Shown: piece by piece, positions 1 through 64,000 of the stretch
Numbering within the stretch: position 1 is the stretch's first letter
Layout: each line of letters opens with the position of its first letter
Source: Streptomyces umbrinus
Lineage (GTDB): Bacteria > Actinomycetota > Actinomycetes > Streptomycetales > Streptomycetaceae
NCBI RefSeq assembly: GCF_030817415.1
Contig: NZ_JAUSZI010000002.1
Span: 10,949,501 to 11,013,500, forward strand
DNA length: 64,000 bases
Direction of reading: 5' to 3'
Made by a program: the position numbers and the translations under genes
Notes under the pieces: model-generated
The model's database searches: none
What the model saw: the letters and a program-made list of their open reading frames with translations, nothing else
What the model was told of the DNA's origin: nothing

Positions 1-557
1 ACCGGCTCAAGAAGGATCCTGCCCAGGCCGAGCATGCGCTCGGCGCAATCAAGTCGAGCAGTCGGGAGACCCTGCGCGAGCTCCGGGCCACCCTTGGAGT
101 CCTTCGCCAGGTCGACGAGGAGGTGCCCACGGCACCGGCGCCGGGGCTGGCCCGGGCGGATGAGCTGGTGGACTCGGCGAAGCTGGCGGGGCTCCCGGTG
201 CGCATCGAGCGGACCGGGGGTGAACGCGCGCTGCCCGCCCCGGTCGACCTGGCCGCGTACCGGATCGTGCAGGAGTCCCTGACCAACGCCGCCAGGCACA
301 GCGGCGCCGGACGGGTCACGGTCCGGATCGCCTACGGGGAAAGGGAGTTGACCCTCGTCGTCGAGGACGACGGCCTGGGCTCGGCGGTCCGCCCGGCCGG
401 GGCGGGTGGTGGCAGCGGGATCGTCGGCATGACAGAGCGGGCGCGAGCACTGGGTGGCGAGCTGGACGCGGGCCCGCGGCCGGAGGGCGGATTCGCCGTG
501 CGGGCCCGGCTGCCGTACGGGATCACAGGAGAGCCGATGAAGCGGAGTGAGCGATGA
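1..557 (+). CDS. Sensor histidine kinase, C-terminal part (cut by window edge)
   Basis: The reading frame is open from base 3 and ends at the TGA at 555-557. What remains is the end of the dimerisation helix region and the whole HATPase domain of a NarL/DesK-type sensor kinase: the N-box reads QESLTNAARHSG, followed by the G-boxes VVEDDGLGS and GSGIVGMTERARALGG. The phospho-accepting histidine and any membrane sensor lie upstream of the window. It phosphorylates the response regulator encoded next, with which it overlaps by 4 bp (ATGA), so the two are translationally coupled. The signal sensed cannot be told from this part. Confidence 0.9.
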   Translation, partial: RLKKDPAQAEHALGAIKSSSRETLRELRATLGVLRQVDEEVPTAPAPGLARADELVDSAKLAGLPVRIERTGGERALPAPVDLAAYRIVQESLTNAARHSGAGRVTVRIAYGERELTLVVEDDGLGSAVRPAGAGGGSGIVGMTERARALGGELDAGPRPEGGFAVRARLPYGITGEPMKRSER

Positions 558-1224
558 TCAGGGTCCTGCTGGCGGATGACCAGCGGCTTGTGCGGGCCGG
601 GTTCCGGTCGATCCTGGAGGACGAGGACGACATCGAGGTGGTGGGGGAGGCAGGGGACGGGGAAGCCGCGGTCTCGGCCTGCCGCGAACTCAGGCCGGAC
701 GTGGTCCTGATGGACATCCGGATGCCGGGGACGGACGGTCTGGAAGCCTCCCGGGTGATCGCCGGGGATGACCGACTGGCATCGGTGAAGGTGGTCATCC
801 TGACGACCTTCGATCTGGACGACTACGTGTACGGGGCGCTGCGCGCCGGGGCGACGGGCTTTCTGGTGAAGGACACGGAGCCGGAGGAACTGCTGCAGGC
901 GGTGCGGGTCGCCGCCCGGGGCGATGCCCTGATCAGCCCGTCGGTCACACGGCGGCTCATCGCCGAGTTCGCGGCTCGCGGGTGAAAGGCCCTCGGCCGG
1001 ACCCTCGGCTCGATGCCCTCACCGGCCGGGAGCGTGAGGTCATGCAGCTGGTGGCCGGGGGGCTCACGAACGACGAGATCGCGGCGCGGCTGGTGCTGTC
1101 ACCGTCGACGGCGAAGACGCATGTCAGCCGGATCATGTCGAAGCTGGGGGCACGGGACAGGTCGCAGGTGGTGGTACTGGCCTACGAGTCCGGAATGGTC
1201 AGCCCGGGCTGGCTGGCGCAATAG
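554..1224 (+). pseudogene. LuxR/NarL-family response regulator, split by a frameshift
   Basis: Two adjacent frames together make one ordinary NarL-type regulator. The first (554-985, 143 aa) is a full receiver: acidic pair D8-D9, phospho-acceptor D54 in VLMDIRMPG, T84 and K106. The second (GTG 982 to TAG 1224, 80 aa) is a complete LuxR HTH (LTGREREVMQLVAGGLTNDE). They overlap as GTGA at 982-985 and differ by one base of frame, as if one base were missing near GCGCGGG at 976-982. Normal family length is about 220 aa, which the sum matches. It is either a sequencing error, a broken gene, or two coupled polypeptides; no Shine-Dalgarno is visible before 982, which argues against the last. Partner of the kinase just upstream. 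Confidence 0.75.
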
Positions 1225-1376
1225 GCAGGGCGGGCGGCTTCACCGGCGGGCCATGGGCCGCCGGCCCCGGCAACCCCTGGGGTACGAGACGGCGGCAGCG
1301 TACATCCGCTGGGGTACGCCCGGTGTCGGCTGGAGACTGACGACCCCGCCCCTGCCTCGCGTGCACGCTCAAGGGC

Positions 1377-1592
1377 ATGAACGCACCCCGCTTTCACCGA
1401 CGGGCCACGACCGCACTCGTCGGCGCGCTTGTCGGAGCTGCCGCCGGAATTCTGCTGGTCACAGCCGCCGGGGCCCTGGCCGTGAAGGTCGGCGGCGTGC
1501 CTGCCGCCCTGGGGATCGGCGTGCCCACGCTCAGCGGCGCCGTGGTGGGCGCGTTTCTCACGCCAGGCAACTCCCGCTCGAATCCGAGGTAG
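1377..1592 (+). CDS. Small putative membrane protein
   Basis: A 71-aa frame that ends 6 bp before the MMPL transporter gene. It has a basic N-terminus ([19 protein letters not shown]) and two hydrophobic stretches, about residues 13-35 and 40-63, suggesting two membrane helices. There is no recognisable family. The close spacing to the next gene and AAGGGC shortly before the ATG support a real gene, perhaps co-transcribed with the exporter. Ala/Gly-rich short frames also arise by chance in such DNA, so confidence is moderate. Confidence 0.5.
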
Positions 1593-1598
1593 TCATCC

Positions 1599-3779
1599 AT
1601 GTCTCCCACCCGCGGCACAGCCGCGTCCATCGCCCCGCCCCCACCCACACCGCATCGGCCGCGCGGCGGCCGGTTCGGCGCCCTGGCCGACTGGGCGCAG
1701 CGTCACCGCTGGGCCGCCCTGCTGCTCTGGGTGGCCGTCCTGGCCGCCGTCACGCTGGGTTCGGGGGCCGCAGGTTCCGCGTACAAGAACGACTTCTCCC
1801 TGCCGGGCACCGACTCCCAGGCTGCCACCGACCTGTTCAAGGAACACGGTTCCGCCCAGGCCGGCGACAGCGTCGAGATCGTACTGAAGGACAGCCAGGG
1901 CATCGATGGCCGCAAGGCCGCCGTCGAAAGGATGCTGGCGGAGGTGAAGGGGCTGGCCGGCGTCGCCGACGTACGCAGCCCGTACACCGAAGCCTCCGCC
2001 GTGTCCAAGGACGGCACGATCGGCTACGCCACCGTGACACTCGACGGCAAGGCGGAGGCAGTGCCCAAGGAGGACGTCACCGCGATCATCGACACCGCCA
2101 AGGGCGTCGAGGCGGACGGGCTCCAGGTCGAGCTCGGTGGTGATGCGGTGCGCGGAGCCGAGGACAAGGGAAGCCCGACCGCGGAACTCGCCGGCATCCT
2201 GGCCGCCGTGATCATCCTCGGGCTGCTCTTCGGCTCTGTCGTGGCGGCCGCCGTACCGCTGATCACCGCCCTTTTCGCGGTCGGCGCCGCCGTCGGCCTG
2301 ATCGTTCTCGCCTCGCACGTCTTCACCATCGCCGACTTCACACCGCCCATCACGATGCTCGTCGGACTCGGCGTCGGTGTCGACTACGCCCTGCTGATCT
2401 TCTACCGCTTCCGGCACGAACTCACCGACGGCGTCGAACCGGCCGAAGCCGGCCGTAAGGCCCTGGACGCCGCCGGTCGTACGGTCTTCTTCGCCGGCTG
2501 CACCGTGATCATCGCCTTGCTCGGCCTGGTCGCACTCGGCCTCGGCTCGCTGCAGGGAGTGGCCCTCGCTCTGGCACTGACAGTGCTGACCACCATGGCG
2601 GCCTCGCTGGTTCTGCTGCCCGCACTCCTGGCGCTCTTCGGCCGGCGCATCCAGCGTCACGTGCTGAAGCACGCGGCCAGGTCCACGGCCAAGGGCAAAG
2701 TCGAAGGCCGCCGTTGGCGGGCCCTCGCCGCAGCCGTGCAGCGCCGTCCTCTCCCTGCACTGCTCGTCGCCGTCCTCGCCCTGCTGGCCCTGTCCGCACC
2801 GGCACTGAGCATGCGCCTCGGCTTCGCCGACGCGGGCAACGACCCGAGGACCACGACCTCCAGGCAGGCGTACGACCTGCTCGCCGAGGGCTTCGGCCCG
2901 GGCTTCAACGGTCCGCTGATCGTCCTGGTGCAGGGCGACGAGGCCGCAGGCCAGGGCGTCCGGTCCGAGCTGGCCAAGGCCGAGGGCGTGGCCACGGCCA
3001 GCCCTGCGATGCCCTCCGAGGACGGCGCCCTGTCCACGGTGTTCATCTACCCGAAGTCGGCGCCGCAGGACGAAGGAACCACCGATCTTGTGCATCACCT
3101 GCGCGATGACGTGGCCCCGCGGCTGGAGCGCGACACCGGCGCCGAGATCCTGGTCGGCGGTTCCGTCGCCGCCTCCCAGGACTTCGCGGACACGGTCGCT
3201 CAGCGGCTGCCGCTGTTCGTCGCCGTCGTCGTCGGCATGTCGTCGCTGCTGCTGATGCTGGTCTTCCGGTCGGTGTGGATCCCCGTCAAGGCAGCACTGC
3301 TGAATCTCCTCTCGATCTCCGCCGCGCTCGGCGCCATGACCCTGGTGTTCCAGTACGGCTGGTTCGGGGTGCAGCAGGGGCCGATCGAAGCCTTTCTCCC
3401 CGTGCTGATCTTCGCCATCGTGTTCGGACTGTCCATGGACTACGAGGTGTTCCTGGTCTCGCGGATCCACGAGGAGTGGGAGCGCACGAAGGACCACTCC
3501 CTCGCGGTGCGGGAAGGACTGGCCACCACCGGCAAGGTGATCACGGCTGCCGGAGCCATCATGATCGTGGTGTTCGGCGCCTTCATGCTGAGCCCCGACC
3601 GGATGCTCCAGCAGTTCGGGCTGGGCCTCGCCGTGGCGATCCTGGTGGACGTGTTGGTCATTCGCTGCCTGATCGTCCCCGCCGTCCTGCAACTGCTCGG
3701 CAAGCGGGCCTGGTGGCTGCCCGCCCCGCTCGCCCGGCGACTGCCCAAGGTGGCGCTCGAAAGCCCCAGGGAAAGCTGA
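1599..3779 (+). CDS. MMPL-family (RND-type) membrane transporter
   Basis: The 726-aa product has the two-fold MMPL layout: a first helix at about 36-55, a large extracytoplasmic loop, a helix bundle at about 185-370 containing GVGVDYALLIFYRFRHEL (near 255-275), a second loop, and a second bundle at about 535-710 containing FGLSMDYEVFLVSRIHEEW (near 607-627). The paired GxxxDY/MDYE motifs lie in the proton-relay helices of this family. Such proteins export lipids or hydrophobic compounds across the cytoplasmic membrane; the substrate here is unknown. Length is normal for the short actinobacterial MMPL class. It ends at a strong bidirectional hairpin. Confidence 0.93.
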   Translation: MSPTRGTAASIAPPPPTPHRPRGGRFGALADWAQRHRWAALLLWVAVLAAVTLGSGAAGSAYKNDFSLPGTDSQAATDLFKEHGSAQAGDSVEIVLKDSQGIDGRKAAVERMLAEVKGLAGVADVRSPYTEASAVSKDGTIGYATVTLDGKAEAVPKEDVTAIIDTAKGVEADGLQVELGGDAVRGAEDKGSPTAELAGILAAVIILGLLFGSVVAAAVPLITALFAVGAAVGLIVLASHVFTIADFTPPITMLVGLGVGVDYALLIFYRFRHELTDGVEPAEAGRKALDAAGRTVFFAGCTVIIALLGLVALGLGSLQGVALALALTVLTTMAASLVLLPALLALFGRRIQRHVLKHAARSTAKGKVEGRRWRALAAAVQRRPLPALLVAVLALLALSAPALSMRLGFADAGNDPRTTTSRQAYDLLAEGFGPGFNGPLIVLVQGDEAAGQGVRSELAKAEGVATASPAMPSEDGALSTVFIYPKSAPQDEGTTDLVHHLRDDVAPRLERDTGAEILVGGSVAASQDFADTVAQRLPLFVAVVVGMSSLLLMLVFRSVWIPVKAALLNLLSISAALGAMTLVFQYGWFGVQQGPIEAFLPVLIFAIVFGLSMDYEVFLVSRIHEEWERTKDHSLAVREGLATTGKVITAAGAIMIVVFGAFMLSPDRMLQQFGLGLAVAILVDVLVIRCLIVPAVLQLLGKRAWWLPAPLARRLPKVALESPRES

Positions 3780-3822
3780 CGACCGACCCTGGAAAGCCGA
3801 GTGCTCTGCGGGCGCCCGCGAT

Positions 3823-3857
3823 GTGCACGGGACCCTGCCCGGCAGGGTCCCGTGCAC
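3823..3857. terminator. Bidirectional hairpin terminator
   Basis: A perfect 17-bp inverted repeat: left arm GTGCACGGGACCCTGCC (3823-3839), one central base, right arm its exact complement (3841-3857). It sits between the convergent ends of the MMPL gene and the AbfB hydrolase gene, so it can stop transcription from both sides. There is no T-tract, as is common in Streptomyces. Confidence 0.8.
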
Positions 3858-3866
3858 ACGTCGGAT

Positions 3867-5294
3867 TCAGAAGGGCGTCACCGCCACGAACGAACTGTCC
3901 TGGCGGAACAGGTCCGTGCCGTTCGACGGGTCGACGCGGAGTTGGTAGTTGTAGTGGCGCAGGTAGTAGCCGGGGTAGTTGTACGACTCCAGGCGTACGG
4001 AGGTGCCGGTGCGGGCGATGAAGGTGGCGTCCCTGGCGAACGTCGACGAGCCGTCGTTCGCGTCGAAGCGGCCCCGGAAGTCCCAGTGCCGCAGGTAGTT
4101 GCCGGCCGCGTTGCGGAACGAGTAGCCGTTCGCGTCGGCGAGGCCCGCCACGATCGTGAAGGTGGACGCCTGTTTCTCCGCGGTCGTGCTGGAACTGGTC
4201 AGCACGGGGAGGTTGAGCAGGGCGGACTGCTCCTGCCAGTAGCGGGTGGTGAAGTTGCCCGACTGGAGGTAGCGGGTCACGCCCGTCGGCAGGGTCACGC
4301 CGCCGGACACCGTCTCCTTCAGCACTGTGAAGTGGCGTGCCGTCCCCGAGATGGACGGCAGTGCCTTCGGCGCGCTCCAGGTGGCGAAGGTGTCGTAGCT
4401 GTCGCTGTAGTAGTAGCTGCCGTCGCCGTATCCGTCGAAGAAGATCCGCCATGCTCCGTTGTCGAGCTGTATCAGCGCGGAGCCCTCCCGAGTGCCGCCC
4501 CAGCCCGCCCAGTTCCCCGTCCTGCTGATCGTGTACGGGCCGGCGAGCGCGGTGCTGGTGGCGTACTCGATGTACTTGGACGTCTCGTTCTTCGTGAAGG
4601 CGTGGTACGTCGAGCCGATCTTCACGATGAACGTGTCGATGTGGTTGGCGCCGATGCCGGACAGCGCCACCGGTGAAGTCCAGGCGGTGAGCGCGGAGTT
4701 GGTGGCCTTGAGCAGATACGGGGTGAAGATCCACTCGTTGCTGGTCACCGAGCAGGACACGATGATGTTCACGCTGCCGTCGCTGTCGACGAACCACTCC
4801 GGTGCCCAGGCGCGCGACAGGTTCGCGATCGGCACGGTGTAGTCGTACAGGAAGGTCCAGTTGCTGCGGTCCGAGCTGCGGGCGAAGCCGATGGTGGTGC
4901 TGGTGTCCTGCCAGGTGTGCGTGGTGTAGGTGATGTAGTAGTAGCCGTCGGTGTGCTTGAAGACGCTGGCGTCGCGGATGCGGCCCGCGGGCGGCGTGTA
5001 CGCGGACGCCTTGAGGAGCCGGAAGTCCGTCGCGTCGTCCGACTGGTAGACGTTCACCGTGCCGTCGTTGCTGTTGAGGAACGGCACGATGGTGTAGCGG
5101 GTGGCCGATCCGCGGGGCGGCGCCGCTGCGGAGGCCGTGCCGAGCAGGCCGGGTAGTCCGCCCACGACGAGCGCCGAGACCGGCAGCGCGGCCATCGCCC
5201 GCAACAGGCTCCGGCGGGAGGGCGCGAAGGGGCCCGAAGCGCCGGTCGCGTCGGCGGAGGTGACGGGTCTGTAGGGGTTTTCTGGCGTGATCAT
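3867..5294 (-). CDS. Secreted GH43-like glycosidase with C-terminal AbfB (CBM42) domain
   Basis: 475 aa. The Tat-type leader contains SRRSLLRAMAALP near residue 26 and ends around TASAAAPP. The middle (about 65-320) is a five-bladed-propeller glycosidase of the GH43 clan: GRIRDASVFKHTDGYYYITYT carries the candidate catalytic Asp, and AWAPEWFVDSDG is the usual second blade motif. The last 145 residues form an arabinose-binding AbfB trefoil (YLQSGNFTTRYW, YLRHWDFRGRFD and YLRHYNYQLRVD repeats). It probably removes arabinose side chains from plant hemicellulose or arabinan. It lies in the same orientation just downstream of a pectate-lyase-like gene, so the pair look like a plant cell-wall-degrading unit. 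The exact GH family is inferred from motifs only. Confidence 0.85.
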   Translation of the reverse strand: MITPENPYRPVTSADATGASGPFAPSRRSLLRAMAALPVSALVVGGLPGLLGTASAAAPPRGSATRYTIVPFLNSNDGTVNVYQSDDATDFRLLKASAYTPPAGRIRDASVFKHTDGYYYITYTTHTWQDTSTTIGFARSSDRSNWTFLYDYTVPIANLSRAWAPEWFVDSDGSVNIIVSCSVTSNEWIFTPYLLKATNSALTAWTSPVALSGIGANHIDTFIVKIGSTYHAFTKNETSKYIEYATSTALAGPYTISRTGNWAGWGGTREGSALIQLDNGAWRIFFDGYGDGSYYYSDSYDTFATWSAPKALPSISGTARHFTVLKETVSGGVTLPTGVTRYLQSGNFTTRYWQEQSALLNLPVLTSSSTTAEKQASTFTIVAGLADANGYSFRNAAGNYLRHWDFRGRFDANDGSSTFARDATFIARTGTSVRLESYNYPGYYLRHYNYQLRVDPSNGTDLFRQDSSFVAVTPF

Positions 5295-5387
5295 GTGCGG
5301 CTCTCCTCGCTGGGACTGCTCTGGTGCTGCTGGTTGTGCCAGTCCCGTGGGCCCCGGGGTCGTCCGTCCCGGGGCCCACGGGGTGGT

Positions 5388-6587
5388 TCAGAAGCGGGCT
5401 CCGACGGCCGCGCCGTTCTTCGGGACGAGCAGGTCCCGGGCAGGCGGCAGGGAGCCGTCGGTCGAACGCGGTCCTGTGATGGCGCCCGTGTTCGTGCTCA
5501 CGACCGACGAGTCGTTCCAAGTCCCGCCCAGATCCCATGAGTTGCCCGTGGACGTGGTGCCGGAGCCGAGTGCCGCGGGCCGCGCGTCCGCGACGGACAG
5601 GTTGGCCGTGAGGACCGCCTTTCCGCCCGAGCCGTCGGCGTCGAAGCCCGTGCCCGTGTTGCGGAACGTGGTGGTGCGGCTGAGGGCGAGCGCGCCCGGA
5701 TTGCCGTTGTCGGTGACTCCGTGCGCCGCGTTCCGGTACGCGAGCGAGTTGCGCAGGGTGTGGGCCACCGCCGGTGCCGGGCTCCCGCCGCCCAGCTTGA
5801 AGCCGTTGCCGTCGCCCGCGAAGTCCGGGAAGCTCCACCGGTTGAAGCCGTTGCCGTACGCGATCGTGTTCTCGACGACGATCGGCGAGGCGAACTTCCA
5901 GGCGTCGTAACCGTCGTCGACGTTGTTCCACAGCCGCGCGCCCCGCACGACGTTTCCGCTCCCGCTGCCCTCCTTGATGGCCAGCCCGTCCGCGCTCTCG
6001 CCGTTCTTGCGCGGGTCGCGGTTGCCGTAACTGTCCAGGTTCAGGATCTGGTTGCCCGCGGAGGCGCCCTGGAGCTGGAAGCCGGATTCGTAGTTGTCGT
6101 GGGTGGAGAGGCGGGAGAACACGTTGTTGTTGCAGCCGTCGCAGTAGAAGCCGTACGGCCCGTTGACGATCTCCAGACCGGAGACCCTCCAGTAGGAGGC
6201 CTCCTGGTGGACGGCCCCGCGCTCGGCACGAGGGATGCTGCCGCCGACCGGTGTGTGGCTGGCCGGGAGCTGTTCGCCGTCGATGACGACGCGCTCGCCC
6301 TGGTAGGAGCCGAGGGAGATCGGTTGCGTCGCCGTGCCCGAGGTGGTGATCGTGATGTTGTCGGTCAGGGCGTAAGTACCGCCCCGTACAAGGATGGTGT
6401 CGCCCGCCTTCGCCCTGTCGACGGCTTTCTGGACGGTCCGCAGCGGTTGGTCGAGAGTTCCGGCGGCCGAGTCGTTCCCGTTGACGGCCACGACGACGGT
6501 CGACGCCGCGGCTGCCGGGGTCGGTAGCACCATCGTCGCCAACACGGCACTCAACACTGTCCCGGTGAGCCTGCCCGCGATGCGCAC
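5388..6587 (-). CDS. Secreted pectate-lyase-like right-handed beta-helix protein
   Basis: 399 aa. The GTG start at 6587 is chosen because GGAGG stands 5 nt before it and a Sec leader (RIAGRLTGTVLSAVLATMV ... AAAA) begins there; the frame is open further upstream without a ribosome site. After the leader comes VVAVNGNDSAAGTLDQPLRTVQKAVDRAK, the standard opening of PL9-type pectate lyases and related beta-helix proteins. The body holds repeated N-rich coils (NNNVFSRLSTHDNYESGFQ, NNVDDGYDAWKF, DGNGFKLGG), the latter resembling the Asp-rich calcium and catalytic region of PL9. It acts outside the cell on pectin. The GH43-like gene follows 93 bp downstream. Confidence 0.85.
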   Translation of the reverse strand: MRIAGRLTGTVLSAVLATMVLPTPAAAASTVVVAVNGNDSAAGTLDQPLRTVQKAVDRAKAGDTILVRGGTYALTDNITITTSGTATQPISLGSYQGERVVIDGEQLPASHTPVGGSIPRAERGAVHQEASYWRVSGLEIVNGPYGFYCDGCNNNVFSRLSTHDNYESGFQLQGASAGNQILNLDSYGNRDPRKNGESADGLAIKEGSGSGNVVRGARLWNNVDDGYDAWKFASPIVVENTIAYGNGFNRWSFPDFAGDGNGFKLGGGSPAPAVAHTLRNSLAYRNAAHGVTDNGNPGALALSRTTTFRNTGTGFDADGSGGKAVLTANLSVADARPAALGSGTTSTGNSWDLGGTWNDSSVVSTNTGAITGPRSTDGSLPPARDLLVPKNGAAVGARF

Positions 6588-6687
6588 GAGGCCTCCTTGT
6601 CTGCCGATCCGAAGGTTGTCGCGGGTGAGTGGTCGCACACACCGGGTTGGTTGCCGGGGTGTGCGCACCCGCCACGACGGATCGATA

Positions 6688-6706
6688 TACCGAACGCAGT
6701 TCGGTA
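6688..6706. promoter_or_regulatory. 19-bp palindrome, operator-like
   Basis: TACCGAAC-GCA-GTTCGGTA: 8-bp perfect arms with a 3-bp spacer. It lies in the divergent region between the pectate-lyase-like gene and the Cys-rich copper-storage-type gene. Size and shape suit a TetR-like dimer, but no TetR gene lies in the window near it. Confidence 0.6.
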
Positions 6707-6732
6707 AACCGGTCAGAACGTAGAGTGCGGCC

Positions 6733-7203
6733 GTGACCACGTCAATAACTTCGACACGCTCAGCCACTTCTGGCTCCGCGGTCCGGTGCGCAGGCGGGTT
6801 TGGCCTGGCGATGCCCGGCTACCCGAACGGCGTGTCACTAACAGAGCAACAGGAACTCGTTCGTTTCCTCGAGGACCGGTTCGCCTGTGCGCAGGCCTGT
6901 ACCGAGTGCGCACGGATCTGCGCCCTGCGCGCGAGCCTCGCCGAACTCGACGGCCCCGACGACCAGCAGGAGTTGAGGCGCAAGGGCATCCTCTGCGCGG
7001 AGGTCTGCGACGCGACCTGCCGCGCCCTGGCTGAGCAGACCACGCAGGCCGAGGCCGGGATGCGCGCCCAGGTGGAGTGGTGTCGTGCCGTCTGCCTGGA
7101 GACCGCCGATGTCTTCGACCGGAGCCGCGGTGCCGAGAAGGGCGCCGAGGCCTGCCGCGACTGCGCACGCGCCTGCACGGAGTTCCTCGCCCTGCTGAGG
7201 TGA
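6733..7203 (+). CDS. Cys-rich four-helix-bundle copper-binding (Csp-type) protein
   Basis: 156 aa from the GTG at 6733; an ATG at 6811 (residue 27) is an equally possible start, as neither has a clear ribosome site and the conserved part begins at VSLTEQQELVRFLEDRF. The product has Cys pairs along four helices: CAQACTECARICALRA, CAEVCDATCRAL, WCRAVCLETAD, ACRDCARACTEF. This is the pattern of cytosolic copper-storage proteins (Csp3/DUF326), which line a helical bundle with cysteines and bind many Cu(I) ions. There is no signal peptide from the downstream start, so a cytosolic protein is likely. It stands alone, divergent from the pectate-lyase-like gene. Confidence 0.85.
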   Translation: MTTSITSTRSATSGSAVRCAGGFGLAMPGYPNGVSLTEQQELVRFLEDRFACAQACTECARICALRASLAELDGPDDQQELRRKGILCAEVCDATCRALAEQTTQAEAGMRAQVEWCRAVCLETADVFDRSRGAEKGAEACRDCARACTEFLALLR

Positions 7204-7276
7204 GGCTCCGTGGAACGCCACCCGCTCCGAGGTGCCGGGTCCCGGAGAGCTGTTCAGGCGGGCGCCCGTCGGGGCC

Positions 7277-7903
7277 TCACTCTCCGAGGGCTCTCCCGAC
7301 TCGTACATTCCAGCGCCCGGCCCGCCCGCTGAACTCCGTCACGACCAACGGCGGCACGTCGACACGCCAGAACGCCGAGTCCGGGGCCCCGAGCGTCCGC
7401 ACCACCCCGGCGCGTACGATCTCCGGCTCGACGACGGCGATGATCCGCACGGAGCCTGCTCCTGAACCCTCGGCTGAGCCAGATCTTGAAGCCCCGGAAC
7501 TCGGATCCGCCGCCGTCTCCAGCCACTTCGCGACGCGCTCGCACATCCCGGCCACCGACTCGCCGCCGTGCGGGGCGGACGACGGGTCCGTCAGCCAGCG
7601 CCCCACGGCCTCCGGCTCGTCGGCGCTCACCTCGGCGAGCGTGGCCCCGCGCCAGCGGCCCACGTCCAGGCCGGACAGCTCCGGCGGCTCGGTGACGGCG
7701 AGGGTGTCGAGCCCGAGGGCCGCCGCCGTCTCCCGGCAGCGAACGGTGGGCGAGACCAGGACCTGGTCGGCGGCCGGCAGCGAGCCCGCGGCGGCCTCGG
7801 CGAGCCGCAGCCCGGCCGGGTCCAGGGGGCATCCGTCGTCGAAACGTGCCTCCCGCAACGCCGCGCTCATCGCTGGTGAGATCAACATCACTCGGCTGGT
7901 CAT
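7277..7903 (-). CDS. Histidine-phosphatase-superfamily protein, catalytically degenerate
   Basis: 208 aa from the ATG at 7903, preceded by GAGGG at good spacing; a GTG 21 bp further out lacks one. The fold markers are present (VSPTVRCRETAAALGLDT; the LSGLDVGRWRGATLAEV strand-helix; HGGESVAGMCERVAKWL), as in phosphoglycerate-mutase/CobC-type phosphatases. But the first motif, normally RHG, reads LISPAMSAALREARF, and the second catalytic histidine is replaced in IIAVVEPEIVRAG. It probably does not dephosphorylate by the usual phospho-histidine route. It is divergent from the cobalamin riboswitch and cbtBA genes, so a role linked to cobalt or cobamide metabolism is likely by context only. Confidence 0.75.
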   Translation of the reverse strand: MTSRVMLISPAMSAALREARFDDGCPLDPAGLRLAEAAAGSLPAADQVLVSPTVRCRETAAALGLDTLAVTEPPELSGLDVGRWRGATLAEVSADEPEAVGRWLTDPSSAPHGGESVAGMCERVAKWLETAADPSSGASRSGSAEGSGAGSVRIIAVVEPEIVRAGVVRTLGAPDSAFWRVDVPPLVVTEFSGRAGRWNVRVGRALGE

Positions 7904-8039
7904 CGGCCCGCCCTCGCGTTCCACACGTGCTCAACACCCCTGTCCGTACCGGGAATTGGGGGCGTGACCAGGGCACCGGCGCGCCCCCGGCATTCCGTGC
8001 GCCCTTGGCCGCGCCTCTGCTTCGCGGTACCTTCTCGTC

Positions 8040-8160
8040 GATATTGACGACGGTACGACGGAAGCCGGTGAGAATCCGGCACGGTCGCGCCACTGTAAGC
8101 CCCGCACAACCGCCCCCCGCCAGGGGAGGCGGAGGTCGAGCAAGTCAGACCCGTGGCCGT
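8040..8160 (+). ncRNA. Cobalamin (B12) riboswitch
   Basis: The hallmark segments are present in order: GACGGTACGACGGAAGCCGG (8050-8069), then TGAGAATCCGGCACGGTCGC with GCCACTGT (8087-8096), and the B12-box end AAGTCAGACCCG (8142-8153). It precedes cbtB by about 55 nt. In this riboswitch class adenosylcobalamin binding lowers expression of the downstream cobalt-uptake genes. The stretch 8161-8211 before cbtB would carry the expression platform. Outer limits are approximate. Confidence 0.92.
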
Positions 8161-8211
8161 CGTCCTGTGCACCACCGAGATGGGACGCGAGTTCCCCCAG
8201 GAGGTCCTGCC

Positions 8212-8436
8212 ATGGCGCAGTCCGCCGTCGCTCAGCCGACCGTAACCACCCCCGACGTACCCGCAAAGCTGCCGATCGGCGCGATCGCCCCCTGGGCGGT
8301 CTTCCTCGGCATCCTGATGCTGGTGCTGCTCTACTTCGTCGGCGCCGAACAGGGCGCCACCTCCCTGGTCTCCGGCGAAGGCGTGCACGAGTGGGTGCAC
8401 GACGCCCGCCACCTGCTCGGCTTCCCCTGCCACTGA
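8212..8436 (+). CDS. cbtB: Cobalt transporter subunit CbtB
   Basis: 74 aa, from an ATG with AGGAGG 7 nt upstream. One membrane helix (IGAIAPWAVFLGILMLVLLYFVG) is followed by the family signature HEWVHDARHLLGFPCH at the C-terminus, a His-rich metal-binding tail. CbtB works with CbtA in predicted B12-regulated cobalt uptake. It is the first gene behind the cobalamin riboswitch and is followed after 29 bp by cbtA. Confidence 0.93.
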   Translation: MAQSAVAQPTVTTPDVPAKLPIGAIAPWAVFLGILMLVLLYFVGAEQGATSLVSGEGVHEWVHDARHLLGFPCH

Positions 8437-8465
8437 CGGCGACAAAGAACCGACAGGACAACCCA

Positions 8466-9236
8466 ATGAACTCCGTCACCGTCAGAAATCTCCTGGTGCG
8501 CGGCATGCTCGCGGGTCTTGCCGCGGGCGTGCTCGCCCTGGTCGTCGCCTACTTCCTGGGGGAACCCCGCGTGGACGAGGCCATCGCGTTCGAGGAGGCC
8601 CACGCCCACGAACACGGCGGCGAGGAACTCGTGACCCGTGCCATGCAGTCCACCGGCGGTCTGTCCACCGGCGTCCTCGTCTACGGGGTCGCGTTCGGCG
8701 GCATCGCCGCTCTCGCGTACTGCTTCGCGCTCGGCAGAATCGGCCGCTTCGGGCCGCGCGCGAGCGCGCTGCTGCTGGCGGGCGCCGGTCTGGTCGCGGT
8801 CTACCTGGTGCCGTTCCTCAAGTACCCGGCGAACCCGCCCGCCGTCGGCGACCCCGACACCCTCAACCAGCGCACCGCGCTGTTCCTCCTGATGATCGTG
8901 CTCAGCGTGCTGCTGGCCGTCGCCGCGGTGATCCTCGGCAAACGCCTCGCACCGCGCCTGGGCAACTGGAACGCCACGCTCGCCGCAGGCGGGTTCTTCG
9001 TCCTGGCCGTCGGCCTGGCGTACGCGTTCCTGCCGTCCTTCAACGAGGCGCCGGAAGGCTTCCCGGCGACCCTGCTGTGGCAGTACCGACTGGCGACCCT
9101 GGCCATCCAGGTGACCCTGTGGACCGCGTACGGCCTGGTCTTCGGGCTGCTCGCGGAGCGCGTGCTGGCTCCCAAGCCGGCCCGGGCCGAGGACGACAAG
9201 GCGGCCGAAGGACGGGCAACTCCCGTCGCGCACTGA
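8466..9236 (+). CDS. cbtA: Cobalt transporter subunit CbtA
   Basis: 256 aa with an AGGA ribosome site before ATG 8466. There are about five hydrophobic helices (residues 8-30, 70-92, 98-118, 140-160, 173-192, plus a possible one near 220-240). A His/Glu-rich segment, EEAHAHEHGGEE (about 43-54), lies in the first loop, typical of CbtA and a likely metal ligand cluster. It forms the membrane channel of the CbtAB cobalt uptake system with the preceding cbtB. Both are controlled by the upstream cobalamin riboswitch. A GC-rich hairpin follows at 9266-9300. Confidence 0.93.
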   Translation: MNSVTVRNLLVRGMLAGLAAGVLALVVAYFLGEPRVDEAIAFEEAHAHEHGGEELVTRAMQSTGGLSTGVLVYGVAFGGIAALAYCFALGRIGRFGPRASALLLAGAGLVAVYLVPFLKYPANPPAVGDPDTLNQRTALFLLMIVLSVLLAVAAVILGKRLAPRLGNWNATLAAGGFFVLAVGLAYAFLPSFNEAPEGFPATLLWQYRLATLAIQVTLWTAYGLVFGLLAERVLAPKPARAEDDKAAEGRATPVAH

Positions 9237-9265
9237 CCCGTTCAGACGCTGAGCGCTCACACACC

Positions 9266-9300
9266 GAAGGGCCCCTGGAGCACATTCCCGGGGCCCCTTC
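9266..9300 (+). terminator. Hairpin terminator after cbtA
   Basis: GAAGGGCCCC (9266-9275) can pair with GGGGCCCCTTC (9290-9300) with a single bulge, closing a loop of about 14 nt. It lies 30 bp after the cbtA stop. Confidence 0.65.
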
Positions 9301-9433
9301 GTATGAGTGCGCATGAGTCCGTCCGTCAGGTGCGTACGTCACCGGCATTCCCAATTTCTGGAACACGTTCTACGGTGTGCGCCGTCAGGTCCGGGTGGCC
9401 GAACGAGCGGGCCAGTGGGAGCCAGGAGGCGCC

Positions 9434-10624
9434 GTGCATCTCGAATACACGCCGGAGCAGCAGCGGTTGCGCACCGAACTGCGCGCCTACTTCGCCGAGT
9501 TGGTCCCCGACGACGTGTACGCCCGCTACGGCGACCCGGCGGCGCAGAAGCGCTTCTACCGCGAGACCATCCGCCGGCTCGGTTCCGACGGCTGGCTCGG
9601 CGTGGGCTGGCCGAAGGAGTACGGCGGGCGCGGTCTGTCCCCGATGGAACAGTTCATCTTCTTCGACGAGGCCGCCCAGGCCGGTGTACCGCTGCCGCTG
9701 ATGGCGCTCAACACGGTCGGGCCGACGATCATGCAGTTCGGTACCGACGAGCAGAAGGGGTACTTCCTGCCGAAGATCCTCTCCGGCGAGCTCGACTTCG
9801 CGATCGGCTACAGCGAACCCGACGCGGGCACGGACCTGGCCGCCCTGAAGACCAAGGCGGTCAGGGAGGGCGAGGAGGACACCGGCCACTACACGGTCAA
9901 CGGCCAGAAGATCTGGACGACCAACGGCGACACCGCCGACTGGGTCTGGCTCGCCGTCCGCACCGACCCGGACGCCCCGCCGCACAAGGGCATCACCATG
10001 CTCCTCGTGCCGACCTCCGACCCCGGCTACTCCTGCACGATCATCAACACGCTCGCCTCGCACGACACCACCGCGAGCTACTACGAGAACATCCGCGTCC
10101 CCGCGTCCCGCCGGGTCGGCCAGGAGAACAAGGGCTGGCGGCTGATCACCAACCAGCTCAATCACGAGCGGGTCACCCTCGCCGCACACGGCACGATGGC
10201 CATCCGCGCGCTGCACGACGTACAGCGCTGGGCCATGGAGACCAAGCTCGCCGACGGCCGCCGCGTCGTCGACCTCCCCTGGGTGCGCCGCCGCCTCGCC
10301 CAGACCCACACGAAGCTCGACGCGATGAAACTCCTCAACTGGCAGATGGTGAACGCCGTCCAGGAGGGCACGCTCACCCCGCAGGACGCCTCCGCCGTCA
10401 AGGTGTACGGCTCCGAGGCCCGCCGGGACGCCTACGCCTGGCTCATGGAGGTCGTCGCCGTCGCCGGTGTCCTCAAGGAGGGCTCCGCGGGCGCCGTACT
10501 CCACGGCGAACTGGAGCGCGGCTACCGCTCGGCCGTTATCTTCACCTTCGGCGGCGGCAACAACGAGATCCAGCGCGAGATCATCTCGTGGATCGGTCTG
10601 GGGATGCCGAGGGTGCGGCGATAG
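9434..10624 (+). CDS. Acyl-CoA dehydrogenase family protein
   Basis: 396 aa. GTG 9434 is chosen because AGGAGG lies 4 nt upstream and the family N-terminus (HLEYTPEQQRLRTELRAYF) starts there. Three acyl-CoA dehydrogenase domains are visible: N-terminal helical, the middle beta domain with the flavin motif IGYSEPDAGTDLAALKTKA (about 130-150) and KIWTTNGDTADW, and the C-terminal helical domain ending FTFGGGNNEIQREIISWIGL. This form, with a GGGNNEIQ end, is common in actinobacterial catabolic dehydrogenases, including those of sterol degradation. It is transcribed alone. The substrate is unknown, though many CoA-linked genes lie 10-25 kb downstream. Confidence 0.9.
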   Translation: MHLEYTPEQQRLRTELRAYFAELVPDDVYARYGDPAAQKRFYRETIRRLGSDGWLGVGWPKEYGGRGLSPMEQFIFFDEAAQAGVPLPLMALNTVGPTIMQFGTDEQKGYFLPKILSGELDFAIGYSEPDAGTDLAALKTKAVREGEEDTGHYTVNGQKIWTTNGDTADWVWLAVRTDPDAPPHKGITMLLVPTSDPGYSCTIINTLASHDTTASYYENIRVPASRRVGQENKGWRLITNQLNHERVTLAAHGTMAIRALHDVQRWAMETKLADGRRVVDLPWVRRRLAQTHTKLDAMKLLNWQMVNAVQEGTLTPQDASAVKVYGSEARRDAYAWLMEVVAVAGVLKEGSAGAVLHGELERGYRSAVIFTFGGGNNEIQREIISWIGLGMPRVRR

Positions 10625-10795
10625 CCCGAGGTGCCTGTTGATGTTGCTGGACATGAGTGGAGTGGGTCCCTTCTCCGCCCGCTGGGCATGGGTCTCGCAC
10701 GTCGCGGCCTCGGCTTCGATCCGGGGCAACCGCGGGCGAGACGAGTCTCCGGCCGCGGCGCGTGTCGACGCATCGCCCATAAGCACGCACCCCGT

Positions 10796-12040
10796 TCAAC
10801 CCTTCGGTGGAACGGCGCTCGTCGCGGCGTGCGGAGATCCGGTAGGCGCCGGGCCCGGCGGCCGGGTGAAATGGCGGGCGCAGGCGAGGAGAAGAACCGC
10901 CAGGGCGGCCGGTGCCGCGTAGGCGAGCCGGAAATCGCCGGTGGAGCCGAGGAGCCCGCTCACCGCCCCGCCGGTGACGACGCCCGCGTAGTTGAAGAGG
11001 TTCAGGCGGGCCAGGATCGCCTCCGAGGCGGCGGGGCGCAGTCGTGCGGCGGAGGCCAGACACAGCGGGGCCAGGACGGACGCCCCCAGGCCCACCGCGC
11101 CGGCCGCGAGTACGGCGAACGGCCAGCTGGGCGCGGCGGCCATGCCCGCCAGGGCGCCCGCGACCAACAGCGCGGCGATGCGGACGACGGCGACCGCTCC
11201 GATCCGCTGCACGAGGCGGTCGGTGGCCGCGCGGCCGACGACCGTGCCGGCCTGGTAGGCCGCGTACGCCATCGGCGCGACCGTGAGTGACGCGCTGAGG
11301 GTCTGGCGCAGGTAGACGGCCGACCAGGCCGAGACGGTGGAGTCCACGACGTAGACGACGAGGAGGACCAGGCCGAAGGGCAGGAGCCGGATCCACACGC
11401 GGCGCCCCAGGGGCGGCTCCGCCGGAGTGTCCGACGGCTCTTCGGAGGAGGCGGGCAGGGCGTGCGTGCGGATACAGAGGGCCAGGACGAGCAGGACGCC
11501 CGCCTGCAGGTTCAGTCCGTCCGCCACCGGCCACTCCAGCCGGGCCGCCCCGGCGGTGAGCAGGGCCGCGACGACGCCACCCACGCTCCACGCCGTGTAG
11601 AAGGAGCCGAAGACACTGCGGCCGTAGGCGCGTTCGATCGCCGCTGCCCGGGTGTTGCTCCCGACGTCGAGGGCGCCGACAGCGATCCCGAAGAGGATGT
11701 ACGCGCAGCCGACCGCAGCCTTGCCGGGGGCCCACCCGATCAGCGTCAGCGCGGCGGCGGCCGTCAGCAGGGCTCCGCGCATCGTGGCCACGGGACCGGC
11801 GCGGCGGACCGCGGCCAGACCGAGGAAGCTGCCGCCCCCGGCCATCAGCGCCACCGTGACCATCAAGGCGGTCGTCAGCAGGGGAGCCAGTTTCAGATGT
11901 TCGGTGACGGCGGGGACGGTCGTGTACACGGCGGCGACGGACACACCTTGCGCGGCGAACGCGAGGGTCGCGACCCTTCGGGCGCCGGCCCTGGACGTGG
12001 GACGCCCGGCCTCCGCCCGGCCTGCGGCACTGAGGGACAT
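10796..12040 (-). CDS. MFS transporter
   Basis: Read from ATG 12040 (414 aa); an in-frame codon at 12112 would add 24 residues without membrane character, and no clear ribosome site settles it. The product has 12 predicted helices in two groups of six with a polar linker near 200-225 (THALPASSEEPSDTPAEPP). The first half has the LGLAAVRRAGPVATMRG loop of the family and the second GRAATDRLVQRIG. It resembles the bacterial MFS group with a SerPro-type DVGSNTRAA helix. It probably exports a small molecule by proton antiport; the substrate is unknown. It is transcribed towards the acyl-CoA dehydrogenase gene. Confidence 0.85.
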   Translation of the reverse strand: MSLSAAGRAEAGRPTSRAGARRVATLAFAAQGVSVAAVYTTVPAVTEHLKLAPLLTTALMVTVALMAGGGSFLGLAAVRRAGPVATMRGALLTAAAALTLIGWAPGKAAVGCAYILFGIAVGALDVGSNTRAAAIERAYGRSVFGSFYTAWSVGGVVAALLTAGAARLEWPVADGLNLQAGVLLVLALCIRTHALPASSEEPSDTPAEPPLGRRVWIRLLPFGLVLLVVYVVDSTVSAWSAVYLRQTLSASLTVAPMAYAAYQAGTVVGRAATDRLVQRIGAVAVVRIAALLVAGALAGMAAAPSWPFAVLAAGAVGLGASVLAPLCLASAARLRPAASEAILARLNLFNYAGVVTGGAVSGLLGSTGDFRLAYAAPAALAVLLLACARHFTRPPGPAPTGSPHAATSAVPPKG

Positions 12041-12575
12041 GCCCAGACCGTAGCCACGCGCGGACGGGCGAACGCAGGGCGCCGGGGGCCGTGCAGGGGA
12101 CTTCGGGGCCACCCCCGGCGACCGCTGATGCCCTGGGCGCGGGTCTGCCGGTCGTCACCTACGGGACGAACGAGACCGTTGAGAGACCCGGTGCGCGCGT
12201 GCGGAAGATTCACACGATGCTCACGGCGACCGACCCCGAGCCGGCCGCGGGGCCGGGACGCCGGACGTCGACGGCTACCTGCGGCGGCGGCTGGCGCAGG
12301 TGGCGTACGCCTCACTGCCGCCGTACGCCCATGAGTTGTACGGAAGATCCGTACGGTCACCCGGCACGGTGCCGCGGCAACCGCGACTCACCGGCACCGT
12401 GTGGCACTGCGTTCCCGCACGTCCATGTCGGCAACTGCCGCCCAAACACATTATCCGCGCGATGTCACGGCTCGGACCCGGCTCGCGCGTGGCCCCGTAC
12501 AAAGTCGGACGACAGCTCGCCATACTGGACGGGCCAGGGGAGGGCGGGGCCGAACAACGGGGGCGATCGCAGCAG
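12041..12575. other. 535-bp intergenic region, no confident gene
   Basis: This separates the divergent MFS and kinase genes. In the kinase frame a stretch at about 12270-12340 translates as DVDGYLRRRLAQVAYASLPP, which looks protein-like but has no start, ribosome site or recognisable family; it may be a gene remnant. The only clear structure is the palindrome at 12338-12354. Confidence 0.4.
12338..12354. promoter_or_regulatory. 17-bp palindrome upstream of the kinase
   Basis: GTACGGA-AGA-TCCGTAC, 7-bp perfect arms and 3-bp spacer, about 220 bp before the kinase start. It is operator-like; no regulator can be named. Confidence 0.4.
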
Positions 12576-14801
12576 ATGGGGGACACCAGGCTGATCCAGG
12601 GCCGGTACCGGTTGCTCGACCTGATCGGTCGAGGGGGGATGGGTGAGGTGTGGCGTGCCCGGGACGAGTCGCTGGGCAGACAGGTCGCCGTGAAGTGCCT
12701 CAAACCGTTGGGACAGCACCACGACAACTCGTTCACCCGTGTCCTGCGGGAGCGGTTTCGCCGCGAGGCGCGGGTGGCGGCGGCCCTCCAGCACCGCGGG
12801 GTGACCGTCGTCCACGACTTCGGTGAGTCGGACGGTGTGCTCTATCTGGTGATGGAGCTGCTGGACGGGCGCAACCTCAGTCAGCTCCTGGAGGACAACA
12901 AACAGCATCCGCTGCCCGTCGCCGACATCGTGGAGATCGGCGAGCAGGCGGCCGCCGCTCTGGCGTACACCCACCAACAGGGCATCGTGCACCGGGATCT
13001 GAAGCCCGCGAACATCATGCGGCTCGGCGACGGCACGGTGAAGATCTGCGACTTCGGCATAGCCCGCCTCGGGCACGACATCGGCTTCACCTCCAGACTC
13101 ACCGGTACCGGCATCGCCATGGGCACCCCGCACTACATGTCGCCGGAGCAGATCGGCGGCGACCACGTCGACCACCGCAGTGACCTCTACTCCTTCGGCT
13201 GCGTGCTGTACGAGATCGCCACCGGGGCCCCGCCGTTCGACCTCGACGACGCGTGGGCGGTCCTGGTCGGCCACCGGGACACGGCTCCCGAGCCGCCGCG
13301 CCGCCATCGCGCCGAGCTCCCCGAGTTCCTGGACCGGATCATCCTGGACCTGCTGGCCAAGGAACCCGAGCAGCGGCCGCACGACGCCCGTGAGCTGGGC
13401 CGCCGCATCGGCGCGGGCCGCACGGCTCCGGCGTACGTGCCGACCGTGGTGTCGCCCCCGGTGCGGCCCGCGGCGCCCGAGCGGCCCGCCGCCCGCGAGG
13501 AGCGGCTTCCCTCCTGGACCCGCGGTATGACCACCGGCCACAAGGCGACGGGCGCGGGCCTGCGCACCACACCGCCCGACGCCGCCGCGGGCCTCACCGG
13601 CGACTGGATCGCCCGCACCGACACGCGCGGCACACAGGACCCGGGGACCGCCGAACGGCCCACACCGTCACCGGAGTTGGTCACCACCCTCACCGGCAGG
13701 CACAACGCGGGACTGAGCCTGGGGCGGCTCGGCCGCTGGGCGGAGGCGGGCGAGGTGCACCGCGCGGTCGCCGCCGAACGCGAACACGCCCTCGGCCCCG
13801 ACCACCCCGACACGCTGGCCAGCCGCTACGAGGTCGGCTTCACCCTCAGCCGCACCGGCCGCCCCGCCGACGCGCTGCGCGAATACGGGCACGTGGCCCA
13901 GAACAGGGAGCACGTGTTCGGCCCCGACCACCCGGACACCCTGGCCGCCCGCCAGGAAATGGCCTATGTACTCGGCCAGTTGGGCCGCCACTTCGAAGCA
14001 CATCAGGTCTACACGGCCGTACTGGCGGTCCGGGAACGCGCCATGGGGCCCGAGCACCCCGACACCCTGCGCTGCCGCCACAACCTCGCCTTCAACCTCA
14101 GCAGACTCGGGCGGCTGGAGGACTCGTACCGGATGGCGAGCGACGTGGCCGCGGCGCGCGCCCGGGTGCTCGGCGCGAACCATCCCGACACGCTCGTCAC
14201 CCGGTACGAAGTCGCTTACGCACTCGGGCAGTTGGGCCGCTGGCCGGAGGCGCTGCAGACGTACCAGGAGGTCGCCGAGGCGCGGGCGCAGGCGCTCGGC
14301 CCCGACCATCCCGACACGCTCGCCGCGCGCTACGAGGTCGGCATCAGCCTCGGCCGGCTCGGGCGCAGCGCCCAGGCACTGGAGCTGTACCGCGCCCTGA
14401 TCGACGACCGCACCCGCGTCCACGGTCCCGCCCACCCCGAGACCCTGCGCGCCCGGCACGGCCTCGGCGTCAACCTCGGCCGGCTCGGCCGGTGGGAGGA
14501 GGCCCTCGCCGAGTCCCGTGACGTGTGCGCGATCCGCGAGCGCGTGCTCGGCCCCGACCACCCGGACACCCTGGTCAGCCGGCGCGAGGTCGCCGTCGGG
14601 CTCGGCTGGCTCGGACGGTGGGCCGACGCGCTCACGGAGTACCGCCAGGTGGCCGCCGCGCGCGAGCGGGTGCTGGGCGGTGACCATCCCGACGCGCTGG
14701 CCAGCCGCAATGATGAAGCGCACTGTCTGGAGCAGTTGGGACGTGGTGCGGAGGCGGTGGAGTTGTATCGGAGGGTGGCGGCGTTGCGTCAACAGCGGTG
14801 A
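12576..14801 (+). CDS. Serine/threonine protein kinase with C-terminal TPR repeats
   Basis: 741 aa from ATG 12576, where the kinase domain begins at once (QGRYRLLDLIGRGGMGEVW). The frame is open a further 92 codons upstream but with no family match. Kinase features: glycine loop 17-23, Lys40, HRDLKPAN 139-146 with catalytic Asp141, DFG 159-161, TGTGIAMGTPHYMSPEQ activation segment. After a Pro-rich linker (280-365) come about nine 42-residue TPR-like units, about 370-740, each with a RxxLGPDHPDTLxxR joint and LGRxxEAxxxY helix, as in kinesin-light-chain/TPR_10 proteins. No membrane helix is seen, so it is likely a soluble Hanks-type kinase whose repeats recruit partners. Repeat units are nearly identical at DNA level, so copy number may vary between strains. 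Confidence 0.93.
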   Translation: MGDTRLIQGRYRLLDLIGRGGMGEVWRARDESLGRQVAVKCLKPLGQHHDNSFTRVLRERFRREARVAAALQHRGVTVVHDFGESDGVLYLVMELLDGRNLSQLLEDNKQHPLPVADIVEIGEQAAAALAYTHQQGIVHRDLKPANIMRLGDGTVKICDFGIARLGHDIGFTSRLTGTGIAMGTPHYMSPEQIGGDHVDHRSDLYSFGCVLYEIATGAPPFDLDDAWAVLVGHRDTAPEPPRRHRAELPEFLDRIILDLLAKEPEQRPHDARELGRRIGAGRTAPAYVPTVVSPPVRPAAPERPAAREERLPSWTRGMTTGHKATGAGLRTTPPDAAAGLTGDWIARTDTRGTQDPGTAERPTPSPELVTTLTGRHNAGLSLGRLGRWAEAGEVHRAVAAEREHALGPDHPDTLASRYEVGFTLSRTGRPADALREYGHVAQNREHVFGPDHPDTLAARQEMAYVLGQLGRHFEAHQVYTAVLAVRERAMGPEHPDTLRCRHNLAFNLSRLGRLEDSYRMASDVAAARARVLGANHPDTLVTRYEVAYALGQLGRWPEALQTYQEVAEARAQALGPDHPDTLAARYEVGISLGRLGRSAQALELYRALIDDRTRVHGPAHPETLRARHGLGVNLGRLGRWEEALAESRDVCAIRERVLGPDHPDTLVSRREVAVGLGWLGRWADALTEYRQVAAARERVLGGDHPDALASRNDEAHCLEQLGRGAEAVELYRRVAALRQQR

Positions 14802-14830
14802 CGCTCCGCTGGGGTGCGCCGGTTCGAGAC

Positions 14831-14845
14831 GGGGGCTGCGCCCCC
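14831..14845 (+). terminator. Short GC hairpin after the kinase gene
   Basis: GGGGGC-TGC-GCCCCC, a 6-bp stem 30 bp after the kinase stop; a frequent Streptomyces terminator form. Confidence 0.55.
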
Positions 14846-14871
14846 GAACCCCCGCCGCGGTCGTTTCTCGG

Positions 14872-14922
14872 CTGCGGATTGGTTGTGGCTGGGCGCGCAG
14901 TTCCCCGCGCCCCTGTAGGGCG
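14872..14922 (+). repeat. Dispersed intergenic repeat, copy A
   Basis: The segment CTGCGGATT-GGTTGTGGCT-GGGCGCGCAG-TTCCCCGCGC-CCCTGTAGGGCGC matches copy B at 31092-31145 at nearly every position. It lies between the kinase and the FAD oxidoreductase. Its GGGCGCG...CGCGCCCC segments can pair. The same kind of element (GTTGTGGCTGGTCGCGCAG core) is known to recur between genes in Streptomyces chromosomes. Confidence 0.8.
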
Positions 14923-14990
14923 CCGTCTGCTACTCGGCCAGCTGCCGACCAGGTCTGGCTGATCTGGATCATCGCGTGTTACCTAGAGAC

Positions 14991-16556
14991 ATGGGTGCAT
15001 TCGAGGGATACCGGGAGCAGGACGTCGTCATTGTCGGCGGGGGACACAACGGTCTGGTCGCCGCTGCCTATCTGGCGCGGGCCGGGAAGTCCGTGCTGGT
15101 TCTGGAGCGGCTGGGAGTCACCGGCGGGGCGGCCGTGTCGACCCGGCCGTTCGCCGGTGTCGACGCCCAGCTGTCGCGGTACTCGTACCTGGTCAGCCTG
15201 CTGCCCCGGAAGATCGTGCGGGACCTCGGCCTGGACTTCCGGGTCCGCGGCCGCACGGTGTCCTCGTACACCCCCACCGAGCGTGACGGGCGGCCGACCG
15301 GACTGCTCGTCGGCGGTGGAGAACGGCGCACCCGGGAGGCCTTCGCCCGGCTGACCGGGTCGGCCGGCGAGTACCAGGCCTGGCAGCGCTTCTACGGGAT
15401 GACCGGCCGCGTCGCCAAGAAGGTGTTCCCCACCCTCACCGAACCGCTGCCCACCCGTGACGAACTGCGCGGCCGCATCGACGACGACGAGGCCTGGCGG
15501 ATCCTCTTCGAAGAGCCGCTCGGGGTGACCGTCGAGGACAACTTCAGCGACGATCTCGTACGCGGTGTCGTCCTCACCGACGCGCTCATCGGCACCTTCG
15601 CCGACGCCCACGACCCTTCCCTGCGGCAGAACCGCTGCTTCCTCTACCACGTGATCGGCGGCGGCACGGGAGCCTGGGACGTGCCGGTCGGCGGCATGGG
15701 CGCGCTCACCGACGCGATCGCCGGAGCCGCGCGCGCCGCGGGCGCGGTCGTCGCCACCGGCCACGAGGCGGTCCGCGTGCAGACCGATGGGCGGGCCGCC
15801 GAGGTCACGTACCGGACCGCGGAAGGAGAGCGGACGGTCTCGGCCCGGCACGTCCTCGTCAACGCCTCCCCGCAGGAACTCGCCCGGCTCACCGGTGACG
15901 AGCCGCCCGCCCCCGCCGAGGGCGCCCAGCTCAAGGTGAACATGCTGCTGAAGCGGCTGCCCCGGCTGCGCGACACGTCCGTCGATCCGCGCGAGGCGTT
16001 CTCCGGGACCTTCCACATCGCCGAGGGATACGAGCAGTTGGCGACCGCACACGCCCAGGCCGCGTCCGGTGCGCTGCCCGAAGCGCCGCCCTCCGAGATC
16101 TACTGCCACTCGCTCACCGATCCGACGATCCTCGGCCCGGACCTGGTGCAGCAGGGCTACCACACGCTCACACTCTTCGGCCTGCACACACCCGCCCGGC
16201 TCTTCGCCCACGACAACGACGGCGTACGGGAGGAACTGCTCAAGTCGACGCTCGCGCAACTGGACGCGCACCTCGCCGAACCGCTCGCCGACTGCCTGGC
16301 GACCGATGCGGACGGCCGTCCCTGCATCGAGGCCAAGACACCGCTCGACCTGGAGCGCGACCTGCGGCTGCCCGGCGGCAACATCTTCCACCGCGACCTC
16401 GCCTTCCCCTACGCGCAGGAGGGCACGGGCCGCTGGGGCGTGGAGACCGCACACGCGAACGTCCTGCTGTGCGGCGCGGGCGCGGTGCGCGGTGGCGGGG
16501 TGAGCGGAGTGCCGGGACACAACGCGGCCATGGCTGTGATGGAGGAGTCTCTGTGA
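14991..16556 (+). CDS. FAD-dependent desaturase-like oxidoreductase (phytoene-desaturase/PYROXD2 type)
   Basis: 521 aa from ATG 14991. The N-terminal dinucleotide fold is clear: DVVIVGGGHNGLVAAAYLARAGKSVLVLE (residues about 12-40). VTGGAAVSTRPFAGVDAQLS is the usual second flavin motif, and the C-terminal flavin strand reads ANVLLCGAGAVRGGGVSGVPGHNAA. Length and motifs match the NAD(P)/FAD desaturase-like proteins of the carotenoid-desaturase superfamily that occur singly in actinobacteria and as PYROXD2 in animals. No carotenoid genes are near, so the substrate is open. No strong ribosome site is seen. Transcribed alone and facing the serine-hydrolase gene. Confidence 0.88.
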   Translation: MGAFEGYREQDVVIVGGGHNGLVAAAYLARAGKSVLVLERLGVTGGAAVSTRPFAGVDAQLSRYSYLVSLLPRKIVRDLGLDFRVRGRTVSSYTPTERDGRPTGLLVGGGERRTREAFARLTGSAGEYQAWQRFYGMTGRVAKKVFPTLTEPLPTRDELRGRIDDDEAWRILFEEPLGVTVEDNFSDDLVRGVVLTDALIGTFADAHDPSLRQNRCFLYHVIGGGTGAWDVPVGGMGALTDAIAGAARAAGAVVATGHEAVRVQTDGRAAEVTYRTAEGERTVSARHVLVNASPQELARLTGDEPPAPAEGAQLKVNMLLKRLPRLRDTSVDPREAFSGTFHIAEGYEQLATAHAQAASGALPEAPPSEIYCHSLTDPTILGPDLVQQGYHTLTLFGLHTPARLFAHDNDGVREELLKSTLAQLDAHLAEPLADCLATDADGRPCIEAKTPLDLERDLRLPGGNIFHRDLAFPYAQEGTGRWGVETAHANVLLCGAGAVRGGGVSGVPGHNAAMAVMEESL

Positions 16557-16588
16557 CCGCCAAGTAGCGCCCGGCGGCGACTCGTTCA

Positions 16589-16626
<38 letters not shown>

Positions 16627-16627
16627 G

Positions 16628-18415
16628 TCAGTCCTTGGCCGCCGTCCAGCCCACCGCCTCGATCCGTGCCGCGTCCGCGGGCCTGGCCTCGTCGAACACC
16701 ACCCGGTCGCCGTCCGCGACCCGTTGCGCGTCCACGTACACGCCTCGGCCCACGTAGAGCCGGTCCGTCGCGTACCGCCAGCGCAGGACGAGTCGCCGGG
16801 CCTCGGGGAGTTCCGCGGAGAGCCGGTGCCAGGCCCGGCCCGACCAGCCGGTGACGGAACCGGCGGGATGATCCTGGGCGGCCTCGCCCTGCCGGACAGT
16901 GGTGAACGGCACCGGCAGCCACGTCGTGCCGCCGTCCGTCGAGGACTCCAGGAAGAGGGCGTCCGCCTGCGGTTCGGTGTCCCACCACAGGGCGCACCGC
17001 AGACGGCCTCCCGCGCCGAGGTCCAGCGCGGGCAGGGTCAGCGTGGCGGACGTGGCGGTCGCCATGCCGGAGAACCAGGCCGTACGTCCTCGCGCGGGCC
17101 GGACCGGCACTGCGCGGGCGAGGTTGTTGGCGGCGGCCACCCGTGGAGCGGAACCCGACCGCCAACTGCGCACGGGGTGGACGGAGTTGCCGAGCACGAT
17201 GAGGAACGAGTCGGTCGTAGGGTCGAGGACGAGCGAGGTGCCGGTGAAGCCGGTGTGTCCCGCGGTGCGCGGTGTGGCCATCGCGCCCATGTACCAGTGC
17301 TGGTAGAGCTCGAAGCCGAGGCCGTGTTCATCGCCAGGGAAGGCCGTGTTGAAGTCGGTGAACATCAACTCCACGGACTCGGGCTCCAGGATGCGCGCCC
17401 TGCCGTACACACCGCCGTTGAGCAGCGCCCGGCCGAGGATCGCCAGGTCCCACGCGGTGGAGAAGACACCGGCGTGGCCCGCCACACCGCCGAGGCTGTA
17501 CGCGTTCTCGTCGTGCACCTCGCCCCATACGAGGCCGCGGTCGAGCCCCGACCACGGTTTGCGGGCGTCCTCGGTGGCGGCGATCTTCGGCTTCCAGGAG
17601 GCGGGCGGGTTGAAGCGGGTGCGGCGCATCCCGAGCGGGTCGGTGATCTCGCTGCGCAGCAGGGTGTCCAGGGCGCGACCGGTGATCTTCTCCAGGACGA
17701 GCTGGAGCGAGATCAGATTGAGGTCCGAGTAGAGGTACCTGGTGCCCGGCGGGTTGAGCGGCGCCTCCTTCCAGATGAGCTGGAGCTTCTCCTCGTACGT
17801 CGGCGCGCTGTAGAGCGGGATCCAGGCGCGGAACCCCGAGGTGTGGGTGAGCAGTTGACGGATCGTGATGTCCTGCTTGCCCGCGCCGCCGAAGTCCGGG
17901 AGGTAGGAGGCGATCTTCCCCTCCAGCTCCAACTCGCCGCGCTCGATCTGCTGCACGGCGAGGATCGACGTGAACAGCTTCGACACCGACGCGAGGTCGA
18001 AGACCGTGTCCTTGGCCATCGCGATCTGCTGGTCGGCGGGGAACTCCACGGGGGTGTCGGTCTTCTCGCCGTACGCCGAGTAGCGCACCGCCTTCCCGAT
18101 CGGGTGGTGCAGTGCGACCGTGCCGCCGCGCCCGGCGAGCAGCACGGCGCCCGCGTACCAGGGGTACTTGGGGGAGGGGCCGAGGAACGCCTCGGCGTCG
18201 GTGACGAGTTGGCGCAGCTGGGCGGGGAGCAGCCCGGCGCGTTCGGCGGAGCCGTGGCGCAGGGTCGGTCGGCCGTGGGCGTCGTCGTTGCTCGCGTCTG
18301 CGCCGGGCGCCGCCGACGCCGCGGGGAGGGGCGCGAGCATCAGCGCGCCGCCCAACGCCGTCAAACCCCGGCCCAGTTGACGACGGGTCGGCCCGCCGCC
18401 CGCTCTGTCCGTCAT
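16628..18415 (-). CDS. Secreted serine hydrolase of the beta-lactamase (class C/PBP4*) family
   Basis: 595 aa. The Tat leader has TRRQLGRGLTALGG from residue 10 and ends near PAASAAP. The beta-lactamase-type domain (about 55-420) carries the SVSK motif at 143-146 (nucleophile S143, K146), the Tyr motif YSD at 229-231, and a HTGFTG segment in place of KTG. The last 150 residues (from about 440) are a beta-rich domain (LRCALWWDTEPQADALFLE) like those in extracellular peptidases. It may be an esterase, D-aminopeptidase or sugar/peptide hydrolase; a true beta-lactamase is unlikely. It is secreted and transcribed alone. Confidence 0.85.
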   Translation of the reverse strand: MTDRAGGGPTRRQLGRGLTALGGALMLAPLPAASAAPGADASNDDAHGRPTLRHGSAERAGLLPAQLRQLVTDAEAFLGPSPKYPWYAGAVLLAGRGGTVALHHPIGKAVRYSAYGEKTDTPVEFPADQQIAMAKDTVFDLASVSKLFTSILAVQQIERGELELEGKIASYLPDFGGAGKQDITIRQLLTHTSGFRAWIPLYSAPTYEEKLQLIWKEAPLNPPGTRYLYSDLNLISLQLVLEKITGRALDTLLRSEITDPLGMRRTRFNPPASWKPKIAATEDARKPWSGLDRGLVWGEVHDENAYSLGGVAGHAGVFSTAWDLAILGRALLNGGVYGRARILEPESVELMFTDFNTAFPGDEHGLGFELYQHWYMGAMATPRTAGHTGFTGTSLVLDPTTDSFLIVLGNSVHPVRSWRSGSAPRVAAANNLARAVPVRPARGRTAWFSGMATATSATLTLPALDLGAGGRLRCALWWDTEPQADALFLESSTDGGTTWLPVPFTTVRQGEAAQDHPAGSVTGWSGRAWHRLSAELPEARRLVLRWRYATDRLYVGRGVYVDAQRVADGDRVVFDEARPADAARIEAVGWTAAKD

Positions 18416-18623
18416 CGAGGAGCCTTCCGTTGAGACGCTGTGCCGCTGTGGCCGCCTGAAAGTATCTTTCCGAGTTCGCTGTGCTCGGTGAAACTTTTGT
18501 GTCAGACGGGGGGCGTGTCAACGGTGCCGTCCTGACCGGTCCCGGTTCGGGAAAATCCATGGAAACTGACGGTCCATCAGAAAAGGTCTTCCTTCGTCCG
18601 GAGGACTGCGGCATCCTGCGCCC

Positions 18624-19733
18624 ATGCAGACGGAGCTGAGCAAGAAACTGGGAGTCGAGCACGCCCTCTTCGGCTTCACGCCATTCCCCGCCGTCGCCGC
18701 TGCCATCAGCCGGGCCGGCGGGTTCGGCGTGCTCGGCGCGGTCCGCTACACGGCCCCCGACGACCTCAAACGCGACCTCGACTGGATCGAGGCGCACGTC
18801 GACGGGATGCCGTACGGACTGGACGTCGTCATGCCGGCCAAGAAGGTCGAGGGCGTGACCGAGGCGGACGTGGAGGCGATGATCCCCGAGGGACACCGCC
18901 AGTACGTCAAGGACACTCTGGCCAAGTACGGGGTGCCCGAACTAGCCGAGGGCGAGGCCTCCGGCTGGCGTATCACCGGCTGGATGGAACAGGTCGCCCG
19001 CAATCAACTCGACGTCGCCTTCGACTACCCGATCAAGCTGCTGGCCAACGCGCTCGGGTCGCCGCCCGCCGATGTCATCCAGCGCGCCCACGACCAGAAC
19101 GTGCTCGTCGCCGCGCTCGCGGGCAGCGCCCGGCACGCGCGCAAGCACGCCGAGGCGGGCATCGACATCGTCGTCGCGCAGGGCTACGAGGCGGGCGGCC
19201 ACACCGGTGACATCGCCTCGATGGTCCTGACGCCCGAAGTCGTCGAGGCCGTCGACCCCTTGCCCGTGCTCGCGGCCGGCGGCATCGGCAGCGGACAGCA
19301 GATGGCCGCCGCGCTCACTCTCGGCGCCCAGGGTGTGTGGCTCGGCTCCATATGGCTGACCGTCACGGAGGCCGACATGCACTCGCGCGCCCTGACCCGG
19401 AAGCTGCTCGCCGCCGGGTCGGGCGACACGGTCCGCTCGCGCGCGCTGACCGGGAAACCCGCACGCCAGCTGCGTACCGAATGGACCGACGCCTGGGACG
19501 ACCCGAATGGACCCGGCACGCTCCCCATGCCCCTGCAGGGGCTGCTGGTCGCCGACGCGGTCTCGCGGATCCAGCGGCACGAGGTCGAACCGCTGCTCGG
19601 GACACCCGTGGGACAGATCGTCGGCCGGATGAACAGCGAACGCAGCGTCCAGGAAGTCTTCGACGACCTCACCCGTGACTTCGAGAAGGCCGTCGACCGA
19701 CTCAACCGCATCGCCGGAAGGAGCCACGAGTGA
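18624..19733 (+). CDS. Nitronate-monooxygenase-like flavoprotein
   Basis: 369 aa with a TIM-barrel layout. The FMN-binding segments are AALAGSARHARKHAEAGIDIVVAQGYEAGGHTG (about 160-195) and PVLAAGGIGSGQQMAAALTLGAQGVWLGS (215-243). It belongs to the 2-nitropropane-dioxygenase/NMO family. A close relative of this type, IpdC, serves in steroid C/D-ring breakdown in mycobacteria and rhodococci, and the coupling here to an acyl-CoA synthetase makes a CoA-thioester substrate plausible, but that is inference. Its stop overlaps the next start (GTGA), so the two genes form an operon. Confidence 0.85.
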   Translation: MQTELSKKLGVEHALFGFTPFPAVAAAISRAGGFGVLGAVRYTAPDDLKRDLDWIEAHVDGMPYGLDVVMPAKKVEGVTEADVEAMIPEGHRQYVKDTLAKYGVPELAEGEASGWRITGWMEQVARNQLDVAFDYPIKLLANALGSPPADVIQRAHDQNVLVAALAGSARHARKHAEAGIDIVVAQGYEAGGHTGDIASMVLTPEVVEAVDPLPVLAAGGIGSGQQMAAALTLGAQGVWLGSIWLTVTEADMHSRALTRKLLAAGSGDTVRSRALTGKPARQLRTEWTDAWDDPNGPGTLPMPLQGLLVADAVSRIQRHEVEPLLGTPVGQIVGRMNSERSVQEVFDDLTRDFEKAVDRLNRIAGRSHE

Positions 19734-21280
19734 GCCAGCCCCCCAACGGCTTCTGGGCCCAGGCCACCGCCGACCCCGAGCGCACCGTGCTCATCGCGAC
19801 CGACGGCGAGGAGTGGACCGCAGGACGCCTGCACGCCGAGACCAACCGGCTGGTGCACGGACTGCGTGCCGCCGGGCTCGAACGAGGCGACGCCTTCGCC
19901 GTCGTACTGCCCAACGGCGTCGAGTTCTTCACCGCGTACCTTGCAGCCTCGCAGGCCGGCTTCTATCTCGTGCCCGTCAACCACCACCTCGTCGGCCCCG
20001 AGATCGCCTGGATCGTCTCCGACTCCGGCGCCAAGGTGCTCGTCGCGCACGAGCGGTTCGCCGACGCCGCACGCCACGCGGCCGACGAGGCGAAGCTCCC
20101 CGAGGAGCGGCGGTACGCGGTCGGCGCGGTCGAGGGCTTCCGGCCGTACGGCGAACTCCTCGACGGGCAGCCCGAGTCGGTGCCCGAGGACCGCACGCTC
20201 GGCTGGGTCATGAACTACACCTCGGGGACCACGGGCCGCCCGCGCGGTATCCGGCGCCCCCTGCCCGGCAAGCTCCCCGAGGAGACCTACCTCGGCGGCT
20301 TCCTCGGCATCTTCGGCATCAAGGCGTTCGACGACAACGTGCATCTGGTGTGCTCGCCGCTCTACCACACGGCGGTCCTCCAGTTCGCGGGCGCGTCCCT
20401 GCACATCGGACACCGGCTGGTGCTGATGGACAAGTGGACGCCGGAGGAGATGCTGCGGCTCATCGACGCCCATCGGTGCACGCACACCCATATGGTCCCG
20501 ACCCAGTTCCACCGCCTGCTCGCGTTGCCGGACCGAACGAGGGCGGCCTATGACGTGTCGTCCATGCGGCATGCCATCCATGGCGCCGCCCCGTGCCCGG
20601 ACCATGTGAAACGGGCCATGATCGAGTGGTGGGGCCACAGTGTCGAGGAGTACTACGCGGCCAGTGAGGGCGGCGGTGCCTTCGCCACCGCCGAGGACTG
20701 GCTGAAGAAGCCCGGCACGGTCGGCAAGGCCTGGCCCATCAGTGAGCTGGCCGTCTTCGACGACGACGGGAACAGGCTGCCACCCGGTGAACTGGGCACC
20801 GTCTACATGAAGATGAGCACGGGCGGATTCTCGTACCACAAGGACGAGAGCAAGACGAAGAAGAACCGTATCGGGGACTTCTTCACCGTCGGTGACCTGG
20901 GGTATCTCGACGAGGACGGCTACCTCTTCCTCCGCGATCGCAAGATCGACATGATCATCTCGGGCGGGGTCAACATCTACCCCGCCGAGATCGAGGCCGC
21001 CCTGCTCACCCACCCCGCCGTCGCCGACGCCGCCGCCTTCGGGATTCCGCACGACGACTGGGGCGAGGCGGTCAAGGCCGTCGTCGAACCGGCCCCCGGC
21101 TTCGAGGCGGGCGAGGCCCTGGCCGCCGCGATCCTGGAGCACTGCGAGCAGCAACTGGCCGGGTACAAGCGGCCCAGGAGTGTCGACTTCATCGAGACGA
21201 TGCCGCGCGATCCCAACGGGAAGCTGTACAAGCGGCGGCTGCGGGACCCGTACTGGGAGGGGCGGACCAGGCCCGTGTGA
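19730..21280 (+). CDS. Acyl-CoA synthetase (FadD-type)
   Basis: 516 aa, GTG start overlapping the previous stop by 4 bp with GGAAGGAG upstream. AMP-forming family motifs: P-loop MNYTSGTTGRPRGIRR (about 163-178), EEYYAASEGGG, GDLGYLDEDGYLFLRDRKIDMIISGG (core hinge) and the C-terminal Lys motif PRDPNGKLYKRRLR. It activates a carboxylic acid as an acyl-adenylate and then a CoA thioester in the cytosol. It is most like the FadD4/FadD13-class synthetases of actinobacteria. Coupling to the flavoenzyme suggests the two act on one substrate pathway, possibly a ring-derived acid. Confidence 0.92.
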   Translation: MSQPPNGFWAQATADPERTVLIATDGEEWTAGRLHAETNRLVHGLRAAGLERGDAFAVVLPNGVEFFTAYLAASQAGFYLVPVNHHLVGPEIAWIVSDSGAKVLVAHERFADAARHAADEAKLPEERRYAVGAVEGFRPYGELLDGQPESVPEDRTLGWVMNYTSGTTGRPRGIRRPLPGKLPEETYLGGFLGIFGIKAFDDNVHLVCSPLYHTAVLQFAGASLHIGHRLVLMDKWTPEEMLRLIDAHRCTHTHMVPTQFHRLLALPDRTRAAYDVSSMRHAIHGAAPCPDHVKRAMIEWWGHSVEEYYAASEGGGAFATAEDWLKKPGTVGKAWPISELAVFDDDGNRLPPGELGTVYMKMSTGGFSYHKDESKTKKNRIGDFFTVGDLGYLDEDGYLFLRDRKIDMIISGGVNIYPAEIEAALLTHPAVADAAAFGIPHDDWGEAVKAVVEPAPGFEAGEALAAAILEHCEQQLAGYKRPRSVDFIETMPRDPNGKLYKRRLRDPYWEGRTRPV

Positions 21281-21328
21281 GGCGGGTGGGCCGGACGGGA
21301 CGTGGGTGAGGCCGGGAAGCGAGCGCCT

Positions 21329-22792
21329 TCAGACTGGCGCATGCGTCTCGGCCTCTGCCTCGGTCTCGCGTGCTGCCTCGGTCCGAGGCTCTGCCGCGGT
21401 CTCATGAGCTGTCTCTGTCTCAGGATCGGTCGGCTTCTCGGGATGTACCTGCGGCTTTTCGGGACGTACCTGTGGCTTCCTGGGGCGTACGTGCTCCACG
21501 GGGGCTCGTCGTGACGGGGCGACGCGGCGGGCCAGCTTCCGGCCCCACGCCTGGCTCGGAGCCTCGATGTACTGATAGGTCAGCGCGCACAGCGGCAGGA
21601 GCAGGGCGAAGAAGGCCAGGACGAGTACGGGATTGTCCCGCGGCCACCGGCCGATCGTGCCGTCGCTCACCGCCAGCAGCACTGGGTGCAGCAGATAGAC
21701 CGAGTAGCTGATCATGCCCAGCCAGATCAGTCCGCGCGGTATGCGCCGGTGGCGCAGCGCCAGCGCGACACCGAAGGTGAGCACGGCCAGCAGGAACGCC
21801 ACGATCCAGCCCTGCCTGGTGAAGGGGGCCTCGTCGCTGTTCCAGTAAGCGCTGGCCACGGCGCAGGCGACCACCACCGCGGCCGTGCAGCCTGCCCGCC
21901 ACCAGGTGCTCTGACCCTTCTCGGCCCGGTGGACGGCGGTGCCGAGGAACATCACGGCGAGGATGATCAGGCCCTCCCACAGCGGAACCGTGCCGTTGAA
22001 CGGGACCAGGACGAGCGCCAGTACCCCGCCGAGTACCCCGCCGAACACGCGGACCGCGGGTGACCCGGAGCTCGCACAGCAGATCGCGACCACCAGGGCG
22101 CCCGAGGCGAGCCCGATCAGCGGGCCCGTGCCGACCAGGTCGGACAGGGCGGAGGCCTGCAGCGTGACGCCTGCCGCCACGCTCACGGCGGCCAGCACGG
22201 CCAGGGTGACGGCGACCGCCGCCGACCGCTGGTGCAGGCGGACCGTGAAGAGCGCGACGACCAGCAGATAGAAGGCCATCTCGTACGAGAGCGTCCACAG
22301 GACGAGCAGCACACTGGGCGTCCCCAGCAGCTCCTGAAGCAGTCCTGCATGGGCGACGGACACCGTGGCCGCGCTCTGGCCACCGAAGTCGCGCATGTCC
22401 GAGAAGCCCAGAAGATTGACGGCGAGGACGGCGGCGACGGCCGTCGCCCACAGCGGGTACATGCGGAACACCCGCCCGATCCAGAACGTCCGGACGCAGC
22501 CCCGGCGCTCCAGCGACGCGGGGATGATGTAGCCGCTGACCAGGAAGAACACCAGGATGCCGTACCGGCCGGTGTTGAACTGGGGCATCAGGTCCTGTCG
22601 GAACTCCGCCATGAAGGAGTACGACGCGTGCTCGAACACCACGACGAGTGCCGCGATGCCACGCAGCGCGTCCAGCCAGGCCAACCGTCGTGGACCGGCC
22701 GATGTCCGCGGTGTGGGTAGTGGTTCGGATACGCAGGGTGACCGTTCCAGGGCTGAAGGCCTGATTGTGGGCCTGATGTCCATAACTACCAT
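21329..22792 (-). CDS. Acyltransferase-3-family membrane protein
   Basis: 487 aa from the ATG at 22792, preceded by AAAGGGCG; another ATG lies 9 bp inside. The N-terminus has the family opening RLAWLDALRGIAALVVVFEHASY (catalytic His region) and then about ten membrane helices, with GRYGILVFFLVSGYIIPAS and LIWLGMISYSVYLLHP as typical family segments. Such proteins O-acylate cell-surface or secreted sugars or macrolides. The last 80 residues form a hydrophilic tail with three PxKPQVRPEKP-type heptad repeats followed by Glu/Thr-rich sequence, probably cytoplasmic. Transcribed alone, divergent from the next synthetase gene. Confidence 0.88.
   Translation of the reverse strand: MVVMDIRPTIRPSALERSPCVSEPLPTPRTSAGPRRLAWLDALRGIAALVVVFEHASYSFMAEFRQDLMPQFNTGRYGILVFFLVSGYIIPASLERRGCVRTFWIGRVFRMYPLWATAVAAVLAVNLLGFSDMRDFGGQSAATVSVAHAGLLQELLGTPSVLLVLWTLSYEMAFYLLVVALFTVRLHQRSAAVAVTLAVLAAVSVAAGVTLQASALSDLVGTGPLIGLASGALVVAICCASSGSPAVRVFGGVLGGVLALVLVPFNGTVPLWEGLIILAVMFLGTAVHRAEKGQSTWWRAGCTAAVVVACAVASAYWNSDEAPFTRQGWIVAFLLAVLTFGVALALRHRRIPRGLIWLGMISYSVYLLHPVLLAVSDGTIGRWPRDNPVLVLAFFALLLPLCALTYQYIEAPSQAWGRKLARRVAPSRRAPVEHVRPRKPQVRPEKPQVHPEKPTDPETETAHETAAEPRTEAARETEAEAETHAPV
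21430..21492. repeat. 21-bp tandem repeat, 3 copies, in acyltransferase tail
   Basis: Units CGGCTTCTCGGGATGTACCTG, CGGCTTTTCGGGACGTACCTG and TGGCTTCCTGGGGCGTACGTG, in frame, encode on the minus strand the heptad (Q/H)V(R/H)P(R/E)KP. Confidence 0.8.
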
Positions 22793-22969
22793 TACGCGCC
22801 CTTTGTCGCTGATGGTCAACGACGGCTCGGGGCCGGTGCGCATGCGTGTGGTCCCACGCCTTGAGGGTGGCCGAGCGTGACAACGGTGTACGACGCGCAC
22901 GCGCTTGGGGCCTGACCTCCTGGTACGGGACTTGACCCCGCTCGCGGAACGGAACGAGGATCATGTGTC

Positions 22970-24472
22970 ATGACGCCTGGACACGGCAGCACGGTCGACG
23001 GGGTGCTGCGGCGCAGTGCCCGACGTACTCCCGAGCGCACAGCGGTCACCTACCGCGACCGCTCCTGGACCTACGCCGAACTCGACGAGGGCGTCTCCCG
23101 CGCGGCGCAGGTGCTGACCTCCTCGGGCCTGGCTCCCGGCGACCGCGTCGGCGCCTACGGCCACAATTCGGACGCGTACCTCATCGGCTTCCTGGCCTGC
23201 TCCCGGGCCGGGCTCGTACACGTGCCGGTCAACCAGAACCTGACGGGCGACGACCTCTCGTACATCGTCGGCCAGTCCGGCAGCACGCTCGTCCTGGCCG
23301 ACCCCGACCTCGCGGACCGACTCCCCGACGGCGTACGGGTGATGCCGCTGCGCGACGCCGACGACTCGCTGCTCGCGCGGCTGGACTCGACTCCTCCGTA
23401 CGACGGTCCGGAGCCGCGTACCGAGGATCTGGTGCAGCTGCTCTACACCTCCGGTACGACGGCCCTGCCCAAGGGCGCGATGATGACGCACCGCGCGCTG
23501 GTGCACGAGTACCTGAGTGCGATCACCGCGCTCGACCTGAGTGCGGGCGACCTGCCCGTGCACTCGTTGCCGCTCTACCACTCGGCGCAGATGCATGTGT
23601 TCCTGCTGCCGTATCTCGCGGTCGGCGCGCAGAACACCATCCTCGACGCGCCCGACGCCGAGCAGCTCTTCGACCTGATCGAGGCCGGCCGCGCGGACAG
23701 CCTCTTCGCGCCGCCCACCGTGTGGATCGGCCTGTCGAACCGCCCCGACTTCGCGACCCGCGACCTGAGCGGGCTGCGCAAGGCGTACTACGGGGCGTCG
23801 ATCATGCCGGTGCCCATCCTCGAACGGCTGCGGGAACGGCTTCCCAAGCTGGCCTTCTACAACTGTTTCGGCCAGAGCGAGATCGGCCCGCTGTCCATGG
23901 TCCTCGCACCGAACGAGCACCGGAAGGCACGCCTGGACTCCTGCGGGCGTCCGGTGCTGTTCGTGGACGCGAGAGTGGTCGACGAGAACGGCAAGGACGT
24001 GCCCGACGGCACGTCCGGCGAAGTCGTCTACCGGTCACCGCAGTTGTGCGAGGGCTACTGGGACAAGCCCGAGGAGACGGCCGAGGCCTTCCGGGACGGC
24101 TGGTTCCACTCCGGCGATCTCGTGGTGCGGGACGCGCAGGGATACTTCACCGTCGTCGACCGGGTGAAGGACGTCATCAACTCCGGGGGCGTCCTGGTCG
24201 CTTCACGGCAGGTCGAGGACGCGCTCTACACGCATCCCGGGGTGGCCGAGGTCGCGGTGATCGGGCTTCCGGACGACCGCTGGATCGAGGCCGTGACCGC
24301 GGTGGTCGTCCCCCGCGGCACGGTCACGGAGGACGAACTGGTCGCCCACGCGCGCGAGAACCTCGCCCACTTCAAGGCGCCCAAGCGGGTGCTGTTCGTG
24401 GACGAACTGCCGCGCAACGCCAGCGGGAAGATCCTCAAGCGGGAGCTGCGGGACCGGTTGGGAGAGGCTTGA
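22970..24472 (+). CDS. Acyl-CoA synthetase
   Basis: 500 aa. AMP-forming motifs: LLYTSGTTALPKGAMMTH (about 160-177), YNCFGQSEIGPLS, GWFHSGDLVVRDAQGYFTVVDRVKDVINSGG, and Lys motif LPRNASGKILKRELR. It is shorter than FadD19-type enzymes and resembles the fatty-acid/acyl-CoA synthetases of secondary catabolism in Streptomyces (GAMMTHRALVHEY). GAGGA stands 10 nt before the ATG at 22970. It converts an unknown acid to its CoA thioester. It is divergent from the acyltransferase gene and is followed by the sulfatase-fold gene after 166 bp. Confidence 0.92.
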   Translation: MTPGHGSTVDGVLRRSARRTPERTAVTYRDRSWTYAELDEGVSRAAQVLTSSGLAPGDRVGAYGHNSDAYLIGFLACSRAGLVHVPVNQNLTGDDLSYIVGQSGSTLVLADPDLADRLPDGVRVMPLRDADDSLLARLDSTPPYDGPEPRTEDLVQLLYTSGTTALPKGAMMTHRALVHEYLSAITALDLSAGDLPVHSLPLYHSAQMHVFLLPYLAVGAQNTILDAPDAEQLFDLIEAGRADSLFAPPTVWIGLSNRPDFATRDLSGLRKAYYGASIMPVPILERLRERLPKLAFYNCFGQSEIGPLSMVLAPNEHRKARLDSCGRPVLFVDARVVDENGKDVPDGTSGEVVYRSPQLCEGYWDKPEETAEAFRDGWFHSGDLVVRDAQGYFTVVDRVKDVINSGGVLVASRQVEDALYTHPGVAEVAVIGLPDDRWIEAVTAVVVPRGTVTEDELVAHARENLAHFKAPKRVLFVDELPRNASGKILKRELRDRLGEA

Positions 24473-24638
24473 CCTTGGCCGGGCGTGACGGTTGCACTCC
24501 CGGTGGTTGAATCCCTGGTGGTCGGATCCTCGGTCGGTGAACTGAATCCGCCGGAGAGCCGTACCAGTAACGGCGGCCCGGCTACCCGAGCCCGGCCCGC
24601 CGCATCACCACCGGGTTTCGCACGGAAGGACCTTCGGG

Positions 24639-26885
24639 TTGTCGCGCACCACGAACTCTCGCCAGCTGCCGGACATGGACCGGACAACCCCGGAGCCCGA
24701 CGTGACGCCGGAGGCTCCTCCGGCGGACACGCTCGACGACATCCAGCACAGCACCCCTCTCGAAGAGACCGCCCCAGCAAAGGGTGTTGCGGCCGAGCAT
24801 GCCGCTTCCTCTGAGCGGGACGGTGCGGAGGAGGCCACCGCCGCCGAGGAGGGGCCTGCGGGGGAGACGCCTGCAGGAGAGGTGTCCGTAGGGGCGGTGC
24901 CTGCAGAAGAGGGGGTCACCGCCTCCGAAGGGGAATCCGAAGAGAAGCCCGCCGTCGACATCGACACGGACACGGCCTCTGACAAGGCTTCCGGGGCGGA
25001 GGAGGAAGTGCCTTCCGAAGAGGCTCCTGCGGTGGAGAAGAACACGCCCTCCGAAAAGACTCCTGCGGTCGAGGAGGGCGTGAGCGCCGAAAAGGCTCCT
25101 GCGGTAGAGGAGAGCGTGAGTGCCGAGAAGGACCCCGCAGACGAGGGCAACACCGCCGCTGAAGACACCTCCGTCACCGACGAAGGCACCTCCGAGGGCG
25201 ACGGCCCCGTCGAGCCCCCGGACGAGCCCGTCGCCCCCCGCAAGTGGCGCGACCGGCACCCGGTCGCCGCGCGCAACGTGGGATGGACCGTCACGGGCCT
25301 GTCCCTCCTGCTCGTCTGCTTCGCGCTCCTCATGCCGACCTCCGCCCCCAAGTTCACGCCCGGCGTGTTCCTGCGCATCCCGGTGGAGGCGGTCCTCGGC
25401 GCCGCCGTCCTCATCGTCCTGCCGCGCAGGCCACGGATAGCGGTGGCGATCCTGTCCGGCGCGATCCTCGGCGTACTGACCGTCCTGAACCTTCTCGACG
25501 TCGGCTTCAACATGTTCCTCGGCCGTGGATTCAACGTGGTCCTCGACTGGGTCCTGTTCGACGACGCGCAGTCCTACCTCAAGGACACGATGGGCAACGG
25601 CGGTGCGATCGGCGCCGTGATCGCCGTCGTGGCCCTCGTCCTCATCGTGCTCGTCCTGATGACCCTGGCGGTGCTCCGGGTGAGCAACGTCATGACCCGC
25701 AACCGTGACGCGGCCAGCCGCGTCACACTGGTGGTCGGGACCGCCTGGGTCACCTGCGCGGCGCTCGGCCTGCAGCTGTCCGGTCCGGGGATCGCGGCCA
25801 GGACCACGGTCGCCCGCGTCGAGGACCGCGTGAACCGGGTGCAGGCGACCCTCAAGGACGAGGCGGCGTTCGCCAAAGAGGCCAAGAAGGACGCCTTCGG
25901 CGGCACCCCGGGCGACCAGCTCCTCACCGATCTGCGCGGCAAGGACGTCATGATCGCCTTCATCGAGAGCTACGGCCGCAGCGCGATCGAGGACGAGGCC
26001 ACCGCCGCGGGCGTCGACGCGACGCTCACGGCCAAGAACGAGGCACTGACCAAGGCCGGCTACTCCGCCAAGAGCGGCTGGCTCACCTCGGCGACGTACG
26101 GCGGCAGCAGCTGGCTCGGCCACTCGACCTTCCTGTCGGGCCTGTGGATCAACAACCAGAACCGCTATCGCACCGTCACCGCGGGCGAGCACCTGACTCT
26201 CACCGGCGCCTTCCAGCGCACCGGCGCCTGGCGGACCGTGGGCGTCATGCCGGGCGTCCAGAAGAACTGGCCGGAGGGCAAGTTCTACGGCCTCGACAAC
26301 GTCTACGACTCCCGGGAACTCGGCTACGAGGGCCCGAAGTTCAGCTGGTCGACCATGCCCGACCAGTACGCCCTGAGCGCCTTCGAGCGCCTTGAGCACG
26401 GCAAGAAGCGCGACAAGCCGCTGATGTCGGAGATCATCCTGACCTCCAGCCATCAGCCCTGGGCCCCGATCCCCAAGATGATCCCCTGGGACCAGGTCGG
26501 CGACGGCTCGGTCTACGAGGGCATCGAGAAGGCGGGCAAGGACCCCGCGGACGTGTTCTACGACTCCAAGAAGGTCAAGGAGGAGTACGGCAAGTCCATC
26601 CAGTACTCGGTGAACTCCCTCATCGACTACGTGGTGAAGTACGGCAGCAAGAACACCGTCCTCGTCTTCCTGGGCGACCACCAGCCGCTCGCCAGCGTCA
26701 GCGGCAGCAACGCCAGCCGGGACGTGCCCGTCTCGATCGTCGCCCACGACAAGTCCGTACTCGACAAGATCGACGACTGGGGCTGGACGGACGGCATCAA
26801 GCCCGACAAGTCCGCGCCGGTGTGGCGGATGGACTCGTTCCGCGACCGCTTCCTGACCGCGTACGGTTCCACTCCCAAGCCGTAG
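24639..26885 (+). CDS. Membrane sulfatase-fold protein (LTA-synthase-like) with acidic repeat N-terminus
   Basis: 748 aa. The TTG start at 24639 has GAAGGA 9 nt upstream; an ATG 12 codons later is possible. Residues 15-200 are an acidic, Ala/Glu/Pro-rich cytoplasmic region with tandem repeats. About four to five membrane helices follow (215-245, 250-268, 272-295, 325-350, 360-380). From 435 comes an extracellular alkaline-phosphatase/sulfatase domain: MIAFIESYGRSAIEDEA (nucleophile region), WLTSATYGGSSWLGHSTFLSG, ILTSSHQPWAP and VLVFLGDHQPLASVSG (metal-ligand Asp-His). The family includes LtaS-type polymerases and phosphotransferases, so it may modify or build a wall glycopolymer; a direct sulfatase role is unlikely. 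Confidence 0.85.
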   Translation: MSRTTNSRQLPDMDRTTPEPDVTPEAPPADTLDDIQHSTPLEETAPAKGVAAEHAASSERDGAEEATAAEEGPAGETPAGEVSVGAVPAEEGVTASEGESEEKPAVDIDTDTASDKASGAEEEVPSEEAPAVEKNTPSEKTPAVEEGVSAEKAPAVEESVSAEKDPADEGNTAAEDTSVTDEGTSEGDGPVEPPDEPVAPRKWRDRHPVAARNVGWTVTGLSLLLVCFALLMPTSAPKFTPGVFLRIPVEAVLGAAVLIVLPRRPRIAVAILSGAILGVLTVLNLLDVGFNMFLGRGFNVVLDWVLFDDAQSYLKDTMGNGGAIGAVIAVVALVLIVLVLMTLAVLRVSNVMTRNRDAASRVTLVVGTAWVTCAALGLQLSGPGIAARTTVARVEDRVNRVQATLKDEAAFAKEAKKDAFGGTPGDQLLTDLRGKDVMIAFIESYGRSAIEDEATAAGVDATLTAKNEALTKAGYSAKSGWLTSATYGGSSWLGHSTFLSGLWINNQNRYRTVTAGEHLTLTGAFQRTGAWRTVGVMPGVQKNWPEGKFYGLDNVYDSRELGYEGPKFSWSTMPDQYALSAFERLEHGKKRDKPLMSEIILTSSHQPWAPIPKMIPWDQVGDGSVYEGIEKAGKDPADVFYDSKKVKEEYGKSIQYSVNSLIDYVVKYGSKNTVLVFLGDHQPLASVSGSNASRDVPVSIVAHDKSVLDKIDDWGWTDGIKPDKSAPVWRMDSFRDRFLTAYGSTPKP
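25017..25139. repeat. 36-bp tandem repeat in sulfatase-fold gene
   Basis: Three full units (25017-25052, 25053-25088, 25089-25124) and a partial fourth encode EEAPAVEKNTPS, EKTPAVEEGVSA, EKAPAVEESVSA, EKDPADEG. All are in frame, in the acidic N-terminal region. Confidence 0.85.
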
Positions 26886-26913
26886 GGCGTTGCAGTCGGC
26901 CCAGGCCCAGGCC

Positions 26914-26948
26914 CAGGCACAGGTCCCGGACCGCGGGGCCTGTGCCTG
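26914..26948. terminator. Bidirectional hairpin terminator
   Basis: CAGGCACAGG (26914-26923) pairs perfectly with CCTGTGCCTG (26939-26948), extended inward by a G-U and four G-C pairs to a 15-bp stem with a 5-nt loop. It lies between the convergent sulfatase-fold and paaK genes, just after a (CCCAGG)n run. Confidence 0.8.
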
Positions 26949-26962
26949 TGCAGACGGGCGGC

Positions 26963-28258
26963 CTAGCGCGGGCGCAGGTCCATGATCCGCTTGATCTTCC
27001 CCACCGACCGCTCCAGCGACTCCGGTTCGACGATCTCGACAGTGACCGAGACGCCGATGCCGTCCTTCACGGCCGCCGTGATGGCGCGCGCGGCCTCGTC
27101 GCGGATCTCGGGCGTGGCGCCGGCCCGGGCCTCGGCGCGCACGGTGAGCGCGTCGAGGCGGCCCTCGCGGGTCAGCCGCAGCTGGAAGTGCGGGGCGACG
27201 CCCGGTGTGCGCAGGACGATCTCCTCGATCTGAGTGGGGAAGAGGTTCACGCCGCGCAGGATGACCATGTCGTCACTGCGCCCGGTGATCTTCTGCATCC
27301 GGCGGAAGGTCCGGGCCGTACCGGGCAGCAGCCGTGTGAGGTCCCGGGTCCGGTAGCGGATCACGGGCATGGCTTCCTTGGTGAGCGAGGTGAAGACCAG
27401 CTCGCCCTCCTCGCCGTCCGGCAGCAGCTCGCCGGTGATCGGATCGACGATCTCCGGGTAGAAGTGGTCCTCCCAGATGTGCAGGCCGTCCTTCGTCTCG
27501 ACGCACTCCTGGGCGACTCCCGGGCCGATCACCTCCGACAGCCCGTATATGTCGACCGCGTCGATCGCGAAGCGGTCCTCGATCTCCCGGCGCATCTCCT
27601 CGGTCCAGGGCTCTGCACCGAAGACCCCCACCCGGAGCGAGGTGTGCCGCGGGTCCACGCCCTGCCGCTCGAACTCGTCGAGGAGCGTCAGCATGTAGGA
27701 GGGCGTCACCATGATGATCCCGGGCTTCAGATCCTGGATCAGCTGCACCTGGCGGGCCGTCATGCCGCCGGACGCGGGGATCACCGTACAGCCGAGCCGT
27801 TCGGCGCCGTAGTGGGCGCCGAGCCCACCGGTGAACAGCCCGTAGCCGTACGCCACATGCACGGTGTCACCGGGCCGGGCGCCGGCCGCGCGGAGCGAGC
27901 GCGCCACCATGTCGGACCACATCGAAAGGTCGCTCTCGGTGTAGCCGACGACCGTGGGCCGCCCGGTGGTACCGCTCGACGCGTGGATACGGCGGATACG
28001 GTCCTGCGGCACGGCGAACATCCCGTACGGATAGTTCTCGCGCAGGTCCGCCTTCGTGGTGAAGGGGAAGCGGGCCAGATCGGCGAGCGAGTGGCAGTCC
28101 TCGGGCCGGAGCCCCGCCTTGTCGAAGGAGTCCCGGTAGAAGGGCACGTTCTCGTACGCGTGTCGCAGCGATGCCCTCAGCCGCTCCAGCTGGAGCGCGC
28201 GCAGGCCCTCCGCGTCGAGCCGCTCGCCCTCGTCCAGCAGGTCCGTCGAATCCGCCAT
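26963..28258 (-). CDS. paaK: Phenylacetate-CoA ligase
   Basis: 431 aa. N-terminus LDAEGLRALQLERLRASLRHAYENVPFYR, then HASSGTTGRPTVVGYT (AMP-binding P-loop, about 92-107), VDIYGLSEVIGPGVAQEC, FTSLTKEAMPVIRYRTRDLT and KITGRSDDMVILRGVNLFPTQIEE: all signatures of PaaK. It activates phenylacetate to phenylacetyl-CoA, the first step of the aerobic phenylacetate pathway. The other paa genes (paaABCDE, paaZ) are not in the window, so this is a stand-alone ligase; a related aryl-acetate substrate is possible. An 18-bp palindrome lies 35 bp upstream of its start. Confidence 0.93.
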   Translation of the reverse strand: MADSTDLLDEGERLDAEGLRALQLERLRASLRHAYENVPFYRDSFDKAGLRPEDCHSLADLARFPFTTKADLRENYPYGMFAVPQDRIRRIHASSGTTGRPTVVGYTESDLSMWSDMVARSLRAAGARPGDTVHVAYGYGLFTGGLGAHYGAERLGCTVIPASGGMTARQVQLIQDLKPGIIMVTPSYMLTLLDEFERQGVDPRHTSLRVGVFGAEPWTEEMRREIEDRFAIDAVDIYGLSEVIGPGVAQECVETKDGLHIWEDHFYPEIVDPITGELLPDGEEGELVFTSLTKEAMPVIRYRTRDLTRLLPGTARTFRRMQKITGRSDDMVILRGVNLFPTQIEEIVLRTPGVAPHFQLRLTREGRLDALTVRAEARAGATPEIRDEAARAITAAVKDGIGVSVTVEIVEPESLERSVGKIKRIMDLRPR

Positions 28259-28292
28259 GGGGCCGCTCCCTCACCAAACGATCCATTACGGG

Positions 28293-28310
28293 CGACCGAT
28301 CATTCGGTCG
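28293..28310. promoter_or_regulatory. 18-bp palindrome in the paaK promoter region
   Basis: CGACCGA-TCAT-TCGGTCG: 7-bp perfect arms, 4-bp spacer, 35 bp before the paaK start. The CCGA...TCGG core recalls the operators of TetR-family PaaR regulators, but no paaR gene is in the window. Confidence 0.6.
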
Positions 28311-28457
28311 CTCTGCTCCGGATCAGTAATTCAGGGGTACGGGCCGTCGTCAAGACATGAGGCGGCCACGGGGAGGGGGCGGCGGGTCCGGTGCGCGGAG
28401 GTACGGCGGAGGGAGCGGCCGCCGTACCGTCCTGATGCTCTGCTGTTCTCAGCAGGT

Positions 28458-30080
28458 CTACCGGGCGGCCTCCGCCGCCACCGAGCGTGCCCACCGGTAG
28501 TCGGCCTTGCCGCTCGGCGAGCGCTGGATGGAGTCCGTGATCACCAGCTGGCGCGGGATCTTGTAGCCCGCGAGATGGGTGCGGCAGTGGTTCTGGATGT
28601 CGTCCAGGGACGGCTGCCCGGCGCCCGTGCGCAGCTGCACCACGGCCGCCACGTGGTTGCCCCACTTCTCGTCGGGCACCCCGGCGACCAGTGCGTCGTA
28701 CACATCGGGATGCGACTTGAGCGCCTGCTCGACCTCCTCCGGATACACCTTCTCGCCGCCGGTGTTGATGCACTGCGAACCGCGCCCGAGGACGGTGACG
28801 ACCCCCTCCTCGTCGACGGTCGCCATGTCGCCGAGCAGCACCCAGCGAGCGCCGTCCTTCTCGAAGAAGGTCTCGGCGGTCTTCCTGGGGTCGTTGTAGT
28901 AGCCGAGGGGCACATGGCCGCGCTGGGCGACGCGCCCCACCTCGCCGACGGGGACCGGCTCGTACGTCGTCGGATCCACCACCTGCGTACGGGAGTTGAC
29001 GCGGATCCGGAACCCGCGGTCGGGACCCGAGTCGTCCGTCGCCGTGCCGTTGAAGCCGGACTCGGAGGAACCGAAGTTGTTGAGGAGCGTGACGTTCGGG
29101 ATGAGCGCCTGGAACTGGGCGCGCACCGTCTCCGACATGATCGCGCCGGAGGAGGAGACGCTGAACATGGACGAGGTGTCGGTGCCCTTCATCGGTCCGT
29201 TCAGCGCGTCGATGAGGGGCCGCAGCATCGCGTCGCCGACCAGGGACATGCTGGTGACCTTCTCCTTCTCGATGGTCCGCAGCACCTCCTCGGGCACGAA
29301 CTTGCGGTGGATCACGATGCGTTGGCCGAAGTTGAAGCCGATGAACGCGGTCAGGGTCGAGGTGCCGTGCATCAGCGGGGGCGTGGGGAAGAAGGTGATC
29401 CCCTCGCCGCCGGCCGCGACCCGCTCGGCGAGCTCCTCCGGCGTCTTCACCGGCTCACCGGTCGGGGCGCCGCCGCCCAACCCCGAGAAGAACAGGTCCT
29501 CCTGACGCCACATCACACCCTTTGGCATCCCGGTCGTGCCGCCGGTGTAGATGATGAACTGGTCGTCGGGGGAGCGGGGCGGGAAGCCGCGCTCGGACGA
29601 TCCGGAGGCCTCGATGTCGGCGAAGTCCACCACCGTCGGCAGCACGGGTGCGTCAGAGGCCGGGGCGCCGACCCGTACGAGATGCCGCAGCGCCGACGTG
29701 CGCGGCATGGCCGCCGCGACCCGTTCGGTGAACTCCGTGTCGAAGACCAGTGCCGCCAGGTCCGCATCCCGGTAGAGGTAGACCAACTCCTCTTCCACGT
29801 AGCGGTAGTTGACGTTGACCGGAACGATCCGGGCCTTGAGGCAGCCGAGTACGGTCTGGAGATACTCGATGCCGTTGTAGAGATGCAGTCCGAGATGCTC
29901 ACCGGGGCGTATGCCGCTGTCGATCAGGTGGTGGGCGACGCGATTGGCCGCCGCGTCCAGCTCAGCGTAGGTGAGCCGGCGCTCCGCACCCGTGCCGGGG
30001 TGGTCGATGTAGACGAGCGCCTCGCGGTCGGGGACCACGTCGACGACCGACTCGAACAGGTCGGCAAGGTTGTACTCCAC
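28458..30080 (-). CDS. FadD19-like acyl-CoA synthetase
   Basis: 540 aa from GTG 30080, which has AGGAGG 4 nt upstream; the frame is open 7 codons further without one. Motifs: YTGGTTGMPKGVMWRQ (P-loop, with the TGGTTG and VMWR forms typical of FadD19/FadD17-type sterol synthetases), FGSSESGFNGT, GDMATVDEEGVVTVLGRGSQCINTGGEKVYPEEVEQAL, and RSPSGKADYRWA (C-terminal Lys). FadD19 of mycobacteria activates the C24/C26 acid of sterol side chains. Here it is divergent from a crotonase gene, as fadD19 is from echA19 in mycobacteria. Assignment to sterols is inference. Confidence 0.9.
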   Translation of the reverse strand: MEYNLADLFESVVDVVPDREALVYIDHPGTGAERRLTYAELDAAANRVAHHLIDSGIRPGEHLGLHLYNGIEYLQTVLGCLKARIVPVNVNYRYVEEELVYLYRDADLAALVFDTEFTERVAAAMPRTSALRHLVRVGAPASDAPVLPTVVDFADIEASGSSERGFPPRSPDDQFIIYTGGTTGMPKGVMWRQEDLFFSGLGGGAPTGEPVKTPEELAERVAAGGEGITFFPTPPLMHGTSTLTAFIGFNFGQRIVIHRKFVPEEVLRTIEKEKVTSMSLVGDAMLRPLIDALNGPMKGTDTSSMFSVSSSGAIMSETVRAQFQALIPNVTLLNNFGSSESGFNGTATDDSGPDRGFRIRVNSRTQVVDPTTYEPVPVGEVGRVAQRGHVPLGYYNDPRKTAETFFEKDGARWVLLGDMATVDEEGVVTVLGRGSQCINTGGEKVYPEEVEQALKSHPDVYDALVAGVPDEKWGNHVAAVVQLRTGAGQPSLDDIQNHCRTHLAGYKIPRQLVITDSIQRSPSGKADYRWARSVAAEAAR

Positions 30081-30186
30081 CGCTCCTCCTGACCCCGGCA
30101 AGCTTCGACGATCGGACGTGCGTCATCGCTTCGCCGGTCATCAGAGCAAAGCCCGCCACAACTGTGAAGGGTCCGCGCACAAGAAA

Positions 30187-30203
30187 TCTGACTGACTGTC
30201 AGA
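30187..30203. promoter_or_regulatory. 17-bp palindrome between fadD19-like and crotonase genes
   Basis: TCTGAC-TGACT-GTCAGA, perfect 6-bp arms with 5-bp spacer, lying between the two divergent starts (107 bp from one and 65 bp from the other). It could control both. It does not match the KstR consensus (TNNAACNNGTTNNA), so a different TetR-like regulator is likely. Confidence 0.6.
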
Positions 30204-30267
30204 AAACCCTTGAACTGGCCCCTCCGCTCCTGCAACCTGTTCTCGTTCCTGAGACGGGAGGACGGCA

Positions 30268-31068
30268 ATGGGTGGGACGGAACACCTCACCGTGCAGCGC
30301 GAAGGCGCCACACTGGTGCTCACGCTCAACAGGCCCGAGGCCAAGAACGCGCTCTCGCTGCCGATGCTGGTCGGCCTGTACGACGGCTGGGTCGAGGCCG
30401 ACGCGGACGACGCCATCCGCTCGATCATCCTCACCGGCGCGGGCGGCGCGTTCTGCGCCGGCATGGACCTCAAGGCCCTCGCGGGCAAGGGGATGGAGGG
30501 CCAGCAGTACCGGGACCGCCTCAAGGCCGACCCCGATCTGCACTGGAAGGCGATGCTGCGGCATCACCGGCCCCGCAAGCCCGTGATCGCCGCGGTCGAG
30601 GGCTACTGCGTGGCCGGCGGTACCGAGATCCTTCAGGGGACCGACATCCGGGTCGCGGGGGAGTCCGCCACGTTCGGGCTCTTCGAGGTGAAGCGCGGGC
30701 TGTTCCCGATCGGCGGCTCGACGGTCCGCCTCCAGCGGCAGATTCCGCGGACGCATGCGCTGGAGATGCTGCTCACCGGCCGTCCGTACTCGGCGCGGGA
30801 GGCCGCCGACATCGGTCTGATCGGGCATGTCGTCCCCGACGGGACGGCTCTGGAGAAGGCCCTGGCGATCGCCGGGCAGATCAACGACTGCGGGCCGCTC
30901 GCCGTCGAGGCCGTGAAGGCGTCCGTGTACGAGGCCGCCGAGATGAGCGAGGCCGACGGGCTGGCGGCCGAGTTGAAGCGGGGGTGGCCGATCTTCGATA
31001 CGGCCGATGCGAAGGAAGGTTCGCGGGCCTTTGCGGAGCGGCGTCCGCCGGTGTTTCGGAGGGAGTGA
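30268..31068 (+). CDS. Enoyl-CoA hydratase/isomerase family protein (crotonase, EchA19-like position)
   Basis: 266 aa, GGGAGGA 8 nt before the ATG. Crotonase-fold motifs: LTLNRPEAKNALSLPML, ILTGAGGAFCAGMDLKALAG (first oxyanion-hole strand), AAVEGYCVAGGTEILQGTDIRVAGESATFGLFEVKRGLFPIGG (second oxyanion hole and catalytic Glu region). It hydrates enoyl-CoA thioesters or isomerises them in the cytosol. Its place, divergent from a fadD19-like gene and upstream of DUF35 and Ltp genes, mirrors echA19 in the sterol side-chain locus. Confidence 0.9.
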   Translation: MGGTEHLTVQREGATLVLTLNRPEAKNALSLPMLVGLYDGWVEADADDAIRSIILTGAGGAFCAGMDLKALAGKGMEGQQYRDRLKADPDLHWKAMLRHHRPRKPVIAAVEGYCVAGGTEILQGTDIRVAGESATFGLFEVKRGLFPIGGSTVRLQRQIPRTHALEMLLTGRPYSAREAADIGLIGHVVPDGTALEKALAIAGQINDCGPLAVEAVKASVYEAAEMSEADGLAAELKRGWPIFDTADAKEGSRAFAERRPPVFRRE

Positions 31069-31091
31069 TGTTCGCGTGCGGCCGGTTTGAA

Positions 31092-31145
31092 GCTGCGGGC
31101 TCGTTGTGGCTGGTCGCGCAGTTCCCCGCGCCCCTGAAGGGGCGC
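31092..31145 (+). repeat. Dispersed intergenic repeat, copy B
   Basis: CTGCGGGCTC-GTTGTGGCT-GGTCGCGCAG-TTCCCCGCGC-CCCTGAAGGGGCGC, near-identical to copy A at 14872-14922. It fills most of the gap between the crotonase and the DUF35 gene and is followed by a related GC hairpin (GCGCCCCTGTCGGGGCGC, about 31184-31202). It may act as a terminator or mRNA-processing element inside the cluster. Confidence 0.8.
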
Positions 31146-31229
31146 CGGTCGTGCCCATGCGACAGCGCCGCAGGTGCCACAGCCCGCGCCCCTGTCGGGG
31201 CGCGGCCAACCGTTTCGCGAGGAGATGCC

Positions 31230-32171
31230 GTGCCTGAAGTTCTCAAAGCTCCCCTGGTTGTCGAGTTCCCCTTCACTCGCTCGCTCGGGCCCGTCCAGAG
31301 TGCGTTTCTCACCGGGCTGCGGGAGCGGGTCGTGCTCGGGGTGAAGACCCGTGACGGGCGGACGTTGGTGCCGCCCGTCGAGTACGACCCCGTCACCTCC
31401 GAAGATCTCGGTGAGCTGGTCGAGGTCGGGTCCACCGGGACCGTCACCACATGGGCCTGGAACCACGAACCCCGCCGGGGCCAGCCGCTGGACGCGGCGT
31501 TCGCCTGGGTGCTGGTGAAACTGGACGGCGCCGACACCGGGCTGCTGCACGCCCTCGACGCCCCGGGGCCCGACGCCGTACACACCGGGATGCGGGTGCG
31601 GGTCCGGTGGGCCGAGGAGCGTTCGGGGGCCATCACGGACATCGCCTGCTTCGAACCGTACGACGGTGACAGCGCCGAACTCACCGGCAGCGACGGCCGG
31701 TTCGAGGACATGGTGACCGGCATCGTCGCGCCCGCCCGCCTCGACTACACCTATTCGCCCGGCCGCGCCCAGTCCGGCTACATCAACGCGCTCTCCGACC
31801 GGCGGGCCGTCGGCGAGCGGTGCCCGTCCTGCCGCAAGGTGTACGTCCCGCCGAGGGGCGCGTGCCCCACATGTGGTGTGGCCACATCGGAACAGGTCGA
31901 GGTGGGGCCGCGCGGCACGCTCACCACGTACTGCATCGTCAACATCAAGGCGAAGAACCTCGACATCGAAGTGCCCTATGTCTACGGGCACATCGCCCTG
32001 GACGGCGCCGATCTCGCCCTGCACGGCCGCATCGGCGGCATCCCCTACGACCAGGTGCGGATGGGTCTGCGGGTCGAGCCGGTATGGACGGACGGGGGCC
32101 GCTTCCCCGACCACTACCGGCCCACCGGCGAACCCGACGCGGACTACGACACGTACAAGGAGCTGGTGTAG
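31230..32171 (+). CDS. Double-DUF35 (OB-fold / zinc-ribbon) acyl-CoA-binding partner protein
   Basis: 313 aa from GTG 31230 with GAGGAG just upstream. The sequence contains two DUF35 units. The first (about 10-125: GPVQSAFLTGLRERVVLGVK ... GTVTTWAW) has lost its zinc-ribbon cysteines. The second (about 170-300) keeps CPSC-x10-CPTC near residue 197-214 and its own OB fold (GTLTTYCIVNIKAKNLD). DUF35 proteins pair with Ltp-type thiolase-fold enzymes and bind the CoA substrate, as ChsH2 does with Ltp2. The two following genes encode such partners; the three ORFs are contiguous or overlap. A two-unit arrangement occurs in the protein next to ltp4-ltp3 in mycobacteria. Confidence 0.88.
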   Translation: MPEVLKAPLVVEFPFTRSLGPVQSAFLTGLRERVVLGVKTRDGRTLVPPVEYDPVTSEDLGELVEVGSTGTVTTWAWNHEPRRGQPLDAAFAWVLVKLDGADTGLLHALDAPGPDAVHTGMRVRVRWAEERSGAITDIACFEPYDGDSAELTGSDGRFEDMVTGIVAPARLDYTYSPGRAQSGYINALSDRRAVGERCPSCRKVYVPPRGACPTCGVATSEQVEVGPRGTLTTYCIVNIKAKNLDIEVPYVYGHIALDGADLALHGRIGGIPYDQVRMGLRVEPVWTDGGRFPDHYRPTGEPDADYDTYKELV

Positions 32172-33233
32172 ATGCCCGCGCCGAGGCCGCTGAGGGACAT
32201 CGCCGTCGTCGCCTTCGCCCAGACCGACCATCTGCGCACCTCCGACGAGCTCTCCGAGGTGGAGATGCTCATGCCCGTCCTGCACGAGGTGCTGGCGCAG
32301 ACCGGGCTGAAGACCAGTGACATCGGCTTCACCTGCTCGGGCTCCACGGACTATCTGGCGGGCCGTGCCTTCTCCTTCACGATGGCACTCGACGGTGTCG
32401 GCGCCTGGCCGCCGATCTCCGAGTCGCACGTGGAGATGGACGGGGCGTGGGCGCTGTACGAGGCCTGGACGAAGCTCCTTCACCGGCGAGGCCGACACCG
32501 CGCTCGTGTACGCGTACGGCAAGTCGTCCCCCGGGTCGGTGAGGGACGTGCTGACGCGGCAACTCGACCCCTACTACGTGGCGCCCCTGTGGCCGGACTC
32601 CATAGCCCTGGCCGCTCTGCAGGCTCAGGCCCTCATCGACGCGGGTGACACGGACGAACCCGCGCTGGCCGCCGTCGCCACCCGCAACCGTGCCTCGGCC
32701 GCCGACAACTCCCATGCCCAGCTGAGGGGTTCGGTGCCGCGGGGCGACTACGCCGTACGTCCCCTGCGTACCGGCGACTGCCCGCCCATCGGCGACGGGG
32801 CGGCCGCGGTGATCCTCGCCGCGGGGGAGCGGGCCCGTGATCTGTGCGAACGGCCCGCCTGGATCCGGGGCATCGACCACCGCATCGAGGCACACGGTCT
32901 CGGCGTGCGCGATCTGACCGACTCGCCGTCCTCGCGACTGGCGGCGGAACGGGCCGGAGCCTTCGAACGGCCCGTCGACACCGCCGAGTTGCACGCTCCG
33001 TTCACCTCGCAGGAGGTGGTGCTGCGCAAAGCCCTGCGGCTGGACGACAGCGTCGACATCAACCCGTCCGGGGGACCGCTCGCCGCCAACCCCATCATGG
33101 CCGCGGGGCTCATCCGCATCGGGGAGGCGGCCGCCCGGATCCAGCGAGGCGACTCCAACAGGGCTTTGGCGCACGCCACTTCGGGCCCGTGTCTGCAACA
33201 GAACCTGGTCGCCGTACTGGAGGGAGACCCGCG

Positions 33234-33237
<4 letters not shown>
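32172..33237 (+). pseudogene. Ltp-type thiolase-fold protein (Ltp4-like), one-base frameshift
   Basis: The gene starts at ATG 32172, directly after the DUF35 stop, and reads well to WALYEAWTKLL. One extra T at 32479-32480 (CTCCTTCACC) then shifts the frame. Removing it restores TGEADTALVYAYGKSSPG and a continuous 354-aa protein ending at 33237. Uninterrupted as found, translation would give a 158-aa product with a meaningless tail. The protein is a SCP2-thiolase relative; the nucleophilic-Cys position (SCSGSTDYLAG) and C-terminal part suggest a lyase or lipid-transfer role, not classic thiolysis. Neighbour order suggests the counterpart of Ltp4. Whether the shift is real or a sequencing error cannot be told. 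Confidence 0.8.
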
Positions 33238-34400
<1,163 letters not shown>

Positions 34401-34483
34401 AGCTGTCCCCCTCACGTGGCCTGTGCGGGGCAGTGGGCGAAAGCTAGGCTGGCCGCGGACGACGAACCGGGAGGAGCACGGAC

Positions 34484-34726
34484 GTGGCCGAGAGCACCAT
34501 CCAGCAGCACCCGCTCGCGGGCTGGGACAAGCCGGAGCTTGACCTCAGCAGCGCCGACTGGCATTCCAGCAGCCGAGGGCAGGGGGATGTCCAGATCGCC
34601 TTTGTCGAAGGCTTCATCGCGATGCGCAACAGTGGCCGCCCGGAAAGCCCCTCCTTGATCTTCACGCCCGCGGAATGGGGCGCGTTCGTGTCGGGGGCGC
34701 GGGAAGGGGAGTTCGACCTCACGTGA
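34484..34726 (+). CDS. DUF397 protein
   Basis: 80 aa, GTG start with GGGAGGAG 7 nt upstream. Sequence DLSSADWHSSSRGQGDVQIAFVEGFIAMRNSGRPESPSLIFTPAEWGAFVSGAREGEFDL is typical of DUF397 (W-x-S-S, R-D/N-S-x, F-x-x-x-E-W-x-F). These small proteins usually lie next to an XRE-type regulator and act with it in Streptomyces development; no such partner is nearby, so this is an orphan copy. The exact role is unknown. Confidence 0.85.
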   Translation: MAESTIQQHPLAGWDKPELDLSSADWHSSSRGQGDVQIAFVEGFIAMRNSGRPESPSLIFTPAEWGAFVSGAREGEFDLT

Positions 34727-34935
34727 GAGGACGTGGGGGAGCCTGATCCGACGAGAGGGGTGCTGTTCCGCCCCTGTCCGGGCCACGCGATCTTCGGCCG
34801 TTTCCCGGGGTGAGGCCTGAGCGAGGCCGGCCCCGGGAAACCGAGGTCACCGACGGGCCGTTCGCGGGCGCTCGGCCCGGCCGCGGCCATGCGCCGGCCG
34901 TCTCGTCACGGCTGTCCATGCGGCAGCCGTCTCCT

Positions 34936-35616
34936 TCAGGGCCACAGCAACTGCTTGTCCCAGCCCTCCCCGGAGCGCACGTACACCAGCCGCGTGTGCC
35001 GTCGCTCCTTGTCGCCCTGCCAGAACTCGACGGACTCGGGACGCACCGAGTGCAGCGTCCAGCCGGGTGCCACGAGATCCGGCTCGGCCTCCAGCCGGGC
35101 CAGCGACTCCTTCACCACGGTGTCGCGCTCGGCGAGGTCCGCGAGGGGCCGCGACTGACGGCCGAGCAGAGCCTCCGCGCGGGCACCGGCACTCCGTGCC
35201 AGGAAGTCGGCCGCACTGTCCTCGGGACTCTCCGGCGCGACCGGTCCACGTACCCGGATCTGCCGTGCGAGCGGCGACCAGTAGAAGGTGAGCGCCGCAT
35301 AGGGCCGCTCCGCCAGATCTCGGGCCTTGACGCTGCCGCCGTCCGACGCGAACCGCCAGCCGTCCGGACCCAGCCCCTTGAGGATCAGGGTCCGCGCCGT
35401 GGGATTCCCGTCGGCACCAGCCGTGGAGACCGTCATGGCGTGCGGCTCGCGCACTCCGGCGTCCACGGCGGCGAGCAGCCACTCGGCGAACAGCTCCGTC
35501 GGCGTGTCCGGGGCCTGGGACGGGTCGAACACGGGCAGCTCGCCCGCGAACACCTCCAGGCCGCGCAGCAGTTGACGCAGATCCTCCACCGACACACTCC
35601 CCGCTCGGGTGCTCAT
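34936..35616 (-). CDS. pdxH: Pyridoxamine 5'-phosphate oxidase
   Basis: 226 aa. Family features: PHAMTVSTAGADGNPTARTLILKGLGPDGWRFASDGGSVKARDL (FMN and substrate strand-loop), AALTFYWSPLARQIRVRGPV and the C-terminal RLVYVRSGEGWDKQLLWP. It oxidises pyridoxine or pyridoxamine phosphate to PLP using FMN and oxygen. The usual C-terminal RLxP-type ending is present in a slightly altered form (LLWP), as in several actinobacterial PdxH-like proteins that may act on other substrates. It is divergent from the CGNR regulator; the 67-bp gap holds the nested palindrome described next. Confidence 0.85.
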   Translation of the reverse strand: MSTRAGSVSVEDLRQLLRGLEVFAGELPVFDPSQAPDTPTELFAEWLLAAVDAGVREPHAMTVSTAGADGNPTARTLILKGLGPDGWRFASDGGSVKARDLAERPYAALTFYWSPLARQIRVRGPVAPESPEDSAADFLARSAGARAEALLGRQSRPLADLAERDTVVKESLARLEAEPDLVAPGWTLHSVRPESVEFWQGDKERRHTRLVYVRSGEGWDKQLLWP

Positions 35617-35651
35617 GGACGCGCTCGGGCGACGAGGAGAGTGCCCGTGCG

Positions 35652-35680
35652 CTAATGGATGCGGTTGACCGTATCATTAG
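35652..35680. promoter_or_regulatory. Nested 29-bp palindrome at the start of the CGNR gene
   Basis: Outer arms CTAATG (35652-35657) and CATTAG (35675-35680) enclose an inner CGGT-TG-ACCG (35662-35671). It ends 3 bp before the CGNR start codon. TATCAT at 35672-35677 fits a -10 box for a transcript beginning at the ATG itself. It lies between divergent pdxH and CGNR genes, so the CGNR protein may repress both. Confidence 0.6.
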
Positions 35681-35683
35681 CCC

Positions 35684-36277
35684 ATGAACGCCTCGATCGG
35701 CGCGGACGCACGTCTCGCCCTGGATCTCGCCCTCACCATCCGCCACGACGGCCACGGCGGAGTCGCCGACGATCTCGCCACCGTGGAGGGCCTCACCACC
35801 TGGGTGCGCGAGCGTCCGGAGACCGGCGCCCACGGCTTCGAGGTCGACGAGACGGAGCTGGCCGCGGTACGGGACGTGCGCGCCGCTGTCCGTGCCCTGT
35901 TCGCCCGCGCCGTGCTCCCCGGTGATCCGAGCCCGGCCGACGCCGCCCGGCTCATGCCCGTACGGGACGCCGTCGAGCGGCTCAACACCCGCGCGGCCCT
36001 GACCCCGACCGTCCCCGTACTGTCGTGGACGGACGGCGCCGACCCTCTCGTACGTCAGGAACCCGCGCACGGCGACGCCGAGCTCACCGCGTCCCTCGCC
36101 CGCGCGGCCATCGCGTTCCTCGCGAGCCCCGACCGGCAGCGGCTGCGCGCCTGCCACGCGCCGCGCTGTGTGCGCTACTTCCTCAAGGACCATCCCCGGC
36201 AGGAATGGTGCAAGCCCTCGTGCGGCAACCGTGCCCGTGTCGCCCGCCACCACGAACGACACAAGAAGACGGCATAG
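35684..36277 (+). CDS. CGNR zinc-finger transcriptional regulator (ABATE domain)
   Basis: 197 aa. The N-terminal ABATE domain (about 8-130) has DARLALDLALTIRHD; the C-terminal CGNR finger (150-195) carries CHAPRCVRYFLKDHPRQEWCKPSCGNRARVARHH: Cys-x4-Cys ... Cys-x3-Cys and the name-giving CGNR. Such proteins bind DNA through the finger and sense small ligands through ABATE. No Shine-Dalgarno precedes the ATG (TAGCCC), and a -10-like TATCAT lies 6 bp before it, so leaderless translation is likely. The ACT-domain gene starts 9 bp after its stop. Confidence 0.88.
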   Translation: MNASIGADARLALDLALTIRHDGHGGVADDLATVEGLTTWVRERPETGAHGFEVDETELAAVRDVRAAVRALFARAVLPGDPSPADAARLMPVRDAVERLNTRAALTPTVPVLSWTDGADPLVRQEPAHGDAELTASLARAAIAFLASPDRQRLRACHAPRCVRYFLKDHPRQEWCKPSCGNRARVARHHERHKKTA

Positions 36278-36286
36278 CCTTCGGGT

Positions 36287-36709
36287 ATGGGCGGTCCTGG
36301 CGGTAAGAGCGCGGAACGTGATCTCGGTCGACTGCTGAGCGGTATGGCACCCGCCCTGCATCCCGGCCGCTTCGTCTTCACCACCGTCCCGGGGACCACT
36401 GCGCCCCCAGGACTCTCACCGGTCGTCACCGTCGTCGAGGACGAGGGCCTCACCCTCGTCGTCGAGCAGGAGGACGCCGACGCCGCGCGTCTGACGTACG
36501 ACTTCGTGGCCGCCTGGATCACCCTGCGCATCCACTCCGCGCTGGACGCCGTCGGCCTCACCGCCGCCGTCGCCCAGGCACTGGCCGAAGCGGGCCTGAG
36601 CTGCAACGTCGTCGCGGGCTTCCACCACGATCACCTCTTCGTGCCGCACGAGCGCGCCGCCGAGGCCGTGGCCCTTCTGGAACAGCTGGCCGACCGCTCC
36701 GGTCAGTAA
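36287..36709 (+). CDS. ACT-domain protein
   Basis: 140 aa following the CGNR gene after 9 bp. It has two beta-alpha-beta halves: LTLVVEQEDADAARLTYDFVAAWITLRIHSALDAVGLTAAVAQALAEAGLSCNVVAGFHHDHLFVP, with the second half (SALDAVGLTAAVAQALAEAGLS) matching the ACT domain and the first a related unit. This is the small CASTOR/ACT-like class (DUF-type), which binds amino acids. No enzyme domain is attached. Role and ligand are unknown; co-transcription with the CGNR gene is likely from spacing. Confidence 0.8.
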   Translation: MGGPGGKSAERDLGRLLSGMAPALHPGRFVFTTVPGTTAPPGLSPVVTVVEDEGLTLVVEQEDADAARLTYDFVAAWITLRIHSALDAVGLTAAVAQALAEAGLSCNVVAGFHHDHLFVPHERAAEAVALLEQLADRSGQ

Positions 36710-36819
36710 CGGCCGATCGGGTCCACGGCACTGGCTCCGGGCGTACGCTGAGGTGCCTGTAGGTCACGGAGCGCACCGTCTCCCCGCGCCGGTCGCACCA
36801 CCGTGGCAGGGGGTGCGGC

Positions 36820-39800
36820 ATGGGTCAGCGCGGCATGCGGAGCAGAAGGACGCTCTTCGAGCGCGAGAGTGAACTCGCGGCTGTGGACGAGGCGTTGGCC
36901 GAGGTCACCGGGCTGGGAACGGACGACGGACGTACGCGTTCGGACGACACCGGTCCTCGCCGAGATGCCACTGGCCCTCGTCGGGACGGCACCGGTCCTC
37001 GTCGGGACGCCACCGATCCTCGTCGGGACAGCATCGGCCCTCGTCGGGATGGCATCGGCCCCGGTCAGGACGTCACCGAACCGTACGACCGGCCCCGCGG
37101 CGGCCTGCTCGCCTTCGCCGGACGCGCCGGAATCGGCAAAACCACCCTTCTCGCCGAAGTACGCCGCCGCGCCACCGCCATGGGCTGCACCGTGCTGTCC
37201 GCGCGCGGCGGTGACCAGGAGCAGCGCGTCGCCTTCCACGTCGCACGCCAGCTTCTGCAGCCCCAGCTCGCGGGCATCCCGGAGGCCGAACTCCGTGCTT
37301 CGCTGGGCAGTTGGTACTCCATCGTCGGCCCCGCACTCGGCTTGTGCGCCCCCGCCGAGGGCGCACCGCCCGACCAACAGGGCCTGCGCGACGGCCTCGA
37401 CTGGGTGCTCACGCATCTCGCGGTCCGGCGCGCGCCGATGGTGCTGGTCCTCGACGACGCGCACTGGGCCGACGCCGAGTCACTTCAGTGGCTCGCCGCG
37501 TTCGCACCCCGCGCCGAGGAACTGCCCCTGCTGCTCGTCGTGGCCTACCGCCCCGACGAACTCCCGGACCACGCCGAGCCGTTCAGGGGTCTGCCCGGCC
37601 GCGCAGGCGGGCGCCCCCTCGACCTGGAACCGCTCAGCGCGGTCGCCGTCGCCCATCTGGTGCGCGAATCCCTCGGCACACAGGCGGACGACGCGTTCTG
37701 CCGCGAATGCTGGGCCGTGACCGCGGGCAACCCGTTCGAGGCCGTCGAACTCACCGCGAAGGTACGCGACCGGGGTCTGACCCCACCGAGGCCGGGGCAC
37801 ATCTGCTGCGCGACCTGGCCGCCGCGGTCAAGGGCAGCGGACTCGTCGCCCGACTCGAACGCCTCGGCGCCTCCACCGTCCGCTTCGCCTGGGCCTGCGC
37901 CGTCCTCGGCACCGAGATCCCTCCGGTGCTGGCCGCGGCCGTGGCGGGCCTCGGCTCGGAGGAGGCCGCCGACGCGGCGGACGCCCTGCGCGGCGCCCGT
38001 ATCCTCACCGGCGCCGACACCCTGGAATTCGTCCACCCGCTCATCGCCACCGCCGTCTACCGGGCCATTCCCCGGGGCGTACGGGTGGCCCTGCACGGCC
38101 AGGCCGCCTGGTGCGTCGTCGACGCCGGCCTCGGCTCCGCCGCCGCTGCCCGGCACCTCATGGAGACCCACCCCGACGGCGACGTCTGGGTCGTCCAGCA
38201 GCTGCGCGCCGCCGCCCGCGAGACCCTGCGCGCCGGAGCCCCGGACGCGGCCCGCCGCCACCTCGCCCGCGCGCTGCGCGAACCCCCGCCCGCCAGGGAA
38301 CGGGCCGCCGTGCTGTACGAGCTCGGCAGCGCCTCCCTGCTCACCGAACCCGCGACCACCGTCAACCACCTGCGGGCCGCACTCGAAGAACCCATCGCAG
38401 ACACCGAGCTGCGGCACAACATCGTCTACCGGCTCTCCCAGGTACTCGCCCACAGCGACCGCCTCGCCGAGGCCTCCGACGCCCTCTCCCGCGAGATCAA
38501 GGTGACCGGCGACGCCCGCGTACGGCTGCGCATGCAGTCCGAGCAGTTCATGTGGGACGCCTTCCGGGCCGACGAGCCCGACTCACCGGCCCGCTCCCGC
38601 CGCCTCGCCCGGCTCGCCGACCGGCTGACCGGCCGCGACCTCACCGAGCGCTATGTGATCGGCCTGCGCGCCTGGGACGCCACCCTGCGCGGCGAACCCG
38701 CCCACATCGCGATCCGGCACGCCGAACGCGCCCTTGCCGGCGGCTTCGGCTGGGCCGAGGCCGACCGCGGCTTCGAGGTGCCCGTCCTGGTCGCCCTCAC
38801 CTTCATGTACGCGGACCGGCCGGGGCGCACCGAAGAACTGTTCGCCGCCGGGATCGCCGACTTCGAACGGCAGGGCTGGCACGGGGCCCACCTCTCCTTC
38901 GGCTACACCCTCCTCGCGTACGTACGTTTCCGCCGCGGCCGTCTCGCCGAGGCCGAGGACTTCGTACGCGCGGGGCTCCGGCTGGCCGAACGCGTCGGGC
39001 CCGGCACGCCCGCCCACTGGTACGCCGTCGGCACCCTCATCGACATCCTGCTCGCCCGCGGCCGGATCACGGAGGCGACCCAGACCGCCGAGGAGTACGC
39101 CTTCGGGGAGCCGTTCCCCGCCGCCGTCGTCTTCCCCGACGCCCAGACCGTGTACGGCGAGCTGCTGCTGGCCAGGGGGCTGACGAAGGACGCCGCCGTC
39201 GAACTCGCCGCGGCCGGGCGCCGCCTCGACCCGCGCGGCATGCGGAATCCGTCCTGGTGCCCCTGGCAGCTGCACCTCGCCCGCGCGGAGAGCCACGATG
39301 CCCCGGAGCGGGCGGTGGCCACGGCGTTCGAGGCCGTGGGCCGGGCTCGGCTGTTCGGTGCGCCGTCGGCGATCGGCCAGGCACTGCGTGCCGCGGCCGA
39401 CGTCTCCTCGGGCCCGGCCCGCGTGAAACTCCTCGAAGAGTCCGTAGGTCATCTGGAGAGCTCGCCGGCCGCGTACGAACTGGCCTGCGCCCTCGTCGCC
39501 CTCGGCACGGAGCTGCGGCGCGCGGGCCGCAAGGAAGCCTCCGAGCACCTCTACCGGGGGCTGGAGGCGGCGGCGCAGTGCGGTGCCGACGGGCTTGTCG
39601 AGGCCGCGCGCGACGAACTGGCCGCCGCCGGGTTGCGACCGCGCCGTCTCCACAGCACCGAGACGGACACGCTCACCGCCCGCGAACGCGCGGCCGCGGC
39701 ACTCACCGCGCGCGGTCGCACCCTGGCCGGCATCGCCGAGGAGCTGCACACCGAGGAGCCGGCGGTGGTGCGACTGCTGTCGGCGGTGTATCGGAAGGTG

Positions 39801-39909
39801 GGCACGGACCGGGGGGGGGCTGGGGGCGGCGTTGGGGGAGGCGGGGGCAGCGGAGAGAGTGGACACAGGGGGAGAGGGATCGGGCGCGGGGGCGGAAGCG
39901 AAGGGCTAG
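36820..39909 (+). pseudogene. Large LuxR-type AAA regulator (LAL family), two compensating frameshifts
   Basis: The start at 36820 encodes a LAL-type regulator: Walker A GRAGIGKTTLL near 102-112, Walker B VLVLDDAHWADAESL near 207-222. At 37781-37784 a C4 run (expected C5) shifts the frame; the body (HLLRDLAAAVKGSGLVARLERLG ... TPR-like helices ... LGTELRRAGRKEASEHLYRGLEAAAQ) continues in the next frame. A LuxR-like HTH (LTARERAAAALTARGRTLAGIAEEL) follows at 39664-39800. A G9 run at 39811-39819 (expected G8) returns it to the first frame, giving LGAALGEAGAAERVDTGGE and a stop at 39909. Without the shifts it would be a ~1030-aa regulator. The HTH is weaker than usual (GRTLAGIAEEL). The shifts could be sequencing errors or a decayed gene. 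Confidence 0.75.
36952..37077. repeat. 21-bp tandem repeat, 6 copies, in LAL regulator
   Basis: Six 21-bp units like GGCCCTCGTCGGGACGGCACC, coding the heptad GPRRDAT (residues about 45-86), sit between the start and the ATP-binding domain. In-frame and probably variable between strains. Confidence 0.85.
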
Positions 39910-40220
39910 TCAACGGGTGTGGGCCTACGCCGGTAGGCAGACAGGTGCCGACCCGGAGGCGGGGGCATACCGGCGTTGGCCAACAGGCGTGGGCCCACGA
40001 GCGTGGGGCAGCGGGTGGAGGGAAAGCCAACGCTTGTTGGCAAACGCTCGGTGGTGTGTGTCGGGGCCGGGGCAACGAGCGTTGGCAAACAGTTGGTGAC
40101 GGAAACGGCTCGAAGTCGCCACGTGACGGTCAACGCCCGTCGGTGGACCGGCCCCAGCCAACGCGTGATGGCCAACGTTCGCCGGCCAACGGCCGTCGAC
40201 CCCACGCCCGTCCACCCCTC
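39910..40220. other. Intergenic region of degenerate GCCAACG/CGTTGGC repeats
   Basis: About 310 bp holding many short variants of CAACG and its complement: CAACGGGTGTGGGCCTACG (39911) versus CAACAGGCGTGGGCCCACG (39981) match at 16 of 19 bases; GTTGGCAAACGCTCG (40036) versus GTTGGCAAACAGTTGG (40081); and GCCAACGCGTGATGGCCAACG with CCGGCCAACGGCCG near 40157-40195. No frame looks coding here by product. Confidence 0.6.
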
Positions 40221-40240
40221 GGGGCACGTACCATTGCGGC

Positions 40241-40738
40241 ATGTCCTTCCTCCGCCGCCGCAGCGCCACTCCCGCCGGGCCTGAATTCGACGTTCTGGCC
40301 ATGGACCCGGGCGACTGGCCCGGCAATCTAGGCGCGGGCCTGCTGCCCGCGCCCGATGGAAGCTGCCAGGGCGTGTTCCTGCGCTACGACCTGTTCGGTG
40401 GCCGTGGCCCCGCGATGATCATCGGCAATCTGCCGGAGGGGTCACCGGCCCGGGACGTCGCCGAGGGAGAGGTCCCGTTCGAGGTCGCGCAGCTGCTGCT
40501 GGCGCTGGAGAACGAGGAAGAGGTCACGGTCGTCGGGGCGGAGGACATGCCGGTGATGCAGGGCGACAATCTCCTCATCGTGCGCCGCCTCAAGCTCTCC
40601 GAGACGCGGATCTCCTGCGTCCAGTTCGACCGCAGCGACAACGTCCTGGTGACGATCGCCGCGTGGGACCGCCCCATCACCGACGACCTGTACGCGCTCC
40701 TGAAGCCCCTGCCCGCGGAGCTCTTCCAGCAGGGCTGA
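40241..40738 (+). CDS. Conserved Streptomyces protein of unknown function
   Basis: 165 aa, cytosolic (no signal or membrane helix). N-terminus MSFLRRRSATPAGPEFDVLAMDPGDWPGNL, core RYDLFGGRGPAMIIGNLPEGS and LKLSETRISCVQFDRSDNVLVTIAAWDRPI. I do not recognise a named domain; its even composition and codon usage mark it as a real gene. The start has no strong ribosome site (CATTGCGGC before ATG). It stands alone between the repeat region and the siderophore operon, convergent with the latter. Confidence 0.75.
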   Translation: MSFLRRRSATPAGPEFDVLAMDPGDWPGNLGAGLLPAPDGSCQGVFLRYDLFGGRGPAMIIGNLPEGSPARDVAEGEVPFEVAQLLLALENEEEVTVVGAEDMPVMQGDNLLIVRRLKLSETRISCVQFDRSDNVLVTIAAWDRPITDDLYALLKPLPAELFQQG

Positions 40739-40784
40739 ACCCCCGCCGTCCGCAGCGAACCGTCGGCGGACGACGAGACCACGT

Positions 40785-42047
40785 TCAGTGTGCGAACCCC
40801 TGGCCTCGCTCCTTCTCACCCGCGACTGATTCGGTGTCCACCTCGTCCAGGAAGTGGAACCCGGGCCGCGGGTGCATGAGGAAGTCGTGGTGGGAGATGT
40901 TCCACGCGTAGGCGCCCGCCAGTGCGAACGCCACGCGGTCGCCCGCCTTCAGCCCCGGGGTCGGGACGTTCCGAGCCAGGACATCTTTCGGAGTGCACAA
41001 CTGGCCCGTGAGCGTGACCAGTTCACGTCTCGCGACCGGACGCGGCCAGGGATGAGGCCAGTCCTCCACCGCAAGGACGGTGCAGGGCTGGTCGTGCCCC
41101 TTGGTCGCGGGAGTGCGCATGTGGTGCGTCCCGCCGCGCACCACGGCGAACTCCTCGCCGTGGCTCTGCCTCACGTCCAGCACCTCGGTGGCGTACCAGC
41201 CGCAGTACGCCGTCAGCGCCCGCCCGGGTTCGATACGCAACGTCAGATCCGGGTACCGGGAGACGAGTTCGGCGAGCCCTTCGCCGTACGCGACCCAGTC
41301 GAAACGGTCCTCGGGAGCGGCGTAGTCGACCGTCATGCCCCCACCGACATTCACCTCGGCGAGGCGCACCCCGTCGTGCCGTTCGACCAGCCCCACGGCC
41401 CACCTCACGATGGACTCGGCCACCGCGAGCTGCTCCGGAGCCCGGAGCCCACTGGCCAAGTGGGCGTGAACGCCCCGGAGTTCGAGGTGTGGATACGTGC
41501 CGTCGGTGAGCAGGCGCACGACCGTGTCCGCCTCGGACGGGTCGAGGCCGAAGGGTGTGGGACGGCCGCCCATCGCCAGCGAGCTCGCGGCCAACGAGCC
41601 GGACGCCACGGGGAGGTTGAAGCGAAGCAGGACCGCGACCCGGCTGTCGGGCCCGACCTGCCGGGCCAGTTCGGCCAGCATGTGCAGCTCGTACTCGCTC
41701 TCCACATGGAAACGCTCCACGCCCAGCTCCAGCGCGGCCGTGATCTCGGCGGGCGTCTTGCCCGGACCGCCGAAGGCCAGAGGGCGGCCCGGAACCGCCT
41801 TGGCGACATGGGCGAGTTCGCCGCCCGACGCGACCTCGTAGCCGTCCACGTACGGACCCAGCGCGGCCAGGATCTCCGGCTCGGGGTTGGCCTTGGCCGC
41901 GTAGTGGACCTCGACGCGCGCGGGCAGGGCGGCCCGCACGTTCGCGGCGTGCTCGCGCAGTGCCGCCAAGTCGTAGACGTAGGCGGGGAGTTCGCCGGAA
42001 GGCAGGGAGAGTACACGGTCCCGTACGACTGCGGCGGGGATGGTCAT
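40785..42047 (-). CDS. PLP-dependent decarboxylase (fold III, SbnH/AcsE-like) of siderophore pathway
   Basis: 420 aa, last gene of the operon; start overlaps the upstream stop (ATGA). Fold III PLP decarboxylase: PLP Lys in VEVHYAAKANPEPEILAAL (about 48-66), GHS-like phosphate loop, IEPGRALTAYCGWYATEVL, and active-site TGQLCTPKDVLARNVPTPGLKAGDR. The ending AWNISHHDFLMHPRPGFHFLDEVD is the signature of siderophore decarboxylases (SbnH, AcsE). These take a citryl-amino-acid or an amino acid such as 2,3-diaminopropionate, lysine or ornithine and release CO2 to leave an amine. It is longer in DNA frame upstream but the product begins at MTIPAAVVRD. Confidence 0.9.
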   Translation of the reverse strand: MTIPAAVVRDRVLSLPSGELPAYVYDLAALREHAANVRAALPARVEVHYAAKANPEPEILAALGPYVDGYEVASGGELAHVAKAVPGRPLAFGGPGKTPAEITAALELGVERFHVESEYELHMLAELARQVGPDSRVAVLLRFNLPVASGSLAASSLAMGGRPTPFGLDPSEADTVVRLLTDGTYPHLELRGVHAHLASGLRAPEQLAVAESIVRWAVGLVERHDGVRLAEVNVGGGMTVDYAAPEDRFDWVAYGEGLAELVSRYPDLTLRIEPGRALTAYCGWYATEVLDVRQSHGEEFAVVRGGTHHMRTPATKGHDQPCTVLAVEDWPHPWPRPVARRELVTLTGQLCTPKDVLARNVPTPGLKAGDRVAFALAGAYAWNISHHDFLMHPRPGFHFLDEVDTESVAGEKERGQGFAH

Positions 42048-43867
42048 CGGGTGCTCCCGGTCGTGTGGCGCAGAATGTCCTCGCCGAGCGGAGAGGAGAG
42101 GCGGACATATCCGGCCTCGCGGTCGGCCTTGCGCTCCCAGCGGGTGAGGAGGTTCGCCTTGGCGGGCAGGGGCACTCCGGCGAGCAGCGCGGCCAGCGGA
42201 GGCGGGCAGCCGTGCCGGTCGGCGTACTTCTGGAGGGTGATGCGGACCTCCGCCCACAGAGCCGCCTCGGCATGGGGGTGCAGGTCGGCGAGCGCGGCGA
42301 GCAGCTCGGCGATGTGGTTCACGAGCAGGCAGTAGACGACCCGGTCCCAGCCGCGCTGCGCGTCGTACGTCATCGGGCCCGCGACCTCGGGCGGCAGCGC
42401 GGCGAGGGTCTCGGCGTGGTGCTCGGGCACGAGCTTGGTGCCCTCCAGATCGCGGAAGAGGACCTGGGCGGGCATGCCGTCGCCGTCGACGCAGATCAGC
42501 ACGTTCTGCAGGTGGGGTTCCAGCACCAGACCGTGGTCGAAGCAGGCGGCAAGGACCGGCGGCACGAGCAGCCTGAGGTAGGCCGACCACCAGTCGAGCG
42601 CGGCCTGCGGACCGGCCCCGTCGAGGAGGTGGGAGACGTGCGCGGGACTCGTCGGGTACTCGTCCGCGACGGCCGCCGCGAGCAGCGGGGTGGTGCCGGG
42701 CAGGAGGTGCCGGGTCAGGCCCTCGCGGACGATGACGCCGAAGCCTTCGAGCAGCTCGCGGTCCGGGGCGCCGTCCGGCCCGGGCAGGGCGAGGCTGCGG
42801 TACGCGGGCTCGCGGAGCACCGCGCTGCCGGGGAAGCGCTCGGCGAGGTCGGCCAGGGCCGGTCCCAGGGCACGGGTGAGTGCGACGGCGCCGGAGAGCT
42901 CGTAACTCGCGTTTTTGCGCAGGCAGTTGGTGATCCGGACGTTCAGGCTGAACTTCAGGAACGACTCGCCGTCGTACAGCGTCCGCACGGATGCGGTGGC
43001 GGCGAAGGGCCTGCCGCCCGGGCCGAGGTCGAGGATGTCCCCGCGCCCGAGGGCCGCGCGCAGCGCCGGGTGCTCGTGGAGCATCGCGTACTGCCAGGGG
43101 TGGGCGGGCAGGAGTCGGTAGCCGTCGGGCACGTCGGCACCGCCCTCGCGGTCCTGCCGGTCCCGTCGGTCCCGTCGGTCGAGCACGTCCAGGGCGCCGG
43201 GCTCCGCGGCCTCCTCGGCGATCAGGTGCTCGCGTACGGCCAGGTGGCGCAGAAGGAAGGCCGCGCCGGCCTCCGGCGAGTAGGCGAGCCAGGAGTCCGC
43301 CTCCCCGGTGCGCGCCTTGGGCGTGGGATGGAAGCGGTGCCCGAACAGCAGCGACTGCTCGGACACGAGATAGGCGGCGACGGGCGTGTCCGCCGGCACC
43401 GAGTCGTTCCCGGCCCGTACGGGGATCGCGTGGGGATCGGTCCCCGCTCGTACGGCGAGAGAGGCGGCGATGGTTCGGTGACTGGAGTCGATCTGTTCCA
43501 GGAACTCCTCGTTGCGCACACCGGTACGCAGGGACAGCTCGTCCTGCGTGTACTCGGCCAGCCGCCGCCATCCGACCACGTGCCAGCCACCGTCGGCCGT
43601 CTGCTCGCTCACCGGGCCCGCGAAGCGGTGTGCGCCGAGCAGCGACGTACGGCGCAGGGCGACGCGCAGCAGCACGCCGCGGCGGGGGAGCCGCAGCAGC
43701 AGACGGCCATCGGTGAAGGCGGTCTGGCGTTCGGGCGCCGACACCTCGCGCAGCAGACAGTTGAGGAGGGTGTGCGCCACGGCCTCGTCGGGGGACGGGA
43801 GTTCGGTCGTCGCGGTGGGGGCGGTGGCGGCGGGGGTGCTACCGAGCGACTCGGTCAGCGAGGGCAT
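42044..43867 (-). CDS. IucA/IucC-family NIS siderophore synthetase (second)
   Basis: 607 aa. NIS synthetase features: GHRFHPTPKARTGEADSWLAY (phosphate/ATP loop HP-x-x-K-x-R), RKNASYELSGAVALTRALGP, HGLVLEPHLQNVLICVDGDG (HxQN) and FRDLEGTKLVPEHH. Such enzymes adenylate citrate or a citryl intermediate and condense it with an amine or alcohol. It overlaps the decarboxylase start by 4 bp and the exporter by 13 bp. The start at 43867 gives MPSLTESLGSTPAAT. Two NIS synthetases in one operon suggest two condensations onto one citrate. Confidence 0.92.
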   Translation of the reverse strand: MPSLTESLGSTPAATAPTATTELPSPDEAVAHTLLNCLLREVSAPERQTAFTDGRLLLRLPRRGVLLRVALRRTSLLGAHRFAGPVSEQTADGGWHVVGWRRLAEYTQDELSLRTGVRNEEFLEQIDSSHRTIAASLAVRAGTDPHAIPVRAGNDSVPADTPVAAYLVSEQSLLFGHRFHPTPKARTGEADSWLAYSPEAGAAFLLRHLAVREHLIAEEAAEPGALDVLDRRDRRDRQDREGGADVPDGYRLLPAHPWQYAMLHEHPALRAALGRGDILDLGPGGRPFAATASVRTLYDGESFLKFSLNVRITNCLRKNASYELSGAVALTRALGPALADLAERFPGSAVLREPAYRSLALPGPDGAPDRELLEGFGVIVREGLTRHLLPGTTPLLAAAVADEYPTSPAHVSHLLDGAGPQAALDWWSAYLRLLVPPVLAACFDHGLVLEPHLQNVLICVDGDGMPAQVLFRDLEGTKLVPEHHAETLAALPPEVAGPMTYDAQRGWDRVVYCLLVNHIAELLAALADLHPHAEAALWAEVRITLQKYADRHGCPPPLAALLAGVPLPAKANLLTRWERKADREAGYVRLSSPLGEDILRHTTGSTR

Positions 43868-45057
43868 GTGTGGCTCCAGCGGGTGCAAAGAGAGCGGAGG
43901 ATGGTCGCGCATACGGTGATCAGTGCGACGGCCGCGCCGGTGAGTAAGGGTGCGGTCGGGCCGTAGCGGGCGCTGCCCGCCGCCGCGGCCACGCCGGAGG
44001 CGACCGCGCCGGCCTTGGAGAAGAACTCCAGCGAGCCGAACAGCCCGCCGGGGGAACGGCCCTTGACGCAGTCGGCGGTCAGCACCGACAGACACACCAG
44101 GCCGAGCGTCAGCCCCACGCCGAGGACCAGCCGTACGCCGATCAGGGTGGCGAGGGAGTCGGCCACGCTGTGACCGGCCAGTCCGATCGCGACGCAGACG
44201 AATCCGAACACGATCCCGGCCCGGGCACGGTCCCGGAAGGCGGTGTGTACGGGCATGGCGGCCATGAGGTAGCAGAGGTGGGGCACGGCGAACAGCACGC
44301 CCGCCGGCGTCGGTGACGCGCCCGGTATTCGTTCCTCGACAAGGGAGATGAGGTAGGGGAAGGAGATGACCGTGGAGAAGACGAAGGCGAACTCGAGCGC
44401 GTACAGCGAGCGCAGGGCCCCAGCCGGGGCGGGCTCGGAAGTCTGCGCCATCTCCGTCAAGTCGGCCTCCTCCGCCTGTGGTTCGGGCAGTGCGGCGAGC
44501 AACAGGGCGGCGGCCAGGGGGAGAAGGGCGAGCAGTGCGTACTGGCGATGCGGTGACAGCCAGGTCGACAGGAAGCCGACGACGATCGGGGCGACGACCA
44601 GGGCCGCCCGCGCGCTGCCGTGCATCAGCGTGAGTGCCGTGGACAGGTGGGTTCCTTCCAGCGCGGCACCGAGATAGCCGTTGGACGCCGCGAACGTGCC
44701 GCCGAGGACGCCCTGCAACACCAGCGCCGCGGTGAAGGTGCCGAGCGAATCGGCCCACCCCGCGAGCAGGAAGGTGACGGCGAGCCCCAACTGGGCGCGC
44801 AGCAACAGCCGTTTTCGCCCGAAGCGGTCCGCGAGCCGACCCCACACAGGGGCACCGAGCGCGCCGAACACGGTGGGCACGACATACAGCAGACCCGCCC
44901 AGCGAGCCGTCCGGTCGCCGAGCTCCGGAAGGATCTCGGTCAGGAACGGCGGCAGCCCCAGTGCCGCGAACGACGCCACGAAGTAGCAGCCCGCGACGGC
45001 GTGCACGTGCCCGGGCCCGAACCCGGGGCGGGGCATCCGCAGGACATCGGCCGTCAT
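43855..45057 (-). CDS. MFS siderophore exporter
   Basis: 400 aa with 12 predicted helices in two halves, start overlapping the upstream stop (ATGA). The MFS loop motif GRLADRFGRKRLLLRAQ lies between helices 2 and 3; a charged linker LPEPQAEEADLTEMAQTSEPAPAG splits the halves. It lies between the two NIS synthetase genes, like SbnD in staphyloferrin B clusters, so export of the finished siderophore is its likely job. Its own start is MTADVLRMPRPG at 45057. Confidence 0.9.
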   Translation of the reverse strand: MTADVLRMPRPGFGPGHVHAVAGCYFVASFAALGLPPFLTEILPELGDRTARWAGLLYVVPTVFGALGAPVWGRLADRFGRKRLLLRAQLGLAVTFLLAGWADSLGTFTAALVLQGVLGGTFAASNGYLGAALEGTHLSTALTLMHGSARAALVVAPIVVGFLSTWLSPHRQYALLALLPLAAALLLAALPEPQAEEADLTEMAQTSEPAPAGALRSLYALEFAFVFSTVISFPYLISLVEERIPGASPTPAGVLFAVPHLCYLMAAMPVHTAFRDRARAGIVFGFVCVAIGLAGHSVADSLATLIGVRLVLGVGLTLGLVCLSVLTADCVKGRSPGGLFGSLEFFSKAGAVASGVAAAAGSARYGPTAPLLTGAAVALITVCATILRSLCTRWSHTCPR

Positions 45058-46913
45058 GCCGAATTCGCTGTGAGTAGAAGGTAGTTGGGGCCGGTCGTGT
45101 AGTGCTTGTTGATGTCCGCCGCGCCCGAACGGTCCTTGGTGAGCAGGGTTCCCGCGGTGACCATCGCCTTCACGGGCAGGCGGGGCGCGTCCAGCACCTG
45201 GGCCCGCAGCACGGCACCGGGCTCGCCCGCTCCCGTCCCGAGCCGCTCGACAGCCTCGGCGAGCCGGTCGCGTACGAGCCGCAGCAGCACCGGAAGCGGA
45301 GCGCGACCGTGCCGGGCGAGCCCGAACGCGTAGGCGCCCGCGCACAGATGGACCGGGATGGTGGTGAACAGGTCGACGACCGGCTGGTCGCTCTCGGTGA
45401 AGGTCCGGGCATCGTCGAAGTCATGCGGGATGGTGGTGTTGTTTCCCAACCGCTCACCCAATCCCTCACCCAACCGCTCGCGCAGCCGCGCGGAGTTGAT
45501 ACGCGGCCCGTCGTTGTCCTTGAACAACAGCCGCAGCCGAGTGCGGCCGTCGGCTCGCCCGTCCAGGACGAGCGAGATGTTCTGCTGGTGCGACTCCAGC
45601 GCGATCCCATAGCCGAACAGCGTGGTCTGCCAGTCGAAGAGCAGCGTGAGCCAGGCGTCGAACAGGGCGAGCGGGTCGCCGTCGTAGAAGCGGTCGGCCA
45701 GGTGGTCGATGACCAGTCGGCCACCGGGTGCTTCGGCGAGCAGCGCGGCCATCGGCACGACGACGGAGTCCTGGAGACCGGCGGGGTAACGCCGGAACAG
45801 CGCGGCGAGCAGTTCGTGCCCCGCGTGCGCGTACCTGGTCTCGTCGGCATGCAGGATCGTGTCCTGGAAGCGGGGCTCGCGGGCGACGACCCGCTCGATC
45901 AGACGCTGTCCCGCGGCTCCGTCGACGAGTGTGCCGGGCTTGATGGTCCGCCGGTTGCGCAGGCCCAACGTGGCGGTGGCCAGGGGGAGTTTGACGTGCA
46001 GCAGTGGGTCGGCGGACATGGCCACGGTACGCATCGACAGCGTGGGCACGGTTTCGAGGTGGGCGCGGTCGGCGAGCACCGCGCGCCCCGCCAGACCGGT
46101 GGCACGCAGGGCCCCTTCCAGCGGGGCACCGACGGTCAACGGGTGCACGGGCAGGGCCACATGCGTACGGTCGAGCTCCCCCAGTCCGATCAGTCCGGGC
46201 GTGGGCCAGTCGTCCGGAAGGGTGCCGGTGACCGCATCCCGGGGCACGGCGAGCCAGCGCAACGAGAAGTGCGGATGGAACTCCGGTGCGTACGCCCGCA
46301 GTTGCTCCTCGGTGAGCCCGGACCGGCCGCGTGCCGTGGGGTAGACGGGATGGTCGAGATGCGCGGCGAGGGTGTCGAACGCCGGCCCGGCCGTCAGTCC
46401 GGTCCAGTCGGCCGGGTCCGCACCAAGACGGTCCGTCAGCCGCTCGGCGGCCTCCGGCCGGAACGAGGCGTGCAGCCGCATGGTGGCCAGCGTCTGACGG
46501 CACTCCTCCGCGAAAGCGTCGAACCCGCCCTGGTCGAGGGGATCGGCCAGGGCCCGCAGTGCGCCAAGGATCTCGTCGCACGTCTCATACGGGACGGGGA
46601 CGTGCGCGGGTTCCTCGAACTCCCCGACGAGCAGCGGCAGCCGGGCCGTGAACTCACACTGGAACCCGTCCTGGACGACGGGCAGCAGAAGGAAACCCCC
46701 TTGCCCGTCGGCCCGTTGCAGCCACGCGCCGTCCGGCCGCTGCACGAGCGTGCTGCGCGTACGCAGGCCGACCACGTCCTCACGCAGCAGAGCGCTGAGC
46801 ACCCGGATCACCAACTCGCCCTCAGTGGGGTCGGTCTCCGTCCGTACGCCGTGCCCGCCGCCCGTGTCGTCCGCGTCGAAGGAGCCGCCGGTCGTCGCAG
46901 TCGGGCCCGTCAC
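45054..46913 (-). CDS. IucA/IucC-family NIS siderophore synthetase (first)
   Basis: 619 aa, GTG start at 46913 that overlaps the ATP-grasp stop as GTGA with GGAGA 7 nt upstream; a GTG 15 bp further out is possible. NIS synthetase features: HPVYPTARGRSG and EFHPHFSLRWLAVP in the N-terminal part, VALPVHPLTVGAPL, MSADPLLHVKLPLATATLGLRNRRTIKPGT, GIALESHQQNISLVLDG (HxQN) and FKDNDGPRIN. The class (A, B or C) cannot be settled by eye. It follows the ATP-grasp gene and precedes the exporter; in frame with the operon's coupled translation. Confidence 0.92.
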   Translation of the reverse strand: MTGPTATTGGSFDADDTGGGHGVRTETDPTEGELVIRVLSALLREDVVGLRTRSTLVQRPDGAWLQRADGQGGFLLLPVVQDGFQCEFTARLPLLVGEFEEPAHVPVPYETCDEILGALRALADPLDQGGFDAFAEECRQTLATMRLHASFRPEAAERLTDRLGADPADWTGLTAGPAFDTLAAHLDHPVYPTARGRSGLTEEQLRAYAPEFHPHFSLRWLAVPRDAVTGTLPDDWPTPGLIGLGELDRTHVALPVHPLTVGAPLEGALRATGLAGRAVLADRAHLETVPTLSMRTVAMSADPLLHVKLPLATATLGLRNRRTIKPGTLVDGAAGQRLIERVVAREPRFQDTILHADETRYAHAGHELLAALFRRYPAGLQDSVVVPMAALLAEAPGGRLVIDHLADRFYDGDPLALFDAWLTLLFDWQTTLFGYGIALESHQQNISLVLDGRADGRTRLRLLFKDNDGPRINSARLRERLGEGLGERLGNNTTIPHDFDDARTFTESDQPVVDLFTTIPVHLCAGAYAFGLARHGRAPLPVLLRLVRDRLAEAVERLGTGAGEPGAVLRAQVLDAPRLPVKAMVTAGTLLTKDRSGAADINKHYTTGPNYLLLTANSA

Positions 46914-48091
46914 CGCTGGATCTCCCACCGCTGCCCGTCCAGGAACTCGGCCACGGCCTTGTCCACGGCCTCCTGGTCGGTTCCCATGGCCCGCAGCACG
47001 CCGAGGAAGTCGCGATTGGTGTGATACACGTCGTGCCGCTCGCCGACCTCCCGAAGCGGGCGATACGTCAACTGCACTCCGTCGACGGTCAGTTCGGTTG
47101 CCGCGGGGGCGACGGTCAGCGTCCCGGCGCTCTCGGCACAGGGGTACTCCAGCCGTGCCGCGCCGTCTCCCCGTGCGCCCAGGTCCGTCGGCAGACGCTC
47201 ACCCAGGTGCGTACGCAGTATGTGCTCGAAGAGCGGGATCTCCAGCAGGCGTGCCAGCAGCAGATCGCACTGGTCGCCGATGGCGCGGTAGTTGACCTCG
47301 ATGATTCGCGCCCGGCCCTCGTGGACCACGAATTCGGTGTGGCAGGCGCCGAATCCCACGCCGAGCGCGTCGAGTTGGGCCAGCACCTGGTCGGCGACCG
47401 GCTCGGGATGGGCCGCGACGAAGGTCAGCCGTTCCTCGATGAAGTACGGCGGTGGTGACACCGTGGTGTGAAAACCGCCCAGGACATGGCGGACATGACC
47501 GTCGCCGAGCGTCTCCAGGGTGTACAGCTCGCCCGGCAGGTACTCCTCGACGACCAGGGCGGCCCCCGGGCGACGGCTCTGGATCTCCGTGCAGCGCGCC
47601 ACCAGTTCCTCGGGACCGTCGACGAGGACGACGTCCTCGCTGGCCACGCCCTCACGAGGCTTGACGACACACGGGTAAGGAGGGTCGAGGCCGGCCAGGC
47701 CCGCGAGATCCGTGACTTCGGTCGACCACACCGTGTCCGCGCCGACGGAGGCGAGACGGCGGCGCATCTCGGCCTTGTCCTTGGTGCGCAGGGTGACCCA
47801 CCAGTCCTTGCCCGACAGGCCGAAGTAATCGGCGGCCAGAGCGGCCTGGGTCTGCAGATGGTCGCTGTTGGTGAAGACCGCGTCGGGTCGGTGATGAGTC
47901 GATATCCGGGTGACGACGGCACGGAAGTCGCGCACGTCGCACTCCAGGATCTCGATGTCCGGATACACGCTCCGGTGGGCGTCCGGCTGGTCGGTGAGGA
48001 GCGTGACGTCCAGGCCGAGCCGCGCCGCGGCGGGCAGAAATCCTTCGGTGACGGAGTCGGTCGGGTTGAGGGCCAGTAGATACATACGCAT
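46910..48091 (-). CDS. ATP-grasp ligase of the siderophore operon
   Basis: 393 aa, start ATG 48091 (a second ATG two codons on); the ribosome site is weak. N-terminal segment MRMYLLALNPTDSVTEGFLPAAARLGLDVTLLTD, ATP-grasp core PCVVKPREGVASEDVVLVDGPEELVARC, VVEEYLPGELYTLETLG, ARIIEVNYRAIGDQCDLLL (metal-ligand Glu/Asn). It is of the carboxylate-amine ligase class (D-ala-D-ala/ carnosine-synthase style) joining an acyl phosphate to an amine. Standard NIS loci (staphyloferrin B, achromobactin) lack such a ligase, so here it may add an amino acid to the citrate-amine scaffold. It is the first large gene of the operon. Confidence 0.9.
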   Translation of the reverse strand: MRMYLLALNPTDSVTEGFLPAAARLGLDVTLLTDQPDAHRSVYPDIEILECDVRDFRAVVTRISTHHRPDAVFTNSDHLQTQAALAADYFGLSGKDWWVTLRTKDKAEMRRRLASVGADTVWSTEVTDLAGLAGLDPPYPCVVKPREGVASEDVVLVDGPEELVARCTEIQSRRPGAALVVEEYLPGELYTLETLGDGHVRHVLGGFHTTVSPPPYFIEERLTFVAAHPEPVADQVLAQLDALGVGFGACHTEFVVHEGRARIIEVNYRAIGDQCDLLLARLLEIPLFEHILRTHLGERLPTDLGARGDGAARLEYPCAESAGTLTVAPAATELTVDGVQLTYRPLREVGERHDVYHTNRDFLGVLRAMGTDQEAVDKAVAEFLDGQRWEIQR

Positions 48092-48128
48092 GCGCGACGA
48101 CAACTTCCGCTCGTGGGTGGAGTGTTGA

Positions 48129-48158
48129 GGGGCGTGCTCGAGATGCCGGGCACGCCCC
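48129..48158 (-). terminator. Hairpin between small ORF and ATP-grasp gene
   Basis: GGGGCGTGC (48129-48137) pairs perfectly with GCACGCCCC (48150-48158) around a 12-nt loop. It lies 13 bp after the small ORF's stop and 38 bp before the ATP-grasp start; could terminate or attenuate. Confidence 0.6.
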
Positions 48159-48170
48159 CGGCGGTGGGAA

Positions 48171-48371
48171 TTACTTCCTCGGGAGCTCGAAGCCGGTGGC
48201 CTTCGCCGCGACCGCGAAGCCCGCACAGGCGTTGATGCCGAGGGTCGCCGGCGAGGCCGGTGGATCGCGCGTGATGCCCTGTGCGACTGCACCGGGGCCC
48301 GGGAGCGCGGTATCCACCGTGAGCCCGAGGGCGGTACACGGCGGCCGCAGGGCGCGCGGTGGCACACCCAT
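48171..48371 (-). CDS. Small coding-like ORF at the head of the siderophore operon
   Basis: 66 aa from ATG 48371; the frame is open to an ATG at 48422, but those 17 codons include TTA and have about half G/C third positions, while from 48371 on the third positions are about 85% G/C, the Streptomyces coding pattern. The C-terminal part reads TLGINACAGFAVAAKATGFE. Two cysteines (12 and 49), no signal peptide, no known family. No Shine-Dalgarno is visible, and the iron-box half site overlaps the 48422 ATG, so the longer form is unlikely. It may be a leader peptide, a peptide substrate of the ATP-grasp ligase, or chance. Confidence 0.4.
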   Translation of the reverse strand: MGVPPRALRPPCTALGLTVDTALPGPGAVAQGITRDPPASPATLGINACAGFAVAAKATGFELPRK

Positions 48372-48409
48372 TGGTGCGGCCCGTTGGGACACAGTCACGG
48401 TACGTGAGC

Positions 48410-48420
48410 TTAAGTTAGGC
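48410..48420 (-). promoter_or_regulatory. Possible iron-box half site, siderophore operon side
   Basis: TTAAGTTAGGC on the plus strand matches 10 of 11 bases of the left half of the DmdR/IdeR consensus TTAGGTTAGGC; the right half is not conserved. It would sit in the promoter of the leftward operon. Confidence 0.4.
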
Positions 48421-48522
48421 ATGTTTTGGTTTTCAACCAGCTATGGAGGGGCTGTGACGTGCGCCTCCCTTGATCGTTGCTCCAGGGGTGCGGTCACGCG
48501 CTGCTGTCGGTGATCTCTATAC

Positions 48523-48541
48523 TAAGGTAAGCCTTACCTGC
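48523..48541 (+). promoter_or_regulatory. Iron box (DmdR/IdeR operator)
   Basis: TAAGGTAAGCCTTACCTGC contains the palindrome AGGTAAG-C-CTTACCT. It matches the 19-bp DmdR/IdeR-type operator pattern that represses iron-uptake genes when iron is present. It lies 35 bp before the FhuF-type reductase start and about 150 bp from the head of the divergent operon. Confidence 0.85.
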
Positions 48542-48575
48542 TTCACTCGCTTTGCCCCCATGCACAGGAGTACCA

Positions 48576-49433
48576 ATGACCGTGGCCGCGGAGACTCTGT
48601 CGACCGGTGCGGGCACGCCCGTGTCCGACCTGCTCGTGGGCACGTACCGGCAACTGGGCGAGGTGTGCGAGGCGTTGACCGTGCGAGTCGCCGACCCGGG
48701 TCCGGACGTCACCCAAATGGGCGTCAGTTGGGCTGAGTTGACGAAGGATCAGGAGGCCCTGGACGCCTTCCTCCTGGCCGAGACCGCCCGCATCCAGGAC
48801 CGTTACGACCACACCCCGCGCCGGGACGTCGCCGCCTCGCGAGCCCTTCACGACTACGCCTGGTCCGTGGGGCTGCTGATGAGCGGCGTCTGGTACCTCA
48901 CGGGCCGGGTGCCGCGTATCCACCCCGAAGACGTACGGCTCGACCTGACGACCGGCGTGTTCGAGATCAGCCCCCGCCCGGACCTGACGTGCCTCCCGGA
49001 CGATCCGGCCGCCGCACTTCCCGGCACTCTTACGGTTCCTCATGAGGAGGCCCTGCGTGCCGAGTTGAGGGCAGCCGTTGCCGATCACATGGAACCGCTG
49101 CTCTCCGCGATCGCCCCGCACATCCGGCGCGGCCCGCGCGCCCTGTGGGGCATGGTCACCGACGACCTTGTCTCCGGCATCTCGTACCTCGGCCGCATGC
49201 TCGGCCAGGAACCCGACGCCGTCCGGGCGGCCACCGCGCTCCTGCCCTCGGCCGTCGCACCCTTCCCGGGCGGAGCGGAGTTCCGCCGGCTCATCGGCAG
49301 TGACGGACGGCAGCACACGACCCGCACCCGTATGGGCTGCTGCCTCTACTACACGATCCGCCCCGCCGAGGCCTGCGCCACCTGCCCCCGAACCTGCGAC
49401 GCCGAACGGCTGCGCCGGATCGAGGAGGGCTGA
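48576..49433 (+). CDS. FhuF-type (2Fe-2S) ferric-siderophore reductase
   Basis: 285 aa from ATG 48576, CAGGAG 5 nt upstream. The C-terminus has the family cluster ligands GCCLYYTIRPAEACATCPRTC, i.e. CC-x10-C-x2-C. The body carries LHDYAWSVGLLMSGVWYLTGR and LWGMVTDDLVSGISYLGRML, typical of FhuF. It would reduce ferric siderophore to release iron in the cytosol. It is behind the iron box and divergent from the siderophore operon, so it probably serves the same compound. No ABC importer or binding-protein gene is in the window; those must be elsewhere. Confidence 0.93.
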   Translation: MTVAAETLSTGAGTPVSDLLVGTYRQLGEVCEALTVRVADPGPDVTQMGVSWAELTKDQEALDAFLLAETARIQDRYDHTPRRDVAASRALHDYAWSVGLLMSGVWYLTGRVPRIHPEDVRLDLTTGVFEISPRPDLTCLPDDPAAALPGTLTVPHEEALRAELRAAVADHMEPLLSAIAPHIRRGPRALWGMVTDDLVSGISYLGRMLGQEPDAVRAATALLPSAVAPFPGGAEFRRLIGSDGRQHTTRTRMGCCLYYTIRPAEACATCPRTCDAERLRRIEEG

Positions 49434-49570
49434 ACATCGTCACGCGCCGACTCCGTCATACGGCGGCTCTCCGCCGCACGAGCGGTACCGGCACGGCGGG
49501 CGCCCGCGTTCCGTCCCGCGTACGGTGGCTTGAGGGCGGCCGACACATGTCTCACGACAGGAGACGCGCG

Positions 49571-49933
49571 ATGAGCGGCGAACCGACCTTCTTCGAAATC
49601 GGCGTGGCCGACCCCGAGCGGGGCCGCGCCTTCTACGGATCCCTCCTCGGCTGGACCTTCGAACCCGGCACGTCAGAAGGCGGCGGCTTCGCCATCACCA
49701 CCGACGGAGTGCCGGGCGGAATGCACGGCGGCGACGCCGGAGCCTCCCCCTATCTCTTCTTCAGGGTGGACGACCTCGGCGCCGCCGTCGCCCGGGTCCG
49801 TGAACTGGGCGGCACAGTGGAGGACCTGGGCGACGGGGGCGACAGCGAGGAGTCGGCCGCCCGGTTCGGCCGCTTCAAGCTGTGCCGCGACGACCAGGGC
49901 TCCGCCTTCGGACTCCACGAGCCGCCGAAGTGA
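49571..49933 (+). CDS. VOC (glyoxalase/bleomycin-resistance-fold) family protein
   Basis: 120 aa from ATG 49571 with AGGAG 8 nt upstream; an ATG-like start 24 bp earlier is less likely. Typical sequence: PTFFEIGVADPERGRAFYGSLLGWTFEP at the N-terminus, PYLFFRVDDLGAAVARVRELGGTVEDLGDGG and FKLCRDDQGSAFGLHEPP. These form one beta-alpha-beta-beta-beta half-fold repeated twice. Substrate and metal use are unknown. It faces the amidase gene with 4 bp between the two stops. Confidence 0.87.
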   Translation: MSGEPTFFEIGVADPERGRAFYGSLLGWTFEPGTSEGGGFAITTDGVPGGMHGGDAGASPYLFFRVDDLGAAVARVRELGGTVEDLGDGGDSEESAARFGRFKLCRDDQGSAFGLHEPPK

Positions 49934-49937
49934 CCCT

Positions 49938-51923
49938 CTACGAGGCCGACGGCACCACCCGTACGTCGGCGGCACGTACGTACGCCACCCGGTGCCCGAA
50001 CTGGATCTCGTAGTACATGTCCTTGCCGCGCACCACCCGGTGCGGCGTCGTGTCGAAGGTCGGCGCGTAGAAGTACTCGCCCGGCACCTTGTCGCCCGCC
50101 GAGTACTTCTGCCCCTTGAGCAGTTTGTACGGCAGGGGCGAGATCTCCTGGACGGGCACGCCTGCCGGGTAGGCCGCCTTCTCCGGGTACGCGCGTCCGT
50201 ACACGGGGATCTCGGTCAGTCCGGCCTTCGGTGTCACGACCGGCCCGGTCGCGCTCACCGCGGTCGGCTGCTTCGCCGGGTTCTTGAACCAGGCCTTCTG
50301 GCCGAGGTACCAGATCGCGGTCCAGTCGCCGTCGCGCCCGGCGACCGCGTACCGCTGGCCTGTGGACACACGCGAACCCACGTCGTTCACATCGATCGTG
50401 GAGTCCTCGCCCTTGGGCCGCAGCCCGATGTCCTTGACGAGCGGCGCGTCCGAGCGCGGCTGCGTGTGCAGCCGTACGGCGCTCGAACCGTGCGCCGCGC
50501 AGGGCTCGCCCTTCGTGACGCAGCCCGTGAACTTCGGCTTGTGCTTGGCGAATTGGGGCAGCACGGTCACGAGCCCGCCGTTCGATCCCGGGACGGCGCG
50601 CAACGGTTTGCCGAGCAGGGCGAAGTAGTGCTGCCAGTCCCAGTACGGGCCCGGGTCCGTGTGCATCCCTGGGATGTTCGCCGTCGTCGTTCCCGGGACG
50701 GTGTCGTGGCCGAGGATGTGCTGCCGGTCCAGCGGGATGCCGTACTTCTTCGCCAGATACTTCACCAGCCGCGCCGACGACCGGTACATCGCCTCCGTGT
50801 ACCAGGCGTCCGGCGCCGCGAGGAACCCCTCGTGCTCCAGACCGATCGACTTGGCGTTCACATACCAGTTGCCCGCGTGCCAGGCCACGTCCTTGGCCTT
50901 CACATGCTGGGCGATGTGCCCGTCGGTGGAGCGCAGGGTGTACTGCCACGACACATAGGTCGGGTCCTGCACCATGTTGAGGACGCCTTCCCAGGCGCCC
51001 TCCGTGTCGTGCACGACGATGTACTTGATGCTCTGGGACTTGGGCCGGTCGCCGAGGTCGTGGTTGCCGTAGTCGCCGTCGCCGAACTCCTCGTACGGTG
51101 CCGGAATCCACTCGCAGGACACGGTCGCCGGGCACTCGGTGCCGGCCGCGCGGGCCGCCCGCAGTCCCGTCTCGCCCAACTGCCCTGTGACGGGACGCAG
51201 TTCAGGCTGAGCAGCGAGGGCGACCTGCTGGCCCGCGTCCGTCGTGCGGTGCTCCCCGCGGCGGATCACGTCGAAGACGTCGTCGGCGTACGTCGCCGCC
51301 GTCGCCGTGTCGTCGGCGCCCGAGTAGCGTGCCACCGCCCCGTACCAGTCGGCCGCGTCGTCACTGAGCGGCTCACCGAGCTGCTTCTGTGCGGCGGCCA
51401 GCAGCGCGGCACCCCCGGCCACATTGGCGGCCGCGTCCGTACGCAGCCGCTCTTCCGGGATGCCGGTGAGATCGGCCGCCTTCGTCAACGTCTTGAGACG
51501 GGCGGGGAGTTGGGTGTTCTCCGGGACCTGGGTGTCGGGGAGCAGCGGCGCGCGTGAGTCGTCGCCGCGTGCGTCCTCCGTGCCCTCGCTGTGGTGCGGT
51601 GCCACCGTCCGGGCGATCGCGGTGCGGGCGTCCGTCAGATGCATGGGGCCGTAGCCGCCGGTGACACTCGGCGCCCCGCCGTGCGCGTCCCAGCGGGACT
51701 GCAGATAGGAGACGGCGAGGAGCACATTCCGCGGTACGTGGTACTGGGCGGCCGCGTCGGCGAACGCGCTCTGCAGACGTGCGGAGGACGCCTGGGCGCC
51801 GCTGTCGGACGGGGCGGCGCCGAGCAGTGGCAGCAGCAGGGCCGCCGAGGCGACGGCACCGGCCGTCCTTCGTGCGCGTCTGTGCCCGGTGGAGGGGCTG
51901 GAGTCGGTGGGGGATCCTCGCAA
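49938..51923 (-). CDS. Secreted N-acetylmuramoyl-L-alanine amidase (amidase_2/PGRP type)
   Basis: 661 aa; TTG start with AGGAGG 7 nt upstream. A leader of Arg-rich type (HRRARRTAGAVASAALLLPLLGAAPS) is followed by a region with lysozyme-like helices (55-240; SYLQSRWDAHGG, YGAVARYSGADDTA) and the amidase fold (280-450): YIVVHDTEGAWEGVLN, VAWHAGNWYVNAKSIGLEHEGF, LGHDTVPGTTTANIPGMHTDPGPYWDW carry the zinc-ligand histidines. A C-terminal SH3-like/peptidoglycan-binding part follows (RLHTQPRSDAPLV). It cuts the amide between MurNAc and the stem peptide outside the cell. Alone, convergent with VOC gene. Confidence 0.9.
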   Translation of the reverse strand: MRGSPTDSSPSTGHRRARRTAGAVASAALLLPLLGAAPSDSGAQASSARLQSAFADAAAQYHVPRNVLLAVSYLQSRWDAHGGAPSVTGGYGPMHLTDARTAIARTVAPHHSEGTEDARGDDSRAPLLPDTQVPENTQLPARLKTLTKAADLTGIPEERLRTDAAANVAGGAALLAAAQKQLGEPLSDDAADWYGAVARYSGADDTATAATYADDVFDVIRRGEHRTTDAGQQVALAAQPELRPVTGQLGETGLRAARAAGTECPATVSCEWIPAPYEEFGDGDYGNHDLGDRPKSQSIKYIVVHDTEGAWEGVLNMVQDPTYVSWQYTLRSTDGHIAQHVKAKDVAWHAGNWYVNAKSIGLEHEGFLAAPDAWYTEAMYRSSARLVKYLAKKYGIPLDRQHILGHDTVPGTTTANIPGMHTDPGPYWDWQHYFALLGKPLRAVPGSNGGLVTVLPQFAKHKPKFTGCVTKGEPCAAHGSSAVRLHTQPRSDAPLVKDIGLRPKGEDSTIDVNDVGSRVSTGQRYAVAGRDGDWTAIWYLGQKAWFKNPAKQPTAVSATGPVVTPKAGLTEIPVYGRAYPEKAAYPAGVPVQEISPLPYKLLKGQKYSAGDKVPGEYFYAPTFDTTPHRVVRGKDMYYEIQFGHRVAYVRAADVRVVPSAS

Positions 51924-52224
51924 AGCAGGCCTCCTGGGACGATCGGTCGCGATGGTGCGTGCGGGGCCGGGCGTGCGTCAGTGGTACCGGCTCCCCGACG
52001 ATCCGTCAATCATGCCCAGAGGCAGTTGATTTCCCACGTCAGCGGCGGGTGTCGCGGGTTTCGCGGCGACGGCGACCCGGCCTGCGAGGCGTCAGTGGAG
52101 TGGACCTGTGGCCTGTTCGGGTGAACGTTCCTCGATGGAGGAGTGCCGGGCGCGAGCGACGGCCCGACATGACGAAGGTCCGCGATGCGCCCTGTACCGG
52201 GCACACCGCGGACCACCATCCCCG
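51924..52224. other. 301-bp intergenic region
   Basis: It holds the promoter of the amidase gene and a hairpin terminator of the APH gene (52177-52214). No other structure is seen. Confidence 0.5.
52177..52214 (-). terminator. Terminator after the APH-fold gene
   Basis: GGTCCGCG (52177-52184) pairs with CGCGGACC (52207-52214), and the inner GCGCCC / GGGCAC can form a second stem. It lies just after the APH stop on its strand. Confidence 0.7.
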
Positions 52225-53367
52225 TCAGCGAGTGCCGACCGCCGCTCGGACGGCCTTGCGGGCCATCTGGCAGTCGTCGTGCAGCCGCCTCAGCAGCAGC
52301 CGCTGTTCCTCGCCGGACGGCGCAGCACCCGGGTGGGCCGGTCCCGGTGCCGCCGGGGTCGTCTCGTGCATCGACCGCTGCACGGCCGTCTCGTACGTAC
52401 GGATCTCCCTGGTGACGACGAGCATGAGGTTCACCAGGAACGCGTCGCGCGCCGCGGGTCCCGCCGACTGCGCGAGCTGGCTGATCTGCCGCCGGGCGAC
52501 GGGCGCGTCCCCGAGGACCGCCCACAGCGTCGCCAGGTCGTACCCCGGCAGATACCAGCCCGCATGCTCCCAGTCCACCAGCACTGGACCGGCCGGTGAC
52601 AGGAGAATGTTGGACAGGAGAGCGTCGCCGTGGCAGAACTGGCCCATGCCCTGGCGGCCCGCCGAGTGCGCGATGCCGTGCACCAGCTTCTGCAGATCAC
52701 CCATGTCCCGGTCGGTGAGCAACCCCAGCTCGTGATACCGGGAGATCCGGGCCGCGTAGTCCAGCGGGGCGTCGAACGTCCCCGCCGGCGGCCGCCACGC
52801 GTTGAGCCGACAGATCGCGCCGAGCGCCGCCCTGATGTCCGCGCGGGGCGGGGACTCCGCCGGGTGCCGCTGCAGCGCCGCCACCCGTCCCGGCATCCGC
52901 TCGATCACCAGTGTGCAGTTGTCCGGGTCCGCCGCGATCAGGCGCGGCACCCGCACCGGGGGCCGGTGCCGCACGAACGAGCGGTACGCCGCTATTTCAT
53001 GACGGATCCGCTCGGTCCACACCGGGGAGTGGTCAAGTAAACACTTGGCGACGGCGGTGCTGCGCCCTGTCGTGCCGACCAGGAGCACGGAGCGGCCGCT
53101 GCGGCGCAGCACCTGCACCGGAGCGAACTCCGGACAGATCCGGTGCACCGACGCGATCGCCGTGCGCAGCTGCGCCCCCTGGGGGCCGGACAAGTCGAGT
53201 CTCCCGCTGAGCGGTTGGGTGCCGAGCCCCGGCACGCGCCGTGACCTACCGGCACCGAGCACGGGAGCCGCGCCCGGGCGTGCGGGGTCGAGATATGGGC
53301 CGCTGCCGACCGGGCGGGCGTGCAGTGACCGGGGCGGAGCGGACACGGAGGACGATGCTGCGTACAT
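52225..53367 (-). CDS. Aminoglycoside-phosphotransferase-fold kinase
   Basis: 380 aa. APH/choline-kinase fold: [39 protein letters not shown] has the catalytic HGDxxxxN and the metal-binding [31 protein letters not shown] carries the ATP-binding Lys and the helix C. The N-terminal 75 residues are basic and low-complexity, so a downstream start is possible, but no better ribosome site is seen. It is not a known resistance enzyme; the substrate is unknown. Divergent from the NsdA-like gene. Confidence 0.85.
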
Positions 53368-53600
53368 GGGCGAAACAGATCCCTTCGTGTGCCTGCGAGT
53401 TGCTGCGCTACCCGCCCCGGCCGCTCTGGTGCACCCTGGGGAGTGTCCCTTCGGCGACCGGGTCGGGGTGGCGCTTTCCTACCTGACACCCGATGCCCAG
53501 TGGCACACCATCTGGCGTGCCCTGGCGAACCCTGGCGAATAGTCGCTCAGCAACTGACAGACGGTTAGTGTCAACTCAGCCGAGAACCTGGGGGCTTGAC

Positions 53601-55100
53601 GTGAGCGGACAACCCAACACCCGCCTTTCGGACCTGTTCGGCCTGGCCGGCTGGTCCAAGGGGGAACTCGCGAGGATGGTCAACCGGCAGGCGGCGGCCA
53701 TGGGCCACCCCCAGCTGGCGACGGACACCTCAAGGGTGCGGCGGTGGATCGACACGGGAGAGATCCCGCGAGATCCGGTGCCGCGGGTGCTGGCAGCACT
53801 GTTCACCGAGCGTCTCGGCCGTGTCGTGACCATCGAGGATCTCGGTCTGGTCCGGCACGGGCGCACGGGGAAACGGCAGGGCGCCGGGAGTGTGGAACAT
53901 CCCGACGGTATGCCGTGGGCGCCCGAGCGGACTGCCGCGGTCCTCACCGAATTCACGGGAATGGACCTCATGCTCAACCGACGCGGCTTGGTGGGCGCGG
54001 GCGCCGCGCTCGCCGCCGGATCCGCAATCAGCAGCGCCATGCAGGACTGGCTGCACTCCGATCCGGCCCTCGCGGCCGACGCCCCTGACATCGACGATCC
54101 CCTGCACGCCGACCCCGCTGGGTTCGACCGCTACGAGGCCGCCCCCATCGGGTCGCAGGAGATCGAGGAACTGGAGCGCTCGGTCGAGGTGTTCCGGGCC
54201 TGGGACGCGGCCCGCGGGGGCGGACTGCAACGCAAGGCTGTCGTGGGACAGCTCAACGAAGTGGGAGGCATGCTCTCCTACCGACACCCCGACCATCTGC
54301 AGCGGCGCCTGTGGGGCGTCGCCGCCAACCTCGCCGTCCTCGCGGGCTGGATGTCGCACGACGTCGGCCTGGAGCCCACGGCCCAGAAGTACTTCATCAT
54401 CGCCGCGCACGCGGCCCGAGAAGGTGGTGACCGGCCCCGCGCGGGCGAGGCGCTCTCCCGAGCGGCCCGCCAGATGGTGCACCTGGGCCGGCCCGACGAC
54501 GCGCTCGACCTCATGAAGCTCGCCAAATCGGGATCGGGCGACGAGGTCCTGCCGCGCACCCAGGCCATGCTCTACACCATCGAGGCCTGGGCGCAGGCGT
54601 CGCTGGGCAAAGGCCAGGCCATGCGGCGCACCCTGGGGGAGGCGGAGGACCTCTTCGTCTCGGACAAGGGTGACGTGCCGCCGCCGAGCTGGATGCAGCT
54701 GTTCGACGAGGCCGACATGCACGGGATGCAGGCCCTGGCCTACCGGACGCTCGCGGAGCACGACCCGTCCGCGGCCGCCGTCGCACAGAGCCACGCCAAG
54801 GAAGCACTGGAGCTGCGGGAGAAGGGCCGGGACCGGTCGAAGATCTTCGACCACATCTCGCTCGCGTCCGCCTGCTTCATCGCCGACGACCCCGAACAGG
54901 CCGACCGGTACGCACGCCTGGCCCTGACGTCGATGGGCTCGAACTCCTCCCACCGCACCTGGGACCGGCTGCGTGAGATGTACCGGCTGACGGGGCAGTA
55001 CTCCAGTTATCCGAAGATCAACGATCTGCGTGAGGAGATCAAACTGGCGCTGCCCAAGGGCTCGTTGAAGGCCAGGGGCGGCAACAGCGCACGGGCATAG
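53601..55100 (+). CDS. NsdA-like regulator with TPR-like C-terminal half
   Basis: 499 aa from GTG 53601; an upstream open stretch has no ribosome site and the conserved N-terminus begins with NTRLSDLFGLAGWSKGELARMVNRQAAAMG. Residues 5-75 resemble a helix-turn-helix (RRWIDTGEIPRDPVPRVLAALF). GMDLMLNRRGLVGAGAALAAGSA lies at about 127-149 and the C-terminal 330 residues form TPR-like helical pairs (HPDHLQRRLWGVAANLAVLAGW, RAGEALSRAARQMVHLG). This matches NsdA, a negative regulator of sporulation and antibiotic production in Streptomyces coelicolor, from memory of the family. Convergent with the SpoIIE-type phosphatase gene. Confidence 0.75.
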   Translation: MSGQPNTRLSDLFGLAGWSKGELARMVNRQAAAMGHPQLATDTSRVRRWIDTGEIPRDPVPRVLAALFTERLGRVVTIEDLGLVRHGRTGKRQGAGSVEHPDGMPWAPERTAAVLTEFTGMDLMLNRRGLVGAGAALAAGSAISSAMQDWLHSDPALAADAPDIDDPLHADPAGFDRYEAAPIGSQEIEELERSVEVFRAWDAARGGGLQRKAVVGQLNEVGGMLSYRHPDHLQRRLWGVAANLAVLAGWMSHDVGLEPTAQKYFIIAAHAAREGGDRPRAGEALSRAARQMVHLGRPDDALDLMKLAKSGSGDEVLPRTQAMLYTIEAWAQASLGKGQAMRRTLGEAEDLFVSDKGDVPPPSWMQLFDEADMHGMQALAYRTLAEHDPSAAAVAQSHAKEALELREKGRDRSKIFDHISLASACFIADDPEQADRYARLALTSMGSNSSHRTWDRLREMYRLTGQYSSYPKINDLREEIKLALPKGSLKARGGNSARA

Positions 55101-55165
55101 GGGGCCTGTGCGGCTGGTTTCACCCCTGCCGGGTTGTGCTCATGTGCGCTCGGGCTGTGCCCGCG

Positions 55166-56659
55166 TCAGGTGGCAACCCTGGCGACGAGTACGCAGGCGT
55201 CGTCCTCGCGCTCCGTCTCGCCGAACTCCTCCACGACCATCCGTACGCAGTCCTGTGCGGCGCGTGCCTCGCCGAAGCGGGGGGCCAGGCCCAGGAGACG
55301 GCCGACGGCCGCGGTGTCGCCTCCACCCTCGACCTCGCTCGAGTCGTGGGACTCCCATGACTGGGACCGGGGAGACACCCATCGCCGAGGAACCAGCCCG
55401 TCGGTGTGCAGGAGGAGCAGGTCGCCCGGTTCGAGCGTCTCTTCGGCCTGTCCGTAGACAGCGCCGGAAGTGGCGCCGAGCAGGACGCCGTCCGGCGGCG
55501 CAAGCATGCGCCCCTTCCCGTTGCGGAACAGCAGTGGGGCGGGGTGTCCTGCCTGCGCCCAGGTCAGCGTGCGGCTCTCGGGCCGGTAGCGGCAGCACAC
55601 CGCGCTGCCCAGGGCCGGCTGGACCGAGGCGTCGAGTAACTGATTGAGCCACGCCATGAGCTGTCCGGGCTCGGTGCCCGCCACGGCCATACCGCGCAGG
55701 GCGCCGATCATCATCGCCATGCCCGAGGTGACGGTCACACCGCGGCCGGTGAGGTCGCCGACGCTCAACAGCGTGTCCCCGCCGGTCAGTTCGAGTGCGT
55801 CGTACCAGTCGCCGCCGATCAGCTCGCTCGTCGAGGAGGGCAGATAGCGGGCGGCCAGGTCCAGCGTCTCCGGTCCCTGGCGCGGGAGGCGCAGGGAACC
55901 GCGCCACGGCGGCAGCACGGCCTCCTGCAACTCGACCGCGAGCCGGCGCTCGGTCTGCGCGAAGTGCCGTTGGTGCTGAAGGGAGTCACGGGTCTCACTG
56001 ACGGTCCGCTGGCTGCGGCGCAGCTCACTGACGTCCCGCAGGACCGCCCACATCGAGGCGGTGCTGCCGTCCGTGTCGAGCACGGGCTCGCCCATCACGT
56101 GCACGGTCCGTACGTCGCCGTCGGGCCGGACGATACGGAACTCGCCGTCGATCGGCTTGGCGTCGATGAGGCAGTCCGTGACCATCGCCGTCAGCCTCGG
56201 CCGGTCCTGTTCCAGCACCACGGAGGGCAGTTCGTCGAGGGTGAGCGGGGGAGCGGCGGGGTCACGGCCGAGGATCTGGTAGAGCTCGCCGGACCAGGTC
56301 GCCTCGTCCGTCAGCAGGTTCCACTCGGCGCTGCCGACCCGGCTGAGCAGTGAGCCGTGCCGGGGTGCGGTCGGCACGGCTCGTACGGTGGGAGCCGCCG
56401 CCTCGTGCTCGACGGGAGCGGCCGGCGGGCCGTCCCTCAGCTGTGCCAAGTGCTCGTCGAGGTCGCTCAGTTGATGCATCGCCAGATCGCACAGGGCGCG
56501 CTGCCAGCGTCCCTCCGGATCCGTGCCGTCGGCCGGCGCGTCACGCCGTACGGCGTCCACCTCGCCCCGCAGCCGGCGCGTCTGCGAAATGAGCGCGTCG
56601 ACCGAGCCGCGCGGGGGCGGCTGGGCGGCAGGGTGGTCCGCCGAGAGGTGGGACGGCAT
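55166..56659 (-). CDS. PAS-domain SpoIIE-type PP2C phosphatase
   Basis: 497 aa from ATG 56659 with CGGAG 6 nt upstream. Residues 20-85 form a coiled-coil (VDALISQTRRLRGEVDAVRRD). A PAS domain lies at about 110-220 (WNLLTDEATWSGELYQILGRDPA ... FRIVRPDGDVRTVHVMGEPVLD). The SpoIIE/RsbU phosphatase domain (about 255-495) has YLPSSTSELIGGDWYDALEL, VGDLTGRGVTVTSGMAM, QAGHPAPLLFRNG, LLHTDGLVPRR and EREDDACVLVARV, with metal ligands in GGDWYD, GDLTG, TDG and EDDA. Such proteins dephosphorylate anti-anti-sigma factors in sigma-factor cascades. Sensor ligand unknown. Confidence 0.9.
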   Translation of the reverse strand: MPSHLSADHPAAQPPPRGSVDALISQTRRLRGEVDAVRRDAPADGTDPEGRWQRALCDLAMHQLSDLDEHLAQLRDGPPAAPVEHEAAAPTVRAVPTAPRHGSLLSRVGSAEWNLLTDEATWSGELYQILGRDPAAPPLTLDELPSVVLEQDRPRLTAMVTDCLIDAKPIDGEFRIVRPDGDVRTVHVMGEPVLDTDGSTASMWAVLRDVSELRRSQRTVSETRDSLQHQRHFAQTERRLAVELQEAVLPPWRGSLRLPRQGPETLDLAARYLPSSTSELIGGDWYDALELTGGDTLLSVGDLTGRGVTVTSGMAMMIGALRGMAVAGTEPGQLMAWLNQLLDASVQPALGSAVCCRYRPESRTLTWAQAGHPAPLLFRNGKGRMLAPPDGVLLGATSGAVYGQAEETLEPGDLLLLHTDGLVPRRWVSPRSQSWESHDSSEVEGGGDTAAVGRLLGLAPRFGEARAAQDCVRMVVEEFGETEREDDACVLVARVAT

Positions 56660-56972
56660 GACGTACTCCGATACAGGCACGGTACGACCAAGGCTGAAGG
56701 AAGGACCGGTTACGACTGTCGCACAGCCTGCGACGCCCTGTAAGGGATTTGGCAACACACGACCCGGTGGTGCCTCTGGCATATGTCGCAGTCCTCGCGG
56801 AGGATGCGGGCGGGGCGAATTCAGTACGTGGACCGGTCGATCAAGTCGTAGACAGGATAGGCGAGTTGATGGAGTGACGGCAGTGGCCGCGACTCACTCA
56901 ATCGTATGTTCGGCGAGCGTGTGTGCGGTGCTCGATCGAGGTTTCGCCGCCTCGGTGCCGCTCTGCCCTGCG
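56660..56972. other. 313-bp intergenic region with one palindrome
   Basis: The SpoIIE-type gene promoter and the end of the lipoprotein gene flank this. GTCGCA-CAGCC-TGCGAC at 56717-56733 is a 17-bp palindrome 58 bp before the SpoIIE-type start, operator-like. Nothing else is recognised. Confidence 0.4.
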
Positions 56973-57602
56973 TCAGTATCGCTGGGCCTTGGCCAGCTTG
57001 GGTGTCAGCATCGGCTCGGCGGGCTTGCGGCTGATGGCGAGGGGCTGGGCGCGCTCACCCGGGGCGAGGTCCTCGGCGCCGACGAATCTCGTCTCCACCG
57101 TCTTGCCGGAGGAATCGAGGAAGTCGACCTGCACGGCGTACGAGGCCTGCGCGTCGGTCTTGTTGGTGATGCTCACGACGACGGCCGGCAGGCCACCGGT
57201 CTCGGCCCTGGGCTTGCCGGTCATGGAGACGTCGGACATCGCGTTGCCCTGGCCGTCGACGTCCTTGAGCTCGTTCTCCGCCGCCTCGTTGGCACGGGCG
57301 ACCTCCGCCGATACGGACGCCTCGAAGGAGGACGCCGCGGCCGAGGCGGAGGAAGCCGCCGCCGAGGCCCGGGCGCGTGCGGACTCGACGGCCGATTCGT
57401 TGACGGAGGGGGCCGTACCCGAGAAGGACGCCGTGTCGGGCGGGGACGGCCGCTCACTGAAGGACGGGTCGGAATCCCCGGAGTCGCTGTCGGTGCTGCA
57501 CGCCGCGAGCGTGCTCATGGCCGCGGCGACCGCCGCCAGTGCGACGGCGGCCGAACGAGTCCTGCCCGGCCGGCGGGGGCCACGGGGCGGCGGTGTGTTC
57601 AT
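56973..57602 (-). CDS. Lipoprotein with Ala/Ser coiled segment
   Basis: 209 aa. Lipobox STLAAC with the lipidated Cys at residue 35, after a basic N-terminus (RRPGRTRSAAVALAAVAAAM). The middle (65-115) is an Ala/Ser/Glu-rich helix (SVNESAVESARARASAAASSASAAASSFEASVS), and the last 90 residues form a beta-rich domain (VVVSITNKTDAQASYAVQVDFLDSSGKTVETRFVG), like the FxLYD/DUF4352-type extracellular domains. It would sit on the outer face of the cytoplasmic membrane. Function is unknown. Transcribed in the same direction as the next baeRF gene but with a gap. Confidence 0.75.
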   Translation of the reverse strand: MNTPPPRGPRRPGRTRSAAVALAAVAAAMSTLAACSTDSDSGDSDPSFSERPSPPDTASFSGTAPSVNESAVESARARASAAASSASAAASSFEASVSAEVARANEAAENELKDVDGQGNAMSDVSMTGKPRAETGGLPAVVVSITNKTDAQASYAVQVDFLDSSGKTVETRFVGAEDLAPGERAQPLAISRKPAEPMLTPKLAKAQRY

Positions 57603-57748
57603 CGCGCGCTGTCCTTGCTGTCGGTGCCTGGTCGATCACTGCCGGGTCGGTCGACGAAATGAACCTTATGTCGGAAATTCCGGCAAGGCATTTCGGGTCG
57701 GCCGGGCCCGCAGTCACTCGCCCAGTACCGGGTCTGCCGCTTCCGCGG

Positions 57749-58846
57749 TCAGTAGCGCAGCACTCCCGCGATGCCCGCCGCGTCGCTCAGCGCGCCGTCC
57801 GGGACGAAGCGCACCTGCGCGCCGGTGTCCAGGCACTGTTCGACGATCTCGTCCACGATGTCGTCGCGGGCGTCCAGGTCGTCGGTGTCGGCCGGGACGA
57901 GATGGTCGCCGCCGTCGTCGCGTACGGTCACGCGGTAGTTCTCCTCGACGGCCAGCAGCCGGACCCGGCCGGCGGTCGCGTTCTGCCAGACCTCGTCGAC
58001 ACCGGCCGCGAACGCCCGTCGGCCCTTGGCCGTTTCGAGTTCCCGTGCCACGGTTTCGGCGCTCTTGCGGTCCTCGGCCGTGACCAGGGGGCTGACCGCC
58101 TGCCACACGGCGTCGGCACTCGCGTGCGCGAGACCGCCGTGCGCGACGTGGACGGCGTCCTTGGTGATGGTGCCGACCTCGTCGAGAAGCGAGAGTGCGG
58201 CCTGCTCGCCGGTGACGTACACCGGTCGCGGGTCGCCGCGCAGAACGCTGGCGAGGACGGTGTCGCCGTCTCGCAGGAAGTGGCGCGTCTGCTCGTCGCG
58301 GAAGGTGCTCGGCAGGTCGCCGATACGTTCCTTGCGCTCGGCGTCCGGGTCCTCCAGGCTCCGCGTCAGCGGGAAGCCGGCCGCCTCGGACTCGACGACA
58401 TGTCCCCCGCCGCCGCTCCACAGGGAGATCCGGTCCGCGGAGACGGCCAGCACCCAGAACGGACGCTCGGCCGCCTGTGCGGCGACGAGGTTGCGGGTCA
58501 GGAAGGTGTCCGAGAGGACGACGCGCTCCGGCACGGTCCGGGCCAGCGACCACACCTGGTGCTCCCCGGGGGCGGCGAAGATCGCGAGGCCGTCCTCGGC
58601 GTGCGCCAGATCGACCTCCGCGAGCGCCTGCTCCAGTTGCCCGACGACATCCATCCGCCGGTCACGGGTGACCGCGGGATCGGATTCCAGCTGCTTCTTC
58701 GCCTCGGCCAGGACATTGCGCAGCCGGACGGGGTCCTGTGCGTTGTCGGGCTCGCGGCGATGGGTCGGAGTGAGCACCGACACGGCCGGATAGGGCCGCG
58801 GGCGGCGCAGTTCGGTGAGGGTGGTGGGGCTCAGAACATGCTCCAT
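57749..58846 (-). CDS. baeRF3-type release-factor-like protein
   Basis: 365 aa from ATG 58846; no clear ribosome site precedes it, and the frame is open far upstream. Features: RRPRPYPAVSVLTPTHRREPDNAQDPVRLRNVLAEAKKQL at the N-terminus, then DGLAIFAAPGEHQVW and WVLAVSADRISLWSGGGGHVVE, and a C-terminal domain DDIVDEIVEQCLDTGAQVRFVPDG of eL30-like shape. It is the bacterial/archaeal release-factor-like (baeRF) family of stand-alone proteins with eRF1-like domains, thought to bind stalled ribosomes or to serve in stress response; a defined role in Streptomyces is unknown. Alone, before the peptidase gene on the same strand. Confidence 0.8.
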   Translation of the reverse strand: MEHVLSPTTLTELRRPRPYPAVSVLTPTHRREPDNAQDPVRLRNVLAEAKKQLESDPAVTRDRRMDVVGQLEQALAEVDLAHAEDGLAIFAAPGEHQVWSLARTVPERVVLSDTFLTRNLVAAQAAERPFWVLAVSADRISLWSGGGGHVVESEAAGFPLTRSLEDPDAERKERIGDLPSTFRDEQTRHFLRDGDTVLASVLRGDPRPVYVTGEQAALSLLDEVGTITKDAVHVAHGGLAHASADAVWQAVSPLVTAEDRKSAETVARELETAKGRRAFAAGVDEVWQNATAGRVRLLAVEENYRVTVRDDGGDHLVPADTDDLDARDDIVDEIVEQCLDTGAQVRFVPDGALSDAAGIAGVLRY

Positions 58847-58953
58847 ATATGCACCATATGACCGAATGGGTGAACGGGCATGCGGAGGAACGGAACCGGA
58901 TCGGATCGGATCGGGCCAATGGTGCGAGGTGGGCGCCGTGGTCGTCACGATCC

Positions 58954-60540
58954 TCAGTCCTCCGCCCCGCACGAGCTCCCGTCGGCCGGCAATGAGCCGT
59001 ACAGCAGGAAGTCGTCGACCTTCCGGTGCACGCACTTGGAGGACCCGTACCCGGTGTGGCCCTCGCCCTTGTTGTCGAGGACGACCGCGGACGAGCCGAG
59101 CCGGTCCGCCGTCTCGGTGGTCCAGCGGTACGGTGTCGCGGGGTCGCCGCGGGTGCCGACGAGGAGCAGCTTCGGGGTGTCCACGTCGCGGACCTTGTCG
59201 CGGATGTACGTAGTGCCCTTCGGGCGGCCATAACACATCAGGACCTGTGTGAGGCGGTACTCGCCGAAGACCGGCGATGCCGCCTCGTACTCGGCGCGCA
59301 GTCGGTCGATGTTCTCCGTGATCTGGCCGGCGGTGGGCCGGTCGGGGTCGTCGGCGCAGTTGACGGCCATCAGCGCGGCCGGGAGGTTGTCGACGGGAAT
59401 GTCGCCCTCGTCGACCAGGTCCCCCTCCCCGTCCTCGGCGAGCCCGCCGTCGCCGGGAACCGTGATGCCGCCGGGCAGGGAGATGCCGCCGCCGGCGAAC
59501 CGCATGATGCCCCGGGTGTCGCCGTCCTGGACCAGCGAGGTCAGCGCCTGCGAGAGGGCCGGCCACAGCTCCTTGCTGTAGAGCGCCTGAACGATGGCGC
59601 CCACCAGGTCCTGGCCGGAGAACGGTTCGCCGAAGTCTCCCGGCACCGGGTCCTCGTCCAGCGAATCGACCAGCCGGACCACGTCCTGCCGGGCGGTGCG
59701 CCTGTCCTGTCCGAACGCGCAGTTGATGTCCTCGGTGCACCAGTCGAGGAAGCCCTCGAGGGCTGTCTGCTGGCCCTGCGCGCCGACGATGCCCTGTTCG
59801 CTCAGCGGTTCGGTGAGAGTGTCCACGCCGTCGAGCACCAACCGGCCCGTCTTCTTGGGGAACTGGGCCGCGTACACCGCGCCCAGCCGCGTTCCGTACG
59901 AGAAACCGAGGTAGTTGAGCTTCTTGTCGCCCAGGGCCTCGCGCAGCACGTCCAGGTCGCGCGAGGCGTTGACCGTGCCTATGTGGGACAGCACGGGCCC
60001 GGAGTGCTCGGCGCACTCGTCGGCGGCCCTGCGCAGCAGGTCGAGAGCGGCCCGGGGGCCGTCGCCGTCGTCCGCGTCGGGATCCGCCTCGTCCACGGCC
60101 TCGCCCGTCCCCTCGCCACAGCTGACCGGGGAGCTTCTGCCGACGCCGCGCGGGTCGAAGGTCACCACGTCGTAGCCGTCGGTCAGGCCCATGAAGTCCT
60201 CGCCGCCCGCGGCGAGTTCGCTGACTCCGGGCCCGCCCGGGCCGCCGAAGTTCAGCACCACAGAACCCCTGGACTTCCCCGTCGCGCGGATACGGGCCAG
60301 GGCGAGGTCGAGTGTCCCGTCGGCGGGTTTCGCGTAGTTGACCGGGACAGTCGCCTTCCCGCACTGCAGGTCCTTGGGCAGGCTGTCGCCCTCGCAGGCG
60401 GACCACTTGATCCGCTGGTCGTAGAAGCGGGACAGATCGGGACGGTCGGTGTCCGCCGCTGCGACCGTCGGCAGCCCGCCTCCCAGCAGGGCCAGCGTCA
60501 CGGCGCCGGTGAACGCGCGGCGTTGATGCGTGGACAGCAT
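58954..60540 (-). CDS. Secreted alpha/beta-hydrolase (Tap/SlpD-type tripeptidyl aminopeptidase family)
   Basis: 528 aa with a Sec leader (HQRRAFTGAVTLALLGGGLPTVAAA). The alpha/beta fold shows VVLNFGGPGGPGVSELAAGG (oxyanion region), VTFDPRGVGRSSPV, nucleophile elbow YLGFSYGTRLGAVYA, and the C-terminal TAP-like segment TPKLLLVGTRGDPATPYRWT with Asp and GEGHTGYGSSKCVH with His. It would act outside the cell, cutting tripeptides from peptides. Cysteines (SACEGD..CGKAT) suggest disulfides. It is downstream of nothing clear and divergent from the chaplin gene. Confidence 0.9.
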   Translation of the reverse strand: MLSTHQRRAFTGAVTLALLGGGLPTVAAADTDRPDLSRFYDQRIKWSACEGDSLPKDLQCGKATVPVNYAKPADGTLDLALARIRATGKSRGSVVLNFGGPGGPGVSELAAGGEDFMGLTDGYDVVTFDPRGVGRSSPVSCGEGTGEAVDEADPDADDGDGPRAALDLLRRAADECAEHSGPVLSHIGTVNASRDLDVLREALGDKKLNYLGFSYGTRLGAVYAAQFPKKTGRLVLDGVDTLTEPLSEQGIVGAQGQQTALEGFLDWCTEDINCAFGQDRRTARQDVVRLVDSLDEDPVPGDFGEPFSGQDLVGAIVQALYSKELWPALSQALTSLVQDGDTRGIMRFAGGGISLPGGITVPGDGGLAEDGEGDLVDEGDIPVDNLPAALMAVNCADDPDRPTAGQITENIDRLRAEYEAASPVFGEYRLTQVLMCYGRPKGTTYIRDKVRDVDTPKLLLVGTRGDPATPYRWTTETADRLGSSAVVLDNKGEGHTGYGSSKCVHRKVDDFLLYGSLPADGSSCGAED

Positions 60541-60825
60541 GAAGGCCTCCCGGAACGCCCCGGCGCGCAGCCGGGGATTCCCCCTCGATCACGATAAGGG
60601 GGCGCCCCCGGCCACGCCTCCGGGCGGGCGGACCTGCGCCGGAGGCCTTACTCTGCGCTCCGCGCGCCCCACCACGGCGCGGTGTCACGACCTCACGCCG
60701 GGCAGTTCGAGTGGGGCACCGCCCGATGGGGTGAAAAATCGGCAACCCACTAACCCGCATCGCCCACCGGTGTCTTATCCGGTGCGGGTGAGTGCCCGCG
60801 TCCATGTCTGGAAGGCAGGGAACCT

Positions 60826-61596
60826 ATGAAATGGGTTGCCCGAAATGGTTTGATCATCGCGGCCGCCGCCTCCGGCGCCGTGGCCGTGACGATGCCGGTG
60901 TACGCGGACTCCGCGGCGGACGGCGGCACGGCCAAGTCGCCGGGGGTGATCTCCGGCAACACCTTTCAGCTCCCGGTGCACGTTCCGGTGAACGTGTGCG
61001 GGAACACGGTGAACGTGGTCGGACTCCTCAACCCCGCAGCGGGCAACCGCTGCGCCAACGAGGGCGGCCACGGCAAGGGCGACGGCAAGGGCGGCGACGG
61101 CAAGGGCGGTGCCCATGCGGGTTCCGCCGGCGCGGTCGCCGAGGGAGGGGCCAAGGATTCACCGGGTGTGATTTCCGGCAACGGCGTGCAACTCCCGGTC
61201 CAGCTCCCCGTGAACGTCACCGGCAACTCGGTGAGCGTCGTCGGCATCGGCAATCCCGCCATCGGCAACGAGTCCACGAACACGTCGAGGGAGCGGCCGC
61301 ACCACCCGGACAACCCGGTGTCGCCCCCGGCCCCGAAGCCGGTGGAGCCGCCGAAGAAGCCGGAGCGACCGGCGAAGCCGGCTGAGCCGGTGGAGCCCGA
61401 GGCGCCGCGGGCCGTTCCGCAGGGGCCCGGAGCGTCCCTCGCCCAGACCGGCACGGACCTGATGGGCCCGACGGTCGCGGCCAGCGCCGCGCTGATGCTG
61501 GGTGGCGCCGCACTGTACCGGCGTTTCCGGACGGCTGTCGCGCCCCGGTCCGGGCACGCCGGTGCGGGTGGGCCGGAGTCCGCGGACGGCTCCTGA
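60826..61596 (+). CDS. Long chaplin (two domains, sortase-anchored)
   Basis: 256 aa with a Sec leader (MKWVARNGLIIAAAASGAVAVTM, ending near 28). Two chaplin domains: 38-77 (SPGVISGNTFQLPVHVPVNV, Cys58, Cys76) and 111-151 (SPGVISGNGVQLPVQLPVNV), joined by a Gly/Lys-rich spacer. A Pro/Lys/Glu-rich segment (155-200) and LAQTG at 205-209, then a membrane helix 214-231 and YRRFR, make a sortase anchor of the Streptomyces LAxTG type. Chaplins form hydrophobic amyloid films on aerial hyphae. The second domain lacks both cysteines. Expression is expected late in development. Confidence 0.95.
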   Translation: MKWVARNGLIIAAAASGAVAVTMPVYADSAADGGTAKSPGVISGNTFQLPVHVPVNVCGNTVNVVGLLNPAAGNRCANEGGHGKGDGKGGDGKGGAHAGSAGAVAEGGAKDSPGVISGNGVQLPVQLPVNVTGNSVSVVGIGNPAIGNESTNTSRERPHHPDNPVSPPAPKPVEPPKKPERPAKPAEPVEPEAPRAVPQGPGASLAQTGTDLMGPTVAASAALMLGGAALYRRFRTAVAPRSGHAGAGGPESADGS

Positions 61597-61631
61597 CCCG
61601 AGCCGCGGTCGGTCCGCCTGGCTCTCGGCCG

Positions 61632-61672
61632 GTCGCGGGCCGGACCGGTGAGTCGCGGGCCCGAACCGGTGA
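61632..61672 (+). repeat. Tandem 20/21-bp repeat
   Basis: GTCGCGGGCCGGACCGGTGA (61632-61651) and GTCGCGGGCCCGAACCGGTGA (61652-61672) lie side by side after the chaplin gene. Confidence 0.7.
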
Positions 61673-61850
61673 CCGTACCTCGCCCCGGCCCGCGGTCGCC
61701 CACTCGGACCGGGTCCGCGGACGTGGTCCCGGTCGCGGACGGACCCGTACCCACGGTCCTCCGCGTACCGCCCCCTCGGCAGTGCGCTGAGTCGCGCCAC
61801 GGCAGCAGACCGCGTCGATTCTCAGCCGAGTGACACCTCCGAGGACGGAA

Positions 61851-61881
61851 GACCCCACCGGGCACAACAACCGGTGGGGTC
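61851..61881. terminator. Hairpin terminator between chaplin and GNAT genes
   Basis: GACCCCACCGG (61851-61861) and CCGGTGGGGTC (61871-61881), 11-bp perfect arms with a 9-nt loop, followed by a TCCTT run on the plus strand. It can serve both convergent genes. Confidence 0.8.
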
Positions 61882-61941
61882 TCCTTCTGACAGCGTCCGT
61901 ACGCCCCTCATGCCTGGGAGTCCCACCTCACGGTCCGGCGC

Positions 61942-62466
61942 TCAGGAGTGGGCCGGGGTCACGTCGTCGCGCAGCACGCTGTACCGCACCCCGTCCCGCC
62001 ACCGCCCATCGCGGAACCCCGCACTCCGCAGCACGCCCTCGCGGGTGAATCCCGCCTTCCCCAGGGCCCGTTGCTCGGCGATGTTCTCGACCTCGGTGTC
62101 CGCCTCGATCCGGACCACCTGCGTATGCGCGAACAGGTACTCGACCAGCAGCCGCTGCGCCCGCGTACCCACCCCCTTGCCACGGGCCTCCCGCAGCAGG
62201 GCGATCCCCATGTTCCAGTAGTACGACGTGCGGGTGGCGACGATCTTGCGCCAGGCCACGAACCCCACCGCCTCCCCGTCGAGCTCCACGATCAGATGGC
62301 CTGCCTCATCCGTTATCAGGCCGGTCTCGGCCCACTGCCGTCGCCAGCGTCCGGTGTCCCACCAGCCGTACCACTGGAAGGGCGAGGCCTCCTCCGGGTC
62401 GATCAGGAACCGCTCCATCACGGTCAGGCCGTCCTCGTCCACCGGGCGCAGTGTCACGTGATCCAT
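61942..62466 (-). CDS. GNAT acetyltransferase
   Basis: 174 aa from ATG 62466. The acetyl-CoA loop GKGVGTRAQRLLVEYLFA is preceded by YYWNMGIALLREAR, and the fold continues VVRIEADTEVENIAEQRALGKAGFTREGVLRS, as in RimJ/RimL-type N-acetyltransferases. RPVDEDGLTVMERFLIDPEEASPFQWYGWWD is the N-terminal strand-helix. It N-acetylates an amine substrate; target unknown. The start is set by the family N-terminus; ribosome site unclear. Divergent from the next GNAT gene. Confidence 0.87.
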   Translation of the reverse strand: MDHVTLRPVDEDGLTVMERFLIDPEEASPFQWYGWWDTGRWRRQWAETGLITDEAGHLIVELDGEAVGFVAWRKIVATRTSYYWNMGIALLREARGKGVGTRAQRLLVEYLFAHTQVVRIEADTEVENIAEQRALGKAGFTREGVLRSAGFRDGRWRDGVRYSVLRDDVTPAHS

Positions 62467-62658
62467 GAACGGCCACCCTAGGCGCGGCCATCGGCCGTGT
62501 ACTCCCCCCTGCGAAGGACACTGGCTCATTGCCGCGCCACGCACCTCGGCCATCGGGAAGGATGCTGCGCGGGCGCGGCTGATCACCGCATTCCGCTTGC
62601 CGTGTTCCGACTCCCTTCCGCCCCCCCTTCCGGCATTCCAACGAAATGGAGCGCACAG

Positions 62659-63516
62659 ATGACCCCTCCGAGCGCCGAAGGCCTCGTCGTCACGCAGGCC
62701 TCGCTCGACGACTGGCCGGTGATCAAGGGGTGGGCGGCGGACGAGGGGTGGGATCCGGGGGAGTCGGACGGCGCGTGCTTCTTCGCCCAGGATCCCGAGG
62801 GGTTCTTCCTCGGCAGGATCGACGGGGAGCCGGTCTCCGCGATCTCCGTCGTCAACTACGGCGCCGACTACGCTTTCCTGGGCTGCTACCTCGTACGCCC
62901 CGATGTACGGGGTCGCGGCTACGGCCTCACCACCTGGAAGACGGCCCTCGCCCACGCGGGCGGCCGGACGGTCGGGCTCGACGGGGTGGTCGCGCAGCAG
63001 GGGAACTACCGCCGGTCGGGGTTCGAACTCGCCTACAAGACCTTCCGGTTCGGAGGCGTCCCGGCCGCGGGGGAGCCCGCCGGAACCGGCGTCCGGGCTG
63101 CCGAGGCGGCGGACCTCGACGCGATCACGGCCTACGACAGCGCCTGTTACCCCGCCGACCGGGCACGCTTCGTAGAGCACTGGATCAACGGGCCCGGGCA
63201 CCGCGCCCTGGTCCGGATCGTCGACGGGCGGCTGACCGGCTACGGCGTGATCCGGCCCGCGCTCACCTCGCTGCGCATCGGACCGCTGTTCGCCGACACC
63301 GCCGAGGACGCCCGCGCCCTCTTCGCCGCACTGGCCGCCGAGGCCGACGGCCGCCCCGTCTCCGTCGACATCCCCGAGACGAGCGCGGCGGGCGTCGCCC
63401 TGGCCGAGGAGTACGGTCTGACCCCGTCGTTCGAGACCGCCCGGATGTACACCGGGCCCGTCCGCCCGCACGCCACGGACCGGGTCTTCGGGGTCACGAC
63501 ACTCGAACTGGGTTAG
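62659..63516 (+). CDS. GNAT acetyltransferase, two-domain type
   Basis: 285 aa from ATG 62659, GGAG 8 nt upstream; the frame is open earlier without a site. The N-terminal GNAT unit has PEGFFLGRIDGEPVSAISVVNYG and the acetyl-CoA loop RPDVRGRGYGLTTWKTAL (about 75-92); the second half (145-280) is the family's C-terminal GNAT-like domain (DLDAITAYDSACYPADRARFVEHWINGP). It resembles YitH/HolE-like acyltransferases of unknown substrate. Its stop overlaps the stop of the next, convergent gene by 4 bp. Confidence 0.87.
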   Translation: MTPPSAEGLVVTQASLDDWPVIKGWAADEGWDPGESDGACFFAQDPEGFFLGRIDGEPVSAISVVNYGADYAFLGCYLVRPDVRGRGYGLTTWKTALAHAGGRTVGLDGVVAQQGNYRRSGFELAYKTFRFGGVPAAGEPAGTGVRAAEAADLDAITAYDSACYPADRARFVEHWINGPGHRALVRIVDGRLTGYGVIRPALTSLRIGPLFADTAEDARALFAALAAEADGRPVSVDIPETSAAGVALAEEYGLTPSFETARMYTGPVRPHATDRVFGVTTLELG

Positions 63517-64000
63517 CCGGAGGGACGTCTGTCGGCCGTCGTCGTGGTCTCGCCGCGATGGCTGAACATCCATGCCATGCGAGGCTCCACGACGAACCGG
63601 AACACCGAACGGACCGGGCCCGAGCACAGCACCGTGATGAGTCCCACGGCGGCCGCCGTGACGGCCAGTTCACCGAGCGGCGTACGTACCCATGCGTGGT
63701 CGTACCAGTCCCAGAAGCGGGACGCCTTGATGACGAAGCCGTGCAGCAGATAGCCGTACATCGTCCCGGCGCCCAGAGCGGTGCACCACAGATGCCGGCC
63801 CGGTACCCAGGCCAGGAAACAGCCGGTCAGGACCAGTGCGAGCAGGAACAGCGCCGGAGTGGTGAACAGCCCCGCCCAAGCCGGCGCGCCCTGGCCCGTG
63901 ACGCTGCCACGGTGGTAGAACCACCCGGCGCTGAACCAGGGCGCCACCGCGTACGCGGCACCGAGGGCCACCGCGGCCACCGGCAGCGCGAGCAGCCGTA
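63513..64000 (-). CDS. Acyltransferase-family membrane protein, C-terminal part (cut by window edge)
   Basis: At least 162 aa in frame to the window end. Four to five helices are visible, with GRHLWCTALGAGTMYGYLLHGFVIKASRFWDWYD in the middle, characteristic of the acyltransferase-3/OpgC-like family (YGYLLHGFVIK). The cytoplasmic tail ends TTTADRRPSG. The start lies beyond base 64000. It is convergent with the GNAT gene and overlaps its stop by 4 bp. Surface or cell-wall acylation is the family's general role. Confidence 0.8.
   Translation of the reverse strand, partial: RLLALPVAAVALGAAYAVAPWFSAGWFYHRGSVTGQGAPAWAGLFTTPALFLLALVLTGCFLAWVPGRHLWCTALGAGTMYGYLLHGFVIKASRFWDWYDHAWVRTPLGELAVTAAAVGLITVLCSGPVRSVFRFVVEPRMAWMFSHRGETTTTADRRPSG

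Follow-up and report, generated by a model that had tools for sequence, protein, structure and literature searches.

Organization of the locus

The window, a stretch of 64,000 nucleotides from Streptomyces umbrinus, carries a chain of five open frames on its reverse strand, here called A to E. Gene A (46910-48085, 391 aa) encodes a PvsA-like ATP-grasp amino-acid ligase, B (45054-46913, 619 aa) a PvsB-like NIS synthetase of type B (AcsA/SbnC-like), C (43855-45057, 400 aa) an intact PvsC-like MFS exporter, D (42044-43867, 607 aa) a PvsD-like NIS synthetase of type A (AcsD-like) and E (40785-42047, 420 aa) a PLP decarboxylase of the PvsE/AcsE/SbnH kind. According to the ORF coordinates, the overlaps A/B, B/C, C/D and D/E amount to 4, 4, 13 and 4 bp. 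A gene for a FhuF-like ferric-siderophore reductase (48576-49433, 285 aa) lies on the forward strand and faces the operon. Pfam matches above the cut-offs were obtained for all six window proteins: ATP-grasp_4 for A, IucA_IucC for both B and D, MFS_1 for C, Orn_Arg_deC_N together with Orn_DAP_Arg_deC for E and FhuF_C for the facing gene. Coordinates and Pfam matches thus bear out the overlapping five-gene chain and the facing FhuF gene described in an earlier, sequence-only reading of this DNA. The operon itself contains two NIS genes and no gene for diamine or diaminopropionate supply, and an Rfam search of positions 36000-52000 gave no match.

The FhuF gene and its iron box

From our own reading of the frame, the FhuF start at the ATG at 48576 is likelier than one at the TTG at 48552. 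The protein carries a CC-x10-C-x2-C motif, and a FhuF relative faces A in 68 of 89 loci, as counted by tblastn in a run without composition statistics. On the FhuF side of the gap, positions 48523-48541 match 14 of 19 positions of a DtxR/IdeR consensus. A search for iron boxes with up to three mismatches yielded no site; the 14/19 match is nevertheless the best in the window, in agreement with the iron box previously proposed for FhuF. Among the 68 loci with FhuF, 36 FhuF-A gaps were scanned, and the best site scored 13 to 17 of 19 in every one. On the operon side, a possible degenerate box at 48410-48428 matches 11 of 19 positions, which by score is no better than chance because the window holds 26 sites with that score. 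A second box of at least 13 was found in 17 of the 36 relatives, whereas those nearest to the window (L017, L018, L020, L051, L062 and L077) reached only 9 to 12. Judged by these sites, expression of the operon is likely to be iron-controlled through a box in the FhuF-A gap.

The NIS synthetases and the decarboxylase

The best NCBIfam match of B was SbnC, far below the cut-off. In the tree, B grouped with five other pvs-type B proteins with a support of 100/99, and with proteins labelled AcsA with a support of only 91/89. D fell into a clade with AcsD (support 97/93). For the proteins of Sodalis and Thalassospira, the labels AcsA, AcsC and AcsD are our assumption from gene order, the records giving only the IucA/IucC family. 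This phylogeny, a check suggested by the sequence-only reading, assigned D to type A and B to type B, and neither protein grouped with type C.

D matched the AcsD structure 2w02 with an E value of 6.2e-65, and its residues R317, E450, H452, R509 and K570 align with R305, E442, H444, R501 and K563 of AcsD. In the AcsD paper these residues are assigned to adenylation, to the general base and to the serine carboxylate. Serine as the substrate of D is thereby supported, not proved, because the same paper implies some activity with L-diaminopropionate. For E, the best PDB sequence match was 6knh (E 1.7e-82). We take this entry to be SbnH. E is 39 to 53% identical to its counterparts in five pvs-type operons and 40% identical to the E protein of Sodalis.

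The ATP-grasp ligase

A and its Vibrio parahaemolyticus counterpart P0020 are homologous over their length, with 37% identity over 393 columns; that P0020 is PvsA rests on species, family and search rank, its source names being hypothetical or ATP-grasp protein. The AlphaFold model of A (pLDDT 92.2) was compared with known structures using Foldseek. L-amino-acid ligases made up five of the six best matches (3vot twice, 3vmm, 3wo1 and 4wd3), the third-best being 4dim, a phosphoribosylglycinamide synthetase; biotin carboxylases and other ATP-grasp enzymes followed at lower scores. As modelled, A folds like the L-amino-acid ligases.

Kinship with the vibrioferrin operon

The order A-B-C-D-E was present in all six annotated non-Streptomyces loci opened from a plasmid search, which belong to Vibrio and four other genera; in two of them, both from Vibrio, receptor and importer genes lie next to the operon. 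A new pathway class was therefore rejected, the five-gene order occurring in these genera outside Streptomyces as well. The sequence-only reading had regarded the gene set as new after comparison with staphyloferrin B, achromobactin and desferrioxamine, a set that overlooked vibrioferrin. Cluster comparison, which it had proposed, leads to the vibrioferrin operon pvsABCDE, a published cluster of identical five-gene composition whose product is known; by that reading's own standard of refutation, the claim of novelty falls. The pvs operon of V. parahaemolyticus, examined here in Vibrio fortis and Vibrio sp. THAF190c, shares with the window operon the five genes, their order and families, and the genes overlap or nearly do so. 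Protein identity between the window operon and the latter two loci is approximately 32 to 44%. In contrast to Vibrio, the Streptomyces locus has no TonB-dependent receptor, which is not expected in a Gram-positive organism; it has FhuF in addition, and its importer is deleted. The loci of Cupriavidus necator pHG1 and Rhodococcus WAY2 have the same A-B-C-D-E order and include a gene of the aldolase/citrate lyase family that is absent from the window operon.

In the open-licence literature consulted (PMC9394381, PMC5577590, PMC7385001, PMC11219617, PMC12093950, PMC9022529, PMC5812596, PMC3323832 and PMC8914351), avsABCD of S. avermitilis (SAVERM7320-7323) is called a vibrioferrin-like polyhydroxycarboxylate siderophore system. 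Three of its genes are described as "siderophore synthetase components", the fourth as a decarboxylase. With four genes instead of five, it would represent an exporter-less A-B-D-E form, as far as this description goes. In an antiSMASH table for S. tunisialbus, vibrioferrin is the nearest cluster to one region, at 18%. Among the matches listed from the open-licence literature, no isolation of vibrioferrin from Streptomyces was found.

Proposed route and product

Taken together, the locus is very probably a Streptomyces NIS siderophore operon of the vibrioferrin type (pvsABCDE) whose adjoining importer has been deleted, and homology makes vibrioferrin or a close analogue its likely product. In such a route, D would activate citrate and esterify it with L-serine, and E would decarboxylate the resulting O-citryl-serine to O-citryl-ethanolamine. 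Via an acyl phosphate, A would then couple the free amine to an amino acid, most likely L-alanine, and B would add 2-oxoglutarate. The product may leave the cell through C, iron may return through another importer, and FhuF would reduce the ferric complex inside the cell. A review attributes ester formation to PvsA and amide formation to PvsB and PvsD, and calls these roles untested. The route outlined here suggests a different division of labour, in which the ATP-grasp enzyme forms the amide as an amino-acid ligase and the AcsD-like synthetase makes the ester between citrate and serine. The earlier proposal of a citrate-based siderophore with an added amino acid thus stands, on homology, as regards the pathway and the addition of the amino acid by the ATP-grasp enzyme, and not as regards the novelty of the gene set. 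Through this operon, a widespread class of cryptic "siderophore" clusters in Streptomyces becomes readable as vibrioferrin-type, which makes their product predictable and testable.

An alternative with some claim to attention, though we consider it the less probable outcome, is that the pathway is the same and the actinobacterial ATP-grasp enzyme uses another amino acid, giving a new vibrioferrin analogue. Substrate preference differs among ligases with this fold, and in alignments A4 and A5 window A is only 33 to 43% identical to the rows from Vibrio, Pseudomonas, Pantoea and other non-Streptomyces organisms, with Cupriavidus and Rhodococcus nearer at 49 to 50%, which leaves room for a changed specificity. 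Against this, 73 columns are invariant across the 20 rows of alignment A5, which include Streptomyces, Vibrio and Pseudomonas.

Deletion of the importer

No dedicated ferric-siderophore importer lies alongside the window operon. The 490-bp gap between FhuF and A holds the scar of a deleted one, which the sequence-only reading missed, a short frame on the reverse strand (48171-48371) in which a remnant of a FecCD permease is joined to the last codons of a binding protein. Positions 48350-48209 align with the permease of locus L036 at 76%, and across 48213-48061 the alignment covers the end of that locus's binding protein and the start of A; approximately 3.6 kb are missing at the joint. The scar was also found independently, with 63% identity to permease residues 69-120 (E 5.6e-11). 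Between FhuF and A, the lineage of the window thus once had an importer of the FecCD type with four genes; this was deleted, and the exporter remained whole. A small conserved peptide gene in this gap was considered and rejected, the short frame being the deletion scar. Elsewhere in the genome of the window, matches to the binding protein reach 47% and matches to the permease 51% identity; the 47% homologue of the binding protein, a candidate replacement, lies at 8.2 Mb. We treat the importer as accessory and not as defining the biosynthetic family.

Transport genes across Streptomyces

Of the 81 Streptomyces loci fetched, 40 have the four genes of an ABC importer next to the operon, and C is kept in all 40. 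A was present in 46 of 199 sampled Streptomyces genomes. Thirty of these 46 had no match to the importer binding protein at E 1e-75, and 29 of the 30 had no exporter match either; the genome of the window is the only one of the 46 with the exporter and without the importer. Near full-length matches to C, with 67 to 77% identity, occurred in 15 other sampled Streptomyces, and partial ones in two more. Relocation of the importer was not supported, as the binding protein, found at 63 to 100% identity in 16 of the 46 genomes, always adjoined A; only three other matches to it, at 44 to 47%, appeared in the 199 genomes at E 1e-75. Across the phylum, a search of 396 genomes gave three matches at E 1e-80, all in Streptomyces; so strict a cut-off may pass over relatives like the one in Rhodococcus.

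Loss of this kind recurs among the related strains. A reading that we regard as unlikely is that in many Streptomyces synthesis was kept, with an iron box and under purifying selection, for a use other than cognate self-uptake after repeated deletion of the importer and usually of the exporter too. The siderophore would then serve in intracellular iron or citrate handling, in provisioning or starving neighbours, or in entry through a shared importer, and the window, with its importer gone and its exporter intact, would be a rare halfway stage. Such a pattern would be the reverse of the familiar one, with receptors occurring more widely than the pathway that makes the siderophore. Retention of FhuF fits continued uptake, by whatever route. 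The repeated loss of dedicated transport beside an apparently maintained pathway raises the question of what a siderophore is for without its own uptake route; no report of importer loss was found in titles and abstracts among the open-licence matches listed.

More doubtful still is that the locus is decaying into a pseudogene cluster, nothing useful being made after the loss of the importer. Besides the deletion in the window, this would be consistent with the exporter remnants in L017, L065 and L079 and with a median dN/dS of D that is higher in importer-less than in importer-bearing pairs (0.30 versus 0.19, 9 pairs each, p = 0.003 uncorrected). However, all five genes of the window are open and full-length, A, B, D and E each have a dN/dS under 1 in 18 of 18 pairs (0.13 to 0.55) with no difference between the two groups for A, B and E, an iron box is kept, and FhuF adjoins A in 35 of the 37 loci without an importer.

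Comparison with other NIS siderophore loci

Desferrioxamine loci combine a single type C NIS synthetase with a lysine decarboxylase, a monooxygenase and an acyltransferase; the window operon, with B and D outside type C, has neither of the latter two. The loci for achromobactin (acs) and staphyloferrin B (sbn) encode NIS synthetases of all three types (A, B and C) and a diamine or diaminopropionate supply enzyme, and they lack an ATP-grasp ligase. That the operon is a variant of one of these is highly improbable: D, B and E are homologues of AcsD, AcsA/SbnC and AcsE/SbnH, but the operon is without a type C NIS synthetase, a diamine supply gene and a citrate-synthase-like aldolase, has an ATP-grasp ligase instead, and differs from the Sodalis locus. 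The latter, which we take to be of the achromobactin type, contains three IucA/IucC genes, a transaminase gene and an aldolase gene.

The five-gene operon and its counterparts

Gene calls and Pfam assignments, all passing the family cut-offs, confirmed the operon as described in the sequence-only reading, with its coordinates, gene families, overlaps and facing FhuF. In a genome of 12.4 Mb on three contigs, five minus-strand genes run from 48085 down to 40785: an ATP-grasp gene (A, from 48085), an IucA/IucC synthetase gene (B), an MFS exporter gene (C), a second IucA/IucC gene (D) and a PLP decarboxylase gene (E, down to 40785). The overlaps are 4 (A/B), 4 (B/C), 13 (C/D) and 4 bp (D/E), and the plus-strand FhuF gene with its end at 49433 faces the operon.

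The same reading suggested that this gene set may make a new siderophore; its novelty was not borne out. With A as the tblastn query, 248 plasmid records were matched; nine were examined among the 40 matches listed, and all six with annotation around the match showed the order A-B-C-D-E (Vibrio fortis, Vibrio sp. THAF190c, Pantoea soli, Cupriavidus necator pHG1, Rhodococcus sp. WAY2 and Piscirickettsia salmonis). The Pantoea soli record names its A PvsA. The Streptomyces chartreusis, Embleya and Nonomuraea loci carry no annotation there; their gene content, from tblastn, was A, B, D and E with no C in place. The order common to the window and the six annotated loci is that of pvsABCDE, the vibrioferrin operon of V. 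parahaemolyticus, which PMC5577590 and PMC5812596 tie to its product by gene disruption, with citrate, ethanolamine, alanine and 2-oxoglutarate as the components of vibrioferrin. Used as a protein query, A of Vibrio fortis led to the V. parahaemolyticus counterpart P0020, 37% identical to the window's A. The pathway is of a known kind, and its predicted product is vibrioferrin or a close analogue. Among Streptomyces, avsABCD of S. avermitilis is termed a vibrioferrin-like siderophore cluster (PMC9394381), a vibrioferrin region is listed at 18% for S. tunisialbus (PMC7385001), and for the siderophores of Streptomyces sp. GQFP, from which locus L022 comes, its genome paper refers to the vibrioferrin paper. 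In Pantoea, Cupriavidus and Rhodococcus (L009, L010, L012), the pvs-type genes are accompanied by a gene of the aldolase/citrate lyase family, which may encode a dedicated citrate synthase; there is none in the window's operon.

Genome contigs were scanned with an alignment of A, which gave at least 556 confirmed relatives, and the 80 best of them were taken; all 80 were from Streptomyces, as is to be expected of a set cut to the top matches. Together with the nine plasmid loci this gave 89 loci, in which tblastn found A B C D E in order in 56 (C being a remnant only in three), A B D E with no C in place in 30, and a contig edge in three. In a separate sample, A was present at E 1e-60 in 46 of 199 Streptomyces genomes.

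Enzyme roles

By sequence, the top PDB match of A was the L-amino-acid ligase 3vot. Its predicted structure (pLDDT 92.2, alignment of 20 rows) returned L-amino-acid ligases as five of the top six Foldseek hits (3vot twice, 3vmm, 3wo1 and 4wd3), with TM-scores by query length of 0.69-0.83; hit no. 3 was a phosphoribosylglycinamide synthetase, and biotin carboxylases came after the top six. The closest solved structure to E by sequence was 6knh, which we take to be SbnH, and the top NCBIfam match of B was SbnC, well under the cut-off. The phylogeny suggested earlier for both IucA/IucC proteins, a tree of 25 NIS proteins, grouped D with AcsD proteins and one paralogue of the window's genome (97/93) and six B proteins in a clade (100/99) joining AcsA (91/89); the AcsA, AcsC and AcsD labels of the Sodalis and Thalassospira proteins are our own assumption, by gene order. 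D matched AcsD at E 6.2e-65, and its R317, E450, H452, R509 and K570, invariant in eight D/AcsD proteins, aligned with AcsD R305, E442, H444, R501 and K563 (numbering from the chain alignment). The AcsD paper assigns R305 to adenylate formation, E442 to the general base, and R501 and K563 to the serine carboxylate.

From the homology of the four enzymes we favour the role order D, E, A, B: D would form a citrate-serine ester, E would decarboxylate it, A would attach an amino acid and B would attach 2-oxoglutarate. This differs from the vibrioferrin scheme in a review (PMC5577590), where ester formation by PvsA and amide formation by PvsB/PvsD are both put forward as proposals.

Loss of the importer and the exporter

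The point worth following is the repeated loss of dedicated transport. FhuF and A lay 4.1-4.8 kb apart in 32 loci, and in one of these stretches, that of L036, Pfam identified a FecCD permease and a binding protein; between these two, a second permease and an ATPase are visible by eye. Among 81 Streptomyces loci (80 contigs and L011), 40 had a full importer and a full C, 27 had neither, and three had no importer and a C remnant (L017, L065, L079). Full C with an importer that was not full was seen in five (L019, L042, L045, L057, L082) and with a partial importer in one (L022); two loci had no importer and were cut on the C side (L018, L021), and three were cut on the importer side (L023, L053, L061). 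The MFS remnants after B in L017, L018, L065 and L079 are 111-498 bp long (111 bp in L018), an exporter caught mid-decay. None of the 40 loci with a full importer lacked C, and importer loss therefore appears to have come first. L082 retained part of the binding protein. L042 (4671-8785) and L057 (corresponding place), where the usual importer is missing, have near the operon a different importer of the FecCD type, a possible replacement that shares 37-61% identity with the L036 importer. L091, from S. scabiei 87-22 (9.42-9.45 Mb), has the form without importer and exporter and, by rank order along the chromosome, may be BGC 32 (SCAB_84461-84561), for which PMC8914351 gives a listing as a cryptic siderophore cluster (Table 1) and the strongest cellobiose response among the cryptic clusters.

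The window belongs to the class with the importer gone and C intact. In its FhuF-A gap, a short minus-strand frame at 48171-48371 joins a FecCD permease remnant to a binding-protein tail: 48350-48209 aligns with the L036 permease (76%), 48213-48061 matches the final codons of the L036 binding protein and the beginning of A, and about 3.6 kb of L036 is absent at the joint. A whole-genome permease search independently found the same remnant (63% over residues 69-120, E 5.6e-11). The short frame is what a deleted siderophore importer left behind, a scar showing that the window's lineage once had one. Binding-protein matches in this genome reached at most 47% identity and permease matches, the scar apart, at most 51%.

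Across the 199 genomes, the binding protein was detected at E 1e-75 in 19; in 16 it was 63-100% identical and adjoined A, and in three, all without A, matches were 44-47%. The permease (E 1e-105) occurred in 15 genomes, all within those 16, and C (E 1e-75) in 18: the same 16, the genome of the window, and G142, which has no A and gave a split match. At E 1e-75 the binding protein was not found in 30 of the 46 A-bearing genomes, and neither it nor C in 29, counts that include 11 genomes with weaker A matches in which divergent transporters might fall under the thresholds (the A match was weaker than E 1e-165 in 13 genomes, of which two have the importer). The window's genome alone among the 46 combined A and C without the binding protein at these thresholds. 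In the sampled Streptomyces, the trend for this vibrioferrin-type system runs opposite to the familiar pattern, in which receptors are more widespread than biosynthesis.

A FastTree phylogeny from a concatenation of A, B, D and E had 79 rows, made up of the window, L012, L014 and 76 of the 81 Streptomyces loci; L018, L021, L049, L079 and L082, in which a protein was missing or short, were left out. With regain barred, and the partial importer of L022 scored as a loss, the importer required 13 losses inside the clade that holds the importer-bearing tips and C required 14; Fitch parsimony gave 11 and 14 changes over the tree, and shuffled labels needed means of about 25 and 24. The deepest Streptomyces tips (L093, L094, L064, L083), Embleya and Nonomuraea have no importer. 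Throughout the window's clade (L051, L017, the window, L062, L020, L077) the importer is absent, and C is whole in the window only. Since these counts come from an operon tree, not a species tree, with several weak inner branches, whole-locus transfer is a possible contributor to the pattern.

Apparent maintenance of the pathway

For A, B, D and E, dN/dS was 0.16-0.55 in nine importer-less pairs, one of which (L042, L057) has the different importer nearby, and 0.13-0.35 in nine importer-bearing pairs, all picked as near neighbours on the tree. D alone differed (median 0.30 importer-less against 0.19 importer-bearing; p 0.003, uncorrected, four tests). Of 37 importer-less loci, 35 have FhuF next to A. 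The best iron box matched 13-17 of 19 positions in the 36 FhuF-A gaps below 2.5 kb, among 68 loci with FhuF of which the other 32 have longer gaps; mononucleotide shuffles gave 8-12 in 179 of 180 and 14 in one. From these dN/dS values, the retention of FhuF and the iron boxes, the pathway therefore looks maintained.

Other features of the genome and the window

The contig G000:C2 of the window's genome holds three further NIS loci (L001, L100, L101): a type C-like gene at 7.45 Mb, which we take to be possibly desD, an RhbF/RhbC-like pair at 3.610-3.613 Mb, and a divergent pair at 3.0186/3.0202 Mb with one member related to D. In the window, 8 of the 27 GTTGGC/GCCAAC hexamers fall within about 215 bp at 39975-40190, a degenerate repeat patch. 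By eye, a large regulator-looking coding stretch at about 36820-40331 seems to switch frame from a 561-aa to a 1006-aa ORF, seemingly a frameshift or sequencing error. An APH-family phosphotransferase-like protein is encoded on the minus strand at 52225-53367, near an N-acetylmuramoyl-L-alanine amidase gene.
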